A DNA stretch of 64,000 nucleotides, from the NCBI RefSeq assembly GCF_900099695.1, contig NZ_FNCY01000022.1:1-64000 (forward strand), given 5' to 3'. The stretch comes from Propionivibrio dicarboxylicus. Its GTDB lineage: Bacteria > Pseudomonadota > Gammaproteobacteria > Burkholderiales > Rhodocyclaceae. Shown piece by piece: positions 1 to 64,000 of the stretch; within the stretch, counting starts at the first letter, position 1; every line of letters starts with the position of its first letter. The position numbers and the translations under genes were made by a program. Under the pieces are notes generated by a model that was not told the DNA's origin, did no database searches, and saw only the letters and a list, made by a program, of their open reading frames with translations.

Positions 1-17
1 ATGTTCGTTCGCTCCGC

Positions 18-524
18 TTATTCGCCGACGCTGCCGCTGAAAGGAATCAACTCTTCCTTCGGCATCCGGCCCGTCAATTGCCGCCAGATCCCGTAGGCCA
101 GCACCAGCGCCATGCCGACGCTCGAAATGAACAGCGCCGACTGGATGATCCCCATCGGAATGCCGGTCACCGGCGCATGGTCGTCCATGCCGATGATCAT
201 CTGCTTCCAGGTCCCGTGCGCCAGCAACAAACAGCAGATCAGCGTCAGCGAATCGGCAAGGAAGCGGCAGACGCGCTGCCCACGCTCACCGAACTTCTCG
301 ACCACGCTGCTCATCCCCAGGTGCCCGTGATCCTTCATCACGATCAAGGCCCCGATCAGCGTCAGCCACATGAACATGAAACGCGACACTTCCTCCGAAA
401 ACACGATCCCCGAATTGAATCCATACCGCAGCACCACGTTCCCGAACACCAGCACCGCCATGATGCCGAACATCCCCACCAGGATCCATTCGACCAGTTT
501 TATCAGCTTCTCAAGAGCTCTCAT
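18..524 (-). CDS. dctQ: TRAP transporter small permease (DctQ family)
   Basis: Small membrane subunit of a tripartite ATP-independent periplasmic transporter, which uses an ion gradient to import organic acids or sugars delivered by a DctP binding protein. Four hydrophobic segments are visible, and the motif ending in NVVLRYGFNSG is typical of DctQ. I place the start at the second of two adjacent ATG codons (524), behind a GAGGGA ribosome site; an upstream in-frame ATG at 599 would add an atypical charged extension. It follows dctP in the same direction. The large permease dctM should lie off the left edge of the window. The substrate is inferred from neighbours to be a C4 sugar or sugar acid. 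Confidence 0.88.
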   Translation of the reverse strand: MRALEKLIKLVEWILVGMFGIMAVLVFGNVVLRYGFNSGIVFSEEVSRFMFMWLTLIGALIVMKDHGHLGMSSVVEKFGERGQRVCRFLADSLTLICCLLLAHGTWKQMIIGMDDHAPVTGIPMGIIQSALFISSVGMALVLAYGIWRQLTGRMPKEELIPFSGSVGE

Positions 525-662
525 CATTCCCTCGCTTATGACGTCATTCGAAAGCGCTCCGCCGAGCCCTTTCGAATTCCGCGCAAACTCGAATTGCATG
601 ACCGGAACGGCCTCGTCCTTCGCCAGACAAGCAGCGAAAGACGAGGCCGTGTACCGGCATTG

Positions 663-1682
663 TCAGCGACCGCGAACGGCAGCGATTTCCTTCTGCGCCT
701 GCTCGACAACGGACGGACCGATATCCTGCGTGTAACGCTCGATCACCGGCTTCAGCTTGTCGCGCATCTTGGCCGCTTCGGCCGGCGGAATCGTGCTGAC
801 CGTCATGCCTTCGCTCTTGAGCTTGTCGATCAACTCGGTCGTCATCTTGCGGTTGAGGTTGCGCTGATAGGTGCGTCCTTCATAACATCCGGTCTTCAGC
901 TGTTCCTTTTCCTTGGCGTCGAGCTTGTCCCAGAAGCCCTTGCTGACCAGCACGACATACGGCGCATAGGCGTGGTTGGTCAGACTGAGATACTTCTGCA
1001 CTTCGTGGAACTTGCTGGCGTAGATGATCGGCACCGGATTTTCCTGCGCGTCGATCGCCTTCGATTCCATCGCCGAATAGAGCTCGGTGAAGGGCATCGG
1101 AATCGCGTTGGTACCCAGCGCCTTGAAGGCATCGATGTACACCGGATTCTGCATGACACGCAGCTTGAGGCCTGACATGTCGTCCATGCTGGCCACCGGA
1201 CGCTTGCTGTTGGTCACCTGACGGAAGCCGTTTTCCCAATAGCACAGGCCGATCATGTTCTTCGATTCAGCCAGGTCGAGCAGGCGCTGGCCGAGCTTGC
1301 CGTCGAGCACCGCATCGACTTCCTTTTCGTTCTGGAACAGGAAAGGCAAATCGAACAGCATGTATTCCTTGATGATCGTCGCAACCGGCGCCGATGCGAC
1401 GATGGTGATCTCCTGAACGCCGCCGCGGACCGCCGCGATCATCTGCGTCTCGGAGCCGAGCTGGGTCGCCGGAAAGACCTTGATCTTGAATTTTCCGCCG
1501 CTCAGACGATCCATGATCTCGGCGAATTTCACCGACGCCTGGCCGAGCGGATGTTCGGCGGCAATACCGTGACCGAGACGAATATTGCGTTCCGTCGCGT
1601 TCTGCGCCAGGGCGCCCGACGCGAAGCACGCCATGACGGCTGCCGCCGCCAGGCCAACCATTCCCTTTGATGCAAAAGACAT
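663..1682 (-). CDS. dctP: TRAP transporter substrate-binding protein (DctP family)
   Basis: Periplasmic solute receptor of the TRAP system, about 339 residues, normal for the family. It has a clear Sec signal peptide (Met-Ser-Phe start, alanine-rich core, cleavage near GALAQ). The family signatures are visible: the GxxxAxxHPLGQA-like start of the mature protein, LKLRVMQNPVY and the conserved Arg region that binds the ligand carboxylate or hydroxyl. The start at 1682 is an ATG six bases after AAGGAG; a TTG two codons upstream is less likely. It sits between the isomerase gene and dctQ in one minus-strand operon, so it probably captures the compound degraded by the flanking enzymes. Confidence 0.93.
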   Translation of the reverse strand: MSFASKGMVGLAAAAVMACFASGALAQNATERNIRLGHGIAAEHPLGQASVKFAEIMDRLSGGKFKIKVFPATQLGSETQMIAAVRGGVQEITIVASAPVATIIKEYMLFDLPFLFQNEKEVDAVLDGKLGQRLLDLAESKNMIGLCYWENGFRQVTNSKRPVASMDDMSGLKLRVMQNPVYIDAFKALGTNAIPMPFTELYSAMESKAIDAQENPVPIIYASKFHEVQKYLSLTNHAYAPYVVLVSKGFWDKLDAKEKEQLKTGCYEGRTYQRNLNRKMTTELIDKLKSEGMTVSTIPPAEAAKMRDKLKPVIERYTQDIGPSVVEQAQKEIAAVRGR

Positions 1683-1772
1683 GACCAACTCCTTATTCTG
1701 GGTTTGTGGATCGATGGCAAGCGGGACGCCGGCGAGAAGGACTCGCGGCAGCGCCCGCAGGGGCGCCGCCCG

Positions 1773-2720
1773 TCAGCGCGGCAAAATCGTTCTCAGGTAC
1801 TCGCGGTTCATGCCACAGACCGTCAGGCCGTCGCCGCCGTAGTGCTCGCACAGGAAGGCGCTCTTGAAGCCGCACGCGATGGCTTTCTGAACGGCAATCC
1901 GGTAGTTGATGATGCCGAGTGCCAGCGAGGTCGGATACGACAAATAGATGCCCTGATCGGGATCCTCGATGCGCATGTAGTTCTTGACGTGCCAGTACTT
2001 GGCATAGGGGACGATCTTGTCGATCATCGCCGACCAGTGCTCGACCGGCTTGTGCAGGCGCACCAGGTTGCCGATGTCGGCATTGATCCCGACCGAAGGC
2101 ACATCGACGTCATTGACGAAACGCACAGCCCCGTCGGCGGTGCCGATGTAAGTGTCCTCGTACATCTCGAGCGAAACTTCGATGCCATATTCGGCGGCAT
2201 GCTTGCCGAGTTCGCGGATACGCGTTACCGCCTTCTGGTAGGTCGCCGCATCGTCGGGATTCTTGACGCCGTCGGCCGTCCAGAACCACAGCCGCTTTTT
2301 CTGCTCCTCGGTGAACTGCCCGAACAGCCCGAAACTGACGGCCTTGGCGCCGATCGCCGCCGCCGTCTCGATGACACGGTGGTTATAGGCGAGGTATTCG
2401 TCGGCGTGGTCCGGATCGATGACGCTGCTGCGCCGCGTCGTCGAAATCGCCGGAATCGTCAATCCGAGCGTCTTGACGACGTACTGGAACTCGCGCAGAC
2501 GCGACGGCGAGAGATCGGCGACACGCAGCCAGCTGTCGGTGGGATCGAGCTCGGTAAAACCGGCGTCGACGACCTGCTGCAGCGTTTCGGCCCATTGATC
2601 GACCGACTGCTCCTGGACCAGCGATCCGTCCGGCAGGACGCCGGGGAAATTGATCATGGCCGCCGCGATCGGCCAGTTTTCACGGTTCCAGCGCGGCGTG
2701 TTGCAGCATTCCTGAGTCAT
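1773..2720 (-). CDS. Sugar phosphate isomerase/epimerase-family TIM-barrel protein
   Basis: A 315-residue member of the xylose-isomerase-like TIM-barrel superfamily that isomerises or epimerises free or phosphorylated sugars. The expected metal ligands appear in order: Glu in SLEMYEDTYIG, Asp in GINADIGN, His in WHVKN and Glu in LCEHYGGDG. ATG 2720 follows AGGA. It lies between the DenD-like dehydrogenase and dctP, 33 bases after the dehydrogenase. It is longer than the roughly 260-residue OtnI/Hyi proteins that act after DenD in tetronate catabolism, so equivalence to OtnI is not certain. Its true substrate cannot be read from sequence. Confidence 0.8.
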   Translation of the reverse strand: MTQECCNTPRWNRENWPIAAAMINFPGVLPDGSLVQEQSVDQWAETLQQVVDAGFTELDPTDSWLRVADLSPSRLREFQYVVKTLGLTIPAISTTRRSSVIDPDHADEYLAYNHRVIETAAAIGAKAVSFGLFGQFTEEQKKRLWFWTADGVKNPDDAATYQKAVTRIRELGKHAAEYGIEVSLEMYEDTYIGTADGAVRFVNDVDVPSVGINADIGNLVRLHKPVEHWSAMIDKIVPYAKYWHVKNYMRIEDPDQGIYLSYPTSLALGIINYRIAVQKAIACGFKSAFLCEHYGGDGLTVCGMNREYLRTILPR

Positions 2721-2753
2721 TCTGTGTCCTCGTCCGTTGTGGTTGATATTCGC

Positions 2754-3728
2754 CTAAACCGAAATACCCTGGTCGGCGATGTAATCGCGAATGATCGTCT
2801 CGACGTCCTTGTCGGCGACGAAGCCCATCATCAGCGCGCGATTGGTCTTGAAACGCACCGGAAGGCTGTCGATGAAGGCCTGGATGTCCTCGTCCGGCGC
2901 CCACTCGATCAGATTGGCGACGTTGTCGCCGGCGATCCGGCGCAGCGCGTCGACCATTTCCCCCGCAGTCGCCGTCGTGCCGCAGAGATTGAGGACACGG
3001 TTGACGCCCCAGGCCGAGGCCGGCAGGTCATGGGCGTGGATCATCGCGTCGATGACCTTGCCCGGCGACAGGATCCAGATGCCCGTGTCGCGCGTCACCG
3101 GGCAGCGCGCCGGAACGCCGTTGAGCGGTTCACGAATAATTCCCGATGCATAGGACGACTTGGCCAGATTGGGCTTGCCCGGACGCACCGAAATCGTCGG
3201 CAGGCGCAGGACGCGACCGTCGAGGAAGCCGCGCCGGCTGTAATCGTTGATCAGGTACTCGCAGCAGACTTTCTGGGCGCCGTAGGAGTTGAGCGGCAGC
3301 GCCACGACATTGTCATCGACAACCGGCGGAAAGCCGTGACCGAAGGCTGCCACCGAACTCGAGAAGATGAAGCGCGGCACTCGCGCTTGCTTGCGGCACG
3401 CCTCCATGACGGCGCGCGTCCCATCGAGATTGACGCGCATGCCGAGTTCGAAGTCGGCCTCGGCGCCACCGCTGACGATCGATGCCAGATGGAAGACCGA
3501 GCTCGTTTCCGGCCCGATCAGCGTGCTCAGCAAGGCCGCATCGGTGAGATCGCCACAGACGTACTTGAGACGCGGATCGTCCTGCGCCGGGAAAGTGATG
3601 TCGAGCAAGGTAATTTCCTTGATCTCGCGCTGTACGCCATTGGCATCGGCAAGCGTCCCCCGCTTGAGCAGCGCCTGGGCGAGCCGCCCACCAAGAAAAC
3701 CGCCCCCGCCGGTAATCAGTACTTTCAT
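2754..3728 (-). CDS. denD: NAD-dependent dehydrogenase/epimerase, D-erythronate dehydrogenase-like
   Basis: Extended short-chain dehydrogenase of 324 residues. The N-terminal nucleotide-binding motif GGGGFLGG follows MKVLIT, and the catalytic Tyr-x3-Lys is in SYGAQKVCCEY. Segments such as FHLASIVSGGAEADFELG, VLRLPTISVRPGKPN and IIREPLNG match the DenD family, which oxidises D-erythronate to its 2-oxo acid. ATG 3728 is preceded by GAGGA. It is first in a minus-strand operon with the isomerase and TRAP genes and is divergent from a LysR gene. The usual DenD partners OtnK and OtnC are absent, so the substrate may be a related C4 compound. Confidence 0.75.
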   Translation of the reverse strand: MKVLITGGGGFLGGRLAQALLKRGTLADANGVQREIKEITLLDITFPAQDDPRLKYVCGDLTDAALLSTLIGPETSSVFHLASIVSGGAEADFELGMRVNLDGTRAVMEACRKQARVPRFIFSSSVAAFGHGFPPVVDDNVVALPLNSYGAQKVCCEYLINDYSRRGFLDGRVLRLPTISVRPGKPNLAKSSYASGIIREPLNGVPARCPVTRDTGIWILSPGKVIDAMIHAHDLPASAWGVNRVLNLCGTTATAGEMVDALRRIAGDNVANLIEWAPDEDIQAFIDSLPVRFKTNRALMMGFVADKDVETIIRDYIADQGISV

Positions 3729-3883
3729 AATGTCCTCGGATAGTTTGATGGAAACCGATATCCACGCCTCTCGGCTACGGGCCTATACGACGCGTGGAAA
3801 AAAATTCTCGCTATGCAGTTCAGGTACTGTCGAAAGGATCGTAGCAAGGCGATCAACTACTGATAACTGAAACTATTTGATAT

Positions 3884-3906
3884 ATTGATCTCTTCAGGTT
3901 ATCAAT
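3884..3906. promoter_or_regulatory. Operator-like inverted repeat beside the LysR gene
   Basis: The 23-bp sequence reads ATTGAT, nine variable bases, then TTATCAAT, ending nine bases before the LysR start. The same pattern occurs at 8117-8139 upstream of the rpiB operon. The inverted arms and placement in the divergent denD-lysR region fit a LysR-type binding site. A second, imperfect inverted repeat surrounds it (GATAACTGAA at 3863 and TTCAGGTTATC at 3893). Confidence 0.6.
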
Positions 3907-3914
3907 CAGCGACC

Positions 3915-4868
3915 ATGACGCATTCCGGCTTCACCCCCCAACTGCTCAATCGCCTGCGCATGCGCCAGATCGTCCTGATGCTGGCGATTCACGAACACCG
4001 GACGCTGCACCACGCCGCCGAACATATTGGTCTCTCGCAACCCGCCGCCAGCAAGATGCTGCACGAGCTTGAGCAGACGCTCGGCGAGCCCCTGTTCGAT
4101 CGCGTCGGTCGCGGCATGCAGTTGAACGCCGCCGGACAGGCCGTCATGAATACTTTCCGCGCCATCAGCAGCAACATGACGGCGCTCAGCCGCGAACTCA
4201 ACGAACTACGCCTCGGCAGCGCCGGCAAGCTGATCGTCGGCAGCATCATGGTCGCTGCACCCGACCTGCTCGCCGACGCGCTGATCCGACTCAAGCAGCG
4301 CTTCCCCCTGCTCTCCGTGGAAGTCATCGTCGACACCAGTGACCGCCTGCTCGACCTGCTCCGCAACGGTAAGCTCGATGTCATGATCGGGCGGATGCCC
4401 GACATCGCCAGCGTCGAAAGCCATGACTGCGTCTTTCATGCCATCGGCGAAGAAGCGATCTCGGTCGTCGCCTCGCGCGACCATCCCTTGCAATACCAGG
4501 CGCGCGAAGGCGCCATCAGTTTCTCGGCGCTGCTTGCCTACACCTGGATCCTGCAACCGCGCGGCAGCCCTTCGCGCGAGATGATCGAGCAGGAGGCACG
4601 TAGCCACCACCTGCCGCTCCCTCAGGGACTGATCGAAACGACCTCGATCCTGCTCGCCGAAAGCCTGATCGCCCACAGCGACATGATCGCCGTCATCCCG
4701 CACTCGATCGCGCGCCATTACGAGGCGCACAGCCTGCTGCGCATCATTCCCTACGAATTCACGCACACGCTGACGCCCTGGGGCAGCCTCGTCCATCGCG
4801 ACCGGACGGTCAGCCCGATCGCCGAGGAATTCCTCTACTTCCTGAAAAACCGAGAGCCCGCGGTCTAG
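3915..4868 (+). CDS. LysR family transcriptional regulator of the C4-sugar cluster
   Basis: LysR-type regulator of about 317 residues with an N-terminal winged helix-turn-helix (LHHAAEHIGLSQPAASKMLH) and a C-terminal periplasmic-binding-like ligand domain. The start is set at ATG 3915 because it gives the usual spacing before the helix-turn-helix; an in-frame TTG at 3885 lies inside the operator. It is divergent from denD and convergent with the dihydroxyacetone-kinase-like gene. The matching operator copies at 3884 and 8117 suggest it controls both flanking operons. Its ligand is probably a pathway intermediate, which is inference. Confidence 0.9.
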   Translation: MTHSGFTPQLLNRLRMRQIVLMLAIHEHRTLHHAAEHIGLSQPAASKMLHELEQTLGEPLFDRVGRGMQLNAAGQAVMNTFRAISSNMTALSRELNELRLGSAGKLIVGSIMVAAPDLLADALIRLKQRFPLLSVEVIVDTSDRLLDLLRNGKLDVMIGRMPDIASVESHDCVFHAIGEEAISVVASRDHPLQYQAREGAISFSALLAYTWILQPRGSPSREMIEQEARSHHLPLPQGLIETTSILLAESLIAHSDMIAVIPHSIARHYEAHSLLRIIPYEFTHTLTPWGSLVHRDRTVSPIAEEFLYFLKNREPAV

Positions 4869-4871
4869 GCG

Positions 4872-4907
4872 AAAAAAACGGGGCTGCAGCATCGGCTGCA
4901 ACCCCGT
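4872..4907 (-). terminator. Rho-independent terminator of the rpiB-tpi-dak operon
   Basis: A 13-bp near-perfect stem (ACGGGGCTGCAGC with GCTGCAACCCCGT, ATCG loop) is followed on the minus strand by seven T. It lies between the converging ends of the kinase and lysR genes, and may also serve lysR weakly. Confidence 0.85.
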
Positions 4908-4936
4908 CACGGACAGGTTCCGGAACTACGCTTCTG

Positions 4937-6649
4937 TCATGGGCGATCGAGGATCGCGCCAACCGTGCGTGCGCACATCGCCAGCGAAACGGCACCGGCA
5001 TCCGGATGGCCGAGGCTGCGCGTCGTATGCGAACGTGCCCGCCCGAGTTTCGGCGTGAGTTGCGCCGTCTGCTCGGCCGCCGCCGTCGACACGCGGGCAG
5101 CTTCGTTCCATGCCGCATTCAGCGCGACGCCCTTGGCGATCTGTTCGCTCAGCGTGACGACAAACGGTTCAAAGGAATCGACCAGCGTCTTGTCGCCGAT
5201 CTTCGCCCGTCCGAGCCGCTTGACCGCGTCGAGACTGGCTTGCGCGCCCTTGGCCACGTCTTGCGGCGTCACTTCGCGCTGATCGCTCAGCGCCGTGCTC
5301 CAGGTGCGCAGTGCCAGACCCCACAGGGCGCCCGAGGTGCCACCGGCACGGTCGGCCCAGGCGTCGCCGGCAACCGCCAGGACACTGGCCGCCCCTGCGC
5401 CCGCCGCGACCGCTTTCCTGGCCGCTTCGGCCGCCGCCGCCGAACCGCGCGTCATGCCCATACCATGATCGCCATCGCCCGCCAGCGCGTCGATGCGACC
5501 GAGATCGTTCTCGGCAGTGCGCATCACGTCAGCGATCTCGGCGATGAGACCGGCAATGCATTTGCCATTAGCCTGGGACGCCGCCGTCGCCGCCGGGAAA
5601 CTCGTGATCTCCTGCGACGCCTCCGAAATCGGCGCAGCCGGCTCTGTCGGGATGATGGCGCCACGGCGCATGACCGGCGTATCGGCCGGTGCGCACCAGA
5701 ATTTCTCGAGCTCCTCGTCGAGCCAGGTGATCGTCAGCGAACAGCCGGCCATGTCGAGACTGGTGACGAATTCACCGACCTCGGGCTGGACCAGCGTCAG
5801 ACCGGCCTGCTTCAGCACTGCTTCAATGCCGACCCAGAGCACGAACAGTTCTTCGTACTTGGTGCAGCCCAGACCGTTCAGCACGACGGCGACACGCCCG
5901 CTGCAGTTGGCCGGCCGTTCGGACAGGAGCTTGTTGACGAGCAAGGCCGCCAGTTCCTTGGCCGGCAGGACATTGTCCTCGCTGATGCCCGGCTCGCCGT
6001 GAATACCCAGGCCGATACCCATGCGCTGCGTCGGCACCGTGAACAGCGGCTGTTTGGCGCCCGGCAAGGTGCAACCGGTGAAAGCGACACCGAATGTGAC
6101 GGTACGCGCATTGGCCTTGATGCCGACGCGCTCGACCTCGTCGAGATTGAGGCCAGCCTCGGCGGCAGCGCCGACGATCTTGAAGACGACCAGGTCGCCG
6201 GCCACACCACGGCGCAGTTCGGGCTTGTCGGCCGGACCGCTGGCGACGTCGTCGGTCACCGGCAGAATACGGACGTCGATGCCTTCCGATTGCAAGCGCT
6301 CGGCCGCCAGGCCGAAATTCATCACGTCGCCGGCATACTTGCCGAAGCCGAGCAGGATGCCGCCGCCACGATGGGCGAGACGGGTGACGTGCGCGACGCT
6401 GTGCGCCGACGGCGAGGCGAAGACATCGCCGGCCACTGCCGCATCGGCGAGGCCCGGACCGACGAAGCCGGCAAAGGCCGGATAGTGTCCCGAGCCACCA
6501 CCGACGACGACCGCCACCTTGCCTTCAGGGGTCGCCGTCGAGCGCAGCACGCCGCCCGTCACCGGGCGGACATTCCGGGCATACACCGAGGCGAATCCGG
6601 CCAGTGCAGTCGTTGCGAATACTTCGGGATCATCATGGATGCAAGTCAT
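4937..6649 (-). CDS. Fused DhaK-DhaL ATP-dependent ketose kinase (erythrulose or dihydroxyacetone kinase)
   Basis: 570-residue kinase with an N-terminal DhaK domain (about residues 1-330) and a C-terminal ATP-binding DhaL domain (about 365-570). His217 in GLGIHGEPG is the residue that covalently holds the ketose hemiaminal; His55 (GSGHYPAF) and Asp108 (AGDVMNF) are the general catalysts. The DhaL phosphate-binding motif is seen in GDGDHGMGMTRG and ADRAGGTSGALWG. The GFGKY segment differs from classical dihydroxyacetone kinases. With TPI-like and RpiB-like isomerases upstream, the context fits an L-erythrulose kinase (LerK-like) making erythrulose 1-phosphate, although glycerone cannot be excluded. 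ATG 6649 follows GAGGAG. Confidence 0.88.
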   Translation of the reverse strand: MTCIHDDPEVFATTALAGFASVYARNVRPVTGGVLRSTATPEGKVAVVVGGGSGHYPAFAGFVGPGLADAAVAGDVFASPSAHSVAHVTRLAHRGGGILLGFGKYAGDVMNFGLAAERLQSEGIDVRILPVTDDVASGPADKPELRRGVAGDLVVFKIVGAAAEAGLNLDEVERVGIKANARTVTFGVAFTGCTLPGAKQPLFTVPTQRMGIGLGIHGEPGISEDNVLPAKELAALLVNKLLSERPANCSGRVAVVLNGLGCTKYEELFVLWVGIEAVLKQAGLTLVQPEVGEFVTSLDMAGCSLTITWLDEELEKFWCAPADTPVMRRGAIIPTEPAAPISEASQEITSFPAATAASQANGKCIAGLIAEIADVMRTAENDLGRIDALAGDGDHGMGMTRGSAAAAEAARKAVAAGAGAASVLAVAGDAWADRAGGTSGALWGLALRTWSTALSDQREVTPQDVAKGAQASLDAVKRLGRAKIGDKTLVDSFEPFVVTLSEQIAKGVALNAAWNEAARVSTAAAEQTAQLTPKLGRARSHTTRSLGHPDAGAVSLAMCARTVGAILDRP

Positions 6650-6702
6650 GTTCTCTCCTCCTGTTCGAATTCTATGTGGTTGAAATCAATGCAAGCCGGG
6701 GT

Positions 6703-7491
6703 TCAACGCGCCGCCCGCAAACGCGAGGCTTCGGCAACGAGTTCGATGATTTTGGCAAATCCCTCCGGCTTCCACGCGGCGCGACCGACGAAGAGGCCGT
6801 CGACGTCCTCGATCGCCAGGATTTCCTTGCCGTTCTCCGGCGTCACCGACCCGCCGTAGATGATGCGGGTATCCTCGGCTGCGCGCGCGCCGCGATGCTG
6901 ACGCAATACCTGACGCAAGGCCGCATGCCGGGCCGCGATGTATTCGGGCGTTGCCGCCTCGGCGCCGCCGATCGCCCAGCGCGGTTCGTAGGCCAGCACG
7001 ACATCGGCCGTCGCCACGTCAGGTTGGCCGGCCAGCGAGGTCAGCACCTGATCCGCCAATACCGCGTCGGCACGTCCCGATTCCTTTTCGCTGGCGCTCT
7101 CGCCGAGGCAGATGATCGGCGTCAAGCCGACCTTCATCGCCGCGTCGACCTTGAGTCGGACGCAGTCATAGGTCTCGCCGAAATGCTGCAAGCGTTCCGA
7201 ATGCGCGAGTTCGACGTAGCGGCAACCGGCTTCCAGCAGCATCGGCGCCGAGATTTCCCCGGTCCAGCCACCCGACTCCAGCCAGTGCATGTTCTGACCG
7301 CCGGTGGCGATCGGCGTGCCGGCAAAAGCCGTCGCCGCCGCGTGCAAGGAGGTGAAGGGTGGCAGCACAAAAATATCGACGGCCGAAAGCGCACGCCCGG
7401 CCGTCCATTCGGCGAACCATTCGCCATATCGCCGCGTTTCGGCGACAGTGTTGTTCATCTTCCAGCCGGTTCCGGCAAGCAATCGACGCAT
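6703..7491 (-). CDS. Triosephosphate isomerase-family protein, erythrulose-1-phosphate isomerase-like
   Basis: 262-residue TIM barrel of the triosephosphate isomerase family. The electrophile His is in LAHSERLQHFGET, the catalytic Glu in LAYEPRWAIGG and the phosphate loop in YGGSVTPEN. The N-terminal motif is GTGWKMN instead of the GNWKMN of glycolytic enzymes, as in EryH/LerI proteins that convert L-erythrulose 1-phosphate to D-erythrulose 4-phosphate. It lies 53 bases upstream of the kinase and 67 bases downstream of the RpiB-like gene. This is unlikely to be the glycolytic TpiA, although low activity of that kind cannot be excluded. Confidence 0.85.
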   Translation of the reverse strand: MRRLLAGTGWKMNNTVAETRRYGEWFAEWTAGRALSAVDIFVLPPFTSLHAAATAFAGTPIATGGQNMHWLESGGWTGEISAPMLLEAGCRYVELAHSERLQHFGETYDCVRLKVDAAMKVGLTPIICLGESASEKESGRADAVLADQVLTSLAGQPDVATADVVLAYEPRWAIGGAEAATPEYIAARHAALRQVLRQHRGARAAEDTRIIYGGSVTPENGKEILAIEDVDGLFVGRAAWKPEGFAKIIELVAEASRLRAAR

Positions 7492-7558
7492 GGTGGCGTT
7501 TTTCCCCCTGAATGAGCCAATGACGCGCCCGGGCCGACGGCCGGGCGCAGTACCGCGT

Positions 7559-8017
7559 TCAGCGCCGATACTTGGCGTCGAGCGTGCCGATCGCCTCGAC
7601 GTTCTTCGCCGAGGGACCTTGCGGGTCGAAATCTGAGGCTAGCCAGGCATTGACGATGGTCTTGGCGAGCTCGGTGCCGACGACGCGAGCGCCGAGCGTG
7701 ATGATGTGTGCATCGTTGCTCTTGGCCGCGCGTTCGGCCGAGAAGGTATCGTGCGTCTGCGCCGCGCGAATACCCGGCACCTTGTTGGCCGAGATCGCCA
7801 TGCCGATACCGGTGCCGCAACAGAGAATGCCGCGATCGAACTTGCCGGCCAGAATCGCCTGACCGACGCGTTCGGCGATGTTGGCGTAATACTCGCCGGC
7901 GCCATCCGGAGAGCGGCTCATTTCGGTGACTTCGAGTCCGGGACAGGTCGCCAGATGGGCTGCCAGGACTTCGGAAAGAGACACGCCAACGCTATCGCCA
8001 GCAACCACTATTCTCAT
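7559..8017 (-). CDS. RpiB/LacAB-family isomerase, erythrulose-4-phosphate isomerase-like
   Basis: 152-residue sugar-phosphate isomerase of the RpiB family. The active-site region [20 protein letters not shown] is intact, including the Cys-Gly-Thr-Gly loop. The N-terminus reads [12 protein letters not shown] where ribose-5-phosphate isomerases have a GSDHAG-type motif, a change seen in EryI/DerI enzymes that interconvert D-erythrulose 4-phosphate and D-erythrose 4-phosphate. It is the first gene of the minus-strand operon, with an AAGGAAGG ribosome site and the shared operator about 100 bases upstream. The product would enter the pentose phosphate pathway. Confidence 0.87.
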
Positions 8018-8116
8018 GATGCCTTCCTTTCGGTGTGATCGGTTTTCAATTGAATTGCATGAGCGACAGCGATCCTACCAAGCCCCGCGATCCGATGCAC
8101 TGAAAGAATTGCATGG

Positions 8117-8139
8117 ATTGATAACCCCTGATTATCAAT
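8117..8139. promoter_or_regulatory. Operator palindrome upstream of the rpiB operon
   Basis: Perfect inverted repeat ATTGATAA, seven-base spacer, TTATCAAT, about 100 bases before the RpiB-like start. It matches the outer bases of the site at 3884-3906 by the LysR gene, which suggests one regulator for both operons. Confidence 0.65.
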
Positions 8140-8184
8140 TCCCGACACATGGCCCCCCGGCACAACCGCCCCCAAAATGGAAAC

Positions 8185-8210
8185 GGGAGGCGCCATGACC
8201 GGCGCCTCCC
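8185..8210 (-). terminator. Hairpin terminator after acs
   Basis: A 10-bp GC-rich stem, GGGAGGCGCC with GGCGCCTCCC around a six-base loop, lies 20 bases past the acs stop. The downstream minus strand is only moderately T-rich (GTTTCCATTTT), so efficiency is uncertain. Confidence 0.65.
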
Positions 8211-8229
8211 GCGGCGATCGTCGATACGG

Positions 8230-10110
8230 TCAGGACTCCAGCGTCGTCAGGTCGCCCTCGTCGAGTCCCTGCGCCCGCGCCTTGAGGACGCGACGCATGA
8301 TCTTGCCCGAGCGGGTCTTCGGCAACTTCTCGGTGAAGTCGATGGCATCGGGCTTGGCGATCGGGCTAAGGTGGATCGACACGTGCTTGCGCAGTTCCTC
8401 GGCCAGCAGCGGCGTCGGCTCGATGCCCATCTTGAGTACGACGAAGACATGAATCGAATTGCCCTTGATGTCGTGCGGCAACCCGATCGCCGCGGCCTCG
8501 GCGACGGCCGGATGCGAGACAAGCGCCGACTCGACCTCGGCCGAGCCGAGACGGTGGCCGGACACCTTGATGACGTCATCGGTCCGGCCGATCACCCAGA
8601 AATAGCCGTCCGCATCGCGCCGCGCCGAATCGCCGGCCAGGTATTTCCCGGGATATTTGCTCCAGTAGGTCTGCACATAACGCGCATCGTCGTTGTAGAG
8701 CGTCCGGAGCATCGCCGGCCAGGGATTCTTGAGGACGAGGAAACCTTCTTCGCCATCGGCGACGACATTGCCCTGTTCATCGAGAATCTCGGCCTCCTGA
8801 CCGAAGAACGGCTTGCCGCCGGAGCCCGGTTTGAGCGGCATCGACGGCGTCGGGCAGATCTGGAACATGCCGGTTTCGGTCTGCCACCAGGTATCCATGA
8901 TCGGACACTTGCCCCGGCCGATGACCTGATGGAACCAGTGCCACGCTTCCGGATTGATCGGCTCGCCGACTGAGCCAAGCAGACGCAGGCTGGAAAGGTC
9001 GTGACGGTTCGGCCAGGCGTCGCCGAAGCGCATCAACAACCGGATCGCCGTCGGCGCCGTGTAGAGCGTGGTGATGCCGTGATATTCGATCAGCTGCCAC
9101 CAACGGTTCGGATACGGATAGGTCGGGCCGCCCTCGAACATGAAACTCGTCGCGCCGTTGAGCAGCGGGCCATAGACGAGGTAGGAATGCCCCGTGATCC
9201 AGCCGGGGTCGGCGGTACACCACCAGCGATCCTCGTCACGGATGTCGAAGGTATATTTGAGCGTCGTATAGGTGCCGACCATGTAGCCGCCGTGCGTATG
9301 CAGGATGGCCTTGGGCTTGCCGGTCGATCCCGAGGTATAGAGGATGAACAGCGTATCCTCGGCATCCATCGGCTCGGTCGGGCAATTGCCCTTGGCGATC
9401 GGCAGGGCCGTCAGGTCGTGGTACCAGTGGTCGCGCAACGGGTCCATGACCACTTCATGACCGGTACGCTTGACGACGATGACATTCTCCACCGACGGGC
9501 TGAAGCGCAGCGCCTCATCAACGATGTCCTTGAGCTTGAAGATGCCGCCATTGACCCAGGAGCCGTCGGCGGTGATCACCAGTTTTGATTCGGAATCGCT
9601 GATGCGGTCCTGCAGCGCGTCGGCCGAGAAGCCGGCGAAAATCACCGAATGGACGGCACCGAGCTTGGCGCAGGCAAGCATCGCGAAAATGACTTCGGGT
9701 ATGCGCGGCAGATAGATCGTCACCTTGTCACCCTTGCCGACGCCCATGGCCTTGATGATGTTGGCCATGCGGGTGACTTCGCGATTCAGGCTGAAATACG
9801 AGTAGGTCTGCTGATCGACGCCGTTCTCGCCGACCCAGATCAGCGCCAGCTTGTTCTTGTACGGACCGGTGAGATGCCGGTCGATGCAGTTGTAAACAAT
9901 ATTCGTGCTGCCACCGGTAAACCACTTGAAGAACGGTGCATTCGAGCGGTCGAGTACCTTGTCCCAAGGCTTGTACCAACCCAGTTCGGCGGCCCGCGCC
10001 GCCCAGAATCCTTCAGGGTCCGCCGCCGCGGCAGCCCGCAAGGCCTCGTCGTCGGCATGCGTTGCAAAGGCAGGATCGGGATAGAAAACCTCGCCGGACA
10101 ATGTGCTCAT
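8230..10110 (-). CDS. acs: Acetyl-CoA synthetase (AMP-forming acyl-CoA ligase)
   Basis: 626-residue adenylate-forming enzyme that activates acetate (or propionate) to its CoA thioester via an acyl-AMP. The phosphate-binding motif YTSGSTGKPKA, the core DTWWQTETG, the hinge GRTDDVIKVSGHRL and the C-terminal PKTRSGKIMRR with the regulatory acetylatable Lys are all present. ATG 10110 follows GGAGGGG. The length is slightly below the roughly 650 residues of E. coli Acs. It stands alone, divergent from mutS. Acetate released by citrate lyase elsewhere in the window is a plausible substrate. Acetate-versus-propionate preference is not settled by sequence reading. Confidence 0.92.
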   Translation of the reverse strand: MSTLSGEVFYPDPAFATHADDEALRAAAAADPEGFWAARAAELGWYKPWDKVLDRSNAPFFKWFTGGSTNIVYNCIDRHLTGPYKNKLALIWVGENGVDQQTYSYFSLNREVTRMANIIKAMGVGKGDKVTIYLPRIPEVIFAMLACAKLGAVHSVIFAGFSADALQDRISDSESKLVITADGSWVNGGIFKLKDIVDEALRFSPSVENVIVVKRTGHEVVMDPLRDHWYHDLTALPIAKGNCPTEPMDAEDTLFILYTSGSTGKPKAILHTHGGYMVGTYTTLKYTFDIRDEDRWWCTADPGWITGHSYLVYGPLLNGATSFMFEGGPTYPYPNRWWQLIEYHGITTLYTAPTAIRLLMRFGDAWPNRHDLSSLRLLGSVGEPINPEAWHWFHQVIGRGKCPIMDTWWQTETGMFQICPTPSMPLKPGSGGKPFFGQEAEILDEQGNVVADGEEGFLVLKNPWPAMLRTLYNDDARYVQTYWSKYPGKYLAGDSARRDADGYFWVIGRTDDVIKVSGHRLGSAEVESALVSHPAVAEAAAIGLPHDIKGNSIHVFVVLKMGIEPTPLLAEELRKHVSIHLSPIAKPDAIDFTEKLPKTRSGKIMRRVLKARAQGLDEGDLTTLES

Positions 10111-10323
10111 GGGCCCCTCCGTTCGTGGTGAGAAATCCTTGCATTACCGTTGCAAGAGACTGGACGCCCCCGGTTTTGTTCCCGTCACGAGGAAATTTAT
10201 CGCTCCCGCCGAGCAGACGGCGATCACCACCTGTCAGAATTGACATCAGAGAATCGTGCGCTTCCCTGTAAAATGGCGGCTTTCGAGAAATCCGCAAACC
10301 GGCTGGACCGACGCACCGACACC

Positions 10324-12924
10324 ATGACAGACAACGACAAAGACAAGAACATCGCGGCCCACACACCCATGATGCAGCAGTACCTCCGCCTCAAGGCGCA
10401 GTACCCGGATCTGCTGCTCTTCTACCGCATGGGCGACTTCTACGAACTGTTCTTCGAGGACGCCGAGAAAGCCGCCCGTCTGCTCGACATCACGCTGACG
10501 ACACGCGGCCAGAGCGCCGGCATGCCGATCAAGATGGCCGGCGTGCCCTATCACGCCGTCGAGCAATACCTGGCCCGTCTCGTCAAGCTCGGCGAATCGG
10601 TTGTCATCTGCGAACAGATCGGCGACCCGGCGACCAGCAAGGGACCGGTCGAACGCGCCGTCGCGCGCATCGTCACGCCGGGCACGCTGACCGACGCCGC
10701 CCTGCTCGATGACAAACGCGATGCGCTGCTGATGGCACTCGTCGTTGCGCGTCCGCTCGCCGGCCTCGCCTGGCTCAATCTCGCCAGCGGCGAGTTCCGC
10801 GTCTGCGAGGTCGCCCCGGAAAAGCTGGCGGCGACGCTGGAGCGTATCCGTCCGGCCGAAGTCGTCATTCCCGACAGCCTGCAACTGCCCTTTGCGCCGG
10901 AAGCGGCGCTGACGCGTCGTCCCGATTGGCATTTCGACAGCGACGCGGCGACACGCGAACTCTGTGCCCATTTCAAGACTGCCTCGCTGTCCGGCTTCGG
11001 CGCCGATGCTCTGCGTAGCGCCATCGCCGCCGCCGGCGCGCTGCTGCGCTACGCCCAGGCGACGCAGACGCGTGCGCTGCCGCACGTCCAGGCCCTGGTC
11101 GTCGAACGTGACGGCACCTTCCTCGGACTCGACACAGCGACGCGACGCAACCTCGAACTCACCGAAACCCTGCGCGGCCAAGCGGCACCGACGCTGTTCA
11201 GCCTGCTTGACGCCTGCATCACCGCAATGGGATCGCGCGCGCTGCGCCACGCCCTGCACCATCCGCTGCGCGACCCGGCACTGCCGGCCGCGCGCCATGC
11301 CGCTATCGACGAATTCCTCGGCGACGGCGGTCAGCGCCTGCGCGACCTCCGCCAGGTGCTGCGCGGCATCGCCGACATCGAGCGGATCGCCGGGCGTGTC
11401 GCCCTGTTCTCGGCGCGTCCGCGCGACCTGTCGAGCCTGCGCGACAGCCTGCACCGTCTGGCTGACCTGCGCGCCCCGCTCGCCGGCGCCGAAGCGCCGC
11501 TGCTACGCGATGCCCTGGCGCAGACGGCAACGCCCGAACGCGCGCTCGACCTGCTCAGCCGGGCGATCCTGGCCGAGCCCTCGGTCCTGCTGCGCGAAGG
11601 CGGCGTCATCGCCAACAGTTATGACGCCGAACTCGACGAGCTGCGCGGCATCAACGAAAACTGCGGCGCCTTCCTCGTCGAACTCGAAGCCCGCGAGCGC
11701 GAGCGCACCGGCATCGCCAATCTCAAGGTCGAATACAACCGGGTGCATGGCTTCTATATCGAGATCACCAACGCCCATGCCGCCAAGGTGCCCGACGATT
11801 ACCGCCGCCGCCAGACGCTGAAGAACGCCGAGCGCTACATCACGCCGGAACTCAAGGCCTTCGAGGACAAGGCCCTGTCGGCGCAGGACCGGGCGCTGGC
11901 GCGCGAGAAGCTGCTCTATGAAGCCGTGCTCAGCGCCCTGCAGGACGATCTGCCGCAGTTGCAGGCGATCGCCCAGGCCGTCGCCCACCTCGACCTGCTC
12001 GGCGCGCTGGCCGACATCGCCCTGACCCGCAATTATTGCCGCCCCGAATTTTCGACCGAGCCCGGCCTGCTGATCGAGGACGGCCGCCACCCGGTCGTCG
12101 AAAACGAACTGGCCGGCGGCGAATCCTTCATCGCCAACGACACGCGACTGGGCGACGGACGCCGGCTGCTCCTGATCACCGGTCCGAACATGGGCGGCAA
12201 ATCGACCTACATGCGCCAGACCGCGCTGATCGCGCTGATGGCGCACGTCGGCAGCTACGTACCGGCGCGGCGGGCGGTGCTGGGACCGCTCGACCAGATC
12301 TTCACGCGCATCGGCGCCGCCGACGACCTCGCCTCGGGCCGTTCGACCTTCATGGTCGAAATGACCGAATCGGCCGCCATCCTGCACCACGCCACCGACC
12401 AGAGCCTGGTGCTGATGGACGAGGTCGGGCGCGGCACCTCGACCTTCGACGGCATGGCGCTGGCCTTCGCCATCTGCCGTCATCTCGTCGAGAAGAACCG
12501 GGCGCTGACCCTGTTCGCGACGCACTACTTCGAACTGACCCTGCTCGCCAACGAATACGCCGAACTCGCCAACGTGCACCTCGACGCCGTCGAGCACGGC
12601 GAAAAGATCGTCTTCCTGCACGCGGTCGAGGAAGGCCCGGCCAACCAGAGCTACGGGATCCAGGTCGCCGCGCTCGCCGGTATCCCCGCCTCCGTCGTCA
12701 AGGCGGCCAAGCGGCAACTGCGCGAATTCGAGCAGCGCGCCGCCATCAATCCGCTGCAACCCGACCTGTTCGCGGCGATCCCGGAGCCGGAAGAAGAAGC
12801 GTACGACCTCCCCGCCGAAACGCATCCGGCGCTCGAACGGCTGCTGGCGATCAACCCGGACGACCTGACGCCGAAGCAGGCGCTCGAAGCGCTCTACGAA
12901 CTGAAGCGCCTGTCGGTCGAATGA
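10324..12924 (+). CDS. mutS: DNA mismatch repair protein MutS
   Basis: 866-residue mismatch-recognition ATPase. The mismatch-binding motif lies in [18 protein letters not shown] near the N-terminus (the Phe-x-Glu wedge is FYE). The Walker A is [14 protein letters not shown], followed by the signature around [13 protein letters not shown] and the Walker [15 protein letters not shown]. The C-terminal helix ending in [10 protein letters not shown] is the tetramerisation/beta-clamp region. Although the frame is open further upstream, ATG 10324 gives the family N-terminus ending in [12 protein letters not shown], so it is preferred despite a weak ribosome site. The stop overlaps the next gene by four bases (ATGA). 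Confidence 0.97.
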
Positions 12925-13850
12925 AACGCCCGGTCGCCGCACTCGTCGCGCTCGCACTGCTGATCGCCGCCGGCGCGGCGCAGGCCGATCGCTGGCGTTT
13001 CGTGCTGGTCGGCGACGCGCCCTACAGCGAGTACGAGCGCCGCAACTTCCCGCGCATGCTCGAAGACATCGATGACGAAGCGCCGGCTTTCGTCCTCCAC
13101 GTCGGCGACCTCAAGCACAGCAAGACGCGCTGCAGCGACGAGATTTTCCTCGATCGCCGCCAGCTCTTCGACGTTTCGCGGTCGCCCTTCATCTACCTGC
13201 CCGGCGACAATGAATGGACAGACTGCAAGCGCCTGCCCGCCGGGCATTTCGACGAACTCGAACGGCTGCAGAAACTGCGTGAGATTTTCTTCGCCGAACC
13301 GGTGTCGCTCGGGAAAAGGCGCATTCCGCTTGAACGCCAGTCGGCCGAACGGCCCGAACACGTCCGCTGGCGGCACGGCCCGCTGCTGTTTCTCACACTC
13401 AACGTCCCCGGCCCGGACAATAACGTCGGCATGGGGCTGACACCCACCGCCGAATTCCGCGCACGCAACCCCGCCATCATTGACTGGCTGAAGCGTGGAT
13501 TCGCCCTCGCCCGCCAGGAGAAGCGCGCCGGCATCGTCATCGCCATGCAGGCCAATCCCGGGTTCAAGGAATTTGCGCAGGGTTTGCCCAATGCCGGGTT
13601 CCGCGAACTGCTCGAAACGCTGCGCGACGAGACGCTGCATTTTCCGGGACAGGTCCTGCTGCTGCACGGCGACACACACTGGCAGCGCGTCGATCATCCG
13701 CTTTACGTCCCGGGCAGCACACGCCGGATCGAGAATTTCACGCGCGCCGAATCCTTCGGCTATCCCTTCCTCGGCTGGGTCAAGGTGACAGTCGATGACC
13801 AGGACCCGGCCCTATTCCGCTTCGAGCCGCATTCGCATCTGTCGAAATGA
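12921..13850 (+). CDS. Exported calcineurin-like metallophosphoesterase
   Basis: 309-residue protein with a Sec signal peptide ([20 protein letters not shown], cleavage near AQA). Metallophosphoesterase metal-site motifs appear in order: [25 protein letters not shown] and [11 protein letters not shown]. It should act in the periplasm, but its substrate is unknown. The start ATG overlaps the mutS stop (ATGA), so it is translationally coupled to mutS even though no functional link to mismatch repair is obvious. A bidirectional terminator follows immediately. Confidence 0.82.
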
Positions 13851-13878
13851 AAACGGCATCGCCGAGCGATGCCGTTTT
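13850..13878. terminator. Bidirectional terminator
   Basis: A perfect 13-bp stem (AAAACGGCATCGC with GCGATGCCGTTTT, CGA loop) has A-rich and T-rich flanks on both strands. It separates the phosphoesterase from the converging HAD gene. Confidence 0.9.
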
Positions 13879-13907
13879 GACTGAAGCCGCCGACCTCGGC
13901 AAAAAAA

Positions 13908-14627
13908 CTACGAGGTACTCGCCGTCGCGTGCCAGAGGCGCAGCTTCTCGAGCGAGAGCTGCTCGGTTTCATGCAGCACCAGCCGCGCACCGTAATACTC
14001 GTCTTCCTTGGCGTAGCTGCGCATCGTCACCACGGTCGGAATGCCAGCGGCAACGCTGGCCTCAAGACCCGCCGTCGTGTTCTCGACGGCAAGGCAGTCG
14101 CGCGGCGGCAGATTGAGCAGTTCGAGCGCCTTCTTGTAGGCGTCCGGCGCGGGCTTCGGCACCTTGACCACATCGCTGGAAACGATGGCGTCGAACCAGG
14201 AGTCCGCATTCGGCCCCAGATTCGCGCGCAACAAGCCGACGATGTTGTCGAGACGCGAATTCGACGCGATCGCCAGGCGAACGCCCTCGGTCCGCGCATC
14301 GCAGATCAGGCTGCCGATGTCCGCCCGCAGCGGGATTGCGCCGGCGGCCAGCAAGCGCTGGTAGTTGCGCGTCTTGAGTTCGTACAAACGCTGGATGAAT
14401 TCCTCGAAATCAGGCCGGGCGAAGGTGGCCGGATCGAAGTGCTCGGCATAGAAACGCACGCGTTCAAGACCGCTGCCCTTGACCAGCAGCGTGCCGTAGA
14501 ACGATTCGCCCCAGTGCCACGGCAGTCCCATTTCGGCAAACGCCGCGTTGAAAGCCGGCCGGTGGCCGTCGCGCTCGGTGTTGGCGAGCGTCCCGTCCAC
14601 GCAGAAAATGATTGCTCGTAAAGCCAT
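13908..14627 (-). CDS. HAD-superfamily protein (CbbY/phosphoglucomutase-like) lacking the nucleophile Asp
   Basis: About 239 residues with CbbY-type HAD architecture: an N-terminal motif I, a helical cap with YGTLLVKGSGLERVRFYAEH, motif II around AIASNSRLDN, the motif III Lys in VKVPKPAPDAYKKAL and motif IV VENTTAGLEASVAAG. In motif I the expected Asp-x-Asp is Cys9-Val-Asp11 (IIFCVDGTLAN), so the residue normally phosphorylated is a Cys. The codon is TGC, read directly from the bases. ATG 14627 lies behind GGGAG; an in-frame TTG upstream is unlikely. It follows korB by 57 bases on the same strand. Phosphatase or mutase activity is therefore doubtful. Confidence 0.8.
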   Translation of the reverse strand: MALRAIIFCVDGTLANTERDGHRPAFNAAFAEMGLPWHWGESFYGTLLVKGSGLERVRFYAEHFDPATFARPDFEEFIQRLYELKTRNYQRLLAAGAIPLRADIGSLICDARTEGVRLAIASNSRLDNIVGLLRANLGPNADSWFDAIVSSDVVKVPKPAPDAYKKALELLNLPPRDCLAVENTTAGLEASVAAGIPTVVTMRSYAKEDEYYGARLVLHETEQLSLEKLRLWHATASTS

Positions 14628-14684
14628 TCTAAGTTTCTCCCTCAAGAAGGTGGCGGCAGGCGGACGCCTGCCGCCGACACTGCC

Positions 14685-15749
14685 TTACGGATTGCAGCGC
14701 AGCGAAGCGTTCAGTGCTTCAAGCGCCTTCGACCCCGGACAAAGATCGGCATCTCCGAGCTTGTTCAGCGGCGTTTCGACCGTATTGAGGTAACGATGCA
14801 GGTCTTCCGCGCTGCTGTCAACATAGATGAGGCCGGTGACGATTTCGCCGACCGCCTGCCGTTCCTGGAGGTAGTTCATCGCGCCGACGCGATCCGAGGG
14901 ATCGTAGTCTGCATGCAGCTTGCGTAGCATCAATACCGAACCGTCATGCTGGACGACGCGGCGAAGCTCGCCCGGCGCATAGCTGGCGGTGATCTTGTCG
15001 CGCGGCAGGATGACGTCGACGCGGTTGATCGCCTCGTTGTGCTCGCGCACATAGTCGTAGCTGCGCGTCGAGCCCTGGTGGTTGTTGAAGGTGACGCAGG
15101 GGCTGATGACGTCGATCAGGGCCGGGCCACGGTGACGCATGGCGCCCTTGATCAGCGGGATCAGCTGCTCCTTGTCGCCGGAGAAACTGCGGGCGACATA
15201 GCTTGCACCGAGTTGCAGGGCGAGCGAGACGAGATCGATCGGCGTGTCGTTGTTGATGACGCCGCGCTTGCTCTTCGAGCCCTTGTCGGCGGTTGCCGAG
15301 AACTGCCCCTTGGTCAGACCGTAGACGCCGTTGTTCTCGACGATGTAGGTCATGTTGACGCCGCGACGCATGGCGTGGGCGAACTGGCCGATACCGATCG
15401 AGGCCGAGTCGCCGTCACCGGAAATGCCGAGATACAGCAGGTCGCGGTTGGCGACGGCGGCGCCGGTCAGGACCGACGGCATCCGTCCGTGCGTCGTGTT
15501 GAAGCCGTGCGACGCGCCGAGGAAGTAGTCCGGCGTCTTCGACGAACAACCGATGCCGGAGAGCTTGGCGACGCGATGCGGTTCGATGTCAAGGTCGAAA
15601 CAGGCCTGGACGATCGAGGCGCTGATCGAGTCGTGACCACAACCGGCGCAGAGGGTCGAGATCGCGCCCTCGTAGTCGCGCTTGGTGTAGCCGACAGCGT
15701 TCTTAGGGGTATCGGGGCGCAGCAGTTTGGGTTTGGCGAGATAAGTCAT
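14685..15749 (-). CDS. korB: 2-oxoacid (2-oxoglutarate):acceptor oxidoreductase, beta subunit
   Basis: 354-residue thiamine-diphosphate-binding subunit that, with KorA, oxidatively decarboxylates a 2-oxoacid to acyl-CoA. The iron-sulfur/TPP N-terminal motif LCAGCGHDSIS, the Mg-TPP motif GISGDGDSASIGIGQ with ENNGVYGLTKGQ, and further family segments are clear. ATG 15749 overlaps the korA stop by four bases. Gene order korC-korA-korB on the minus strand matches the 2-oxoglutarate:NADP oxidoreductase described in Azoarcus evansii. Assignment to 2-oxoglutarate rather than pyruvate rests on this resemblance. Confidence 0.88.
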   Translation of the reverse strand: MTYLAKPKLLRPDTPKNAVGYTKRDYEGAISTLCAGCGHDSISASIVQACFDLDIEPHRVAKLSGIGCSSKTPDYFLGASHGFNTTHGRMPSVLTGAAVANRDLLYLGISGDGDSASIGIGQFAHAMRRGVNMTYIVENNGVYGLTKGQFSATADKGSKSKRGVINNDTPIDLVSLALQLGASYVARSFSGDKEQLIPLIKGAMRHRGPALIDVISPCVTFNNHQGSTRSYDYVREHNEAINRVDVILPRDKITASYAPGELRRVVQHDGSVLMLRKLHADYDPSDRVGAMNYLQERQAVGEIVTGLIYVDSSAEDLHRYLNTVETPLNKLGDADLCPGSKALEALNASLRCNP

Positions 15750-17596
15750 GAGGCCACCTGTTTGCGAAGCGGAGTGACGTTGTCTTGTTTGACGGCATCG
15801 GCGATCTTGCCGGCGATGAAGCCCGCCGTGATCGGCGTTCCGTCGTAGTGCAGCACGCGAACCAGGCGCTTCGGATCGATTTCGCATTCATTGACGAGCA
15901 GCATGCGCAGCTGTCCGGCTTCGTTTTGCTCGACGACAAAGACCTGATCGTGGTCGTTGATGAAGTCGACGACTTCGTCGGCGAACGGGAATCCGCGCAC
16001 CCGCATGATATCGACGTGGATGTGCTGTTCTTCGAGCATGGCAAAGGCTTCGGCCATCGCCGGGCTCGTCGAGCCGTAGTAGATGGCGCCGAAACGGGTC
16101 GGCAAAGCCGCCTTCTTGACCACCGGGGCCGGCACCAGCTTGCGCGCCGTCACCAACTTGCGACGCAGGCGCTCCATGTTATAGACATAGTCGGTGCCGG
16201 TCTCGCTGTACTTGGCGTAGGCATTACGCGTCGTGCCGCGGCTGAAGAAGGCGCCCTTGGTCGGATGCGTCGCCGGAATCGTGCGGTAGGGAATGCCATC
16301 GCCATCGACGTCGAGGTAACGGCCGAAGTTCTTGCCGGCATCGAGGTCGGCGGCGCTCATCACCTTGCCGCGATCGTAGCGGCGGCTGTCGTCCCAGTCG
16401 AACGGCTTGCACAGCACCTCGTTCATGCCGATGTCAAGATCGGCCATGACGAAGACCGGCGTCTGCAAACGCTCGGCGAGATCGAAGGCTTGCGCGCCGA
16501 AGGTGAAGCACTCGTACGGATCTTCCGGGAAGAGCAGCACGTGCTTGGTGTCGCCGTGCGAAGCATAGGCACAGGCGAGCAGGTCCGACTGCTGCGTCCG
16601 CGTCGGCATGCCGGTCGAGGGACCGCCGCGCTGAACGTTGAAGACCACCGCCGGCACTTCGGCAAAATACGCGAGACCAAAGAATTCCTGCATCAGCGAG
16701 ATGCCGGGACCGGAGGTCGCGGTGAAAGCCCGCGCGCCGTTCCAGGAAGCGCCGATAACCATGCCGATCGAAGCCAGTTCGTCTTCGCATTGGACGATCG
16801 CATAACGCGCCATGCCGTTGTTCGGATCGGTGCGGAACTTGCGGCAGTAGCTGCTGAACGACTCGATGACCGAGGTCGAAGGCGTGATCGGATACCAGGC
16901 TGCCACGGTCGCGCCGCCATACACGGCGCCGAGACCGCAGGCGTCGTTACCATTGACGAAGATACGGTCGCCGACCATGTCCGAACGCTCGACGCGCAAG
17001 CCGATCGGGCAGTCGAAGGCGGCCTTGGCCTCTTCGTAACCGGTCTTGAGGGCATGCAAGTTGGAAGCGATCAGCTTGTCCTTGCCGCGATACTGCTGCG
17101 TGATCAGCCCTTCGACGGCCTTGAAATCCATGTCGAGCAGCGCTGTCAGGGCGCCGACGTACATGATGTTCTTCATCAGCATGCGCTGACGCTGATCGGC
17201 GTATTCGCGCGTGCAGATATCGGTCAGCGGCAGGCCGAGCACGACGATGTCGTCGCGGAAACGCGAACGCGGCAGCATCTTGGTCGAGTCGTAGAACAGG
17301 TAACCGCCCGGCGCGAGTTCGGCGACGTCGCGATCCCAGGTCTGCGGGTTCATCGCCACCATCATTTCGCAACCGCCGCGACGGCCGAGCCAGCCTTCGC
17401 CGGAAACGCGAACTTCATACCACGTCGGCATTCCCTGGATGTTCGACGGGAAGATGTTGCGCGGCGCCACCGGCACGCCCATGCCCATGATGGCACGCGC
17501 GAACAGCTCGTTCGCCGACGCCGAGCCGGTGCCGTTGATATTGGCGAACTTGATGACGAAGTCGTTGGTTTTTTGCACTGACTGTACGGAACTCAT
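15746..17596 (-). CDS. korA: 2-oxoacid (2-oxoglutarate):acceptor oxidoreductase, fused gamma-alpha subunit
   Basis: About 616 residues. The N-terminal third is the gamma domain (NGTGSASANELFARAIMGMG, GGCEMMVAMNP) and the rest is the alpha domain with the pyrimidine-binding fold (YPITPSTSVIE, TATSGPGISLMQEFFGLAYF). It forms the active enzyme with KorB. ATG 17596 follows GGAGG. It overlaps korC by four bases and korB by four bases, so all three should be made as one translationally coupled unit. In denitrifying relatives such enzymes feed low-potential electrons to ring reduction; no benzoyl-CoA reductase genes are in this window. Confidence 0.9.
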   Translation of the reverse strand: MSSVQSVQKTNDFVIKFANINGTGSASANELFARAIMGMGVPVAPRNIFPSNIQGMPTWYEVRVSGEGWLGRRGGCEMMVAMNPQTWDRDVAELAPGGYLFYDSTKMLPRSRFRDDIVVLGLPLTDICTREYADQRQRMLMKNIMYVGALTALLDMDFKAVEGLITQQYRGKDKLIASNLHALKTGYEEAKAAFDCPIGLRVERSDMVGDRIFVNGNDACGLGAVYGGATVAAWYPITPSTSVIESFSSYCRKFRTDPNNGMARYAIVQCEDELASIGMVIGASWNGARAFTATSGPGISLMQEFFGLAYFAEVPAVVFNVQRGGPSTGMPTRTQQSDLLACAYASHGDTKHVLLFPEDPYECFTFGAQAFDLAERLQTPVFVMADLDIGMNEVLCKPFDWDDSRRYDRGKVMSAADLDAGKNFGRYLDVDGDGIPYRTIPATHPTKGAFFSRGTTRNAYAKYSETGTDYVYNMERLRRKLVTARKLVPAPVVKKAALPTRFGAIYYGSTSPAMAEAFAMLEEQHIHVDIMRVRGFPFADEVVDFINDHDQVFVVEQNEAGQLRMLLVNECEIDPKRLVRVLHYDGTPITAGFIAGKIADAVKQDNVTPLRKQVAS

Positions 17597-19380
17597 GTTC
17601 TCGGAACCTCCATGCCGGCCTGGGCGCTGTGTAACGTAAACTTCTGCATATCCCAGGCGCCCGTCGGGCAACGTTCGGCACACATGCCGCAATGCAGACA
17701 GATGTTTTCATCCTTGACCATGACCCGCCCGGTCTTGAGGATGTCGGAGACGAGCAAGGCCTGTTCGGTATTCTTCGCCGGCGCCTTCAGGCGTCCGCGC
17801 AGATCCTCTTCCTCGCCGTTACCGGTGAAAGAGATGCACTCGGTCGGGCAGATGTCGGTACAGGCATCGCACTCGATACAGACCTTCGGCGAGAACACCG
17901 TTTCGACGTCGCAGTTAAGGCAGCGCTCCGCTTCGGAACACGCCATGAACGGATCGAAACCCAGTTCGAGTTCGAGCTTGATGTCGGTCAGCGTCTTCTC
18001 GAGCGACTTCATCGGGACCTTCTTGCGCCCCTCTTCCGACACCTGGTTGTCGTAGCTCCACTCGTGGATGCCCATCTTCTGGCTGACCAGGTTATACAAG
18101 GGCGCAGGCCGCTCATCGACGCGCAGTCCCTTGCAGAATAGGTCGATCGAAATCGCCGCTGCATGACCGTGCGCAACCGCCGTGATGATGTTTTTCGGAC
18201 CGAAAGCCGAATCGCCGCCGAAGAAGACCTTCGGCACGGTCGACTGGAAGGTTTCCTTGTCGAGCACCGGCAGGCCGTACTTGTTGAACTCGAGGCCGAT
18301 GTCCTTCTCGATCCAGGGGAAGGCGTTCTCCTGACCGATGGCGACCAGCACCTCGTCGCACTCGAGGAAGACGTCGGGTTCGCCCGACGGCACCAGGCTA
18401 CGACGGCCCTGGCTGTCATACTCGGCGCGCACGACCTCGAACTTGACGCCGGTCAGTTTGCCATTGTCATGGACAAACTCTTTCGGCACGTGCATGTTGA
18501 TGATCGGGATCTGCTCGTGGATCGCCTCTTCCTTTTCCCAGGGCGAGGCCTTCATTTCCTCGAACGAGCTGCGCACGACGACCTTGACGTCGGTGCCGCC
18601 GAGACGGCGGGCCGAACGGCAGCAGTCCATCGCCGTGTTGCCGCCGCCGAGCACGATCACCCGCGGCGAAACGGTCTTGACGTGGCCGAAGGCGACGTTG
18701 GCAAGCCACTCGATACCGATGTGGATATGGCTGGCGGCTTCCTTGCGTCCCGGAATGTCGGCGTCGCGACCGCGCGGCGCGCCGGTACCGACAAACACGG
18801 CATCCCACTGCGCATCGTCGACCAGCGACTTGAGGCTCTTGACCCAGTGATTGAGGCGCAGATTGACGCCGAGATCGAGGATGTACTGGCATTCCTCGTC
18901 GATGACGCTATCCGGCAGGCGGAACTTCGGGATCTGCGTGCGGACCATGCCACCCGGCGCCTTGCCGGAATCGAAGATGGTCACGTCATAGCCTTGCACG
19001 GCCAGGTCGCGGGCCACCGTCAGCGAGGCCGGGCCGGCACCGATACAGGCAACGCGCTTGCCGTTCTTCTTCGGCACTTTCGGCATGTACTCGGCGATGT
19101 CGTCCTTGAGGTCGGCGGCAACGCGCTTCAGGCGGCAGATCGCCACCGGATCCTTGTCGATACGACCGCGGCGGCACGCCGGTTCGCAGGGACGGTCGCA
19201 AACGCGCCCGAGGATGCCCGGGAAAACGTTCGACCGCCAGTTGATCATGTAGGCATCGGAATAACGCCCCCCGGCGATCAGCCGGATGTATTCCGGAACC
19301 GGGGTATGGGCCGGACACGCCCATTGGCAATCCACCACCTTGTGATAATAGTCGTGCCCGCCTGTATTCGTCGGTTTCAC
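17593..19380 (-). CDS. korC: FAD-dependent NAD(P) oxidoreductase subunit with iron-sulfur clusters (KorC-like)
   Basis: About 595 residues resembling the glutamate-synthase small-subunit family. The N-terminal Cys cluster is in DCQWACPAHTPVPEYI and RVCDRPCEPACRRG, the FAD motif in ACIGAGPASLTVARDLA, the NAD(P) motif in VLGGGNTAMDCCRSARR, and two C-terminal 4Fe-4S motifs in CIECDACTDICP and CLHCGMCAERCP. It would pass electrons from KorAB to NADP, or the reverse. I choose GTG 19380, eleven bases after TGGAG, because the family-like sequence begins there; an ATG at 19437 is possible. It is first in the kor operon. Confidence 0.85.
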   Translation of the reverse strand: MKPTNTGGHDYYHKVVDCQWACPAHTPVPEYIRLIAGGRYSDAYMINWRSNVFPGILGRVCDRPCEPACRRGRIDKDPVAICRLKRVAADLKDDIAEYMPKVPKKNGKRVACIGAGPASLTVARDLAVQGYDVTIFDSGKAPGGMVRTQIPKFRLPDSVIDEECQYILDLGVNLRLNHWVKSLKSLVDDAQWDAVFVGTGAPRGRDADIPGRKEAASHIHIGIEWLANVAFGHVKTVSPRVIVLGGGNTAMDCCRSARRLGGTDVKVVVRSSFEEMKASPWEKEEAIHEQIPIINMHVPKEFVHDNGKLTGVKFEVVRAEYDSQGRRSLVPSGEPDVFLECDEVLVAIGQENAFPWIEKDIGLEFNKYGLPVLDKETFQSTVPKVFFGGDSAFGPKNIITAVAHGHAAAISIDLFCKGLRVDERPAPLYNLVSQKMGIHEWSYDNQVSEEGRKKVPMKSLEKTLTDIKLELELGFDPFMACSEAERCLNCDVETVFSPKVCIECDACTDICPTECISFTGNGEEEDLRGRLKAPAKNTEQALLVSDILKTGRVMVKDENICLHCGMCAERCPTGAWDMQKFTLHSAQAGMEVPRT

Positions 19381-19744
19381 GTGCGTTGTAACTCCAGTGT
19401 TGGTTCTGCAAATTCCGGCGACACGTCGCCGCGCCATAGGTACCGCAAAAACTCTTCGTGCCACTTCACTTGCTTGCACGACACTCCGAAACGCCATCGA
19501 GCCAAAACGCGCCCAACGTGGTTAGACACGCCGGCAGGCCGAGGTTCCCGATACTTCGCCACGCGGCGAAAACCAGTCTCCTGACTGTAGCCCACGAAAG
19601 CACGGATGACCATGTCCTTGCGCGGAATCGCGCCTCTAAACGCACTGATTCGGCATAATCGCGTCGCGCGACTGAAGGTCCGGAACAAGCGCCGATGCTG
19701 GCATTCGGTGCCGCGCAGTATCGTCAAAAGAAGACCAAAGATAA

Positions 19745-19759
19745 ATAGGTGTTGCCTAT
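19745..19759. promoter_or_regulatory. LysR-type operator upstream of the 19787 regulator
   Basis: Perfect inverted repeat ATAGG-TGTTG-CCTAT with the T-N11-A pattern of LysR-type boxes, 27 bases before the LysR start. Autoregulation is the simplest reading. Confidence 0.6.
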
Positions 19760-19763
19760 CATA

Positions 19764-19786
19764 AGAAGATATAAAATGTTTCTTCT
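19764..19786. promoter_or_regulatory. Second inverted repeat abutting the LysR start
   Basis: AGAAGA, eleven AT-rich bases, TCTTCT, ending directly before the ATG at 19787. It could be an activation-site half of the LysR region or a translational hairpin. There is no good ribosome site between it and the ATG. Confidence 0.45.
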
Positions 19787-20671
19787 ATGAAAACTGCTTT
19801 CCTCCACGCATTCCTGATGACCGTCGACACCGGCTCGATGGCGGAAGCCTCGCGCCGGCTCAACATCACCGCCGCGGCGGTGGCCCAGCAGATCAAGGCC
19901 CTCGAAGGCGAGATCGGCGTCGAACTGGTCACCCGGGTCGGCAAGACGGTGCGACCGACCGAGGCCGGCTACCGCGTCATCGAACGCGCCCGCACCCTGC
20001 TCCAGGACGCCGCCAACCTGAAGGCGATTGCCAACCTCGGCGAAGTCAGCGGCGAACTGCGCCTCGGCTCGATCAATACGGCGGTCGAATCGCTTGTTCC
20101 CGAAGTCGTCGCGCAACTGGTGATCGCCTATCCCGACCTGCGTTTCCACATCAAGCCGGCCCTGTCGTCCGAACTCTTCAACGAAGTCCAGCATGGCGAC
20201 CTCGACGCCGCGGTCTGCCTGCACCCGCTGTTCTCCTTGCCGAAGACGCTGGTCTGGCAGCAGTTGCGCGAAGAAAAACTGATTGCCCTGGCGCCCTTGT
20301 CGCTGGCCGACAAGGACCCGCACGAACTCCTGCGCACGCAACCTTTCATCCGCTTCGACCGCAAACAATGGGGCGGCCAGCAGGTCGATCACTACCTGCG
20401 CATCGCCAACATCGTCCCGCGCGAACGTATCGAACTCAGCCATCTGTCGGCGATCGCCACGCTGGTCGGACGCGGCGTCGGCGTCGCGCTGGTGCCGGAC
20501 ACCGTCATGCCGGCGTCGATCACCTCGCGCATCGTCCGCCTGCCGCTGCCGATCAACACGCGCCCCCGGCAACTCGGTATCCTCTGGCAACGCGCCTCGA
20601 TCCACGAGAAGCTGATCAACCTGTTCGTCAATCAGGCCAAAATCCTCTGCCAGTCGAGCGACATCCAATAA
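19787..20671 (+). CDS. LysR family transcriptional regulator
   Basis: 294-residue LysR regulator with helix-turn-helix GSMAEASRRLNITAAAVAQQ near the N-terminus and a substrate-binding domain with the usual GRGVGVALVPDTV segment. It is divergent from korC across a 400-base gap and tail-to-tail with another LysR gene only 19 bases away. Its target is not evident; korCAB is the nearest divergent operon. The operator pair upstream suggests autoregulation. Confidence 0.9.
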   Translation: MKTAFLHAFLMTVDTGSMAEASRRLNITAAAVAQQIKALEGEIGVELVTRVGKTVRPTEAGYRVIERARTLLQDAANLKAIANLGEVSGELRLGSINTAVESLVPEVVAQLVIAYPDLRFHIKPALSSELFNEVQHGDLDAAVCLHPLFSLPKTLVWQQLREEKLIALAPLSLADKDPHELLRTQPFIRFDRKQWGGQQVDHYLRIANIVPRERIELSHLSAIATLVGRGVGVALVPDTVMPASITSRIVRLPLPINTRPRQLGILWQRASIHEKLINLFVNQAKILCQSSDIQ

Positions 20672-20690
20672 ATTGCGACGCCGCGTCGCG

Positions 20691-21566
20691 TCAGCGCCGG
20701 GCAGGTGCCTGCAATTCGCTCGCTGCGTAATCGATGAAGGCGCTCACGGTTTGCAACTCCTTGGCCGGCGCCGAGCAGAACAACCAGGTCCGGCGCACCA
20801 CCGGCGCACCATCCGGCCAGAACAGGGGCTGAACGCACAAACCATCGCCCTCGGGCAAACCGATGCGCGGCAGCATGGTCCAGCCAAGTCCATGCAGCAC
20901 CATCTGGCGGGCAATGTCCATCGTATTGACCTCCATCGTCGTCTTCGGCGGCGAGTCGAAGTTGAGCCGCCACCATTCATCGAGCATCTTCTTCAGCGAG
21001 GTATCCGTGCCATAACGGATATGCGGACGCGTCAGCAACTCGTCGGGACCGATCGCGTCGCTCGAAACCAAGGACACCGGCTCTTCGGTCAGCAACACCT
21101 TCTCGCCGGACCACTCGTGCTCGCCGCGCACAATGCCAATCGAAATTTCCTGCCGCTCGAGCATCTCGACGATCTGGAAACTCAGCCCGGTTTTCAGCGA
21201 GATCTCGACCTTCGGATAGCGGCCGAGAAAGCCCTTAAACAGGCCCGGCAGGACATAGTGTGCGAAGATCCCGGACGAGCCCAGGCGCAACGGCCCTTCG
21301 ACCTTGCTCTCCATGTTCTTGACCTGGTCCTTGACGATCGCCAGCCGTACCAGCATCTCTTCCGCATATTTCAGCAGATGCTCGCCCTGCGGCGTCAGCA
21401 CGACGCCGGTCGGCACCCGCGTGAGAAGCCGCGCGCCCAACTCCGCTTCGATGCGCTTCAGGCGATAGGTCAGCGCCGGCTGCGAGATGAACAGACGTGC
21501 CGAGGCCTTGGTCACGTTCTTCTCTTCCGCAATCACCTTGAGAATTCGCCAGTCTTTTTCGTCCAC
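20691..21566 (-). CDS. LysR family transcriptional regulator, divergent from aconitase
   Basis: 291-residue LysR protein of the CysB/Cbl-like length class, starting MDEKDWRILKVIAEEKNVTKAS, with helix-turn-helix ASARLFISQPALTYRLKRIE and a ligand domain ending in LGWTMLPRIGLPEGD. It is divergent from the exported aconitase gene with a 227-base gap that holds a LysR-type box. By position it is the likely regulator of the aconitase/ModA-family operon, perhaps responding to a tricarboxylate; this is inference. Confidence 0.9.
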   Translation of the reverse strand: MDEKDWRILKVIAEEKNVTKASARLFISQPALTYRLKRIEAELGARLLTRVPTGVVLTPQGEHLLKYAEEMLVRLAIVKDQVKNMESKVEGPLRLGSSGIFAHYVLPGLFKGFLGRYPKVEISLKTGLSFQIVEMLERQEISIGIVRGEHEWSGEKVLLTEEPVSLVSSDAIGPDELLTRPHIRYGTDTSLKKMLDEWWRLNFDSPPKTTMEVNTMDIARQMVLHGLGWTMLPRIGLPEGDGLCVQPLFWPDGAPVVRRTWLFCSAPAKELQTVSAFIDYAASELQAPARR

Positions 21567-21606
21567 GGCCGCCCTTTGCCCGATTGCCCGATCATTCCCG
21601 GAGACT

Positions 21607-21621
21607 ATAAAAAACTTTTAT
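21607..21621. promoter_or_regulatory. LysR-type box in the lysR-acnB divergent region
   Basis: Palindrome ATAAAA-AAC-TTTTAT with T-N11-A spacing, 40 bases upstream of the LysR start and within an AT-rich stretch. It is the best candidate operator for the divergent pair. Confidence 0.5.
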
Positions 21622-21793
21622 CGCCTCTAGAAAAAAACAATATTTTATTTATTTTCGCAAATCCGAATAATAGCCTCGATTGGTCAAAGAACAACAGCGG
21701 TCGCGGCCTCGGAGGCAAACGCCTCAAGACAGGCGCCGAGGGACAGAGACCACCATCGGAACTTCGTGGATTCGATTTTCAGGAGAGACAAAC

Positions 21794-24526
21794 ATGCTCA
21801 ATCGTCGCAGTTTCTGTATCCGTAGCGCCGCCACCGTCGCTGCTGCCGTATCGATCAACGGTGTTGCCGAAGCCGCCCCGGGCGCTACCCAGCGCAACGC
21901 GGCTGCGGGTGGATCGGCTGCATCGCCCGGACTCGTCATCGACGAAGCCACCGCGCGCTCGACCATCCTCGACGCTTACCGCAAGCACGTTGCCGAACGC
22001 GCTGCGCAGGGTTTGCCGCCGCTGTCATTGAATCCGGTACAAACCGCGGCGGTTGCCGTGCTGCTCAAGAACCCGCCGAAGGGCGAGGAAGCTTTCCTGC
22101 TCGATCTCCTCAGCACCCGCGTCCCCCCCGGCGTTGACGCCGCCGCCAAGGTCAAGGCCGATTTCCTCGCTACCATCGCCACCGGCAAGGACAAGTCGCC
22201 CGTCATCACGCGTCAGAAAGCCGTCGAACTGCTCGGCACGATGCAGGGCGGCTACAACGTCAAGACGCTGATCGCGCTGCTCGGCGACCCGACGCTCGGG
22301 ACCGCCGCCGCGGACTGCCTGAAAAAGACGCTGTTGATCTTCGGCGCGATCAAGGACGTCAAGGCGCTCGCCGACAAAGGCAATGCCAACGCCAAGGGCG
22401 TGCTCAAATCCTGGGCCGAAGGCGAATGGTTCAGCGCGCGCGCCGACGTGCCCAAGAGCATCAAGCTGACGGTCTTCAAGGTCGGCGGCGAAACCAACAC
22501 CGGGGACCTATCGCCCGATCCGGACGCCAACACGCGTACCGACATTCCGCTGCACGCGCAGGCGATCCTCAAGTTCCCGCGTGCCGGCCTCACGCCCGAC
22601 GAACCGGGCAAGCGCGGTCCGCTCAAGCAATTCGAGGCGATGAAGGCCAAGGGCAATCCGCTCGTCTATGTCGGCGATGTCGTCGGACCGGGCTCGTCGC
22701 GCAAGTCGGCGACCAACTCGCTGCTGTGGATGACCGGTCAGGATATTCCCTTCGTCCCGAACAAACGCTTCGGCGGCTTCGTCTTCGCCGGCAAGATCGC
22801 ACCGATCTTCTACAACACGATGCAGGATTCCGGCGCGCTGCCGATCGAAATGGACGTCAGCAAGCTTGAAATGGGCGACGTCATCGAACTCCTGCCCTTC
22901 GACGGCAAAGTGTTGAAGAACGGCGAAGTCGTCGCCAGCTTCAAGCTCAAGACCGATGTGCTGCTCGACAGCGTCCGCGCTGGCGGCCGCATTCCGCTGA
23001 TCATCGGCCGCAATCTCACCGCCGAAGCGCGCAAGATGCTCGGCATGTCGGCGACGGCGATGTTCCGCGCGCCGAAGCAACCGGCCGATACCGGCAAGGG
23101 CTACACGCTCGCCCAGAAGATCGTCGGCCGCGCCTGTGGCCTGCCGGCCGGCAAGGGCGTGCGTCCCGGCACCTATTGCGAACCGGTGATGGACACCATC
23201 GGCTCGCAGGACACCATCGGCCCGATGACGCGCGACGAGCAGAACGACCTCGCCTGTCTGAGCTTCTCGGCCGATCTGGTGCTGCAGACCTTCTGCCACA
23301 CGGCCGCCTATCCGAAGCCCGAAGACGTCAAGATGTACGCCGAACTGCCGCAGTACATCTACTCGCGCGGCGGCGTCGCCGTCCGTCCGGGTGACGGCGT
23401 GCTGCACTCCTGGCTCAACCGCATGGCGATGCCCGACTCGGTCGGCACCGGCGGCGATTCGCACACGCGCTTCCCGATCGGCGTCTATTTCCCGGCCGGC
23501 TCCGGCCTCTGCGCCCTCGCCTCGGCGACCGGCGTGATGCCGCTCGACATGCCCGAATCGGTGCTCGTCCGCTTCAAGGGCGAGATGCAGGCGGGCGTCA
23601 CCTTGCGCGACCTCGTCAATGCCATTCCGTACTACGCTTTCCGGCAAGGGCTGCTGACCGTCGACAAAAAAGGCAAGAAGAACATCTTCTCGGGCCGCAT
23701 CCTCGAAATCGAGGGGCTGCCGAACCTGACCGTCGAACAGGCCTTCGAGATTTCCGACGCCTCGGCCGAGCGTTCCGCCGAAGCCTGTACCGTGCGACTC
23801 GGCAAGGAACCGATCGTCGAGTACATGCAGTCGAACGTCGCGCTGCTTAAATGGATGGTCGCCAACGGCTACCAGGACCGCAACGCCCTGCTCCGCCGCA
23901 TCGCTAAGATGGAAGCCTGGCTCAAGAATCCGCAGATCCAGGAACCCGACGCCAACGCCGAATACGCGGCCGTCATCGAGATCAACCTGGCCGAGGTCAC
24001 CGAGCCGCTGCTCGCCTGCCCGAACGACCCGGATGACATCAAGCCCTTGTCGGCGGTCGCCGGCGCCAAGGTCGACGAAGGTTTCATCGGCTCCTGCCAG
24101 ACCAACATCGGCCACTTCCGCGCCGCGGCGCACATCCTCAAGGGCAAGGAACTGCCGACGCGCCTGTGGGTGGTACCGCCGACGAAGATGGATGCCGACA
24201 CGCTCAACCGCGAAGGCTACTACGCAACGCTCGGCGAAGCCGGCGCGCGCATGGAAGTCCCCGGCTGCTCGCTCTGTTTTGGCAACCAGGCACGCGCCCG
24301 CAAGGGAGCCACCGTCGTCTCGACCTCGACGCGCAACTTCCCCAACCGCATGGGTACCGGCACCAATGTGTATCTGGCGTCAGCCGAAGTCACCGCAGTC
24401 GCCTCGCTGCTTGGCAAGATCCCGACCAAGGCCGAATACCTTGAGCATATGAAGGTCGTCCAGCAGAAAGCGGCGGACATCTACCGCTACATGAATTTCC
24501 ACCAAATGGCCGAATTCAAGGCTTAG
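21794..24526 (+). CDS. acnB: Aconitase B with an apparent Tat signal peptide (predicted periplasmic)
   Basis: 910-residue AcnB-type aconitate hydratase, which interconverts citrate, cis-aconitate and isocitrate. The core aligns by eye with E. coli AcnB from YRKHVAERAA onward. The 4Fe-4S ligands are present: Cys768 (GSCQTNIGHF), Cys825 and Cys828 (PGCSLCFGNQAR). Unusually, about 57 residues precede the normal start: a twin-arginine motif NRRSFC, an alanine-rich hydrophobic stretch and an AEA-A cleavage-like site, then a Gly/Ala linker. ATG 21794 is well placed after AGGAGA. The stop codon TAG is built from the left end of an inserted element. Without it the stop would be TAA, 12 bases before the ModA-family gene. 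Confidence 0.93.
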   Translation: MLNRRSFCIRSAATVAAAVSINGVAEAAPGATQRNAAAGGSAASPGLVIDEATARSTILDAYRKHVAERAAQGLPPLSLNPVQTAAVAVLLKNPPKGEEAFLLDLLSTRVPPGVDAAAKVKADFLATIATGKDKSPVITRQKAVELLGTMQGGYNVKTLIALLGDPTLGTAAADCLKKTLLIFGAIKDVKALADKGNANAKGVLKSWAEGEWFSARADVPKSIKLTVFKVGGETNTGDLSPDPDANTRTDIPLHAQAILKFPRAGLTPDEPGKRGPLKQFEAMKAKGNPLVYVGDVVGPGSSRKSATNSLLWMTGQDIPFVPNKRFGGFVFAGKIAPIFYNTMQDSGALPIEMDVSKLEMGDVIELLPFDGKVLKNGEVVASFKLKTDVLLDSVRAGGRIPLIIGRNLTAEARKMLGMSATAMFRAPKQPADTGKGYTLAQKIVGRACGLPAGKGVRPGTYCEPVMDTIGSQDTIGPMTRDEQNDLACLSFSADLVLQTFCHTAAYPKPEDVKMYAELPQYIYSRGGVAVRPGDGVLHSWLNRMAMPDSVGTGGDSHTRFPIGVYFPAGSGLCALASATGVMPLDMPESVLVRFKGEMQAGVTLRDLVNAIPYYAFRQGLLTVDKKGKKNIFSGRILEIEGLPNLTVEQAFEISDASAERSAEACTVRLGKEPIVEYMQSNVALLKWMVANGYQDRNALLRRIAKMEAWLKNPQIQEPDANAEYAAVIEINLAEVTEPLLACPNDPDDIKPLSAVAGAKVDEGFIGSCQTNIGHFRAAAHILKGKELPTRLWVVPPTKMDADTLNREGYYATLGEAGARMEVPGCSLCFGNQARARKGATVVSTSTRNFPNRMGTGTNVYLASAEVTAVASLLGKIPTKAEYLEHMKVVQQKAADIYRYMNFHQMAEFKA

Positions 24527-24794
24527 GGTGTGTTGTCAATGAAGCGCTGGTTGCGCAAGGGTCTGGCGAGCCGCAGCGCTAGGCGGCGGAAGCGCCGCAT
24601 GGCCATCCATGCAAGCTTCTGCCAACAACGCGATGCGCCTCGCCAGACCCTTGCCCTTCGGGTTGCCCCTGCGCCGGTCGTCTGCGGCGTTGCGCCTCTT
24701 GCGAAGGGAACAACCCTTCGCTGCGACGCGCGCCTTGCAACCACTCCAGCGCAGAGTGCAACGCAATCCAGCGATTAATTGAAAACACACCCTA
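24524..24794. mobile_element. MITE-like non-autonomous element inserted at the acnB stop codon
   Basis: 271 bases bounded by perfect 11-bp terminal inverted repeats (TAGGGTGTGTT and its complement) that extend imperfectly to about 27 bp, ending CGCTGG. The outermost TA at both ends fits a TA target duplication, as for IS630/Tc1-type transposases. An internal perfect 16-bp inverted repeat lies at 24555-24570 and 24639-24654, so the transcript can fold strongly. No transposase is encoded. Removing the element and one TA restores a TAA stop and an acnB-to-next-gene spacing of 12 bases with an intact CAGGGAG ribosome site. Confidence 0.8.
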
Positions 24795-24807
24795 ACAGGG
24801 AGACACC

Positions 24808-25614
24808 ATGAACAAACTTTTGTCCAGACTGGCACTGACACTCGCCTCCGGCCTGCTCGCCGCAAGCGCGCTGGCGGCAGAGATCACCGTCATGAGTTCG
24901 GGCGGTTTCTATTCGGCGATGGAAGAACTCGCGCCGGTTTTTGAAAAGGCAAGCGGCCACAAGGTCATCCTCGTCTCCGGATCGTCGATGGGCTCCTCAC
25001 CCACCGCGATTCCAGCCCGCATGCAGCGTGGCGAACCGGCCGACCTGATCATGCTGGCGAGCACCGAACTCGACAAACTGATCGGCCAGGGATTGGCCGT
25101 CAAGGGCAGCCGCGTCGATCTCGTGCATTCGAAGATTGGCATGGTCGTCCGCGCCGGCGCACCGAAGCCCGACATCAGCACCAAGGCCGCTTTCGAGAAA
25201 GTCCTGCTCGACGCCAAGTCGATCGGCTACTCGGCAAGCGCCAGTGGTGTGCATCTCGTCAAGGAGGTCTTTCCCCGCCTCGGCATCGCCGAATACCACG
25301 CCGTCATGGGCAAGGCCAAGGAAGTGGTGAAGGACCGTGTCGCCACCTGGGTCGCCCGCGGCGACCTGGAAATCGGCTTCCAGCAAGTGAGTGAGTTGCT
25401 GCCAATCCCCGGCGTCGACTTCGTCGGCCCGATCCCGGCGCCGTATCAGAAGGTCACGATCTTCTCGGCCGGCGTCGCCAAAGGCTCGAAGGAACCCGAA
25501 GCCGGCCAGGCACTGATCAAGTTCCTGACCTCGAAGGATGCGTATCCGATCATCGAAAAACAGGGGCTGGAACCCGCCGCCGTCGCCGAAGCCGGCGAGA
25601 AGGCGAAGAAGTAG
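24808..25614 (+). CDS. ModA-family periplasmic protein, candidate aconitate isomerase
   Basis: 268 residues with a Sec signal peptide (cleavage near ASALA) and a ModA-like substrate-binding fold (ITVMSSGGFYSAMEELAPVFE, MQRGEPADLIMLAS, DLEIGFQQVSELL). No molybdate permease or ATPase genes are nearby. From memory, the Pseudomonas aconitate isomerase (cis/trans-aconitate) is a periplasmic ModA-family protein of similar length. Being paired with an exported aconitase makes that function attractive, but I cannot align the two here. The alternative is a solitary binding protein. The ribosome site is CAGGGAG, and the gene was probably co-transcribed with acnB before the element inserted. Confidence 0.8.
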   Translation: MNKLLSRLALTLASGLLAASALAAEITVMSSGGFYSAMEELAPVFEKASGHKVILVSGSSMGSSPTAIPARMQRGEPADLIMLASTELDKLIGQGLAVKGSRVDLVHSKIGMVVRAGAPKPDISTKAAFEKVLLDAKSIGYSASASGVHLVKEVFPRLGIAEYHAVMGKAKEVVKDRVATWVARGDLEIGFQQVSELLPIPGVDFVGPIPAPYQKVTIFSAGVAKGSKEPEAGQALIKFLTSKDAYPIIEKQGLEPAAVAEAGEKAKK

Positions 25615-25650
25615 CCCCCCGTCAATAGTCCTCCGCAGCATCCCCCCTCA

Positions 25651-25678
25651 AGCCCGGGTACGTCCCGGGCTTTTTTTT
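25651..25678 (+). terminator. Rho-independent terminator after the ModA-family gene
   Basis: 8-bp stem AGCCCGGG/CCCGGGCT, TACGT loop, followed by eight T. It closes the acnB operon before the peptide cluster. Confidence 0.93.
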
Positions 25679-25797
25679 CCGTCAATCAAGACCGTCGCAA
25701 TAATCCGTAAAATATTTCACGTTTTATACAGATAAAACAATACAACCAACAGATATGATCAAGCGGCGCATTACCGAATATGCCGCGTAACCACAAG

Positions 25798-25815
25798 ACT
25801 GTCAGAACTGACAGT
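25798..25815. promoter_or_regulatory. Perfect palindrome upstream of the peptide cluster
   Basis: ACTGTCAG-AA-CTGACAGT, followed by a T-rich run, in the AT-rich 288-base gap before hlyD. A second inverted repeat (GCGGC at 25763 and GCCGC at 25782) is nearby. This is either an operator or an attenuator-like hairpin. No regulator gene is in the cluster. Confidence 0.45.
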
Positions 25816-25902
25816 TTCTATTTTTGACGAAAAACTTATCATGTCCGCGCACAACAAACTATACAACTCGTACAACACGAGCAACGCACGCACAGCAGTC
25901 TC

Positions 25903-27273
25903 ATGCCGACCAACACATCGCTCCGCAACAGCCGGTTTTCTGCCGAGAAGGCCTCCGCACAGGACGACCCATGGCGCAGCGCCCCCGTGCTGGGCGCGCC
26001 GAAACCATCGCAAACGGTCATCCGCGGCACGATAGACGCACTCTTCCGTCATGAAGCGATCGCCACGCGCCAGCAAAGCTGGCTGGGCGAGACGCTCATC
26101 GCGCGACCGCTGGCCACGGACGCGCTCACCATCGCCGCTCTATCGATCGCCACACTCGTCGTACTCTTCCTCGTCTTCGGCGAATACACCCGCAAGGAAC
26201 GGGTAGCCGGAGAAGTCCAGACGTCGCTTGGCGTCGCCAAAGTTGCCCCGCCGGTCAATGGCGTGGTCACCCGCCGCATGGTCAGCGACGGCCAATGCGT
26301 CAACGCCGGCGATCCGCTCTTCGTCATCTCGGCGGACCGCAGCACCGCCAAAGGCAACACGCAGGAAGCCATCCTCGCCCGAATCGCCGAACAAAAAAAC
26401 GCGCTGGCGGCCGAATACCGGAAACAAAAGGACGTTTTCGCCGAAGAAGCCGCCGAACTGACGCGAAAGATCGGCCAGACGAAACAACAACTCGAAGAAA
26501 TCCGACAAGCGCTGCAACTGCAGGAACGCCGGGCCGGCCTGGCAAGCGACATCGTCGAGCAATACCGACTGCTGGTGCAGAAAAAATACTTTTCGATCAC
26601 CGCGCAATACGAGAAAGAACGCGAACTGCTCGACGCCCAGCGCCTGCTGAGCGATCTGCGCCGACAGGAAACCGGCCTTCAGCGCGACATCGGCACCTTG
26701 CAGAGCGACCTCCGCAACCATCCGCTGCGCTCGGAAAACAAGCTCTCCGCCATGGAACGGCAAATACAGGCGCTCGACCAATCCGGCGCCGATGCCGAAG
26801 GCAAACGCGAAATCGTCATCCCGGCGCCGCAAACCGGTTGCGTCACCGCCATCCTGGCGCAACCGGGATACACGGTCGTTCCCGACAAGCCGATGGCGGC
26901 CCTGTTGCCGCGGGGAGCGAAACTCGAAGCGCATCTTTACGCGCCCAGTCGTGCCATCGGTTTCATTCGCGAAGGCACCCCGGTGCTCTTGCGTTACGAG
27001 GCCTACCCCTACCAGAAATTCGGCCAGTACGGCGGCAAGGTACTCGAAGTCGCGCGGGCGGCGATCCCCTCCACCGAACTTCCTTTCCAGATGACGAGCG
27101 AAGAAGCGATGTACCGGATTCGCATCGACCTGGACGCGCCGGCGGTCGTCGCCTACGGAAAGAGCGAACCGCTGCAGGCCGGCATGCGCCTCGAAGCGGA
27201 CATCCTGATTGACACCCGCAAGCTCTACGAGTGGGTGTTCGAACCGATCTACAGCCTCAGCGGGAAAGTCTGA
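25903..27273 (+). CDS. HlyD-family membrane fusion (adaptor) protein of a peptide exporter
   Basis: 456 residues. A cytoplasmic N-terminus is followed by one transmembrane helix (about residues 75-95, ALSIATLVVLFLVFG), a split lipoyl/barrel-sandwich domain starting at GEVQTSLGVAKVAPPVNGVV, a long coiled coil (about 150-290, rich in Gln/Glu/Lys heptads) and a C-terminal beta-barrel. It would bridge the C39-peptidase ABC exporter at 31989 to an outer-membrane channel (no TolC gene is present in the window). The ribosome site before ATG 25903 is poor. The stop overlaps the following gene (TGATG). This is the first gene of the cluster. Confidence 0.88.
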   Translation: MPTNTSLRNSRFSAEKASAQDDPWRSAPVLGAPKPSQTVIRGTIDALFRHEAIATRQQSWLGETLIARPLATDALTIAALSIATLVVLFLVFGEYTRKERVAGEVQTSLGVAKVAPPVNGVVTRRMVSDGQCVNAGDPLFVISADRSTAKGNTQEAILARIAEQKNALAAEYRKQKDVFAEEAAELTRKIGQTKQQLEEIRQALQLQERRAGLASDIVEQYRLLVQKKYFSITAQYEKERELLDAQRLLSDLRRQETGLQRDIGTLQSDLRNHPLRSENKLSAMERQIQALDQSGADAEGKREIVIPAPQTGCVTAILAQPGYTVVPDKPMAALLPRGAKLEAHLYAPSRAIGFIREGTPVLLRYEAYPYQKFGQYGGKVLEVARAAIPSTELPFQMTSEEAMYRIRIDLDAPAVVAYGKSEPLQAGMRLEADILIDTRKLYEWVFEPIYSLSGKV

Positions 27274-27905
27274 TGGACTATCGAATCCGCCTCGAACCGC
27301 TCGACCAACGCCACGCCGACGACCTCGCCGCAGCGGGCAGCGACGCCTCGATCTGGCTGTATCTGCCCGGCAAGCCCTTCCGCCAGCGACACGACGCGCA
27401 ACACTGGATCGCCGCCGCGCACGAAGATCAACGCCGCGGCAAGCGCATCCCGTTCGCCATCGTCGACGCCGCCACCGGACAGGCGATCGGATCGACCAGC
27501 TTCAGTCATATGCGCAAGGAGCACCGCAGCACGATGATTGGGTGGTCGTGGCTGGCGCCGAGCCACCGGGGCACGAGCGTCAATGCCGAAAGCAAATACC
27601 TGCTGCTCGAACACGCCTTCGAAACCATGGGTGCGATGCGCGTCGACCTGCGGATCGACGAACGCAATATCCGCTCGCAACGTGCCGCTGAGCGCCTTGG
27701 CGCCGTCCGGGAAGGCGTTCTGCGCAGGCACATGATCGAGAACGGCATCGTCCGCAATACCGTGTATTACAGCTTCATCGATTCGGAATGGCCCGACACC
27801 AAGACCCACATCGAGGAAATCATCCAGCATAAACGCGACACCGCCGCGCGGGAGATGCCAAGCCATCGCCACGAAGCGGCCCCCGGCATTTTGGAGGTTG
27901 CCTGA
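27273..27905 (+). CDS. GNAT family N-acetyltransferase
   Basis: About 210 residues of the RimJ/RimL-like GNAT class. Visible features are the beta-strand region PFAIVDAATGQAIGSTSF, the acetyl-CoA-binding area around GWSWLAPSHRGTSVNAESK and the motif RIDERNIRSQRAAERLGAVREG. The ATG overlaps the hlyD stop, so it is translationally coupled, and the precursor gene follows after 86 bases. That position suggests it may acetylate the peptide, a Lys or N-terminus, or act in self-protection. Both are inference, since GNAT genes are also common passengers. Confidence 0.85.
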   Translation: MDYRIRLEPLDQRHADDLAAAGSDASIWLYLPGKPFRQRHDAQHWIAAAHEDQRRGKRIPFAIVDAATGQAIGSTSFSHMRKEHRSTMIGWSWLAPSHRGTSVNAESKYLLLEHAFETMGAMRVDLRIDERNIRSQRAAERLGAVREGVLRRHMIENGIVRNTVYYSFIDSEWPDTKTHIEEIIQHKRDTAAREMPSHRHEAAPGILEVA

Positions 27906-27991
27906 TCATCAGCCTTCAACCGACAGCCAGCCTGATCACCCTGGCCCGTCAATCCGCAGCATCCAACTCAATCTCAATGAAAGGAAAGAAG

Positions 27992-28453
27992 ATGGACATC
28001 GAAAGAGAAGAGGAACTTGAAACCAAAACGACGACGATCGCCGGCATCCGCGTTCTCCTCGACGAGGAACTCCGGTGGATCGCCGGCGGCGGGGATGGCG
28101 ATGGAGACGGTGATGGTGATGGTGATGGTGATGGGGATGGCGATGGCGATGGAGACGAAGGCGCTGATGCCACTTGCAGCGACTGCGGACCGGCAACATC
28201 CGCCGCTGTCAGCAGTATCGCATCGTATGGCGAAAACAACGCCCCCTCTGCGGAGGCGCTCTCCAACAGCACTGATCCATCGATCTCGTGTACATCAGTA
28301 AGCCCAACGCTCTCCAGCATCAATGACATTGGGAGTATTTGCGCAATGGTCTCAACCACAACCAACCCTGCAGTTGCGACTGTTTGCGCTGCAATCGCCA
28401 CGGTTGCGGTCGCAAATAACGTTGCCTGCACTATCAACGGCCAGACGCCTTAA
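27992..28453 (+). CDS. Double-glycine leader peptide precursor with Gly-Asp tract and six Cys
   Basis: 153-residue putative secreted peptide. The leader (residues 1-33) ends LLDEELRWIAGG and fits the double-glycine consensus: Leu at -12, Glu at -8, Leu at -7, Ile at -4, Gly-Gly at -2/-1. Cleavage by the C39 peptidase after Gly33 would release about 120 residues: eleven Gly-Asp dipeptides (34-55), a Ser/Thr-rich middle, and a hydrophobic Ala/Val-rich end. Six Cys stand at 62, 65, 100, 117, 132 and 146. ATG 27992 is chosen over ATG 27977 because AAGGAAAG lies before it. Bacteriocin or modified-peptide activity is inferred from neighbours; no known bacteriocin was recognised. Confidence 0.82.
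   Translation: MDIEREEELETKTTTIAGIRVLLDEELRWIAGGGDGDGDGDGDGDGDGDGDGDGDEGADATCSDCGPATSAAVSSIASYGENNAPSAEALSNSTDPSISCTSVSPTLSSINDIGSICAMVSTTTNPAVATVCAAIATVAVANNVACTINGQTP
28091..28156 (+). repeat. Hexanucleotide tandem repeat encoding eleven Gly-Asp units
   Basis: Eleven copies of the six-base unit GGN-GAY directly after the predicted leader cleavage site. Third positions vary (GGG, GGC, GGA and GGT; GAT and GAC), so selection on the protein is likely, but the tract could still change length by slippage. The frame is kept by any whole-unit change. Confidence 0.9.
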
Positions 28454-28488
28454 TGTCAAATTAGACGGGACGACCGAGGCCCATGATC

Positions 28489-29412
28489 ATGCGACTACTC
28501 AACCACAAATTTGTTCTTGGCTGTTTGATTTATGGGTTCTCGGTCAATGTATCGAGTCAAGAAAGCGATCAGATAAACACTCCGCTGTGCCTAAAAAATG
28601 ATTCAGAAAATGTCACGATCACCTTGCTTGGCGTTAGCCACGCACTTCCCGTCGGAGACCGACAACTCTTTCTTGAAAACCAAGTCAATCGATCAACGCA
28701 CCTCTTTCTCGAAAATCGTTTGCCTTTTCAGAAAGATGCAAATGGGCAGCCAACGCTCTCAAGGAAAGGCCTCCCGACCCTTAGATTGGACAGCTTCGTC
28801 GACACAAACGATATTCCAACATTGTCCAACATCCTAGGAGTCGCTTTATCACCCGATCGGCATTTCCCTCTCATTGACACCATCAACATATTTTCTGCGA
28901 TCTTTTCAAAGGCGTTGCGCCAGACCGACGCCTCAAAGAACGAAAAACGAGGCTTGCCAAAGCATGTCGCCAACGCGAGCACCGTTGAGGCAGCCGCCTA
29001 TCTATATGCAATTAGCAAGAACGTTCCTACCTACGACCTGGAGGAAATTCCAGACACGCTGGGCGCATCGGATCTTGACACGATAAAGTCCGAAGTGAGC
29101 ACAGCGCTTCGCTGTTCATCAGATGCTGTTTGCATAGCCAACTTCAAAAAAAACAACGCCCTTCTCTGGCGGTCCATGAGCGAAAGCACGACCACATATG
29201 ACGAGGTGTACCTCCTTGTGATGGATATTCCAACTTCGGAAAGAGCCACATTGGCCAGGAGAAACGAGCGTATGTTCAACAATATCCTACCGGTTCTATC
29301 GAATGGATCACGTGCCTTAGTTATTGTCGGCGCTGCGCACATTAGCGGCCCGACCGGATTGGCCTCCAAACTCGAAACTGCCAATTTCACCAAAGTGAAA
29401 TGCAGCTTTTGA
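28489..29412 (+). CDS. TraB/GumN-like exported protein, first copy
   Basis: About 307 residues with an N-terminal signal or anchor (MRLLNHKFVLGCLIYGFSV). Two GxxH motifs, GVSHALP near the N-terminus and GAAHISGPTGL near the C-terminus, together with the spacing fit the TraB/GumN (Tiki-like) family of putative metalloproteases. ATG 28489 is nine bases from GAGG; ATG 28483 is possible. It directly follows the precursor gene and is paralogous to the next gene. Possible roles are processing or inactivating the peptide, or immunity. The codon use looks more AT-rich than the flanking housekeeping genes. Confidence 0.72.
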   Translation: MRLLNHKFVLGCLIYGFSVNVSSQESDQINTPLCLKNDSENVTITLLGVSHALPVGDRQLFLENQVNRSTHLFLENRLPFQKDANGQPTLSRKGLPTLRLDSFVDTNDIPTLSNILGVALSPDRHFPLIDTINIFSAIFSKALRQTDASKNEKRGLPKHVANASTVEAAAYLYAISKNVPTYDLEEIPDTLGASDLDTIKSEVSTALRCSSDAVCIANFKKNNALLWRSMSESTTTYDEVYLLVMDIPTSERATLARRNERMFNNILPVLSNGSRALVIVGAAHISGPTGLASKLETANFTKVKCSF

Positions 29413-29492
29413 AAACAAGTCTTTCTCCGAACCACACATTGCGATCATCAAGACGTCATTCCAACACGGAACCTGGAACCAAGGACGACCAC

Positions 29493-30434
29493 ATGCGAAG
29501 AATCCGTTACATCATACTGCTTGCTGGCCTTCTTCCCTGCGTCACATCGCATGCCGAAGAACTATTGGCCACCGCCGCGGTTCCGCCGCAAGTCTGTTAT
29601 CGGGATTTCATCCACGACCGCAAAGTTACACTTCAGGGCGTCATTCACACCACCTCCGTAGACCTTCACGAACCCGTCGTTGAAAAGCTCTTCAATCAGG
29701 TCTCGGTCGTCATGTTCGAGAATACGAGCCTATTCCCGGACGATGGCATTTTCAAGAAATTGGAAACCTTTCCGGATGAGTACAGGAAAGTCGTCCGACT
29801 CAACCGTGTCGTCGACGAAAAGCATATTCCGAGGCTCTCCAAGCTATTCAATATTGCCTTGACCCGGGACAGCCCGGTATTCATTTCAACAATTTCCAAC
29901 TTCGTTGCTTCGATCATCGTCAAGAGACTGCAAAACGACGGACTTGTTGCGCAATCCATTACCAATCCATGGAAAAATTTGATTGGCGCATCCAACGTGG
30001 AAGCGGTGGCCTATGCGTACGCGCGACAACATCAAATTCCCGTCCGCGATCTGGAATCGGTCGGAGAGAGTTCCGGCTTGCCCGAGATTTATGAAATCAA
30101 GGACCAGGTCGACAGGACGATGGAATGCATCGACGACGCGAAGTGCCTGCAAGACTGGAATGCACGCCGACTTTCAATTGCAGACCATATTTCGTCCCCG
30201 ATCAAATCATATGACGACACTTATCGGGTCGTAATGAATTCGCACGACACGCTGCGTATCACGTTGGCACCGAGGAATCAACGCATGTTCAAGAAGATGA
30301 TGTCTTTTCTCCAGGACGGCGCGCACGCCTTGGTAATCGTCGGCGCGGCACACATCGGCGGCCCCAGCGGTCTTGGCGCAAAACTCGCCTACGAGAAATT
30401 CATAAGAACACCCTGCGACAAATTGCTTCTGTAA
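29493..30434 (+). CDS. TraB/GumN-like exported protein, second copy
   Basis: About 313 residues, clearly related to the preceding gene: GVIHTTS replaces GVSHALP, NVEAVAYAYA parallels TVEAAAYLYA, and LVIVGAAHIGGPSGLGAKL parallels the C-terminal motif. It has a cleavable signal (MRRIRYIILLAGLLPCVTSHA). The two GxxH motifs and an intervening Glu (MFENTS) could bind metal. AAGGA precedes ATG 29493. The tandem pair probably arose by duplication with divergence; different roles are possible but unproven. Confidence 0.72.
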   Translation: MRRIRYIILLAGLLPCVTSHAEELLATAAVPPQVCYRDFIHDRKVTLQGVIHTTSVDLHEPVVEKLFNQVSVVMFENTSLFPDDGIFKKLETFPDEYRKVVRLNRVVDEKHIPRLSKLFNIALTRDSPVFISTISNFVASIIVKRLQNDGLVAQSITNPWKNLIGASNVEAVAYAYARQHQIPVRDLESVGESSGLPEIYEIKDQVDRTMECIDDAKCLQDWNARRLSIADHISSPIKSYDDTYRVVMNSHDTLRITLAPRNQRMFKKMMSFLQDGAHALVIVGAAHIGGPSGLGAKLAYEKFIRTPCDKLLL

Positions 30435-30447
30435 CTCAGGACACGAT

Positions 30448-31218
30448 ATGGAACCCGCAACCGGATTTCAACAGACCGCCTGCAAAATGCCCACCCGACT
30501 GCGAGCCACGACAACCGGCACCGGCATCAACGCATTCACCCCGCGAATGCTCGATCCGCAACTATCGGCGTTTGTCGCCTTATACCTGCTGTGCCTAAGC
30601 AAGCGATTCTGGCTCGGCAACCTGCACGGCATCCATTTCTGGCTTGCCGATGTCATCGGTTTCGTCATCATTCCGATTGCGCTCGTTCGTGCATTTTCGC
30701 TACCGCTCAAATTACCGTTTGGCATAGTCTCCGGTAAGCAGCGCAAGAGCGAAAAACACACAACAGGCGAACTCGTTTTCTACTCAATACTCTCGACGAC
30801 CGTCCTCTACGCCGCATTAAATCTGGGCGCCGTTTTCGGAAAAATCGCTGTCGCTGTTTTTCCAAATCTCTTGCCTCCCACCTACAGTTATTTGGCCAGC
30901 GCCCCAGGCAAGGAATTCCCCACCGCGGTCTTTGTGTTCTATTTCGCGATCACGCCAGCCGTGGTCGAGGAATATTTCTTCCGGGGTCTCGCACGGCAGC
31001 AGATCCAGCGCGTCTTTGGCTCGAATTTCAGCTACGTCCTCATTTCCTCGCTACTGTTTGCAAGCATCCATTGGGGCGGCGGACTTTTTCCCGTCGTCCA
31101 GACGGCCGTCTTTGGCATTGCTGCAGCGCTGATTTATCTGCATGTCAAGAGCCTGCTACCGCTGATGGTCGGACATTTCTTCGTCGACGTGTCGATCGCC
31201 CTGTCCGCTCTGCCGTGA
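30448..31218 (+). CDS. CPBP family intramembrane glutamic endopeptidase
   Basis: 256-residue multipass membrane protein with the CAAX-protease/bacteriocin-processing signature: Glu174-Glu175 and Arg in VVEEYFFRG, His in FASIHWGGG and a C-terminal His-x3-Asp in GHFFVDV. Such proteins mature peptides or give self-immunity in many bacteriocin loci. It starts 13 bases after the second TraB-like gene, so it is co-transcribed. The first 35 residues are polar and may be overlong; an ATG at residue 34 is an alternative start. Confidence 0.85.
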   Translation: MEPATGFQQTACKMPTRLRATTTGTGINAFTPRMLDPQLSAFVALYLLCLSKRFWLGNLHGIHFWLADVIGFVIIPIALVRAFSLPLKLPFGIVSGKQRKSEKHTTGELVFYSILSTTVLYAALNLGAVFGKIAVAVFPNLLPPTYSYLASAPGKEFPTAVFVFYFAITPAVVEEYFFRGLARQQIQRVFGSNFSYVLISSLLFASIHWGGGLFPVVQTAVFGIAAALIYLHVKSLLPLMVGHFFVDVSIALSALP

Positions 31219-31282
31219 AAATTGCCTCGACGCTATTTGACGCGCTTTTTTGACACCGGCATTCATTCGGAAAGGAGAAGCC

Positions 31283-31588
31283 ATGAACCAATCGACGCCG
31301 GCGGAGAATGCCCCTGAAAACAGATATGAGACCTTGATAATGCAAGTGGAAGCACTTCGAAACAGGAAGCGCGCACTCCCCCCATTCATTTTTTTCACAA
31401 CGTGCTTCCTGAGCGTCCTCTGGGGATGGATGATTTATCGTCAAACATCGAATGTTCTCTACTGTCTGTTGCTTAGCGGCTCTGTAACCATCGCCGCTTA
31501 TGCGCAAGGCGAAGCCGCGCGCTATCGCAAGCAGTCGGAAGACATTCTGGCCAGGCTCGACGTCCGGTTCGATGATTCGGACGAATAG
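31283..31588 (+). CDS. Small two-helix membrane protein
   Basis: 101 residues with two adjacent hydrophobic segments (PFIFFTTCFLSVLWGWMIY and NVLYCLLLSGSVTIAAYA) and a charged C-terminal tail. No family was recognised. ATG 31283 follows AAGGAG. Its size, topology and place between the CPBP protease and the exporter fit an immunity or accessory protein. It shares overall layout with the next gene: soluble N-terminus, two helices, basic/acidic tail. Confidence 0.7.
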   Translation: MNQSTPAENAPENRYETLIMQVEALRNRKRALPPFIFFTTCFLSVLWGWMIYRQTSNVLYCLLLSGSVTIAAYAQGEAARYRKQSEDILARLDVRFDDSDE

Positions 31589-31638
31589 CGCAATCAATCA
31601 CAACACAACATCACACAACTCGAATAGGGGAGAACGTC

Positions 31639-31992
31639 ATGACAGTGGAAACCAATTTTCAAGCAACATCGCAACCCCGGCTGAACGACATAATCGCCGA
31701 CACTGTGCGCCTCACGACAAGGGTTCAACGCGCCAGGAATTTTCGCGGCTGGTATCTGCTACTCGTCTTCACGATAACCGGCTCGGGCATGATCTATTTG
31801 ATCAATTCGACGCCTGGATCTCATGAGAATGTTTTCGCCATGCAGTTCACACTAGCATCCGCGTTGATCGCGATTTTTGACTTTTATCTATCGCGCCTGG
31901 AAATCGGACTGGCACTGGCAACGCTTGAGCGTCGCTTGCTAGAGAATTTCTTCGAGCGTCGCGAGGATAGCGACACGCAGTCGCCGGCATGA
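31639..31992 (+). CDS. Small two-helix membrane protein
   Basis: 117 residues with two membrane segments (YLLLVFTITGSGMIYLI and FTLASALIAIFDFYL) and an amphipathic C-terminus (RLLENFFERRED). No family was recognised. A GGGGAG ribosome site precedes ATG 31639, and the stop overlaps the exporter start by four bases (ATGA), so its synthesis is coupled to the ABC exporter. It is a candidate immunity protein or exporter accessory. Confidence 0.72.
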   Translation: MTVETNFQATSQPRLNDIIADTVRLTTRVQRARNFRGWYLLLVFTITGSGMIYLINSTPGSHENVFAMQFTLASALIAIFDFYLSRLEIGLALATLERRLLENFFERREDSDTQSPA

Positions 31993-34103
31993 CAAAGCGC
32001 TTCGATCGCCTGCAGTTCGGCTTCTCCCGCCGGACGCCGCTGATCTACCAGGGAGAATCGTCCGAGTGCGGCCTGGCCTGCCTGGCGATGGTGTTGCATT
32101 TCCATGGCAACCGGACCGGCCTTACGTCGTTGCGCATGCGCTTCCCGCTCTCGCTCAAGGGATTGACGCTCCCCAATCTCATCGGCATCGCCAACGCGCT
32201 GGACTTGGCCGCCCGCCCCTTGCGGGTCGAGCTTGAGCATTTGGGCGAGTTGCAGATGCCATGCATCCTGCATTGGGATTTCAACCACTTTGTCGTGCTC
32301 ACCGAGCTTGTTTCCGGCACAGCCACCATCCACGACCCGCAACACGGATCGCGCAGTTATTCGCTCGATGAACTCTCCCTCCATTTCACCGGCGTCGCGC
32401 TCGAACTGACGCCAAAGCCAGCCTTTCGTCGGCAGCGCGATCCGGAAACGGTTCGCCTGCGCGACATGCTCGGCAAGGTCGTCGGCCTCCGGCGCGCGAT
32501 GCTTCAGGTCTTCGGCTTGGCGCTGTCGCTGGAGGTATTCGTCCTGCTCGCCCCGTTCTTCAACCAGTGGGTCGTCGACCAGGCCATCGTCGCCGGCGAC
32601 CGCGATCTCCTGTATGTGCTGGCGATCGGCTTCGGCCTGCTCCTGCTGATACGGGTAGCCATCGACATGCTGCGCGCTTACGTCGTCATGGTGCTCAGCG
32701 CGTCGCTCAACGTGCAATGGCTGGCCAATGTATTCCAGCACCTGGTGAGTTTGCCGATCAGTTATTTCGAACGCCGACATCTCGGCGACGTGCTGTCGCG
32801 ATTCAACTCGATCAACAGCATACAAAGCTCGGTGACGACAGGATTCATCGGCGCAATCCTCGACGGCATCATGTCGATCGGTCTGGTCTGCATGATGACG
32901 ATCTATGCTCCCCGACTCACGGCGATCTGCCTGATCGCCATGACCTTGTATTTCATCCTGCGCCTGACATTCTACGGCGCCTTGCGCAGCGCCTCCGAAT
33001 TCGAGATCGTCTTCGCCGCACGGCAGCAATCGCTCTTCATGGAGACGATTCGCGGCATTCACACTTTGCGCATTTTCGGCCATATCGAACAACGCACGGC
33101 GCGCTGGCTGAATGTCGTCGTCGACCAGAAGAACTGCAATCTGCGCACACAGCGTTTCAGCATGCTTTTCAACGCCGGCAATGTGCTGCTGTTCGGTGTC
33201 GAAAACGTCCTGGTTCTGCTGTTCGGCGCGCTGATGGTCATGGATCGCAGTTTCTCCGTCGGCATGCTCTTCGCCTTCATCACCTACAAGGGCTTGTTTT
33301 CCACCCGGGTCAGCAGTTTCATCGACAGGATGTTCGAGTTCAGGCTGCTGCGCCTGCAATCGGCGCGCCTGGCCGACATCGTCCTGCACCCGCCCGAGGA
33401 AGCGCAGCATCCGCGCGTTGCATCGCCGGAACGCCTCGAATCGGTCGTCGAGATACGCGATCTGCATTTCCGTTATGCCGAAAGCGATCCTTGGCTGATC
33501 GAAAAGCTCGATCTCGTCGTCGCCGACGGCGAGTCGATCGCGATCGTCGGCCCGTCGGGATGCGGCAAGACGACGCTACTGAAGCTGTTGATCGGATCGC
33601 TACACCCCGAGCGCGGCGAGATTCGCATCGGCGGCAAGACGCTCAAACAGATCGGGCTGGCGTCATATCGCCAGACGATCGGCGTCGTCATGCAGGACGA
33701 CACGATGTTCTCCGGCACCATCGCCGAGAACATCGGATTTTTCGACCCGAACCACGATCAGGACTGGGCTGAAGCCTGCGCGCGCGCAGCGGCGATCCAT
33801 GATGAAATCGTGAAACTGCCGATGGGTTACAGCACCCTGGTCGGCGACATGGGCAGCATACTTTCGGGCGGGCAGAGACAACGCCTGCTACTGGCCCGCG
33901 CGCTGTACAAGCGTCCGACGATTCTCTTCCTCGACGAGGCGACCAGCCATCTCGACAGCGACAACGAAGCCAAAATCTCGCGCCTGATCGCCGACATGGG
34001 CATGACGCGCATTGTTGTCGCCCACCGCCAGGAAACGATCGACCGTTGCGACCGCATTGTCCGGCTCGACGCCCCCACCCTCACAGAGGCCCAGCGCGCA
34101 TGA
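31989..34103 (+). CDS. Peptidase-containing ABC exporter (C39 bacteriocin-processing type)
   Basis: 704-residue exporter that cleaves the double-glycine leader and pumps the peptide across the inner membrane. The N-terminal C39 peptidase has a complete catalytic set: Cys27 (SSECGLAC), His100 (HWDFNHFVVL) and Asp116 (IHDPQHG). About six membrane helices follow from residue 160, then the nucleotide-binding domain: Walker A GPSGCGKTTLL, signature LSGGQRQRLLLARAL and Walker B ILFLDEATSHLD. The layout is CvaB/RaxB-like. It overlaps the gene before and the gene after by four bases each. Confidence 0.95.
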   Translation: MTKRFDRLQFGFSRRTPLIYQGESSECGLACLAMVLHFHGNRTGLTSLRMRFPLSLKGLTLPNLIGIANALDLAARPLRVELEHLGELQMPCILHWDFNHFVVLTELVSGTATIHDPQHGSRSYSLDELSLHFTGVALELTPKPAFRRQRDPETVRLRDMLGKVVGLRRAMLQVFGLALSLEVFVLLAPFFNQWVVDQAIVAGDRDLLYVLAIGFGLLLLIRVAIDMLRAYVVMVLSASLNVQWLANVFQHLVSLPISYFERRHLGDVLSRFNSINSIQSSVTTGFIGAILDGIMSIGLVCMMTIYAPRLTAICLIAMTLYFILRLTFYGALRSASEFEIVFAARQQSLFMETIRGIHTLRIFGHIEQRTARWLNVVVDQKNCNLRTQRFSMLFNAGNVLLFGVENVLVLLFGALMVMDRSFSVGMLFAFITYKGLFSTRVSSFIDRMFEFRLLRLQSARLADIVLHPPEEAQHPRVASPERLESVVEIRDLHFRYAESDPWLIEKLDLVVADGESIAIVGPSGCGKTTLLKLLIGSLHPERGEIRIGGKTLKQIGLASYRQTIGVVMQDDTMFSGTIAENIGFFDPNHDQDWAEACARAAAIHDEIVKLPMGYSTLVGDMGSILSGGQRQRLLLARALYKRPTILFLDEATSHLDSDNEAKISRLIADMGMTRIVVAHRQETIDRCDRIVRLDAPTLTEAQRA

Positions 34104-35614
34104 CGACCATTACAAGCACCGACGCGCCAGATATCACACCTCCGACGGAAAGCGCCAACACGATCCTGTTTTGCCATTTCGCGCCGGGCAATACCGATTA
34201 CACGCCGATCGACATCGGATTCGTGATCGCATGCCTGCGCAATCGATTCGGGAACCGCTATTCATTCAGGATCCTACGGCTCGACCATGTTCGCCCGAAA
34301 GGCGCCGATCAAGCGGCACGCCGGGCAGACCGGCAAGCGACTGTCGCTCGGGACGCACAGCGCATCATTGAGGCATCGCCGCATGCCGTGTTCCTCTGTC
34401 TGGAGAGCGTTCTTTGGAGCAAGGTGTTCGCCCTCGGCCGGGCGCGACGCGTAGCCGCCGAACTCCGCCGCAAATGCCCGAACATGTTCATCGGTCTGCA
34501 GAGTCACAAGATTCAAGCGCCTGAAATCGATGCCGTACTGGGCAGCGGCGAAATCGATTGCGTCGTCACGGGCGATCCGGAAACGGTTTTCCTCGAACTG
34601 CCCGGCATACTCAATCGCCATCCAACCGCAGGCGTATGCCATGACCATCGCCATGAAAATACTGTACTCATCGAGAGCGCAACCACGCCTTCGCGATCAT
34701 GCGTTGGTCATCGAGCGCTGGACGACCTTCCTTCTCCCTATCTCACGGGAATATTCGACGACTTCCTTCACGAAAGGCAAGCCTCCCTGCATGGCCGTTT
34801 TCGCGCGTTCTTGGTGTCTTCGCGCGGCTGCGGGTTCGGTTGCTACTACTGCTTCCGCAGCGTCAAGTTCGAGAAGGTCCGCTATTTTTCGGCACGCCGC
34901 TTTTATGACGAAATGGAATACCTGCTTAACCGTTTCGCCATCAGCCGGTTTTTCGTTCTCGACGACGCCTTCCTGTATTCAAAACGCAGGCTTGTGGAAT
35001 TTCAGGAGGAATTCCATGCGAGGATCGAAATGAATCCAGGTCTATCGCGTGCGCGATTGTTCGTGATGGCCCGCCCCGAGACCGTGGACGAGGAAATCGT
35101 CGATATCCTGGCATCACTGAACGTGATCTGCATCCAGATCGGCTTGCAGACTGTCAATCCGGCCTTGCAGCATTACATGAAGCGCAGCGTCGACACCCTG
35201 CACTTTCAGCGGATACGGCATTGGATGGTCAAGCATGGCATGAAGCTGCAACTCGACGTCGTCGTCGGCCTCCCCGGAGACTCGATCGAATGGATGAAGG
35301 AGACCTTGCGATTCGCCCTTCTGCTCTCGCCTTTCTCGCTTCAGATCAAGCAGTTCTATCTCAATCCCAACACCTTGTTCCACCGGGATTGCGACCAGTA
35401 CGAAATCGAGATCGACACCGCTCCGTCAGATTTCGACGCGCCTTACGTCGTCAAGGCGGCGGGGATCGACGCGCGATATTTCGACGAGACCAACGCATTC
35501 ATCATGGAACAGATCGGTGCCTATCCCGAGGTACTTTGGAAATACCTCTCCCGGAAGAAGCGCTTTCTGAGCGAGCTGTTCTATCGAAGACCCGAGAGGG
35601 CCACCGCACTTTGA
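34100..35614 (+). CDS. Radical SAM enzyme with N-terminal cobalamin-binding-like domain
   Basis: 504 residues. Residues 20-190 look like the Rossmann domain found before B12-dependent radical SAM cores, though no His cobalamin ligand motif is evident. The iron-sulfur triad is Cys244, Cys248 and Cys251 (SSRGCGFGCYYC). Family segments later include IQIGLQTVNPALQHYMKR and LDVVVGLPGDS. It starts inside the exporter stop (ATGA). It is the likely maturation enzyme for the double-glycine peptide, for example by methylation or another C-H modification. The exact reaction cannot be told, and there is no SPASM-type Cys-rich C-terminus. Confidence 0.88.
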   Translation: MTTITSTDAPDITPPTESANTILFCHFAPGNTDYTPIDIGFVIACLRNRFGNRYSFRILRLDHVRPKGADQAARRADRQATVARDAQRIIEASPHAVFLCLESVLWSKVFALGRARRVAAELRRKCPNMFIGLQSHKIQAPEIDAVLGSGEIDCVVTGDPETVFLELPGILNRHPTAGVCHDHRHENTVLIESATTPSRSCVGHRALDDLPSPYLTGIFDDFLHERQASLHGRFRAFLVSSRGCGFGCYYCFRSVKFEKVRYFSARRFYDEMEYLLNRFAISRFFVLDDAFLYSKRRLVEFQEEFHARIEMNPGLSRARLFVMARPETVDEEIVDILASLNVICIQIGLQTVNPALQHYMKRSVDTLHFQRIRHWMVKHGMKLQLDVVVGLPGDSIEWMKETLRFALLLSPFSLQIKQFYLNPNTLFHRDCDQYEIEIDTAPSDFDAPYVVKAAGIDARYFDETNAFIMEQIGAYPEVLWKYLSRKKRFLSELFYRRPERATAL

Positions 35615-37242
35615 GCGCCACGCAAGACCGATTGGCCGCTGCGCTCAGTCTGAAAATCGACGCCTGGATATCCGCACAGGCTATCGTGCCGACATGCATG
35701 CATGTCACGATGCGCGGCGGCAATCGGAACCCACAACCATCATGGCTTGAAGCGTATTCCCCGGCGCACCTTCAGCATCTTATTGGCGAAACGATCGCCT
35801 CGGCCACCGCCGATGCCGTTTTCGACATCGTCATCGGACATTCGGAACGCACCATCATCCATAACGGAACGGTGAGGCTGCCGCCACAAATCGAACGCGG
35901 GCTCGGTGGACTCGTCCTGCGTCATGGCGGGAAATGCAGCCGGATCTGTCCGCTGACGATGCTTGCCGAAAACTGGAGTTTTCCGCAAGCCTTCGCAACG
36001 CTGATGAACGGCAACGACATCGGTATTCAGCCGACCGATCGCAACGTCATCCCGTACGATATCGGCAGCTTTTCGACCGTTCAGTTTCAGGTTTCGTCAC
36101 AGTCTACGGCGTTCAAGGTCGTACATGTATTTCGCGGCAAGCCTGTCGTCCCGATCGAGCATGTCAATCAGCATGGCACCGAACGACTGGCGCTCGGCAT
36201 GGCCGACTGGATGCGCCAGCACGTCGCCGATACCGGAAAGCTGACCTACTGCTATCACCCAAAGGCCAACCATTACGCCAGGAACAGCAATCGCATACGC
36301 GAATTCATGGGCAGCATCGCACTGTTCAAGGCCGCACGCCATTTCGACGACAACACGATGTTTGCGCTCGCCGAACGAAGTCTGCGCTACAACCTCGACG
36401 CATATTTACGCGAGGAGCAAGATTATGGCGTCATTGTCGAAGGGGAGAAGATCAAACTCGGCGCGGCAGCTTTGGCCGCAATGGCAATCCGACACTCCGA
36501 ACGTCGTGCGGACTATGCGAACTGTCTGCGCCGATTGACCGCATTCACCGAGATGATGTGGCAAACCTCAGGTGCATTCCGCTGTTTTCTCCGCCCGGCC
36601 GATCGAGCCGATATCTGCCAGAACTTCTATCCCGGAGAGACCCTGCTGTTGTGGGCCGGGTGCTGGCTTGAATCGCGCGACACCGCATTGTGGCAAAAGA
36701 TCGAAGCAAGCTTCCGCCACTACCGGCAATGGCATGCCGCGCAACCGAACCCGGCTTTCGTACCCTGGCATACGCAGGCGTACTACCTGCTGTGGCAGGC
36801 GACGGGAGATTCGCGATTCAAGGACGCCATCCTTGAGATGAATGACTGGCTTTTGCCCTTTCAGCAATGGGAGACCGTCGCGGATTACCCCGATACCCAA
36901 GGTCGGTTCTACGACCCCGACCTGCCCTACGGGCCTCCGCATGCTTCGTCCACCGGCGTCTACCTTGAAGGACTCATCGATGCCTTTCGCCTCGCGACCG
37001 CCATCGGCGACACGGACCGAGCGCATCGTTATGCCGAAACGATCAAACGCGGCGTACGCAACATCATGCAGCTTCAGTATTCGGAACGCGACGAATGCGC
37101 CGGGTTTCCCGCGCCGGAAAAAGCGCTCGGCGGGATCAGGACGACCGAATATAACAACCTGATTCGCATCGACAATGTGCAGCATGCGTTGATGGCCGTC
37201 ATCAGGATTCTGAAGACTGATGATTTTCTCTGGGATCGATAG
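35611..37242 (+). CDS. Unknown protein with alpha-toroid-like C-terminal domain
   Basis: About 543 residues if it starts at TTG 35611, which overlaps the radical SAM stop (TTGA) and lies behind GAGAGG. The frame is open further upstream inside the radical SAM gene, but that part reads as shadow sequence. Residues 30-180 form an unassigned mixed domain with Cys pairs (GGKCSRICPL). Residues 220-540 show repeated helical hairpins (YNLDAYLREEQDYGVIVEGE, VPWHTQAYYLLWQATGD, STGVYLEGLIDAFRLATAIGD) like alpha/alpha-toroid folds of epimerases and glycoside hydrolases. No zinc-site signature of LanC was seen. It is the last gene of the cluster and a possible second tailoring enzyme. Confidence 0.75.
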   Translation: MSATQDRLAAALSLKIDAWISAQAIVPTCMHVTMRGGNRNPQPSWLEAYSPAHLQHLIGETIASATADAVFDIVIGHSERTIIHNGTVRLPPQIERGLGGLVLRHGGKCSRICPLTMLAENWSFPQAFATLMNGNDIGIQPTDRNVIPYDIGSFSTVQFQVSSQSTAFKVVHVFRGKPVVPIEHVNQHGTERLALGMADWMRQHVADTGKLTYCYHPKANHYARNSNRIREFMGSIALFKAARHFDDNTMFALAERSLRYNLDAYLREEQDYGVIVEGEKIKLGAAALAAMAIRHSERRADYANCLRRLTAFTEMMWQTSGAFRCFLRPADRADICQNFYPGETLLLWAGCWLESRDTALWQKIEASFRHYRQWHAAQPNPAFVPWHTQAYYLLWQATGDSRFKDAILEMNDWLLPFQQWETVADYPDTQGRFYDPDLPYGPPHASSTGVYLEGLIDAFRLATAIGDTDRAHRYAETIKRGVRNIMQLQYSERDECAGFPAPEKALGGIRTTEYNNLIRIDNVQHALMAVIRILKTDDFLWDR

Positions 37243-37292
37243 TACTCATCCCGCTTTAATGCCCTCTTCCCACGCAACATCGCGCTAACGAA

Positions 37293-37898
37293 CTATCGCG
37301 ACACAGGCAACACCCAATTCCAGCGGACAGCCGCCAGACGAAACGCCGTAATGCCAACAATCGCCAGCCAGACCGCCATGTCACCCGGCACCGCAAGGTA
37401 GAGCAGCGCGAAATAGACGTAGCACCCAATGAAAGCGCAGGTTGCGTACAGGTGCGAACGCTGGAACAGGGACGGCAGTTCGTTGCACAGGATGTCGCGC
37501 AGAACACCGCCGAAGGTGCCGGTAATCGTCCCCATGAACGCAGCAATGAAGAGCGATGAACCCAGCTCCAGCGCATAACCGGCCCCCGCCACGCTGAAAA
37601 AGCCAAGGCCGAGCGCATCGGCGATCAGCAGCGCACTCGGCGGAAAACGCCGGGTCGCGGGAAATAGCGCAAAGATCAGCGACAGGCCAAGAATCGCCAT
37701 GGCATAGCCGTCGTGTTCGATCCAGAACAGCGGCGTGCGGTTCAGTAGCAGATCACGCAGCGTCCCGCCGCCGAAGGCCGCCACCAACGCGACGACGAAC
37801 AGCCCGACCAGGTCCATGTCGCGTCGCCGCGCCTCGAACAGTCCCGCCAGCGCCGAGGCGAAGACGCCGATAATCTCGATGAATTTAAGCAGATCCAT
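37293..37898 (-). CDS. TRIC/UPF0126 family membrane protein
   Basis: 201-residue protein with seven hydrophobic segments arranged as two homologous halves. Each half carries the family glycine motif followed by Arg-Asp: AFGGGTLRDLLLNRTPLFW and TGTFGGVLRDILCNELPSLF. Bacterial relatives form trimeric cation channels. It is convergent with the peptide cluster and is separated from citG by about 105 bases of unremarkable sequence. No specific role in either neighbour is suggested. Confidence 0.93.
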   Translation of the reverse strand: MDLLKFIEIIGVFASALAGLFEARRRDMDLVGLFVVALVAAFGGGTLRDLLLNRTPLFWIEHDGYAMAILGLSLIFALFPATRRFPPSALLIADALGLGFFSVAGAGYALELGSSLFIAAFMGTITGTFGGVLRDILCNELPSLFQRSHLYATCAFIGCYVYFALLYLAVPGDMAVWLAIVGITAFRLAAVRWNWVLPVSR

Positions 37899-38003
37899 GG
37901 GACGGCACTATAACGGGCGGCGTAGCCATTCGGCAAACCGTGCGCCGCAATGGTGCAATGTCATACGAAACCGACCGCTCCGGTCGGTCGCAAACAATCG
38001 GAC

Positions 38004-38870
38004 TCAGCCGACCATGGCGACCCGCTGAGCGCTTGTCTCAACGGAATCGGAGCGATCGAGTTCTCCGCATGCCAGCAGGACGCCGAAGCTCATGCCGATC
38101 ATGTCGGCAACGCCACCCATCGTCATGTTCATGCGGATGTAATCGTGGTCGAGCGCTTCAAGGCAGGACAGGTAATCACCGCCATCGGCGATCAACCGTT
38201 CGAGCCGCTGACCGTCCTTCTTGAGCCGGTGCAATCCGAGCGGACCGACGCGATGCAGCGTCGTCGTATCCTCGACGCATTGCATCAGCCGCGCCATCAT
38301 GGCGAAACTCGCCCGCTCGACATCGCCGTGCCGCCGCATCGCCGCGCGGAACGCCGGCAAGGCCACGTCGAACAAGGCCGGCATGCCGGCCGCCGTTTCG
38401 CCGATGATGCCTTGCGCCTGATACGCCTCGCGCACACGCTGGCCGTTGCTGGCGACGACAGGCGCCGTCCGGAAGAAGCGGATCGACAGTTGTGACAGTG
38501 TCTCGCGCAGCTGCGTTTCGTCGTCGGCGTCGGTGTGCCAGCGCGCGATCAGCAGCATGCCGGCAAGAAAAATGAAGCCCTTGTGCGTATTGGTGCCGAG
38601 TTCCGCGTAGAGCCGCTGCTCGGCCACGATGCCGAGATCCTTCTGGCATTCGAACGGTTCGCCGCGGATCAGCGAAGCGACCGTCGCCGCGACGAAATCG
38701 GCGACGATGTCGATCGACTCTTCCATCAGCGCCAGCGACAGATCGGGATGCGACCCGGTGTTGCGACAATCGACGAGACCGGGCTTCGGCGTCAGCATGA
38801 GTTCACGCCGCGCCCCTTCGACGAGGCCGGCCGCCAGACGTTCAAGCGCGGAAATTCGAGAGGAGTTCAT
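38004..38870 (-). CDS. citG: Triphosphoribosyl-dephospho-CoA synthase
   Basis: 288-residue CitG/MdcB enzyme that makes the prosthetic-group precursor of citrate lyase from dephospho-CoA and ATP. Family motifs are TPKPGLVDCRNTGSHPDL near the N-terminus, GTNTHKGFIFLAG in the middle and TTTLHRVGPLGL later. The start is set at ATG 38870 (MNSSRIS), overlapping citX by 29 bases; an in-frame codon at 38882 is less likely. It is the last gene of the citrate lyase operon. Malonate decarboxylase MdcB is homologous, but the operon decides for citrate lyase. Confidence 0.93.
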   Translation of the reverse strand: MNSSRISALERLAAGLVEGARRELMLTPKPGLVDCRNTGSHPDLSLALMEESIDIVADFVAATVASLIRGEPFECQKDLGIVAEQRLYAELGTNTHKGFIFLAGMLLIARWHTDADDETQLRETLSQLSIRFFRTAPVVASNGQRVREAYQAQGIIGETAAGMPALFDVALPAFRAAMRRHGDVERASFAMMARLMQCVEDTTTLHRVGPLGLHRLKKDGQRLERLIADGGDYLSCLEALDHDYIRMNMTMGGVADMIGMSFGVLLACGELDRSDSVETSAQRVAMVG

Positions 38871-39324
38871 GGGTTCTTGCAATCACTTCTTCCACAGGAT
38901 GCCGTTTGGCCCGCATGCAATCGACCGCGGGTTCGGCGCAGAGGAGGCAGGTTCGCGGTGCCAGACCGAGTTCCTGTCGCCCGATCTGGATGCCGGAAGC
39001 ATCATATACATCGAGGTCGACCAGTCGTGCCGCCGCTTCCGCCGACTCGATCGACACCATTCGGCGCTTGAGTTCAGGCGCCGCCGTACCAAAAACAATG
39101 GCATAGCTGCCAAGCGCGTCGTGCGCCAGAACCGCCGGCGACGACTGCGCGCAGGCCGCCAGCGTCTGGCGCAGCGCCCAGGCAAACATCGCCTCGGCGC
39201 CGTCCGGCCATTTATCTCGTCCGGCGATGTTCAGCGAGACGAAGACCAGCGCTTCCGGGCCGTCGCGCAGGACATCGAGCAGCGCCGCCTGGCGCTGCTC
39301 GCGGGCGTCGAGGAGACTATTCAC
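38842..39324 (-). CDS. citX: Apo-citrate lyase phosphoribosyl-dephospho-CoA transferase
   Basis: 160-residue CitX, which attaches the phosphoribosyl-dephospho-CoA group to a Ser of CitD. The diagnostic C-terminal motif is present: GRQELGLAPRTCLLC followed by AVDCMRAKRH. It overlaps citF by eight bases and citG by 29, showing tight coupling. In enterobacteria citX and citG may be fused or in another order; here they are separate, with citX first. Confidence 0.93.
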   Translation of the reverse strand: MNSLLDAREQRQAALLDVLRDGPEALVFVSLNIAGRDKWPDGAEAMFAWALRQTLAACAQSSPAVLAHDALGSYAIVFGTAAPELKRRMVSIESAEAAARLVDLDVYDASGIQIGRQELGLAPRTCLLCAEPAVDCMRAKRHPVEEVIARTHELLSNFRA

Positions 39325-40855
39325 GGACCTTGCGCACGACGTCGATGATCGAACCGTCGCGGTATTCGATCAGGCCGACCACCTTGTCCTCGAATTCGAC
39401 AGGACGCGGCACGCCAGTCACTGCCTGGATCTCGTCGCGCAACTGTCGGATGTCCTTGACCGGCGCCTTGCGACGGATCAACTCTTCCTTCAGTTCCGGC
39501 AGGTTGTCATTGACCGCGATGCCGCGCTCGGTAACGATGACACCGACCGTTTCGCCCGGCGTCGTGATCGTCGTCACCTCGTCGCGGATCATCGGCAGAC
39601 GACCGCGGATCGACGGACAAACGACGATCGAGACCTTCGCCCCGGCCGCGACGTCGCAGTGACCGCCGGTGTTGTGCAGGAGATAGCCCATCGACTCGGT
39701 ATTGACGTTCACGTTGAAGTTAACGTCGATTTCGGTCGCGCTCAGAATCGCGCAGTCGAGACGATTGACGACGGCGCCGCAATTGAACGGATTGGCATAC
39801 GTCCCGGCCGTCATTTCCATGTGGCGCTGGTTGCGCCCGATCGACTGCACCGCCTTGAGGTCGAAACATTGCACGTCGAAGAGCGCCTCGAACAGGCCCT
39901 CTTCCAGCATGTCGACGAAGTAGCCGGTGATGCCGCCGCAGCCGAAGCTACCCTTGACCTTGTCACGCCGCATCATGTTGCGCACGTGCTCGGCGACGGC
40001 CAGCGAGATGCCGCCCGTACCGGTCTGGAACGAGAAGCCGTCCTTGACGTAACCGGACGCCTCGATCACGGTCGCCGCGTGCTTGGCGATCTGCAGGCCG
40101 ATCGGGTCGGTGGTGATGCGTGTCGTCGAGGACACGATCTTTTTCGGATCGCCGAGACTCGGCATCGTCGCGACGAAGTCGACAACCGACTGCGGGATGC
40201 TGACCGGCACGGCCGGGAACGGCACCAGATTGTCGGTAACGGCGACGACCTTGTGCGCATGCTGCGCATCGACGAGTGCATAACCCAGGCTGCCGCAGGC
40301 CGAGGGGCCGAAGAAGCCGTTGAAATTGCCATACTCGTCGCAGCAGGGCGCGGCGAGGAAGGCGACATCGACCGGCACTTCGCCGGTGATCAGCGAGCGC
40401 GCGCGACCGCCGTGCGAACGCACGATGATCGGGCAATCGAGTTCGCCCTTCGAGATCAGTTCACCGATCAGGCCGTTGACGCCGCATTCCAGACCGGTGA
40501 TGACGCCCTTGCGGATGTAGGGCACGAGTTCCGAATGGACAACGTGCACCGAACTCGAGGCGATCTTGATGTCGCGGATGCCAAGTGCATCGATTTCGCG
40601 AACCAGTTCGTTGAGCAGGCGATCACCGTTACGCAGGCTGTGATGCGTCGAGATCGTCATGCCGCTCTTCAGTCCCGACGCGATGATCGCTTCGCGCAGA
40701 CCACCGACCAGCTTGCTGCCGTTGTGCGCGATGCGGCGGATCTGCCGCGTCGAGCGCTCGGCATGCGGTTGAACCGACCACGGATCGCTGTAGGGAACCA
40801 GTTTCTTGCCGGCGAAGGTCTCGGGAATTTCCCGACCCAAACTATTCCGCGCCAT
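39317..40855 (-). CDS. citF: Citrate lyase alpha subunit (citrate CoA-transferase)
   Basis: 512-residue CitF, which exchanges the acetyl group on the acyl carrier subunit for citrate. Family segments are visible: THHSLRNGDRLLNELV, the acceptor region DVAFLAAPCCDEYGNFNGFFGPSACGSLGYA and FQTGTGGISLAVAEH. ATG 40855 is chosen because MARNSLGREIPE is the family-like start; it overlaps citE by 14 bases. Together with CitE and CitD it splits citrate to acetate and oxaloacetate without oxygen or ATP. Confidence 0.96.
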   Translation of the reverse strand: MARNSLGREIPETFAGKKLVPYSDPWSVQPHAERSTRQIRRIAHNGSKLVGGLREAIIASGLKSGMTISTHHSLRNGDRLLNELVREIDALGIRDIKIASSSVHVVHSELVPYIRKGVITGLECGVNGLIGELISKGELDCPIIVRSHGGRARSLITGEVPVDVAFLAAPCCDEYGNFNGFFGPSACGSLGYALVDAQHAHKVVAVTDNLVPFPAVPVSIPQSVVDFVATMPSLGDPKKIVSSTTRITTDPIGLQIAKHAATVIEASGYVKDGFSFQTGTGGISLAVAEHVRNMMRRDKVKGSFGCGGITGYFVDMLEEGLFEALFDVQCFDLKAVQSIGRNQRHMEMTAGTYANPFNCGAVVNRLDCAILSATEIDVNFNVNVNTESMGYLLHNTGGHCDVAAGAKVSIVVCPSIRGRLPMIRDEVTTITTPGETVGVIVTERGIAVNDNLPELKEELIRRKAPVKDIRQLRDEIQAVTGVPRPVEFEDKVVGLIEYRDGSIIDVVRKVRE

Positions 40856-41762
40856 AAATATCCTCCTCGTTGATGACCACATCGACCATGCCATGAGCAC
40901 GCGCCGTGTTGAGCACACGCGCCGCACGCACCACGACCGGACGGTCGATCATCTTGCCCTTCAGTGAAATCACGCCGGTGCCCATTTCGCGGGCGCGCTT
41001 GATCGCGTCCATGACTTCCAGCGCGTAGTCGACTTCGGCCTGCTTCGGCGCGAAGACGTCGTGAATGATGTCGATCTGGCGCGGGTTGACCATGCACTTG
41101 CCGGTAAAGCCGAGCCGCTTGATGAGTTCCGTTTCCTTGCGCAGCGCCTCCATGTCATTGACATCGGCGAAGATCGAGTCGATGGCCTGGATGCCGGCGG
41201 CCTTGGCGCCCCAGAGCACGTTCATGCGAGCGTTGAAAAGCTCCTCTCCGCTCTTGGTGCGCTCGATTTCCATCGTCGCGGTATAGTCTTCGGCGCCGAA
41301 GGCGAGGCCGATAAGCCGCGGCGACGAACGCGCCGTCTGCACGGCATTGATGACGCCTTCGGCCGTCTCGATCGACGGCAGGATGCGGAAATGGCCGATC
41401 GGCAGGCCGAGTTCTTCTTCATACTCGGTCAGCAAGGTGTCGAGACGTTCAACGACTTCGGGTGAATCGGCCTTGGGCAGACGGATGCCATCCGGCAAAG
41501 CGGGGAGTACAGTCTTCAGGTCGTCGAGCGCCCACTTGGTATCGAGCCCGTTGATACGAACAAGAATCTCCTTGTTGCGATCCTTGTAACCTTCGAGAAA
41601 GCGGCGCACGAGAATGCGCGCAGCATCTTTTTCGCTGTACGGCACGGCGTCTTCGAGGTCGATCTGGATGGCATCGCAGTTGAAGAGCGGAATGTTCTGC
41701 AGCATCGACGGCATGTTGCCGGGCACGTAGAGCAGCGACCGGCGCAGTTTGAGTTCGGCCAT
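40842..41762 (-). CDS. citE: Citrate lyase beta subunit (citryl-ACP lyase)
   Basis: 306-residue CitE of the HpcH/HpaI TIM-barrel superfamily, which cleaves citryl-ACP to oxaloacetate and acetyl-ACP. Seen: LRRSLLYVPGNMPSML at the N-terminus, the acidic metal ligands in QIDLEDAVPYSEKDAAR and AEDYTATMEIERTKSG, and GFTGKCMVNPRQIDIIH. GGGAG precedes ATG 41762. It is separated from citD by the PPC-domain gene, an unusual arrangement. Confidence 0.96.
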   Translation of the reverse strand: MAELKLRRSLLYVPGNMPSMLQNIPLFNCDAIQIDLEDAVPYSEKDAARILVRRFLEGYKDRNKEILVRINGLDTKWALDDLKTVLPALPDGIRLPKADSPEVVERLDTLLTEYEEELGLPIGHFRILPSIETAEGVINAVQTARSSPRLIGLAFGAEDYTATMEIERTKSGEELFNARMNVLWGAKAAGIQAIDSIFADVNDMEALRKETELIKRLGFTGKCMVNPRQIDIIHDVFAPKQAEVDYALEVMDAIKRAREMGTGVISLKGKMIDRPVVVRAARVLNTARAHGMVDVVINEEDIYGAE

Positions 41763-41765
41763 GGA

Positions 41766-42245
41766 TCAGGCTCCCGTGAAGAAAATGGTCGGCGTGCCGC
41801 CTTCCTTGGACAGGTGACGCTCGACGCCGTCCAGCACCAACTCGACCAGCACGATCTCGCACGTAGCGAACACTTCGGCTTCGAACATGTGTCCGCCGAC
41901 GACGTCACCGGAAGCCTTCGACGCCATGATATGCAGATGGCAATCGATGCCCTCGCCTTCGGCCGGAACGATGTTGCCGGAAATGCCGAGCAATTCGAGC
42001 GGACCCTCGATGTCGTGGGTCACCAAACGCGCCGGCGTGATCGGCAGCTTGGCACCGCTCTTGATGTCCTTGAGCTTGACGTTCTTGACCGAGCCGATCG
42101 CCGACAGCACGACGGCCGCCTGGATCTTTTCGACCTTGATCATGTCTGCGATCCTCGCCACCAAGCTCTCGCCCGGCAGGATCTTGACCAGGAAGCGACG
42201 TCCCTGCGAGTATTCCTTGTACGACAGTCCCTTGTTTTCCATCAT
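41766..42245 (-). CDS. PPC (DUF296) domain protein inside the citrate lyase operon
   Basis: 159 residues. The PPC/DUF296 fold is recognised from the central HLHIMASKASGDVVGGHM and EVFATCEIVLVEL motifs, with the conserved Gly-His and His-x-His residues that bind metal in related proteins. The start ATG overlaps the citD stop (ATGA), and citE starts three bases after its stop, so it is embedded in the operon. PPC proteins can bind DNA when joined to AT-hooks, but no AT-hook is present here. Its role in citrate lyase assembly, regulation or substrate handling is unknown. Confidence 0.85.
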   Translation of the reverse strand: MMENKGLSYKEYSQGRRFLVKILPGESLVARIADMIKVEKIQAAVVLSAIGSVKNVKLKDIKSGAKLPITPARLVTHDIEGPLELLGISGNIVPAEGEGIDCHLHIMASKASGDVVGGHMFEAEVFATCEIVLVELVLDGVERHLSKEGGTPTIFFTGA

Positions 42246-42505
42246 TCACCTCCTGCACGTTGGAGCGCCGCTTCCAGCCGCGCCTCGATTGCATAATCCA
42301 GCGCACCGCGGTCGCTGATGCCGATTTTTCCGGCCGTCACGCCACAGCGTGCCAGCACCTCTTCGAGCTTGGCGCGAATGAGATGCTCGAACTGCTTCTT
42401 GACCGTCGACTGGATGTCGATGACTAACTCATCGGCAGGTTCGACCGTCACCATCAGGTCGCTGGACTGCATCGTCCCGGCCTGCCCTTTCTTCACGATC
42501 TTCAT
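42242..42505 (-). CDS. citD: Citrate lyase acyl carrier protein (gamma subunit)
   Basis: 87-residue carrier. The family start MKIVKKGQAGTMQSSDLMV contains the Ser that carries the phosphoribosyl-dephospho-CoA arm, and VKKQFEHLIRAKLEEVL and SDRGALDYAIEARLEAALQR complete the signature. Its ATG overlaps the citC stop and its stop overlaps the PPC gene. The acetyl form is the active carrier. Confidence 0.95.
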   Translation of the reverse strand: MKIVKKGQAGTMQSSDLMVTVEPADELVIDIQSTVKKQFEHLIRAKLEEVLARCGVTAGKIGISDRGALDYAIEARLEAALQRAGGE

Positions 42506-43533
42506 AGATTGGCTCCTGTCTTCATTTGCAATTTCTTCCGTATCGGCGCGGCGGCGTCGCTCGTCAGATACGCGAGCGTCGTCGGCGGAACGAATTCCTC
42601 CAGGCGGGAGAGTTCGTTCATGCCGATCAATTCACGTACGCGGGATGCACTGATCACCCCGCTGGAAACCTGTATGCGCTCGACCTCGACGACCTCGACG
42701 CCGAGTCCCGGCAAAATGCGCTTCATCGCTTCGTTGTATCCGCCGGTCAGCGGACAACAGGGTTCGGTCCCGACGAAGCGACGGGTAATCCCGAAGGCCG
42801 GCGCGATGCGCGTTCCGAACACGGTCGCATCGAGTTCCATCTGGATGCGTGCAACCGGATCGTCCTGCTTGAGGAAATACGTCGGGAAGGTTGCGCCGCT
42901 GACGATGTAACTCGAAGAATCGAGAACAATGACATTGTCAATATCGCGCACACCGGCCTCGACCAGTTTGAAACGAACGTCGAACGGGAAAATCGAGCGA
43001 TCCTCGCGCACGACAAACAAATAGAGAGTATCGACCAGGGACGCCGCCGTCTCGACGAGATAACGATGCCCGTTGGTGAAGGGATTGCAGTTCATCACCA
43101 CGGCACCGGCCAACCCATCCTGCGCAGCGCGTCGGCACCCGGCCAACCACGCATTGAGGCCACCGCCGTATTCGAGCAGCGCGACCTTGCCCTGACTGGC
43201 GAGCAATCTGAAATTGAGCGCCTCGAAGCTCGTCGCGTATTCGGGTTTGGTGTAGATGAACAAGGATTCATGGCCGGCTGTCCGGGCACGATTGAGCAGA
43301 CTCGTCACCAGTTCGCCCAGTGCCGCACCGCCCTGATAGGCTGGCTCGACGGCCAGCATCTTGAGAATATTGCCCGCCCGCGCGCCGGCGGCGACGAGTT
43401 GACCAGCCTCGTAAAGGCCGAACATCTCATCGAAGCCCGCTTCGAACGACAAGCCGCTCCGTTCTATCAGCGACCTGGCTTCGAGAACGCCTCTGCCGGA
43501 CAACAATTCAGCGATCAATTGTGCATTCCCCAA
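42502..43533 (-). CDS. citC: Citrate lyase ligase ([citrate lyase] acetate ligase)
   Basis: 343-residue CitC, which uses ATP and acetate to acetylate the CitD prosthetic group and switch the lyase on. An N-terminal GNAT-like domain (about 1-130) is followed by a nucleotidyltransferase domain with the (N)-P-x-T-x-G-H motif, MNCNPFTNGHRYL, and the C-terminal SASRVRELI motif (ISASRVRELIG). It is the first lyase gene after the transporter citM, 83 bases away across a hairpin. Confidence 0.95.
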   Translation of the reverse strand: MGNAQLIAELLSGRGVLEARSLIERSGLSFEAGFDEMFGLYEAGQLVAAGARAGNILKMLAVEPAYQGGAALGELVTSLLNRARTAGHESLFIYTKPEYATSFEALNFRLLASQGKVALLEYGGGLNAWLAGCRRAAQDGLAGAVVMNCNPFTNGHRYLVETAASLVDTLYLFVVREDRSIFPFDVRFKLVEAGVRDIDNVIVLDSSSYIVSGATFPTYFLKQDDPVARIQMELDATVFGTRIAPAFGITRRFVGTEPCCPLTGGYNEAMKRILPGLGVEVVEVERIQVSSGVISASRVRELIGMNELSRLEEFVPPTTLAYLTSDAAAPIRKKLQMKTGANL

Positions 43534-43573
43534 AGAGGGGGATTCTAGACTGATGAAACTTTCAATCGGTTTT

Positions 43574-43599
43574 CAGGTGGCGGGTTTCCCCGCCGCCTG
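43574..43599. other. Hairpin between citM and citC
   Basis: Stem CAGGtGGCGGG with CCCGCCgCCTG and a four-base loop. On the minus strand it is followed by AAAA, not T, so it does not look like a terminator. It may stabilise or delimit the citM part of a shared transcript. Confidence 0.5.
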
Positions 43600-43616
43600 A
43601 GGACAAGACACGAGAA

Positions 43617-44924
43617 TCAGATACGGATGTTGCCCATAAGCAGTGCCGTCGCCAGCCAGATCAGCGAAATGCAGATACCGGGGAGGATGGCAAACTTCTG
43701 CAGATCGCCGAATTCCACCTTACCCAGGCCAACCAGCAGGTAGGTCGAAGGAACCAACGGGCTGAGCAGGTGCATGCCCTGGCCGATCAGGGCTGCGCGG
43801 CCCATTTCATAGGCGGGGATGCCATATTCGGCAGCCGCCTTGGTCAGCACCGGCAGCACGCCGAAGTAGAAGGCATCGTTGGTCATGAAGAAGGTACCCG
43901 GCAGGCTGATCAGCGAGGTAATCAGCGGGAAGTGCGGGCCCATCTCGACCGGAATCCAGGAGATGATCATCTTCGACATCGACTCGATCATCTTGGTGCC
44001 GTCCATGATGCCCATGAACACACCGGCCGCGAAGATCAGCGAAACGACCGGCATCGCATTGGCACCGTTGGCAACGACGCGCGCCTGCTGCTCCTTGGTC
44101 GTGTAGTTGATCATCAGCGCCAGGGCCGTACCAATAATGAACAGGATCGCCAGCGGCATCAGTTCAACCATCAGCGCAACCAGCAGCACCGACGTCAGGC
44201 CGATGTTGATCCAGAATTTCTCCGGACGGCGCAGCTTCTCTGCCTCGGGATCTTCGGAAACAGCCGAATGGCTGCCATCGTGCGTGAAATCAATGACGCC
44301 GATACGGGCGCGTTCCTTCTTGCCCCAGTAATAGGCCAGGCCGAACACGAAGAGCGTGCCGAGCACCATCCCCGGAACCATCGGCACGAAAACATCCTTA
44401 GCTTCCACACTCAGCGAAGCAAGGACGCGCCCGGTCGGTCCGCCCCAGGGAATGATGTTCATAACGCTGTTTTCAAGCACGGCCAGCGAGGGCAAGATCA
44501 GCGGGTTGATGCCGATGCGACGGTGAACGCCGAACATGGCGGTACAGGTAACGAGATAGGTCGTCGAACCGTCGCCGTCGAGCGAGATCGCCGTCGCCAG
44601 CGCGGCCGTACCGATACAGACCTTGAGCGGATCACCGTGAACGGCCTTGAGAATCTTCTCGATGATCGGATCGAACATGCCGGCATCGATCATGGTGCCG
44701 AAGAAAAGAATGGCAAAGCAGATCATGATGCCGGTCGGCGCCACCTTGCGCACGCCATCCATCATCATCTTGCCGAACTTGGCGTCATGAAAACCGAGCG
44801 CCAGCGCCACCACGATCGGGATCAGGACAAGCGCGTTCATGGCCGACATGCGCTTCGACATGATCAGATACATGAACACGATAATCATTGCGAATCCGGC
44901 ATATGCCAGAATAGTTTGACTCAT
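43617..44924 (-). CDS. citM: CitMHS family citrate transporter
   Basis: 435-residue secondary transporter with about twelve membrane segments. It matches the CitMHS family (citrate-divalent metal:proton symport), with LDGDGSTTYLVTCTAMF, IIPWGGPTGRVLA and LPGTFFMTNDAFYFGVLP as characteristic parts. ATG 44924 follows GGAGG; the open frame upstream adds unrelated residues. It stands directly before the citrate lyase genes on the same strand and is likely co-regulated. It supplies cytoplasmic citrate to the lyase. Whether Mg- or Ca-citrate is preferred is not readable. Confidence 0.93.
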   Translation of the reverse strand: MSQTILAYAGFAMIIVFMYLIMSKRMSAMNALVLIPIVVALALGFHDAKFGKMMMDGVRKVAPTGIMICFAILFFGTMIDAGMFDPIIEKILKAVHGDPLKVCIGTAALATAISLDGDGSTTYLVTCTAMFGVHRRIGINPLILPSLAVLENSVMNIIPWGGPTGRVLASLSVEAKDVFVPMVPGMVLGTLFVFGLAYYWGKKERARIGVIDFTHDGSHSAVSEDPEAEKLRRPEKFWINIGLTSVLLVALMVELMPLAILFIIGTALALMINYTTKEQQARVVANGANAMPVVSLIFAAGVFMGIMDGTKMIESMSKMIISWIPVEMGPHFPLITSLISLPGTFFMTNDAFYFGVLPVLTKAAAEYGIPAYEMGRAALIGQGMHLLSPLVPSTYLLVGLGKVEFGDLQKFAILPGICISLIWLATALLMGNIRI

Positions 44925-45100
44925 TTTGACGAACCTCCAAAATTGAACACCTGCTGACACGCTGGCAATGCGTGCCACTCGTCATTCCGCTTGCCGCATC
45001 CACCCCCAGGACCCGACAAACCAGCACATCACGATCGGTGCGATACGACGGCCACCGATCCTACAAGCATAACGCCAAATCAAAATAACGACCCGGCGGA

Positions 45101-45150
45101 ACAGACAAAAAATGAAAGAAGGCCGCGGAGGAGTGACACGGCCTTCTTTC
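45101..45150 (-). terminator. Terminator after the porin gene
   Basis: Perfect 12-bp stem GAAAGAAGGCCG/CGGCCTTCTTTC with a 13-base loop, followed on the minus strand by ATTTTTTGT. It isolates the porin transcript from citM. Confidence 0.88.
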
Positions 45151-45175
45151 CGGCCTGAAACTGTGCCGACAGTGA

Positions 45176-46585
45176 TTAGAAGCGGTAACGTCCGCCCATC
45201 ATCCAAACTTTTGGCGTGAAATTGGCCACTGCGTCGAAGCCCTGGCAAACGCCACCCGCACACGGCGCATTCGTGCCGCCATTCTTGTTGCTCGTCTGCG
45301 CGTAGTAGGTGTACAAGTCCGTTTGCTTGTCCAATGCATACTCGTAACCGATACCGTAATGGTCGGAATCCTTATTCGTGGTCAACTTGTCATTCAGATG
45401 ACCATAAGTTGCACGAACGGTATGGACACCACCGAACGGCATTGCGACGCCAAGCCAATAGAAGGTCTTGTCTGCGGTTGTGTTCGATGCCAAACCGGCT
45501 TGAGTATCCTTGGACTGGATGTACTGCGCAAACAACTTAGCAACCTTGAAATCATAGCTTCCGCCAAGATTGTAGGCTTTACGATTGACCGGTTCGGTAG
45601 CAGGCGCGGAAACCGTAGCATTGGACCGGAAGAAACTCAGATAACCCGTACCCAACAAGAGGGGACCATTTCGGTACGTAAGCACACCACTGGTCCCACG
45701 CCCTTCATCCTTGGGACCCGCTTGATTACTCATGGCGATGGCGTTGGTAACAGCCCCACCGGTAGCGCCAACGTCACTATTGGAATTGTTTTCCATACCA
45801 GCCGAGTACGCTGCGCTGGCTTGGAAACCGGCGATGCTCGGCGTCGAGTAGAAGGCGCCATTGTCAAACCGACCTGCGGCCAGCCCCGCCCAAAGCTTGT
45901 AAGCGGTGGCACCACCAATGGAGAAGGGATCTGTGTCACGCGCCAGCGTGTAAATCGGCGCATAGTCACGACCGAAATGGATGTCACCGAATTTCTTGCT
46001 GCGCAAACCGAGGAACGTCTGACGGGAGAAAATAGCCACGCCGCTGCTGCTCGTCGACGAAGACGAAAGCGTTCCGTACCCCGGATTGCTGATGTTGCTG
46101 GAATGGTTGGTTGATTGACCGTTGTCAATCGAAACCCCTGCCTCCAAAGTAAAATAGGCCGTCAAGTCATCGCTAAAACTTCTTTCCCCCTTGAAGCCGA
46201 GACGACTTGCAGTTCCCATGCCGCTCTGAACACGTGTCTTGTAACCCAGACCATAGTTGGCATATTCGAGACCACCGTCGGCAACACCATAGATGGTGAA
46301 GCCCTTCGGCAACAGATTGCCCTCACCGGCAGCCGGAACCGCCGGCGCCGCGGCAACCTTTTCCTGAGCCACACGGGCCGTTTCCTTGGCCGAAGCGGCC
46401 TCTTTGGTAACAGCCTCGAGCTTCTTCTCGAGTTGCTCAAGGCGTGCCTTCTGCGCTGCCACTTCGCGCAACAGGTCGCTTGCTGCGTCGGCATAAACGC
46501 CGCCAGCCGCGGTTGCCATGCAACCAAACAAGATCATGCTTGCGACAGAGCGCTTCGCCCCGCGTGTATTTTGCTTGTGACTCAT
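45176..46585 (-). CDS. Gram-negative porin
   Basis: 469-residue outer-membrane beta-barrel of the betaproteobacterial general porin family. It has a signal peptide (cleavage near GGVYA-DA), then an unusual Ala/Glu/Lys-rich coiled coil of about 45 residues (LLREVAAQKARLEQLEKKLE) before the barrel, and the barrel start FTIYGVADGGLEYANYG. The C-terminus ends in Phe (WMMGGRYRF), as needed for barrel assembly. ATG 46585 follows GGAGG. The coiled coil may bind peptidoglycan or trimerise. Placement between citM and tctDE suggests uptake of citrate-like acids. Confidence 0.92.
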   Translation of the reverse strand: MSHKQNTRGAKRSVASMILFGCMATAAGGVYADAASDLLREVAAQKARLEQLEKKLEAVTKEAASAKETARVAQEKVAAAPAVPAAGEGNLLPKGFTIYGVADGGLEYANYGLGYKTRVQSGMGTASRLGFKGERSFSDDLTAYFTLEAGVSIDNGQSTNHSSNISNPGYGTLSSSSTSSSGVAIFSRQTFLGLRSKKFGDIHFGRDYAPIYTLARDTDPFSIGGATAYKLWAGLAAGRFDNGAFYSTPSIAGFQASAAYSAGMENNSNSDVGATGGAVTNAIAMSNQAGPKDEGRGTSGVLTYRNGPLLLGTGYLSFFRSNATVSAPATEPVNRKAYNLGGSYDFKVAKLFAQYIQSKDTQAGLASNTTADKTFYWLGVAMPFGGVHTVRATYGHLNDKLTTNKDSDHYGIGYEYALDKQTDLYTYYAQTSNKNGGTNAPCAGGVCQGFDAVANFTPKVWMMGGRYRF

Positions 46586-46818
46586 GAATCCTCCGATAAA
46601 TATTCTTAGGCAGCACCACGTCACAATGACGAACCGTGCGGCGTCACTGTAAGGAGGCGAAGCCTTCAATTAGCCTTCATGAGGCTCACAATTTCACAAG
46701 ATTTAACCCGGCCTGACAAAATCACTATCGTCTTATGCACACGAAACAAAAGTGGCATACTGGCGCTCCGTTCGAAGCCTTCAACTGCCACAATCACCGG
46801 TCGCGACCGTCAGACCCC

Positions 46819-47490
46819 ATGAAACTCTTACTCGTCGAGGATAATCGGGACCTTTCCTCCTGGCTGACAAAGCTGCTGCAGCAGTCGGGGTATGTCGTCG
46901 AACAAGCCTTCACCGGTGAGGAGGCGGCGCAATTCCTGCTCACTCAGTCCTATGACGCTATCCTTCTCGACCTGATGCTTCCGGGCATCAACGGACAAAG
47001 TCTGCTCAGAAGCCTGCGCAATGCAAACAACAATGTGCCGGTATTGATCATCAGCGCGCAGGACAAGATGCAGGACATCATCGAGAACCTCAACCTCGGT
47101 GCCGACGATTACCTCGCCAAGCCATTCGACATCCAGGAACTCGAGGCCCGGCTGCGCTCGCTGCTGCGCCGTTCAAGCGGGAAAGCCAACCCCGTCGTCT
47201 GTTGCGGCGAACTCCAGTTCGACACGAACTCGCGACAATTCAGCTGCGCCGGCAAGACACTGGCGCTCACCCCGCGCGAACATGCCGTGCTGGAATTGCT
47301 GATCCGCGTTCCGGGAAAAACCGTTTCCAAGAAAGAGCTCGCCGACAGCCTGAGCACGCTCGACGAACTGGTCACGGCCAACGCGCTCGAGATCTACATC
47401 GTCCGCCTGCGCAAAAAGCTTGAGCAAAGCGGCGCCCAGATCATCACGCTACGCGGCCTCGGATACATGCTGACCTATGTCGCCGACTAA
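46819..47490 (+). CDS. tctD: OmpR-family response regulator, TctD-like
   Basis: 223-residue response regulator. The receiver domain has acidic residues Glu7/Asp8, the phosphorylation site Asp51 (AILLDLMLPG) and Lys in YLAKPF; the winged-helix DNA-binding domain follows from about residue 125 (LTPREHAVLELLIRVPGK). It overlaps the sensor gene by 14 bases. Its place next to citM and citrate lyase, and its TctD-like size, suggest tricarboxylate-responsive control of the porin and cit genes. The start is ATG 46819; the upstream open frame is not family-like. Confidence 0.9.
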   Translation: MKLLLVEDNRDLSSWLTKLLQQSGYVVEQAFTGEEAAQFLLTQSYDAILLDLMLPGINGQSLLRSLRNANNNVPVLIISAQDKMQDIIENLNLGADDYLAKPFDIQELEARLRSLLRRSSGKANPVVCCGELQFDTNSRQFSCAGKTLALTPREHAVLELLIRVPGKTVSKKELADSLSTLDELVTANALEIYIVRLRKKLEQSGAQIITLRGLGYMLTYVAD

Positions 47491-48892
47491 TCGATACCGC
47501 TGGTTCCATAGCCTCAAGAGCCGCTTGATCCTGTGGATCCTGATGCCGACCGCCCTGCTCTTGCTGATCGACATCGCCGTCATCTACAGAAATTCCGAAA
47601 GCATTGCCACTTCGGTACAAAAAGTGCTCCTGCACGGCTCGGCTGAAATCATTTCGGACCAACTGTTCTACAACGAGGGCACCTACGACATCAGCATTCC
47701 GCCGGCCGCCTTCGAACTTTTCAAGAGCCGACATCGGGATCGTGTGTACTACGCGGTTCACAGTCAGACCGGAACGCTCATCGCTGGCGGTGACGAGCTT
47801 CCGCGCTATCCGAACCGAACCGAAATCGAGGAACCGATCTATTTCATGACCGACATCGATGGCGAGCCTGTGCGCGTCATCGTCTTCGCCCACACACTGA
47901 CGAACGCTCCCTCGGAAGAATTCGCCATCACCCAGGTCGCACAGACACTGCGCGGGCACGATGAATTCCGCGACGACCTGATCCTGTCGACCGTGCGCGG
48001 GCATCTGCTGGTCCTGTCCATCACCGTCGCTGCGCTCTTTATCGCCTTGCGCTGGACGCTCCAGCCACTCATGCGTTTCAGCAACATGCTCTCGCAACGC
48101 AGCCCAGGATCGCTCGACATCCTCGATGAACAAAACGCGCCGACCGAGCTTCAACCGGTCATCCACGCACTCAACGGCTATGCCGACAAGCTTCGATATA
48201 CGCTGTCGTCCTACGAAAAATTCGTCTCGAACACTGCACACCACTTGCGCACCTCGTTCGCCATCATGGCATCACAGATCGACTTCGCGCGACGCAATAG
48301 CGACGACCCGCGCAGCCAGGCCGAGACACTCGATTCGATCCGGAAAACGATGGGCGAAAGCAGCAAACTCATCAACCAACTGCTCGTTCTCGCTTCGGTC
48401 GAGCAAAACCGGCAAGACCGCTCGACCGAGGCGCCCGTGTGCCTCTCGGAAGTCATCGCCCAGGTCATCGAGCAGATGGCACCGCTCGCCCAGCAAAAGG
48501 GTATCGAACTGGGGGTCGATGATTTCGACGAAACACTCTTCATTTCCGCCAGACCCCACTTGCTCCAGGAAGTATTCTCGAACCTCATCGGCAATGCCGT
48601 CCAACACATGGGCAAACCGGGCGGCGTCACCGTATCGCTCCGGCGCGATCACGACCGCGCGCATATCGTCATTGCCGACGACGGCATCGGCATTCCTCTG
48701 GAGATGCAGCCGCGGATATTCGAACGTTTCTTCCGGATCGACCCAGGGCGCCCCAACGGTAGCGGACTGGGCCTCGCGATCGTCAAGGAAATTTGCGATA
48801 TGCTCGACGGAACGGTCAGCGTATCGACACCGTCGAACGGCATCGGGCTGCAATTCGATCTACTCTTTCCTTTGTCATCGGAACAAGCATGA
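47477..48892 (+). CDS. tctE: Sensor histidine kinase, TctE-like
   Basis: 471-residue membrane kinase with two helices (about 13-35 and 175-200) flanking a TctE-type periplasmic domain, then a dimerisation domain with phosphoacceptor His255 in NTAHHLRTSF. The ATP-binding domain has an N-box (EVFSNLIGNAVQHM), a G1 box (IADDGIGIP) and a G2 box (GSGLGLAIVK). The usual Pro of the H-box is Ser here. It overlaps tctD and the following binding-protein gene, so the three form one unit. Confidence 0.92.
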   Translation: MSPTNRYRWFHSLKSRLILWILMPTALLLLIDIAVIYRNSESIATSVQKVLLHGSAEIISDQLFYNEGTYDISIPPAAFELFKSRHRDRVYYAVHSQTGTLIAGGDELPRYPNRTEIEEPIYFMTDIDGEPVRVIVFAHTLTNAPSEEFAITQVAQTLRGHDEFRDDLILSTVRGHLLVLSITVAALFIALRWTLQPLMRFSNMLSQRSPGSLDILDEQNAPTELQPVIHALNGYADKLRYTLSSYEKFVSNTAHHLRTSFAIMASQIDFARRNSDDPRSQAETLDSIRKTMGESSKLINQLLVLASVEQNRQDRSTEAPVCLSEVIAQVIEQMAPLAQQKGIELGVDDFDETLFISARPHLLQEVFSNLIGNAVQHMGKPGGVTVSLRRDHDRAHIVIADDGIGIPLEMQPRIFERFFRIDPGRPNGSGLGLAIVKEICDMLDGTVSVSTPSNGIGLQFDLLFPLSSEQA

Positions 48893-49917
48893 TGGGCAAG
48901 ACACTACGCGCAACTGTCATACGCCTGGCCGTTATTATTGCGGCCGCTGTCGGGACCATGCCGGCTGTGGCCGACGACAAGATCACGATCATCGTCAGCA
49001 GCATCGAGAAACAGATTTACCTGCCGGCAAAACTCGCCGAACAGCTTGGCTACCTCAAGCAAACCGGCCTCGATATCGAACTGCGTAGCGTCCCCGCGGG
49101 CGCCAACGCCGAGAAGGAAATGCTGCTCGGCCTCGCGCAAGGGGTCATCGGGTTCTACGACCACACCATCCACTTGCAAGCGCGGGGAAAGCTCGTCCAG
49201 TCGGTGATTCAATTCAGCCAGGCCCCGGGAGAAGTCGCGCTGGTTTCGAAAGCCGCGGCAAAGCGCATCCGGTCACCGGCAGACTTCAAGGGAAAAACGC
49301 TCGGTGTGACGGCGCTCGGGTCGTCGACCCATTTCCTCATGCATTTCCTCGCCAATAATGCTGGCGTCAAGACCGGTGAATTCGCCACCCTGCCGGTCGG
49401 TGCCGGTGAGAAATTCATCGCCGCGCTGCGTCAGGGAAAAATCGACGCCGGCATGACAACGGAACCAACGCTGTCGCGCCTCACCGCCTATGGTGATGCC
49501 AGCATCCTCGTCGATCTGCGCAGCGTCGCCAGTACCGAAGCGGTACTCGGCGGCACTTACCCCGGCGCCTGCCTCTATATGCCTAAGGCATGGGTCGACA
49601 AGAACCGTGACGCGGTGCAGAAGATCGTCACCGCCTTCGTTCAGACATTGCGCTACATCGACACCCACGACGCCCGCGAGATTGCCGAAAAAATGCCACC
49701 AGAGTATTACGGCGAGGAAAAAGTGCTCTATATCGAAGCCTTGAAAGCCGGCAAATCGATGTTCACCGCCGACGGCATGATGCCCGAAAATGGCCCGCCG
49801 ACGGTACTCCGCATCCTGCGCGAGTTCGACAAGGCTGTTCAGGGAAAACCCATCAATCTCGCCAACACCTACACGACCGAGTTCGTCAAGGCGGCCCGCC
49901 AGGCATTCCCCGAATAG
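48889..49917 (+). CDS. NMT1/SsuA-like periplasmic substrate-binding protein coupled to tctDE
   Basis: About 342 residues with a signal peptide (MMGKTLRATVIRLAVII, cleavage near AVADD). Its bilobal ABC-type binding fold is recognised by KLAEQLGYLKQTGLDIELRSVPAG, DFKGKTLGVTALGSSTHFLMHFLA and GKIDAGMTTEP. The start overlaps the tctE stop by four bases (ATGA). No ABC permease or ATPase is adjacent. It may therefore serve as a ligand-presenting partner of TctE, or work with a transporter elsewhere. The ligand is unknown; a tricarboxylate is a guess from context. Confidence 0.85.
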   Translation: MMGKTLRATVIRLAVIIAAAVGTMPAVADDKITIIVSSIEKQIYLPAKLAEQLGYLKQTGLDIELRSVPAGANAEKEMLLGLAQGVIGFYDHTIHLQARGKLVQSVIQFSQAPGEVALVSKAAAKRIRSPADFKGKTLGVTALGSSTHFLMHFLANNAGVKTGEFATLPVGAGEKFIAALRQGKIDAGMTTEPTLSRLTAYGDASILVDLRSVASTEAVLGGTYPGACLYMPKAWVDKNRDAVQKIVTAFVQTLRYIDTHDAREIAEKMPPEYYGEEKVLYIEALKAGKSMFTADGMMPENGPPTVLRILREFDKAVQGKPINLANTYTTEFVKAARQAFPE

Positions 49918-50023
49918 CGCTGCCGCTGCTGCCGTGACAGCCAGCGTCATCCGCACACCGGTGGAACGCCCCGCCGCATGCCACTAGCATCGACACCAAA
50001 ACATTCACCCGATTTTCCATAAA

Positions 50024-50053
50024 AAAACCGCCAGTCCGAAGACTGGCGGTTTT
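50024..50053. terminator. Bidirectional terminator
   Basis: Perfect 13-bp stem AAAACCGCCAGTC/GACTGGCGGTTTT with a CGAA loop and A/T tracts on both sides. It ends both the tctDE transcript and ppdK. Confidence 0.92.
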
Positions 50054-50079
50054 GCTTTTGATACGAGCGTAAAGCCGGA

Positions 50080-52800
<2,721 letters not shown>

Positions 52801-53073
52801 GTGTCAACCCATGTTGAAAAAAGGACCCACTCCGATTACCGACCACCTGCGCCGGTAACCATGCCTACAAAAACGAAAAACGGACATTTTACCCTAACAA
52901 ACAGGCTTCTGCATTCAAATTCAGCACAATAAAAGGCGACAAACAGTGGGATACTGACGGTCGCAGTGCAAAATCGCGTACAATTCCGCATATAAGGAAT
53001 TTCGAACATGAAGCTCCTTCGCTGCGGAAAAAACAGACAACCCTTTCAAAACAAGAGACTTATTTCGACAGCC

Positions 53074-53787
53074 ATGCCAATCGTATCGATCGACAACCGC
53101 CGCCTCTATCGCCAAATATCTGACCAAATTTGCCGGCTGATCGACTCGGGGGAGTACAAACCCGGCGAACGTCTGCCGGCCGAGCGTATTCTGGCGGAAC
53201 AACTCAACGTCAGCCGCCCCACGGTACGCGAAGCACTGATCGCGCTGGAAGTCGAGGGCCGCGTCGAAATCCGCGGCGGTGCCGGCGTATTTGTGCTCGA
53301 CAACAAGGAAATCCACAGCGACTCGACATCGGTGAGCAACAGCGCCGTCCCGATGCCGGGACCGTTTGAAGTGCTCTTCGCCCGCGACCTGATCGAGCCC
53401 GACGTTGCCGCGCTGGCCGCCAAAAACGCCACCGCGGTACAGATTGCCGAACTCTCGCAGGCGATGGGCGACATGGTGTGCTGCTCGGCATCCGACCCTC
53501 GACGCCTCGAATTCGATCGCAATTTCCATTTCGCGATGGCGGCAGCCTCCGGCAACACGGCGCTTCTGCTGGCCATCCAGGCGCTGTGGGCGCCGCGGGA
53601 ACAGGTGGTTTACATCCGCCTCGAAGACCATTTCCATAATGAGCAGGTCTGGCAACGTTCGATTCTCGAACATCGCGAAATCCTCGAGGCGGTCAAGCGC
53701 AATGATCCGAAAGCCGCGCGCACGGCCATGCACCGACACCTGAAAAACGCCCGCCTGCGCTTTGCCTCCAACTGGCGCCAGGACTAG
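53074..53787 (+). CDS. GntR family (FadR subfamily) transcriptional regulator
   Basis: 237 residues. The winged helix is in YKPGERLPAERILAEQLNVS and RPTVREALIALEVEGRVEIRGG, and the all-helical FCD ligand domain follows (FEVLFARDLIEPDVAALAA, FHFAMAAASGN, EHREILEAVKRNDPKAARTAMHRHL). The start at ATG 53074 gives the family N-terminus; an in-frame ATG at 53008 adds 22 unrelated residues. It is divergent from ppdK across about 270 bases in which no clear operator was seen. FCD regulators usually sense carboxylic acids. Confidence 0.92.
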   Translation: MPIVSIDNRRLYRQISDQICRLIDSGEYKPGERLPAERILAEQLNVSRPTVREALIALEVEGRVEIRGGAGVFVLDNKEIHSDSTSVSNSAVPMPGPFEVLFARDLIEPDVAALAAKNATAVQIAELSQAMGDMVCCSASDPRRLEFDRNFHFAMAAASGNTALLLAIQALWAPREQVVYIRLEDHFHNEQVWQRSILEHREILEAVKRNDPKAARTAMHRHLKNARLRFASNWRQD

Positions 53788-53795
53788 CCCGGCCC

Positions 53796-53823
53796 TTATT
53801 GGCCCGCCATGGCGGGCCAATAA
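53796..53823. terminator. Perfect palindromic terminator between converging genes
   Basis: 28-bp perfect palindrome whose left arm is TTATTGGCCCGCCA, with T-rich sequence on the plus side (ATTTTCT). It lies between gntR and the GGDEF/EAL gene. With no unpaired centre, only a small loop can form. Confidence 0.75.
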
Positions 53824-53836
53824 ATTTTCTACCCCC

Positions 53837-56800
53837 TTATTTGACGCGCCGCGGCAGCGTCTTCATCTCATTTGACAGCACTTCAGCGGGCGGCACCGGT
53901 GCACTGAAGTAATAGCCTTGCAATTCGTCACACCCCGACGCCGCCAGCGCAACGCCCTGCTCAACCTCCTCCACCCCCTCGGCAACGACCCGCAGGCCAA
54001 GCGTATGTCCGAGACCGATGATGGCCTGCGTGATCGCCAGATCCTTCGGGTCATCGAGCATATCGCCAACAAAGGAGCGATCGATCTTCAGCTTGTCGAT
54101 CGGGAAACGATAGAGGTAATTGAGGCTCGAATAGCCGGTACCGAAATCGTCGACCGCCAGCGAGACGCCCAGCGCCTTGATCCCGTGCAATATGCGAATG
54201 GTGTTTTCCATGTCTTCCATCAGCAGGGTCTCAGTCAATTCCAGTTCGATGAACGAGGGATCGGCACCTTGTTCTGCAAGCGCCGCGCGCAGCGATTCGA
54301 TCAATTGCTGGTCGCGGAACTGGCAGGCGGACAGATTCACCGAAACGCAGAGATCGCCGACGCCTTCCTCGCGCCAGCGGACTTGCTGACGACAGGCCTC
54401 GGCGAAGACCCAATAGCCGATAGGAATGATGTGTCCGCTTTCCTCGGCAATGGGAATGAAGCGCGACGGCGGTATGCATCCGAGCACCGGATGGTTCCAG
54501 CGTAGCAAGGCCTCGACGCCGACCATGCGGGACGTCCGCGCATCGATCCGCGGCTGGTAGACCAACTGAAGCTCGCCGCGATCGACGACGTCGCGAAGAT
54601 CCTGTTCGATCTCGACCCGCTCCCTGGCGTGCCGGTTCATCTCCGCGGTAAAAAACTGAGCGTTGTTGCGACCGACGAATTTGGCCTGATACATCGCCGC
54701 ATCGGCATTGCGCATCAGTGTCTCGACGTCGCCACCGTCCTCGGGATAGACGGCGACACCGACGCTGCACGACACCACAAGTTCGGCGCCATCGACGTCA
54801 TGCGGACAGCGGACAGCCGGAATCATCCGCTTATTGACGATATGCTCGATTTCGTCACGCCCTGCAATGGCGTGAAAGACGACGACAAACTCGTCGCCAC
54901 CAATGCGACTGACGGTATCGCCCGAACGCACGGAGTCGAGCAGACGCTGCGCCACCGAACGCAGCAAGCCATCGCCGATGTGGTGACCGAGGGAGTCGTT
55001 GATATTCTTGAAGCGATCGAGATCAATGAACAGGACGCCGACATGCTTGCCGCTACGCTCCGCCTGCTGCATGGCTTTCTTCAGGTGATCGAGACAAAGC
55101 GCGCGGTTGGGCAGATCGGTCAGCGCATCGTGGTGCGCCAAATGACTGATGCGCTTTTCATGCTCCTTGCGCTCGGTAATATCCAGCGCGGCAACGACAA
55201 AATGGGTGATTTCCCCGTCCTTGTCCCGAACCGCGTTGATGACCGCCCAGACCGGAAAACTCTCGCCGGTCTTGCGCCTTAGCCAGACCTCGCCCTGCCA
55301 GGAACCGCGGATCATCGCAGTGCTCCACAGCTGATCGAAGAAGGCATCCGAATGATGATCCGATCGCAGGCACTCCGGCGTCTCGCCGAGCACTTCGGTC
55401 GAGTCATACGCCGTGGTTCGACAAAATGCACGGTTGACGGTGACGATCCTGCGCTCGGCATTCGTCACCATGATGCTCTCCGACGACGCCTCGAACACCT
55501 TGGCCCACAGTTCCAGCCGCGCTTCCATCTGCTTGATCTGGCCGATCGGCGTAAACGCAGTCAATACAGCGTCATGATCCTGGTAGCGCAGGCGCCGGGC
55601 CGAAAGCAGCGCCCAATGTGCCTTCTTGCCGTCATTCCAAAGCACCTCGAACTCATTCACCACACCGCGATCCGACAACTGCTGGAAGAAGCGGACACGG
55701 CGCGACGAATCCAGGCTTTTCAGCCATGGATCGCGCTCGCTGTCTTGCAACCACCCGAGCGCCCATTGGTTGGTATGCAGGATTTCGTGATGCGGGATAG
55801 CCGTCACCATCAGCGGGATCGGAATGGCTTCGAGCAATTCCCGTTGCGCCTCGGCGGCGCGGGCGCTGGCGGCCAACTCCTGCTCGACAAGACGGGATCG
55901 ATCGAGCTTTTCCAGCATCAGGTTGAAGGACTTGACCAGCCTGCCGAGTTCATCTTCCGACGTCCAGTGCGCCCGCAAGCGGTAATCCCCTGATCCACTG
56001 ACATCGTCGGCCACTTCGGACAAGCGCCGGATCGGCACGACGATCGTGCGCGCAACGAAATAAACAACGCTCAGGATCAGTGCCAACAAGGCGCCGGCCG
56101 TCCCGAGATGCCACCACATGCGCGAAAACAGCGAATCGATGCGCGCCTTGAGCAAGGCGTCGAGCGTATTGCCAACATCGGTCCATGCCGAAAACAGCGT
56201 CCTCAACGCGATCTCCCGCGCACTTGCCAGCGAGGATGACGATGCCGACGCCAGCGCCAACTGTCGCGTCGATTGTCGCAAGGTCTCGATCGCGCCGAGC
56301 AAAGCCGCCCTCGAAGGATTCAGCACTTCCGCGAGCATCGGCCCGCCAGCGGCGATCGCTTCTTCATAGTCGGAAACAATACCGCGCACCAAGGCATCGA
56401 GTTGCCCCTCCACAATCAGGTATTCGACTTGACGCTGCTGCCGCAGCGATGCCGACGGCGCCAGGGCCACCGCTTCGGCCTTGTCATGGACACGGAGAAT
56501 GACGTCGAACAACTCCGGAAAGCGGATGATCAGCAAGGACATCGTGTAATAGCTATCGAGGTCCGGATCAAGGATGAGGTTCGACTGGTTTCCGATCCGG
56601 GTCACCAGTCCCTGCAATGCCGAAGTCATCGACGCGAGCGCTGCTTTGCCGTTGCGCGCCCCGGTAAGCACGGTCTCCACCCGCCTGGCCAGGCGCTCGG
56701 CTAGGTCGTTGCTGCCGAAGGACTCGCCGAAACGCGTCTCAGCCGCTCGAATCGCCGGCAGCACTGCCGCTGTTCCTCCCGGAGCATCGGCCATGACAAC

Positions 56801-56995
56801 CGGCATCAAGGCATCGCGCAATACGCCGACATAAGCACTCCCGGCCAATTCCTTACGTGCAAAATTAATGGCGATGTATTTCTCGTTGATCAGGATCGCC
56901 GAGACAAACAGCACCGCCGACAGATCCAGTACATAGATGAGGACAAGCTTCCGGCTGACGCTCAAGGTCCCGATCAGACGACGTAAAAATTGCAT
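53837..56995 (-). CDS. Membrane PAS-GGDEF-EAL cyclic-di-GMP protein
   Basis: 1052 residues. Order: transmembrane helix (about 15-35), long periplasmic sensor region to about 300, second helix, HAMP (VPIRRLSEVADDVSGSGDYR), two PAS-like domains (the second with TNAERRIVTVNRAFCRTTAY), GGDEF (RIGGDEFVVVFH, intact) and EAL (GVEALLRWNHP, with EVVEE-like acidic residues and DDFGTGYSSLNYL intact). Both synthesis and hydrolysis of cyclic-di-GMP are possible. ATG 56995 was chosen because a helix begins soon after; the upstream open frame is Cys-rich and unlike the family. It is monocistronic. Confidence 0.93.
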   Translation of the reverse strand: MQFLRRLIGTLSVSRKLVLIYVLDLSAVLFVSAILINEKYIAINFARKELAGSAYVGVLRDALMPVVMADAPGGTAAVLPAIRAAETRFGESFGSNDLAERLARRVETVLTGARNGKAALASMTSALQGLVTRIGNQSNLILDPDLDSYYTMSLLIIRFPELFDVILRVHDKAEAVALAPSASLRQQRQVEYLIVEGQLDALVRGIVSDYEEAIAAGGPMLAEVLNPSRAALLGAIETLRQSTRQLALASASSSSLASAREIALRTLFSAWTDVGNTLDALLKARIDSLFSRMWWHLGTAGALLALILSVVYFVARTIVVPIRRLSEVADDVSGSGDYRLRAHWTSEDELGRLVKSFNLMLEKLDRSRLVEQELAASARAAEAQRELLEAIPIPLMVTAIPHHEILHTNQWALGWLQDSERDPWLKSLDSSRRVRFFQQLSDRGVVNEFEVLWNDGKKAHWALLSARRLRYQDHDAVLTAFTPIGQIKQMEARLELWAKVFEASSESIMVTNAERRIVTVNRAFCRTTAYDSTEVLGETPECLRSDHHSDAFFDQLWSTAMIRGSWQGEVWLRRKTGESFPVWAVINAVRDKDGEITHFVVAALDITERKEHEKRISHLAHHDALTDLPNRALCLDHLKKAMQQAERSGKHVGVLFIDLDRFKNINDSLGHHIGDGLLRSVAQRLLDSVRSGDTVSRIGGDEFVVVFHAIAGRDEIEHIVNKRMIPAVRCPHDVDGAELVVSCSVGVAVYPEDGGDVETLMRNADAAMYQAKFVGRNNAQFFTAEMNRHARERVEIEQDLRDVVDRGELQLVYQPRIDARTSRMVGVEALLRWNHPVLGCIPPSRFIPIAEESGHIIPIGYWVFAEACRQQVRWREEGVGDLCVSVNLSACQFRDQQLIESLRAALAEQGADPSFIELELTETLLMEDMENTIRILHGIKALGVSLAVDDFGTGYSSLNYLYRFPIDKLKIDRSFVGDMLDDPKDLAITQAIIGLGHTLGLRVVAEGVEEVEQGVALAASGCDELQGYYFSAPVPPAEVLSNEMKTLPRRVK

Positions 56996-57139
56996 GACGA
57001 CATGCTCCGTTCTCCCATACCCGGCTCTAAAGCAACAACCGCACCTAGAATGGCGGCATACGCCAAAGCGTTTATATGAAAGGATTCGGAACAACGACTG
57101 CCGCTGGAATAGCCACAGGACACCCCAAATCGGTGCCGG

Positions 57140-57183
57140 GCGAAAAACAGGGATGCGCCGCGCACCATCCTGGCGCGGCGCAT
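57140..57183 (-). terminator. Rho-independent terminator of the mla-like operon
   Basis: 11-bp stem ATGCGCCGCGC/GCGCGGCGCAT with a nine-base loop, followed on the minus strand by CCTGTTTTTCG. It lies just after the lipoprotein stop. Confidence 0.87.
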
Positions 57184-57204
57184 GGAATCCGGGCTAAGAA
57201 CGCC

Positions 57205-57825
57205 CTACTTCGGCGGCGAACGGGAAAAGCACCCTCTGGCATCCGGATTCGAGCCAAGCGCTTGCGACCAAGCTGCCAGTTCTTCCTGGAAGCCGGACAC
57301 CGTTCGGACCAGCGCCTCGACGCCACCGCGCGCATCGGACCTCGTCGCGGCCCGTTCGACGAAAAGGCGCCGCTCGGCGACGACGCGTCGCTTGCCATCG
57401 ACCAGCGTCATACTGCCCTGGAGCACCCCACGACTGACGGTCGGCGCGTCGAAGACGTGCGAGAACTCCTGCACGTCAATGCGCAAAAGACAGACCGATG
57501 TCGCCCCGGCAGCAGGAAATCCAAGAGACTGACGCAGTCGCTGCGCGATCAGGCCCCCTGGATTGGCAGCCCAGCGGCTGTCGGCATACTCACGCGGACG
57601 CAATGGGTCGTCATAATTCAGGCGATAGTCGATGCTCAAGGCATCGAACCACGGCGGCGTACGGACCTCCAGCGCAATCCCGACCCAAGCGCCGCCATCG
57701 GCACCGGCAGCGCCGGCAAGTCCAAAGTCATATACCGCTGACGGCGGCAACTGACGCGAACCGACGGCACAGGCCGACAACAGCAGAATCCATCCTCCCG
57801 CCAGCACGTACCGCACTCGCCTCAT
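57205..57825 (-). CDS. ABC-type transport auxiliary lipoprotein (PqiC/MlaB-partner type)
   Basis: 206 residues with a lipoprotein signal ending in the lipobox LLSAC, so the mature protein is lipid-anchored at Cys19. The rest resembles the ABC transport auxiliary component family found with MCE operons (YDFGLAG, SRWAANPGGLIAQRLRQSL, VVAERRLFVERAA). It starts inside the mce gene stop (ATGA) and ends the operon. It probably sits in the outer membrane and receives or delivers phospholipid with the MCE protein. Confidence 0.85.
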   Translation of the reverse strand: MRRVRYVLAGGWILLLSACAVGSRQLPPSAVYDFGLAGAAGADGGAWVGIALEVRTPPWFDALSIDYRLNYDDPLRPREYADSRWAANPGGLIAQRLRQSLGFPAAGATSVCLLRIDVQEFSHVFDAPTVSRGVLQGSMTLVDGKRRVVAERRLFVERAATRSDARGGVEALVRTVSGFQEELAAWSQALGSNPDARGCFSRSPPK

Positions 57826-58760
57826 CGCATTTCCTTTCGTTCCGCCGGCGTGACGAAACCGGACTCTCCCGGCCCAGGCACCATCCGCCGTCCGCCGAAG
57901 AGCAGGCTCTGCGGCGATTCCTCCAGCACCTGCAGCACGCGGTTCAATTGCCGCGAGGTCGTCGCCAGTTCACCGGTCAGTTCATTGACCCCCGGCACCA
58001 GCGCACCCGACGCGCCGGTCACCGGATCGCCGATCAAGCGATCGACTTTCTCGCCGACCTCGCGCAGGCTGGTCACCAGCGCCCGCGTTTCGACAAACAG
58101 CGGCCCGACCTGATCCGCCGCGCGTTCGGCGCTCTGCAAGGTCGCCTGCAAATGCCGGATGTTTTCGGACGACAACAGAACTCGCAGTTGTTCCGACATG
58201 GCCCGCGTCTGCGCCGTCGCCGCCTCGACATTGGCCAGTGTCCGGGCGATCGACTGTCGATTGTCGGGACTCAGCAACTGATTGATGCCGACCACGATGT
58301 CACGGACATTGTGCAAGGTCTCGGCGCCGGTCTCGGCGAGTTCCTGCACAAAAGAATCGCGCATCGGAATGCGCGGCAGACTGCCGTTGATACCGGCCAA
58401 GGCACGCGGCTGGGTACCGGAATCCTCCAGCTGCACATGCGCAATACCGGTCACCCCCTGAAAGCCGAGCTTGGCGACAGTCCCTTCGGTAACGGGAATA
58501 TCGGCACGGATGCGAATACGGATCAGCGTGTAGCGGATATCGGAACTATCGAGCTCGATCTGTTCGACCCGCCCGACGCGGACACCGCGATAACGCACCT
58601 GCGCCTGCGCATTGAGGCCGGTCACATTCTTCGTTGCGACGACGAGATAGCTGCGCGTGTCCTCGCTCTTGCCGCCGAACCACCAGAGCGCCAATACCGC
58701 CGACACGCCGAGCATCAGCGTGAACAATCCGGCCAGGAGTGCATGCGCACGATTTTCCAT
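57822..58760 (-). CDS. MlaD-family MCE protein
   Basis: 312 residues: one N-terminal membrane helix (HALLAGLFTLMLGVSAVLAL), one MCE domain (about 40-120, NVTGLNAQAQVRYRGVRVGRVEQIEL) and a long helical C-terminal region. It would form the periplasmic hexameric lipid channel of an Mla/Pqi-like ABC transporter. ATG 58760 is used; the frame extends upstream without family character. It starts two bases after the ATPase stop. Confidence 0.9.
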   Translation of the reverse strand: MENRAHALLAGLFTLMLGVSAVLALWWFGGKSEDTRSYLVVATKNVTGLNAQAQVRYRGVRVGRVEQIELDSSDIRYTLIRIRIRADIPVTEGTVAKLGFQGVTGIAHVQLEDSGTQPRALAGINGSLPRIPMRDSFVQELAETGAETLHNVRDIVVGINQLLSPDNRQSIARTLANVEAATAQTRAMSEQLRVLLSSENIRHLQATLQSAERAADQVGPLFVETRALVTSLREVGEKVDRLIGDPVTGASGALVPGVNELTGELATTSRQLNRVLQVLEESPQSLLFGGRRMVPGPGESGFVTPAERKEMR

Positions 58761-58762
58761 GT

Positions 58763-59551
58763 TTATATATTTCTCAGCGCGGCAAGCGCGTGCTCCGAAC
58801 AAAAGAAATTACGAATGAACGGGTGATCTACCGCCAACACTTCCGACGGTCGCCCGCAGGCAATGATACGCTGCTCCGCCAGCACTGCGACATGGCTGGC
58901 GAGTCCCGCCAGCGTATCGAGGTCGTGGGTCACCATGACGACGGTAAAATCGAGCTGTCGCTGCAGCATGTCGATGAGCTTGACGAAATTATCGGCGAGA
59001 TCGGGATCGAGCCCAGCCGTCGGCTCATCGAGCACGAGCAACTCCGGCTCCAGCGCGAGCGCCCGGGCCAATGCCACGCGCTTGACCATGCCACCCGACA
59101 GTTCCGCCGGCATCAGATGCGCGTGCGCTGGCAGCAACTCGACCATGGCGAGCTTCTGTCGGACAAGATCGCCGATCAGATCTTCGTCCAGTCCGCGCAA
59201 TTCGCGCAAAGGGAAGGCGATATTGTCATAGACCGACAAGGCCGAAAAAAGCGCGCCATGCTGGAACAACACGCCGAAGCGCCGCCGCAAGGCCTTGCGC
59301 ACGACCGGATCGGCATCGAAAACAGATATGCCAAACAATTCGACAGACCCGCGCTCGGGTTTCAACAAGCCGACGATCTCGCGCAGCAAGGTCGTCTTGC
59401 CGCTACCGGAACCGCCGACCAGCCCGAGCACCTGTCCCGCCGCCACGTCCAGATCGATATCCCGATGCACCGTCGTCGTGCCGAAACGCGTCGACACGCC
59501 CCGCACCCGGACCACCGGCAATGACGGCATCACATCTTCATGCGTCATCAT
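58763..59551 (-). CDS. MlaF-like ABC transporter ATP-binding protein
   Basis: 262-residue ATPase: Walker A GGSGSGKTTLL, signature LSGGMVKRVALARAL with the Met typical of Mla/Mce ATPases, Walker B LLVLDEPTAGLDP and H-loop VTHD. ATG 59551 overlaps the permease stop by four bases; the next Met at 59548 is also possible. It powers lipid movement through the MlaE-like permease. Confidence 0.94.
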   Translation of the reverse strand: MMTHEDVMPSLPVVRVRGVSTRFGTTTVHRDIDLDVAAGQVLGLVGGSGSGKTTLLREIVGLLKPERGSVELFGISVFDADPVVRKALRRRFGVLFQHGALFSALSVYDNIAFPLRELRGLDEDLIGDLVRQKLAMVELLPAHAHLMPAELSGGMVKRVALARALALEPELLVLDEPTAGLDPDLADNFVKLIDMLQRQLDFTVVMVTHDLDTLAGLASHVAVLAEQRIIACGRPSEVLAVDHPFIRNFFCSEHALAALRNI

Positions 59552-60669
59552 CCAGCCCCCGGAATGCCGATCGTGCGGGTGAAAATGGCAATGATCGCAT
59601 CGACGATGATCACCAGCGTGATCGCCGACACCACCGAAGTTGTCGTGCGTTGCGACAGGCTCTCCGTATTCGGCCGCACCTTGAGTCCAAAGTGGCAGGC
59701 GATCAGTGCGATGACGAAGCCGAAGACACACCCCTTGCCCAACCCGATCCAAAGATTGGACAAGGGCACCACGCGCGGCAAGGCGTCGATGAAATAGCCG
59801 TAGGCCAGCCCCATTTCGAGATTGGCCGACACCATGCCGCCAACGATTCCCGCGGCCGAACACCAGACGACCAGAAGCGGCACCACCAGCGACAAGGCAG
59901 CCACCTTGGGCAGAACAAGACGCAGGCTGCGCGACACGCCCATCGTCGCCAGCGCATCGATTTCCTCGGTAACACGCATCACACCGATCTGCGCGGTCAT
60001 CGCCGATCCCGAGCGCCCGGCAACAAGCACCGCGACGATCACCGGACCGAGTTCGCGAATGATGGCGATACCGAGCAGATTGACGATATAGATGTCGGCG
60101 CCGAAGGTTTTCAGTTGCAGCGCCGACAAGAACGAAAGCACGATGCCGATCAAGAATCCGACGAGCGCAATCACCGGCAAGGCCTGCGTCCCACTGCGAT
60201 AGATATTGGCGGAGAACTCGCGCCAGGGAATGTCCTGCGGATGGACGCACAAATAGCCGACGTCCAGCACCAATTGACCGAACAAGGTGACAAGATCGCG
60301 AAGGTTCCTCGCCGCGGCCAGCATGACCCGCCCCAAGGCGACGATCCAGAACAAGGGATCGACCGCCCGCGCCGACGCGCCGTCTCGCGGTACAGCAGCG
60401 GCACGATCGAAGACGGCACGCAAGGATTCGCTCACCGCCACCTGATCCGGCCACTGCCGCCCCCAAGCGCGCCACAACAGCAAGGCAGCGGCGCTGTCAA
60501 GGCGCTCGATACCGGAGAGATCCCAGCACGGCGAGCGCGCCAATAGTGCCGCCAGCCGCGACTCCAGAGCAGACAGGGGCATCGGCAGATTGGCGAGGGT
60601 CCAATCGCCGACGAGTTCGACGCGAACGGCGCCGCTCCCTTCGCGAATCAGCGCATCGATGCTGGCCAT
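59548..60669 (-). CDS. MlaE-family permease with N-terminal STAS-like domain
   Basis: 373 residues. The first 100 resemble a STAS domain (LVGDWTLANLPMPLSALESR, WDLSGIERLDSAAALLLW), which is a separate protein, MlaB, in E. coli. The remainder is the MlaE permease with about six helices and the family motifs VGFLIGIVLSFLSALQLKTFG, RELGPVIVAVLVAGRSGSA and EEIDALATMG. The start is one base after the ppx stop. The MlaB-MlaE fusion is common in several proteobacteria. Confidence 0.93.
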   Translation of the reverse strand: MASIDALIREGSGAVRVELVGDWTLANLPMPLSALESRLAALLARSPCWDLSGIERLDSAAALLLWRAWGRQWPDQVAVSESLRAVFDRAAAVPRDGASARAVDPLFWIVALGRVMLAAARNLRDLVTLFGQLVLDVGYLCVHPQDIPWREFSANIYRSGTQALPVIALVGFLIGIVLSFLSALQLKTFGADIYIVNLLGIAIIRELGPVIVAVLVAGRSGSAMTAQIGVMRVTEEIDALATMGVSRSLRLVLPKVAALSLVVPLLVVWCSAAGIVGGMVSANLEMGLAYGYFIDALPRVVPLSNLWIGLGKGCVFGFVIALIACHFGLKVRPNTESLSQRTTTSVVSAITLVIIVDAIIAIFTRTIGIPGAG

Positions 60670-60670
60670 A

Positions 60671-62182
60671 TCAGCCCAAGCCCTCCAGCGCGCTTCGACG
60701 CCGGATCCTGAAACGGCGGCCGATCCGCGACCAGGTCTGCACTTCATCGGCGAGCGCGGCCGCACTCAAGGGATTGTCCTGCAGCCAGGCCAACGGCAGC
60801 TCCATCAGGAAATCGCCATTGACCAGACGCAGACGGAAAGGCGGTAAAGGTTGATCGTCACGGGAACGATGCAGCAAGGCGGCAAGACGGAGACAGAAAA
60901 CGGTTCGCCACAACGCATCGCTCACCGGGATCGAATTGACGCGCTCGAGCTTCCCCCGCTGCCCGAGAAGCATGAAGGAAAGCCGTTCCTGATCCTTCCT
61001 TGAGAACCCCGGCATATCGGCGTTCGCGGCGATGTAGGCGCCATGCTTGTGGTAGCCGCTATGCGAAATGGAAAGCCCGATCTCATGCAGGGACGCCGCC
61101 CATTCGACCAGGAGCCGTTCGCCTGCGTGTTCGGACAGGGTCAGGTCGACCATTCTGCCCAACAGCGCCAGCGCCGTTTGTCGAACGCGCGTCGCCTGGC
61201 CCGGATCGACCTGGTAACGACGCATGAATTGCCGCACGGTCGCATCCCGCATGTCATGCTGGTGATAGCGCCCGAGCAGGTCGTAGAGCACACCGAGCCG
61301 TAGCGCGCCTTCCGAATAGATCATGCGCTCGATGCCCAGCGTGGTGAAAATGGCCGACAGGATGGCGATGCCGCCAGCCAACACCGGAATCCGGTCGGCG
61401 CGCAGGCCTTCGAGACGAAGCTGCGCCACCGAGCCCGCACGCAACAGCAAGCCGCGTAGCGTCATCAACCCGTCGCGGGTGATGCCCGGGGCGCCGCCGG
61501 GATTGAGCCGATTCATTTCCAGCAGGTCGGCGATCGCGCGCGCGGTTCCGGAAGAGGCCGCGGTTTCCGTCCAGCCGGTCTGGCGGAACTCCTGCGCGAT
61601 CAGCTGAACCTCGCGCGCGGCCGACACCTCGGCGTCAAGCAGGCGGCGCTTGTCGACCTTGCCGTCGGGGAAAAAGCGCAATGAATAACTGACACAGCCC
61701 ATGTAGAGCGATTCCATCATCAAGGGCTCGACCTTCTTGCCGATGATGAATTCGGTCGAACCGCCACCGATATCGATGACCAGACGCTTTGAACGCGTCG
61801 GCGGCAAAGCATGGGCCGCTCCGATGTAGATCAATCGCGCCTCTTCGCGCCCGGCGATCACCTCGATCGGGAACCCCAGCGCCGCTTCGGCCTGGGGCAA
61901 AAAGACGCGGGCATTCTTCGCCACCCGCAGCGTGTTGGTCGCAACCGCCCGCACGGCCCCCGACTGGAATCCGCGCAGACGCTCGCCGAAGCGACTCAGC
62001 GTCGCCAGGGCACGTTGCTGCGCCGACTCATCGAGCATCTTGTCCGACGTCAACCCGGACGCGAGTCTGACCGGTTCCTTGAGCGTATCGAGGGAATAGA
62101 TCTGATCGTCCAGCACGCGACCGATCTGGAGATGAAAACTGTTGGAGCCCAGATCGACGGCTGCGACCTGCTCATGCGACAT
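60671..62182 (-). CDS. ppx: Exopolyphosphatase
   Basis: 503-residue Ppx/GppA phosphatase that removes terminal phosphates from polyphosphate. The ASKHA ATPase-like motifs are visible: AAVDLGSNSFHLQIG at the N-terminus and VIDIGGGSTEFIIG near residue 145. The C-terminal HD-like helical region includes LHEIGLSISHSGYHKHG. ATG 62182 is the first family-like Met. It is divergent from ppk and runs directly into the Mla-like operon with one base between, so it may share that transcript. Confidence 0.95.
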   Translation of the reverse strand: MSHEQVAAVDLGSNSFHLQIGRVLDDQIYSLDTLKEPVRLASGLTSDKMLDESAQQRALATLSRFGERLRGFQSGAVRAVATNTLRVAKNARVFLPQAEAALGFPIEVIAGREEARLIYIGAAHALPPTRSKRLVIDIGGGSTEFIIGKKVEPLMMESLYMGCVSYSLRFFPDGKVDKRRLLDAEVSAAREVQLIAQEFRQTGWTETAASSGTARAIADLLEMNRLNPGGAPGITRDGLMTLRGLLLRAGSVAQLRLEGLRADRIPVLAGGIAILSAIFTTLGIERMIYSEGALRLGVLYDLLGRYHQHDMRDATVRQFMRRYQVDPGQATRVRQTALALLGRMVDLTLSEHAGERLLVEWAASLHEIGLSISHSGYHKHGAYIAANADMPGFSRKDQERLSFMLLGQRGKLERVNSIPVSDALWRTVFCLRLAALLHRSRDDQPLPPFRLRLVNGDFLMELPLAWLQDNPLSAAALADEVQTWSRIGRRFRIRRRSALEGLG

Positions 62183-62277
62183 GTAGGCTTGCCTCACACG
62201 AATTCGAACGCTCGATTCTACACTCGCGCGGCAACAATCATCCGCGATCCTTGATCGAAAACCGCGGCGGCGAGGCC

Positions 62278-62295
62278 CTGTCATACGGCTGTCAC
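62278..62295 (+). promoter_or_regulatory. Pho box upstream of ppk
   Basis: Two direct repeats CTGTCAT and CTGTCAC separated by four bases (ACGG), a near-consensus PhoB site, about 60 bases before the ppk start in the ppx-ppk divergent region. This predicts induction by phosphate starvation. No PhoB gene is in the window. Confidence 0.75.
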
Positions 62296-62354
62296 ACTGA
62301 TGCAACAAAATATGCCGAATTGCATGCGCCAATCATTCCTGCTTCAATACCGTC

Positions 62355-64000
62355 ATGACCCATCGCATCGACATACCCAAAGCCGGCTCCGAAACCTTTG
62401 CGCCGGGACACTATCTCAACCGCGAACGCGGGATATTGGCCTTCAACCGGCGCGTATTGGCGCAAGCGCGGAATGCTGCGACACCGCTGTTGGAACGGCT
62501 GCGTTTCCTCTGCATCGTCAGCAGCAACCTCGACGAATTTTTCGAAATCCGCGTCGCCGGACTGAAAGAGCAAGTCAAGCTCAATTCAACCGTCATCACC
62601 ACCGACGGATTGACGGCACAACAGGCGCTCACTCTGGTCAGCCAGGACGCACACGCGCTCGTCGATGAACAGTACGCCCTGCTCAACGAGGACGTACTGC
62701 CCAAATTGGCGGAACAAAGCATTCGTTTCCTGCGGCGCTCGGACTGGACCGAGGCGCAACGCCAATGGGTCGCCAGCTATTTCTTCCGCGAAGTCATGCC
62801 GGTGCTGACGCCGATCGGACTCGACCCCTCGCACCCTTTCCCTCGCGTCCTCAACAAGAGCCTCAATTTCGCCATCGAACTCGAAGGCAAGGACGCGTTC
62901 GGACGCAACTCCGGTGCCGCCATCGTGCAGGCCCCGCGCGTGCTGCCACGTGTCATCCGGCTGCCCGAGGACATCAGCGGATGCGAGTACGGTTTCGTTT
63001 TCCTCTCGTCGATCCTGCACGCCTTCGTCGGTGAGCTCTTCGAAGGCATGAGCGTGCTCGGTTGCTACCAGTTCCGTGTAACGCGCAACAGCGATCTGTT
63101 CGTCGACGAGGAGGAAGTCAAGAACCTGCGCACCAAAATCCAGGGCGAGTTGCCGCAACGCCACTTCGGCGACGGCGTCCGCCTGGAAGTCGCCGACAAT
63201 TGTTCGGACGCCATGGCGAACTTCCTGCTCGCCCAGTTCGGTCTCGATGAATGCGACCTCTATCGCGTTGCCGGCCCGGTCAACCTCGTGCGTCTGATGC
63301 AGGTCCCCGACTGGGTTAACCGGCCGGACCTCAAATTCACGCCCTTCGCGCCGGGTTTTCCGCGCGCGCTGCAAAAAGGGCACAGCATCTTCGATGACAT
63401 CCGGAAAAACGACATCCTCCTGCACCATCCGTACCAGAGTTTCTCGCCGGTCATCGCCCTGATCGATCAGTCCGCGACCGATCCTCACGTCGTCGCGATC
63501 AAGATGACGGTCTATCGCACCGGCACCGACTCCGTACTCATGCAGTCGCTGCTGCGCGCCGCCCAGAACGGCAAGGAAGTCACCGTCGTCGTCGAACTGA
63601 TGGCGCGTTTCGACGAAGAGGCCAACATCGGCTGGGCCACCAAGCTTGAAGAAGTCGGCGCCCATGTCGTTTACGGCGTCGTCGGATACAAGACCCATGC
63701 CAAAATGCTGATGATCGTCCGCCGCGAGGAAATCAAGGGGCGCGGCGAATTACGCCGTTATATTCACCTCGGCACCGGCAACTACCATGCGAAAACGGCA
63801 CGGCTCTACACCGATTTCGGCTTGCTGAGTTGCAACGAGGAACTCGGCGCCGACGTCAATGAGGTATTCAAACAACTGACCGGCCTCGGCAAGGCACAAA
63901 CGCTGAATCACCTTTGGCAAGCGCCGTTTTCGCTACACCAGAACATCGTCGCCGCGATTCAAGCCGAGGCTAACGCGGCCCGGAACGGGCAGCGCGCACG
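62355..64000 (+). CDS. ppk: Polyphosphate kinase (PPK1), N-terminal part
   Basis: The gene runs off the right edge; 548 codons are present of an expected 690 or so. PPK1 reversibly polymerises ATP gamma-phosphate into polyphosphate. The N domain (LNRERGILAFNRRVLAQA, RLRFLCIVSSNLDEFFEIRV) is followed by the H domain and the first catalytic domain (IKMTVYRTGTDSVLMQSL, ELMARFDEEANIGWA). The autophosphorylated His lies in YKTHAKMLMIVRR. ATG 62355 is assigned from family alignment by eye. It is divergent from ppx and under an apparent Pho box. Confidence 0.95.
   Translation, partial: MTHRIDIPKAGSETFAPGHYLNRERGILAFNRRVLAQARNAATPLLERLRFLCIVSSNLDEFFEIRVAGLKEQVKLNSTVITTDGLTAQQALTLVSQDAHALVDEQYALLNEDVLPKLAEQSIRFLRRSDWTEAQRQWVASYFFREVMPVLTPIGLDPSHPFPRVLNKSLNFAIELEGKDAFGRNSGAAIVQAPRVLPRVIRLPEDISGCEYGFVFLSSILHAFVGELFEGMSVLGCYQFRVTRNSDLFVDEEEVKNLRTKIQGELPQRHFGDGVRLEVADNCSDAMANFLLAQFGLDECDLYRVAGPVNLVRLMQVPDWVNRPDLKFTPFAPGFPRALQKGHSIFDDIRKNDILLHHPYQSFSPVIALIDQSATDPHVVAIKMTVYRTGTDSVLMQSLLRAAQNGKEVTVVVELMARFDEEANIGWATKLEEVGAHVVYGVVGYKTHAKMLMIVRREEIKGRGELRRYIHLGTGNYHAKTARLYTDFGLLSCNEELGADVNEVFKQLTGLGKAQTLNHLWQAPFSLHQNIVAAIQAEANAARNGQRA

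Follow-up and report, generated by a model that had tools for sequence, protein, structure and literature searches.

A predicted Tat-exported aconitase encoded next to a candidate periplasmic aconitate isomerase in Propionivibrio dicarboxylicus

In the analysed window, a stretch of 64,000 nucleotides from P. dicarboxylicus, an additional aconitase gene and a gene for a ModA-like protein lie in the same direction next to a divergent regulator gene. This part of the locus contains the following features:

20691-21566, minus strand: divergent LysR-type regulator (named by eye), which also adjoins the pair in loci L080 (62%) and L084 (64%)
21781-21787, plus strand: ribosome-binding site AGGAGAG of the tagged acnB, read from the printed sequence, 6 bases 5' of the ATG
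21794-24526, plus strand: acnB paralogue with N-terminal extension, 910 aa (TIGR00117; Pfam Aconitase_B_N, Aconitase_2_N and Aconitase)
21794-21874, plus strand: predicted Tat signal, residues 1-27, with NRRSFC motif, uncharged stretch and AEA site (motif and hydropathy rule; alignment)
24526-24792, no strand assigned: element of about 267 bp between acnB and the ModA-like gene, with 20-bp terminal inverted repeats (3 mismatches) and TA on both sides
24797-24802, plus strand: ribosome-binding site AGGGAG of the ModA-like gene, read from the printed sequence
24808-25614, plus strand: PacI-like gene (candidate periplasmic aconitate isomerase), ModA fold, 268 aa (SBP_bac_11, 7.9e-41; below the ModA cut-off; 56% identical to the protein next to TcuC in L183; tree)

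The aconitase scored 1373.9 bits with TIGR00117 (cut-off 1287.2) and passes the equivalog threshold. It resembles AcnB (TIGR00117; E. coli structure 1L5J) by full-length homology over residues 58-909, by all three cluster cysteines (C768, C825 and C828) and by the substrate residues that were checked. These were selected from what we take to be the substrate and cluster positions of E. coli AcnB and were transferred by hand through the alignment; all 13 (R248, S301, S302, R303, Q472, D473, T474, S556, R847, R852 and the three cysteines) are kept in five of five proteins of the tagged type. Since the profile match begins at residue 58, the protein carries 57 extra N-terminal residues. The gene starts with an in-frame ATG at 21794 behind the AGGAGAG sequence. 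Inspection of the reading frame between codons 1 and 74 revealed no further ATG, GTG or TTG, so that no such start could drop the extension; the rare ATC codon occurs in this frame at codons 9, 21, 49 and 58. The dN/dS value against the copy of genome G026 is 0.045 (0.036 for the housekeeping AcnB), and the tagged AcnB is under purifying selection. Thus, the complete AcnB with three cluster cysteines, the roughly 57 additional residues with twin arginine and AEA site and the ribosome site in front of the gene, all described in the initial annotation, could be confirmed.

Tagged AcnB is rare and was found in three of 395 genomes of the family and in Formivibrio citricus. Proteins with the shared tag from three other genomes are 96%, 83% and 74% identical to the window AcnB, which takes the tag beyond a chance feature. 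Each of the four tagged genomes has a copy with a ModA-like gene behind it; all four also encode an untagged AcnB, TatC, a true ModA and citrate lyase. The survey of genomes for tagged AcnB adjoining a ModA-family gene, which had been suggested together with the search for a second, untagged acnB, therefore yielded four genomes with the pair, and the untagged gene was found as well. The untagged AcnB is 68-69% identical to P0001 in four of four tagged genomes, and because these genomes have it as a separate protein the tagged AcnB cannot be a housekeeping enzyme whose start was mis-called. Five tagged-type proteins, one of them with an unreadable tag, form one clade (100/100) in a tree with 37 untagged AcnB. 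Sixteen columns that are invariant in the 37 untagged proteins are changed alike in all five, among them the positions directly behind two of the cluster cysteines, where M is replaced by Q (769) and by F (829). The 57-residue Tat-like N-terminus, the clade of its own and the 16 changed columns distinguish the window copy from AcnB as defined by TIGR00117.

A mis-called start of an ordinary AcnB, or an assembly artefact, was considered as well. Upstream frames can run into acnB by chance: among the matches listed, eight genomes aligned to query residues 8-24, and some entries in further lists likewise aligned upstream of the ordinary start. However, inspected singly, those eight genomes each have their own ordinary start, and the same holds for G935, G1007, G972, G969, G952, G864 and G923, whereas the window gene has no such start, a separate ordinary acnB exists in the genome and the arrangement is repeated in three other assemblies. 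The inspections of start codons, paralogue and upstream frames refute this explanation, and we assign it a negligible probability.

The N-terminus of the window AcnB reads MLNRRSFCIRSAATVAAAVSINGVAEA, followed by AP. The alignment shows the pattern MLxRRSFxIxSxATxAA...AEA conserved in all four tagged proteins with a readable N-terminus, which come from three genera, and the linker after it diverges. The tags of two Formivibrio copies (C42 and C5) are unreadable where the contigs end. Using a crude Tat rule of our own (twin arginine near the N-terminus, then an uncharged stretch), four of four readable tagged N-termini passed, as did a positive control, the MfrA-like protein of L087. None of 37 untagged AcnB passed, which is a weak control with sequences cut at or near the ordinary start; by eye, RRSF is absent from the upstream frames of these 37. 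TatC scored over the cut-off in four of four tagged genomes, that of the window included. The twin-arginine signal proposed initially is thus backed by a motif that our rule and the alignment find conserved across the tagged proteins, and the extension is a candidate Tat export signal, with export predicted from sequence.

If the extension did not function in export, the protein would be an AcnB isozyme of the cytoplasm whose N-terminus is unusual. The extension is rich in alanine, short motifs can occur by chance and the crude rule passes three of 117 window ORFs, namely the tagged AcnB and two others, one being CitE; the two unreadable Formivibrio tags also leave room for this view. On the other hand, RRSF and AEA are kept across three genera while adjoining residues change, an aconitase of a different subfamily in Formivibrio has a motif, SRRSFLG, that comes closer to the Tat consensus, and the product of the next gene appears by eye to be exported itself by a Sec-type N-terminus. 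We consider a non-functional extension decidedly unlikely and retain the reading as a Tat signal.

The initial annotation described the next gene as encoding a ModA-fold protein unaccompanied by molybdate transport genes. The SBP_bac_11 match agrees with this, and modB and modC were not seen among the 30 window ORFs chosen for Pfam. The protein shares with ModA (TIGR01256) the fold and a weak sequence similarity, but its 46.0 bits lie below the required 62.5, modBC do not adjoin it and it belongs to a separate clade. The counterparts in the other four genomes reached 31.9-47.3 bits, and another ModA far above the cut-off was found in each of five genomes tested. In the tree 14 ModA rows stand apart from 54 others (100/100), with the bootstrap not fully settled, and residues kept in 36-38 of 38 members of the family differ from the 12 ModA compared. 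Among the loci compared, a ModA-type protein and a ModB-like permease always occurred together, in the same 12 loci. The protein does not group with the molybdate binders, and it is not ModA; a grouping with them would have spoken against the proposed isomerase.

A periplasmic aconitate isomerase of the ModA family was reportedly described in Pseudomonas (the enzyme of Pseudomonas sp. WU-0701; Yuhara 2015), and in Acinetobacter baylyi the tcuC-pacI locus is said to encode PacI, a periplasmic aconitate isomerase (Baugh et al. 2024). Four transporters encoded upstream of plasmid relatives of the window protein were tested; three scored as TcuC (700-762 bits, cut-off 445), the fourth as an antiporter. 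In the A. baumannii plasmid record L183 the relative adjoins TcuC (NF011656, 700.1 bits), two LysR genes, tcuA and tcuB, and it branches within the clade of the tag-adjacent proteins. Through this 56%-identical relative, which occupies the same position, the window protein can be compared with PacI of A. baylyi: both would be exported ModA-fold proteins. They differ in that TcuC is not beside the window gene, where the tagged aconitase and a citrate importer replace the cis-aconitate importer. By analogy with the reported tcuC-pacI locus, which the TcuC/TcuAB-linked relatives match, we infer that the window protein is a candidate PacI-type isomerase. The work of Baugh et al. 2024 on PacI is cited in PMC12338516.

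The ModA-like protein might instead be no enzyme but a tricarboxylate-binding protein that serves transport or the sensing two-component system. Its fold is that of a substrate-binding protein, relatives in L113, L185 and L187 have ABC genes of other kinds a few genes away, and the relative in L117 adjoins true modAB. Nevertheless, no ABC permease or ATPase is a direct neighbour in the window, in L037, L080, L084 and L085 or in the six plasmid loci opened, the family-conserved residues are unlike those of ModA, and the TcuC-linked relative matches PacI as reported. In addition, two relatives in the order have no signal peptide and lie among LigJ/LigK/LigI-like genes (names partly by eye), in a pathway for which an allylic isomerase step, LigU, is known from the accessible part of PMC6888825. 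A role in binding alone therefore seems very improbable, and an isomerase remains the preferred reading.

The citrate genes that the initial annotation placed in the same window, CitM and citrate lyase, were identified by profile, position and eye:

37293-37898, minus strand: small membrane protein, UPF0126-like (by eye), with a counterpart in G026
38004-42245, minus strand: citrate lyase genes citG, citX, citF, citE and citD (citF PF04223, citE PF03328; citG, citX and citD by eye and position), with counterparts in L037/L189
42502-43533, minus strand: citC, citrate lyase ligase (PF08218, 3.6e-69)
43617-44978, minus strand: CitM citrate:proton symporter (TIGR00784, 516.6 bits, cut-off 259.7)
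45176-46669, minus strand: outer-membrane porin (PF13609, 3.1e-42)
46735-48892, plus strand: two-component system (the regulator named by eye, the kinase carrying 2CSK_N); in G026 the same genes adjoin porin and CitM

In the nearest relative the pair, CitM and citrate lyase form one island with one small gene between the pair and the lyase operon; in the window an 11.6-kb insert lies between the pair and the citrate genes. The order in G026 is two-component system, porin, CitM, citCDEFXG, small membrane gene, ModA-like gene and tagged AcnB. There 76 bp separate the stop codons of the small membrane gene and the ModA-like gene, the element of about 267 bp is absent and the gap between acnB and the ModA-like gene measures 13 bp. 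CitF is present in four of four tagged genomes, including all three tagged family members, versus 19 of the 395 genomes of the family (p about 1e-4 by genomes and 0.004 by genera, with no correction for kinship). The pair is away from citrate lyase in L080 and the Formivibrio locus L084, and the lyase (47-50% identical) is encoded elsewhere in those genomes. Propionivibrio soli, from the same GTDB genus as the host, has the ModA-like gene beside citrate lyase, and the tagged AcnB is absent from its genome, which means that the isomerase does not need the exported aconitase; L081 and L082, of which the loci alone were read, resemble this arrangement.

Aconitase is an enzyme of the citric acid cycle and normally cytoplasmic, and the sensitivity of its cluster to oxygen and iron is a textbook example. 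trans-Aconitate is an abundant plant acid and an inhibitor of aconitase. We propose, with a probability of about two in three, that the pair is a periplasmic tricarboxylate-converting module, which turns trans-aconitate into citrate for CitM and citrate lyase. The ModA-fold protein would be exported by Sec and, as a PacI-type isomerase, convert trans-aconitate to cis-aconitate. AcnB would fold and gain its [4Fe-4S] cluster in the cytoplasm, leave by the Tat route and hydrate cis-aconitate to citrate in the periplasm, from where citrate would enter via CitM and be split by citrate lyase. In this way trans-aconitate and cis-aconitate would become usable through a citrate importer, and the inhibitor trans-aconitate would be kept out of the cytoplasm. 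What was observed is the set of genes, the conserved tag, the paralogy, the purifying selection, the linkage to citrate genes and the separation from ModA. The earlier claim that trans-aconitate is converted outside the cytoplasm is supported, where we infer export, both activities and the direction of flux.

AcnB could also be exported and serve another pool or direction, for example by turning scavenged isocitrate or cis-aconitate into citrate with no isomerase involved, or by making aconitate outside the cell for a partner enzyme. Aconitase is reversible, and in Sulfurospirillum a ModA-like gene adjoins a Tat-tagged fumarate-reductase-like flavoprotein, which hints that a periplasmic aconitate pool can feed a reductase there. 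The sixth tagged-type copy (Formivibrio, L157, C42) points in the same direction: it has no ModA-like gene after it, and in place of one a second aconitate hydratase follows 239 bp on. This enzyme belongs to another subfamily (NF005558 with 914.2 bits against a cut-off of 612, the match beginning at residue 54). Its first 53 residues contain SRRSFLG and an uncharged stretch of 20, an extension that is unaligned with ten plasmid relatives among the matches listed, and from its sequence it is a second predicted exported-type aconitase. An exported aconitase can therefore occur without an isomerase-like gene. Against a different pool or direction, however, the unit shares an island with CitM and citrate lyase in the genus of the window, no tricarballylate enzyme was found among the 30 ORFs scanned, and the isomerase-like gene is located 3' of five of the six tagged-type copies with the next gene read (G000, G026, L080, L084 and L085). 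We regard this possibility as unlikely and favor the conversion of trans-aconitate to citrate.

We also favor, a little less firmly, a wider reading in which a citric-acid-cycle reaction has moved outside the cytoplasm. Tat-exported [4Fe-4S] aconitases (the AcnB lineage, and the second subfamily in Formivibrio) and a PacI-type isomerase would form an extracytoplasmic pathway from trans-aconitate to citrate that feeds a citrate importer and citrate lyase. Adaptations specific to the AcnB lineage would include the loss of two methionines after cluster cysteines, and this lineage would have spread between Rhodocyclaceae and Formivibrio together with the isomerase and the LysR regulator.

Trans-aconitate systems of the PrpF family, TarA and TbrA of Bacillus, are described in the available part of PMC11495376. 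TarA has the same overall purpose, to bring trans-aconitate into central metabolism; there a PrpF-family enzyme acts within the cell once an importer has brought in trans-aconitate, whereas the window system would use another fold outside the cytoplasm. Proteomic studies report A. baumannii AcnB (PMC6679007) and a mycobacterial aconitase (PMC6497762) in periplasmic or surface fractions; as far as the accessible parts of these articles go, they are ordinary enzymes with no signal peptide or with predicted non-classical export, in contrast to the second copy with a dedicated predicted signal in the window. The phrase 'periplasmic aconitase' is absent from the open-access library searched, and the titles and abstract openings listed contain no report of an aconitase with a dedicated export signal.

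A few citrate-using bacteria possess an extra aconitase with a predicted export tag, usually beside an isomerase-like periplasmic protein, probably for conversion of trans-aconitate to citrate before import. If true, this would explain how some bacteria use trans-aconitate without importing it. These proteins would be natural aconitases for studying the maturation and export of a labile [4Fe-4S] enzyme and the means by which it stays intact outside the cytoplasm. The tagged aconitase is carried by a cultured, named strain, Formivibrio citricus DSM 6150, and the idea is therefore directly testable.

The aconitase gene with the Tat-like N-terminal extension (the tag) and its ModA-like neighbour lie in the following context.

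14685-17692, upstream of the pair: 2-oxoacid:ferredoxin oxidoreductase genes
21794-24526, + strand: acnB paralogue with extension (P0001), 910 residues; TIGR00117 1373.9 bits (cut-off 1287.2), match from residue 58
24526-24792, between the two genes: small element of about 267 bp, bounded by 20-bp inverted repeats (3 mismatches) and by TA on both sides
24808-25614, + strand: ModA-fold protein (P0002), 268 residues; SBP_bac_11 7.9e-41; Sec-like N-terminus by eye

Sequence suffices to assign both proteins to their families. The three AcnB Pfam domains are present in P0001, whose extra residues are the first 57, starting MLNRRSFCIRSAATVAAAVSINGVAEA, and AGGAGAG is located 6 bases ahead of the ATG. 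A mis-called start was ruled out, because no in-frame ATG, GTG or TTG occurs between codons 1 and 74 (the rare ATC is present, including at codon 58) and the genome encodes a separate untagged AcnB. This second acnB, about which the initial annotation had asked, is located on contig C22 and is 68% identical to the tagged copy. Within the genome (4.53 Mb, 44 contigs) the aconitase family gives six matches at five places; the remaining three members are by eye two AcnA-like proteins and one LeuC-like protein. The element between the paired genes resembles a short transposable element without coding sequence, and a 13-bp gap is found in its place in G026, the nearest tagged relative from the same genus. 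Propionivibrio soli falls in this GTDB genus too; G005 and the genome of its locus L083 agree in their AcnB coordinates.

The four readable tags read as follows (slash after the AEA motif).

P. dicarboxylicus (G000): MLNRRSFCIRSAATVAAA..VAEA/AP
G026: MLNRRSFCIRSAATVAAA..AAEA/AT
Locus L080: MLSRRSFCINSVATVAAT..QAEA/KE
Formivibrio citricus (locus L084): MLNRRSFIIRSAATTAAA..QAEA/KE

Past AEA the sequence varies in the alignment. A rough Tat rule (twin arginine, then hydrophobic residues, uncharged stretch of at least 13) was passed by all four tags and by the positive control, the Tat-type flavoprotein of Sulfurospirillum locus L087. None of 37 untagged AcnB passed, which is a weak control as these sequences are cut at or near the ordinary start, and 2 other ORFs among the 117 in the window passed as well. 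TatC is encoded in 4/4 tagged genomes.

The tagged-type enzymes retain 13/13 checked substrate and cluster positions in 5/5 sequences, the positions being those of E. coli AcnB. For the mature tagged AcnB the dN/dS ratio (Nei-Gojobori) between G000 and G026 was 0.045; the untagged copies of this genome pair gave 0.036. Compared with 37 untagged AcnB, the five tagged-type sequences form a single clade (100/100). Among 414 columns invariant in untagged AcnB, 90 are changed in one or more of the tagged-type sequences; at 16, all five show the same change. Two of these 16, M to Q at 769 and M to F at 829, each directly follow a cluster cysteine; to call them an adaptation is a guess. A truncated second acnB (L039, G009:C1:905719-907335; 564 aa), which along its whole length shares 72% identity with P0001, was observed near the normal acnB of G009, a genome of the same genus.

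The initial annotation had expected P0002 to fall outside the molybdate binders, and this held: a tree with 68 rows separates 14 ModA from 54 P0002 relatives at 100/100 (bootstrap not fully settled). P0002 also scores 46 bits against the ModA model (62.5 required), a separate ModA with 227-261 bits is present in all five genomes tested, and residues such as R71, E76, S142, S146, Q192, Q193 and E196 are conserved in 36-38 of its 38 nearest family members, the 12 ModA sequences in the comparison having other residues there. On these grounds ModA was rejected as an identity for P0002. Its relatives are uncommon, occurring in 3/274 class genomes at 1e-30 and in 38/297 family genomes at 1e-20 (most <45% identical), the window's own included in both cases. 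A ModA-type protein and a ModB-like permease were found at 12 of the 57 loci with relatives in the genome collection, and one of the 12 (L117) encodes both a P0002-like and a ModA-type protein. The Pseudomonas matches (L134-L136) are weak and partial (E 1e-4).

Plasmid records with P0002 relatives number 135 (best 57.5%). Six plasmid loci of 40 listed were opened. In five of them an MFS transporter gene lies immediately upstream; the remaining locus has an antiporter gene and a TctC-like gene. The three of these MFS neighbours that were tested are all TcuC (700-762 bits, cut-off 445). On the A. baumannii plasmid the order is LysR, TcuC, P0002 relative, LysR, tcuA, tcuB, and this relative is 56% identical to P0002 and placed inside the clade of tag-adjacent proteins. 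In A. baylyi, tcuC-pacI reportedly encodes the periplasmic aconitate isomerase PacI and TcuC, an importer of cis-aconitate (Baugh et al. 2024). In PMC12338516, Baugh et al. 2024 is cited for the link of tricarballylate to cis- and trans-aconitate, and the gene order is given as conserved in A. baumannii.

Tagged AcnB is rare. In a set of 59 genomes, 58 of them relatives and one the window's own, the tag was found in G000 and G026 alone (96% identical); a few matches end at contig ends, and partial matches cut short of the N-terminus come from G009 (the 564-aa frame), G015, G024, G025 and G036. Within the family, AcnB was detected at E 1e-200 or better in 344 of 395 genomes, own included, and residue 1 was covered, among the matches listed by score, only in G000, G026 and G671. 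The latter is the genome of L080, judged from identical coordinates, and the tagged matches score far above the other family matches. A survey of 300 genomes of the order gave AcnB at 1e-250 in 131 and the tag in G000 alone, and among 43 genomes of the Formivibrio citricus family it occurs in that species alone; the four genome sets share members. Among the 20 listed of 48 plasmid records, every AcnB match starts at residue 53 or beyond. Its scattered occurrence in two families suggests that tagged AcnB was passed on by transfer.

Several candidates were rejected for having ordinary starts: eight family genomes with alignments reaching query residues 8-24 (among the matches listed), seven longer alignments from the order and Formivibrio-family surveys (one, G1007, with a chance RR upstream of the start), G794 (L178) and the second AcnB copy of G004.

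Formivibrio citricus contains one full tagged copy (contig C34); the copies on C42 (locus L157) and C5 (L158) end within the linker at the contig edge and their tags are unreadable. The two contigs break off at one and the same base of a tagged-type acnB; from there their sequences are identical for 2 kb, agree at 494/500 bases in the following half-kilobase, and differ beyond. The species probably has three acnB copies of the tagged type. On C42 the next gene is not ModA-like; a second aconitase follows in the same orientation, 239 bp downstream.

L157 6895-8997, - strand: second aconitate hydratase, 700 residues; NF005558 914.2 bits (cut-off 612), family match from residue 54

This protein carries a 53-residue Tat-like extension with SRRSFLG, its N-terminus being ...TLSRRSFLGTTGAAMVGAAVSMSSVEALA/AG, and passes the rough Tat rule; it comes nearer than the AcnB tag to the textbook Tat consensus. 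Ten plasmid relatives listed of 26 records match from residue 45-56, with the extension unaligned. Unrelated signal-like N-termini on two adjacent aconitase subfamilies are hard to ascribe to chance. The alternative, that the extension of tagged AcnB is no export signal, has this second Tat-type aconitase against it and, already improbable, becomes slightly more so, and the odds of export as part of an aconitate pathway rise slightly. The C42 locus also shows that a predicted exported aconitase can occur without an isomerase-like gene next door.

In G026 the pair belongs to one compact island, comprising a two-component system, a porin, CitM, citC, citD, citE, citF, citX, citG and a small membrane protein, followed on the other strand by the ModA-like gene, tagged AcnB and a LysR gene. 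The halves are 76 bp apart, compared with 11,678 bp in the window, and the tie of the pair to CitM and citrate lyase proposed in the initial annotation is thereby strengthened. The wide spacing is due to insertion in the window or loss on the G026 side. The window stretch absent from G026 (about 25682-37292, 11.6 kb) contains the following genes and is possibly a modified-peptide cluster.

27977-28453: short ORF with a Gly-Asp repeat run
31989-34103: peptidase-C39 ABC exporter
34046-35614: radical-SAM gene

CitF is encoded in 4/4 tagged genomes, as well as in Propionivibrio soli and Sulfurospirillum diekertiae, and in 19/395 family genomes including all three tagged ones. The association of tag and CitF gave p ~1e-4 when genomes are counted and 0.004 when genera are, kinship uncorrected. 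It speaks against a strict link that at L080 and Formivibrio L084 the pair lies away from citrate lyase; the CitF of these genomes is 47-50% identical to that of the window.

The most far-reaching reading, with a probability of roughly 0.6, is that Tat-exported aconitases and a PacI-type isomerase form an extracytoplasmic pathway from trans-aconitate to citrate, with an AcnB lineage that has its own adaptations and spread together with the isomerase and LysR. Our preferred reading, that exported aconitase and isomerase supply citrate to CitM and citrate lyase, is quite probable, export, activities and direction being predicted from the genes. In the periplasm the isomerase would form cis-aconitate, which the exported aconitase would hydrate to citrate; CitM would take up the citrate and citrate lyase would cleave it; the 2-oxoacid:ferredoxin oxidoreductase at 14685-17692 would suit the resulting pyruvate. 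The aconitase equilibrium favours citrate, and import and cleavage would pull it further. Unlike in the Acinetobacter scheme, the aconitase is predicted here across the membrane, outside the cytoplasm, and an importer of citrate would then be enough.

The component families are all known already. Searches of the open-access literature, which leaves out most subscription journals, showed neither an aconitase bearing an export signal of its own nor an exported aconitase paired with a PacI-type protein. The arrangement had been proposed as new; this may hold for the dedicated signal, but not for an aconitase outside the cytoplasm as such, since an A. baumannii AcnB without signal peptide has been listed as periplasmic, resting on an earlier report (PMC6679007), and a mycobacterial aconitase has been assigned to cell-wall and membrane fractions (PMC6497762).

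Other PacI-like genes were observed in different surroundings. At L081-L083 the ModA-like gene adjoins citrate lyase, TctCBA and a PrpF-family gene, and AcnB is absent from the locus; in Propionivibrio soli (L083 3339-8765) the PrpF-family gene, TctCBA and the PacI-like gene form one run beside citrate lyase, which makes PrpF-family and PacI-like proteins candidates for two unrelated isomerases side by side. In Sulfurospirillum L087 (4173-8801) a PacI-like gene follows that of a fumarate-reductase-like flavoprotein, which is Tat-tagged and accompanied by iron-sulfur and CCG subunits, and L088 (2690-8732) is similar with one gene in between; a periplasmic aconitate-reducing arrangement is possible. 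Two relatives without signal peptide by eye (L078 6717-8505, 41%; L079, 37%) have LigJ/LigK/LigI-like genes as neighbours, a setting in which one would expect the OMA isomerase LigU, and may represent a cytoplasmic ModA-fold allylic isomerase. At L089 (4957-8708) of a Bacillota MAG, genes for a PIG-L (GalB-like) protein, a DASS transporter and an RraA-like aldolase directly precede the PacI-like gene (64%).
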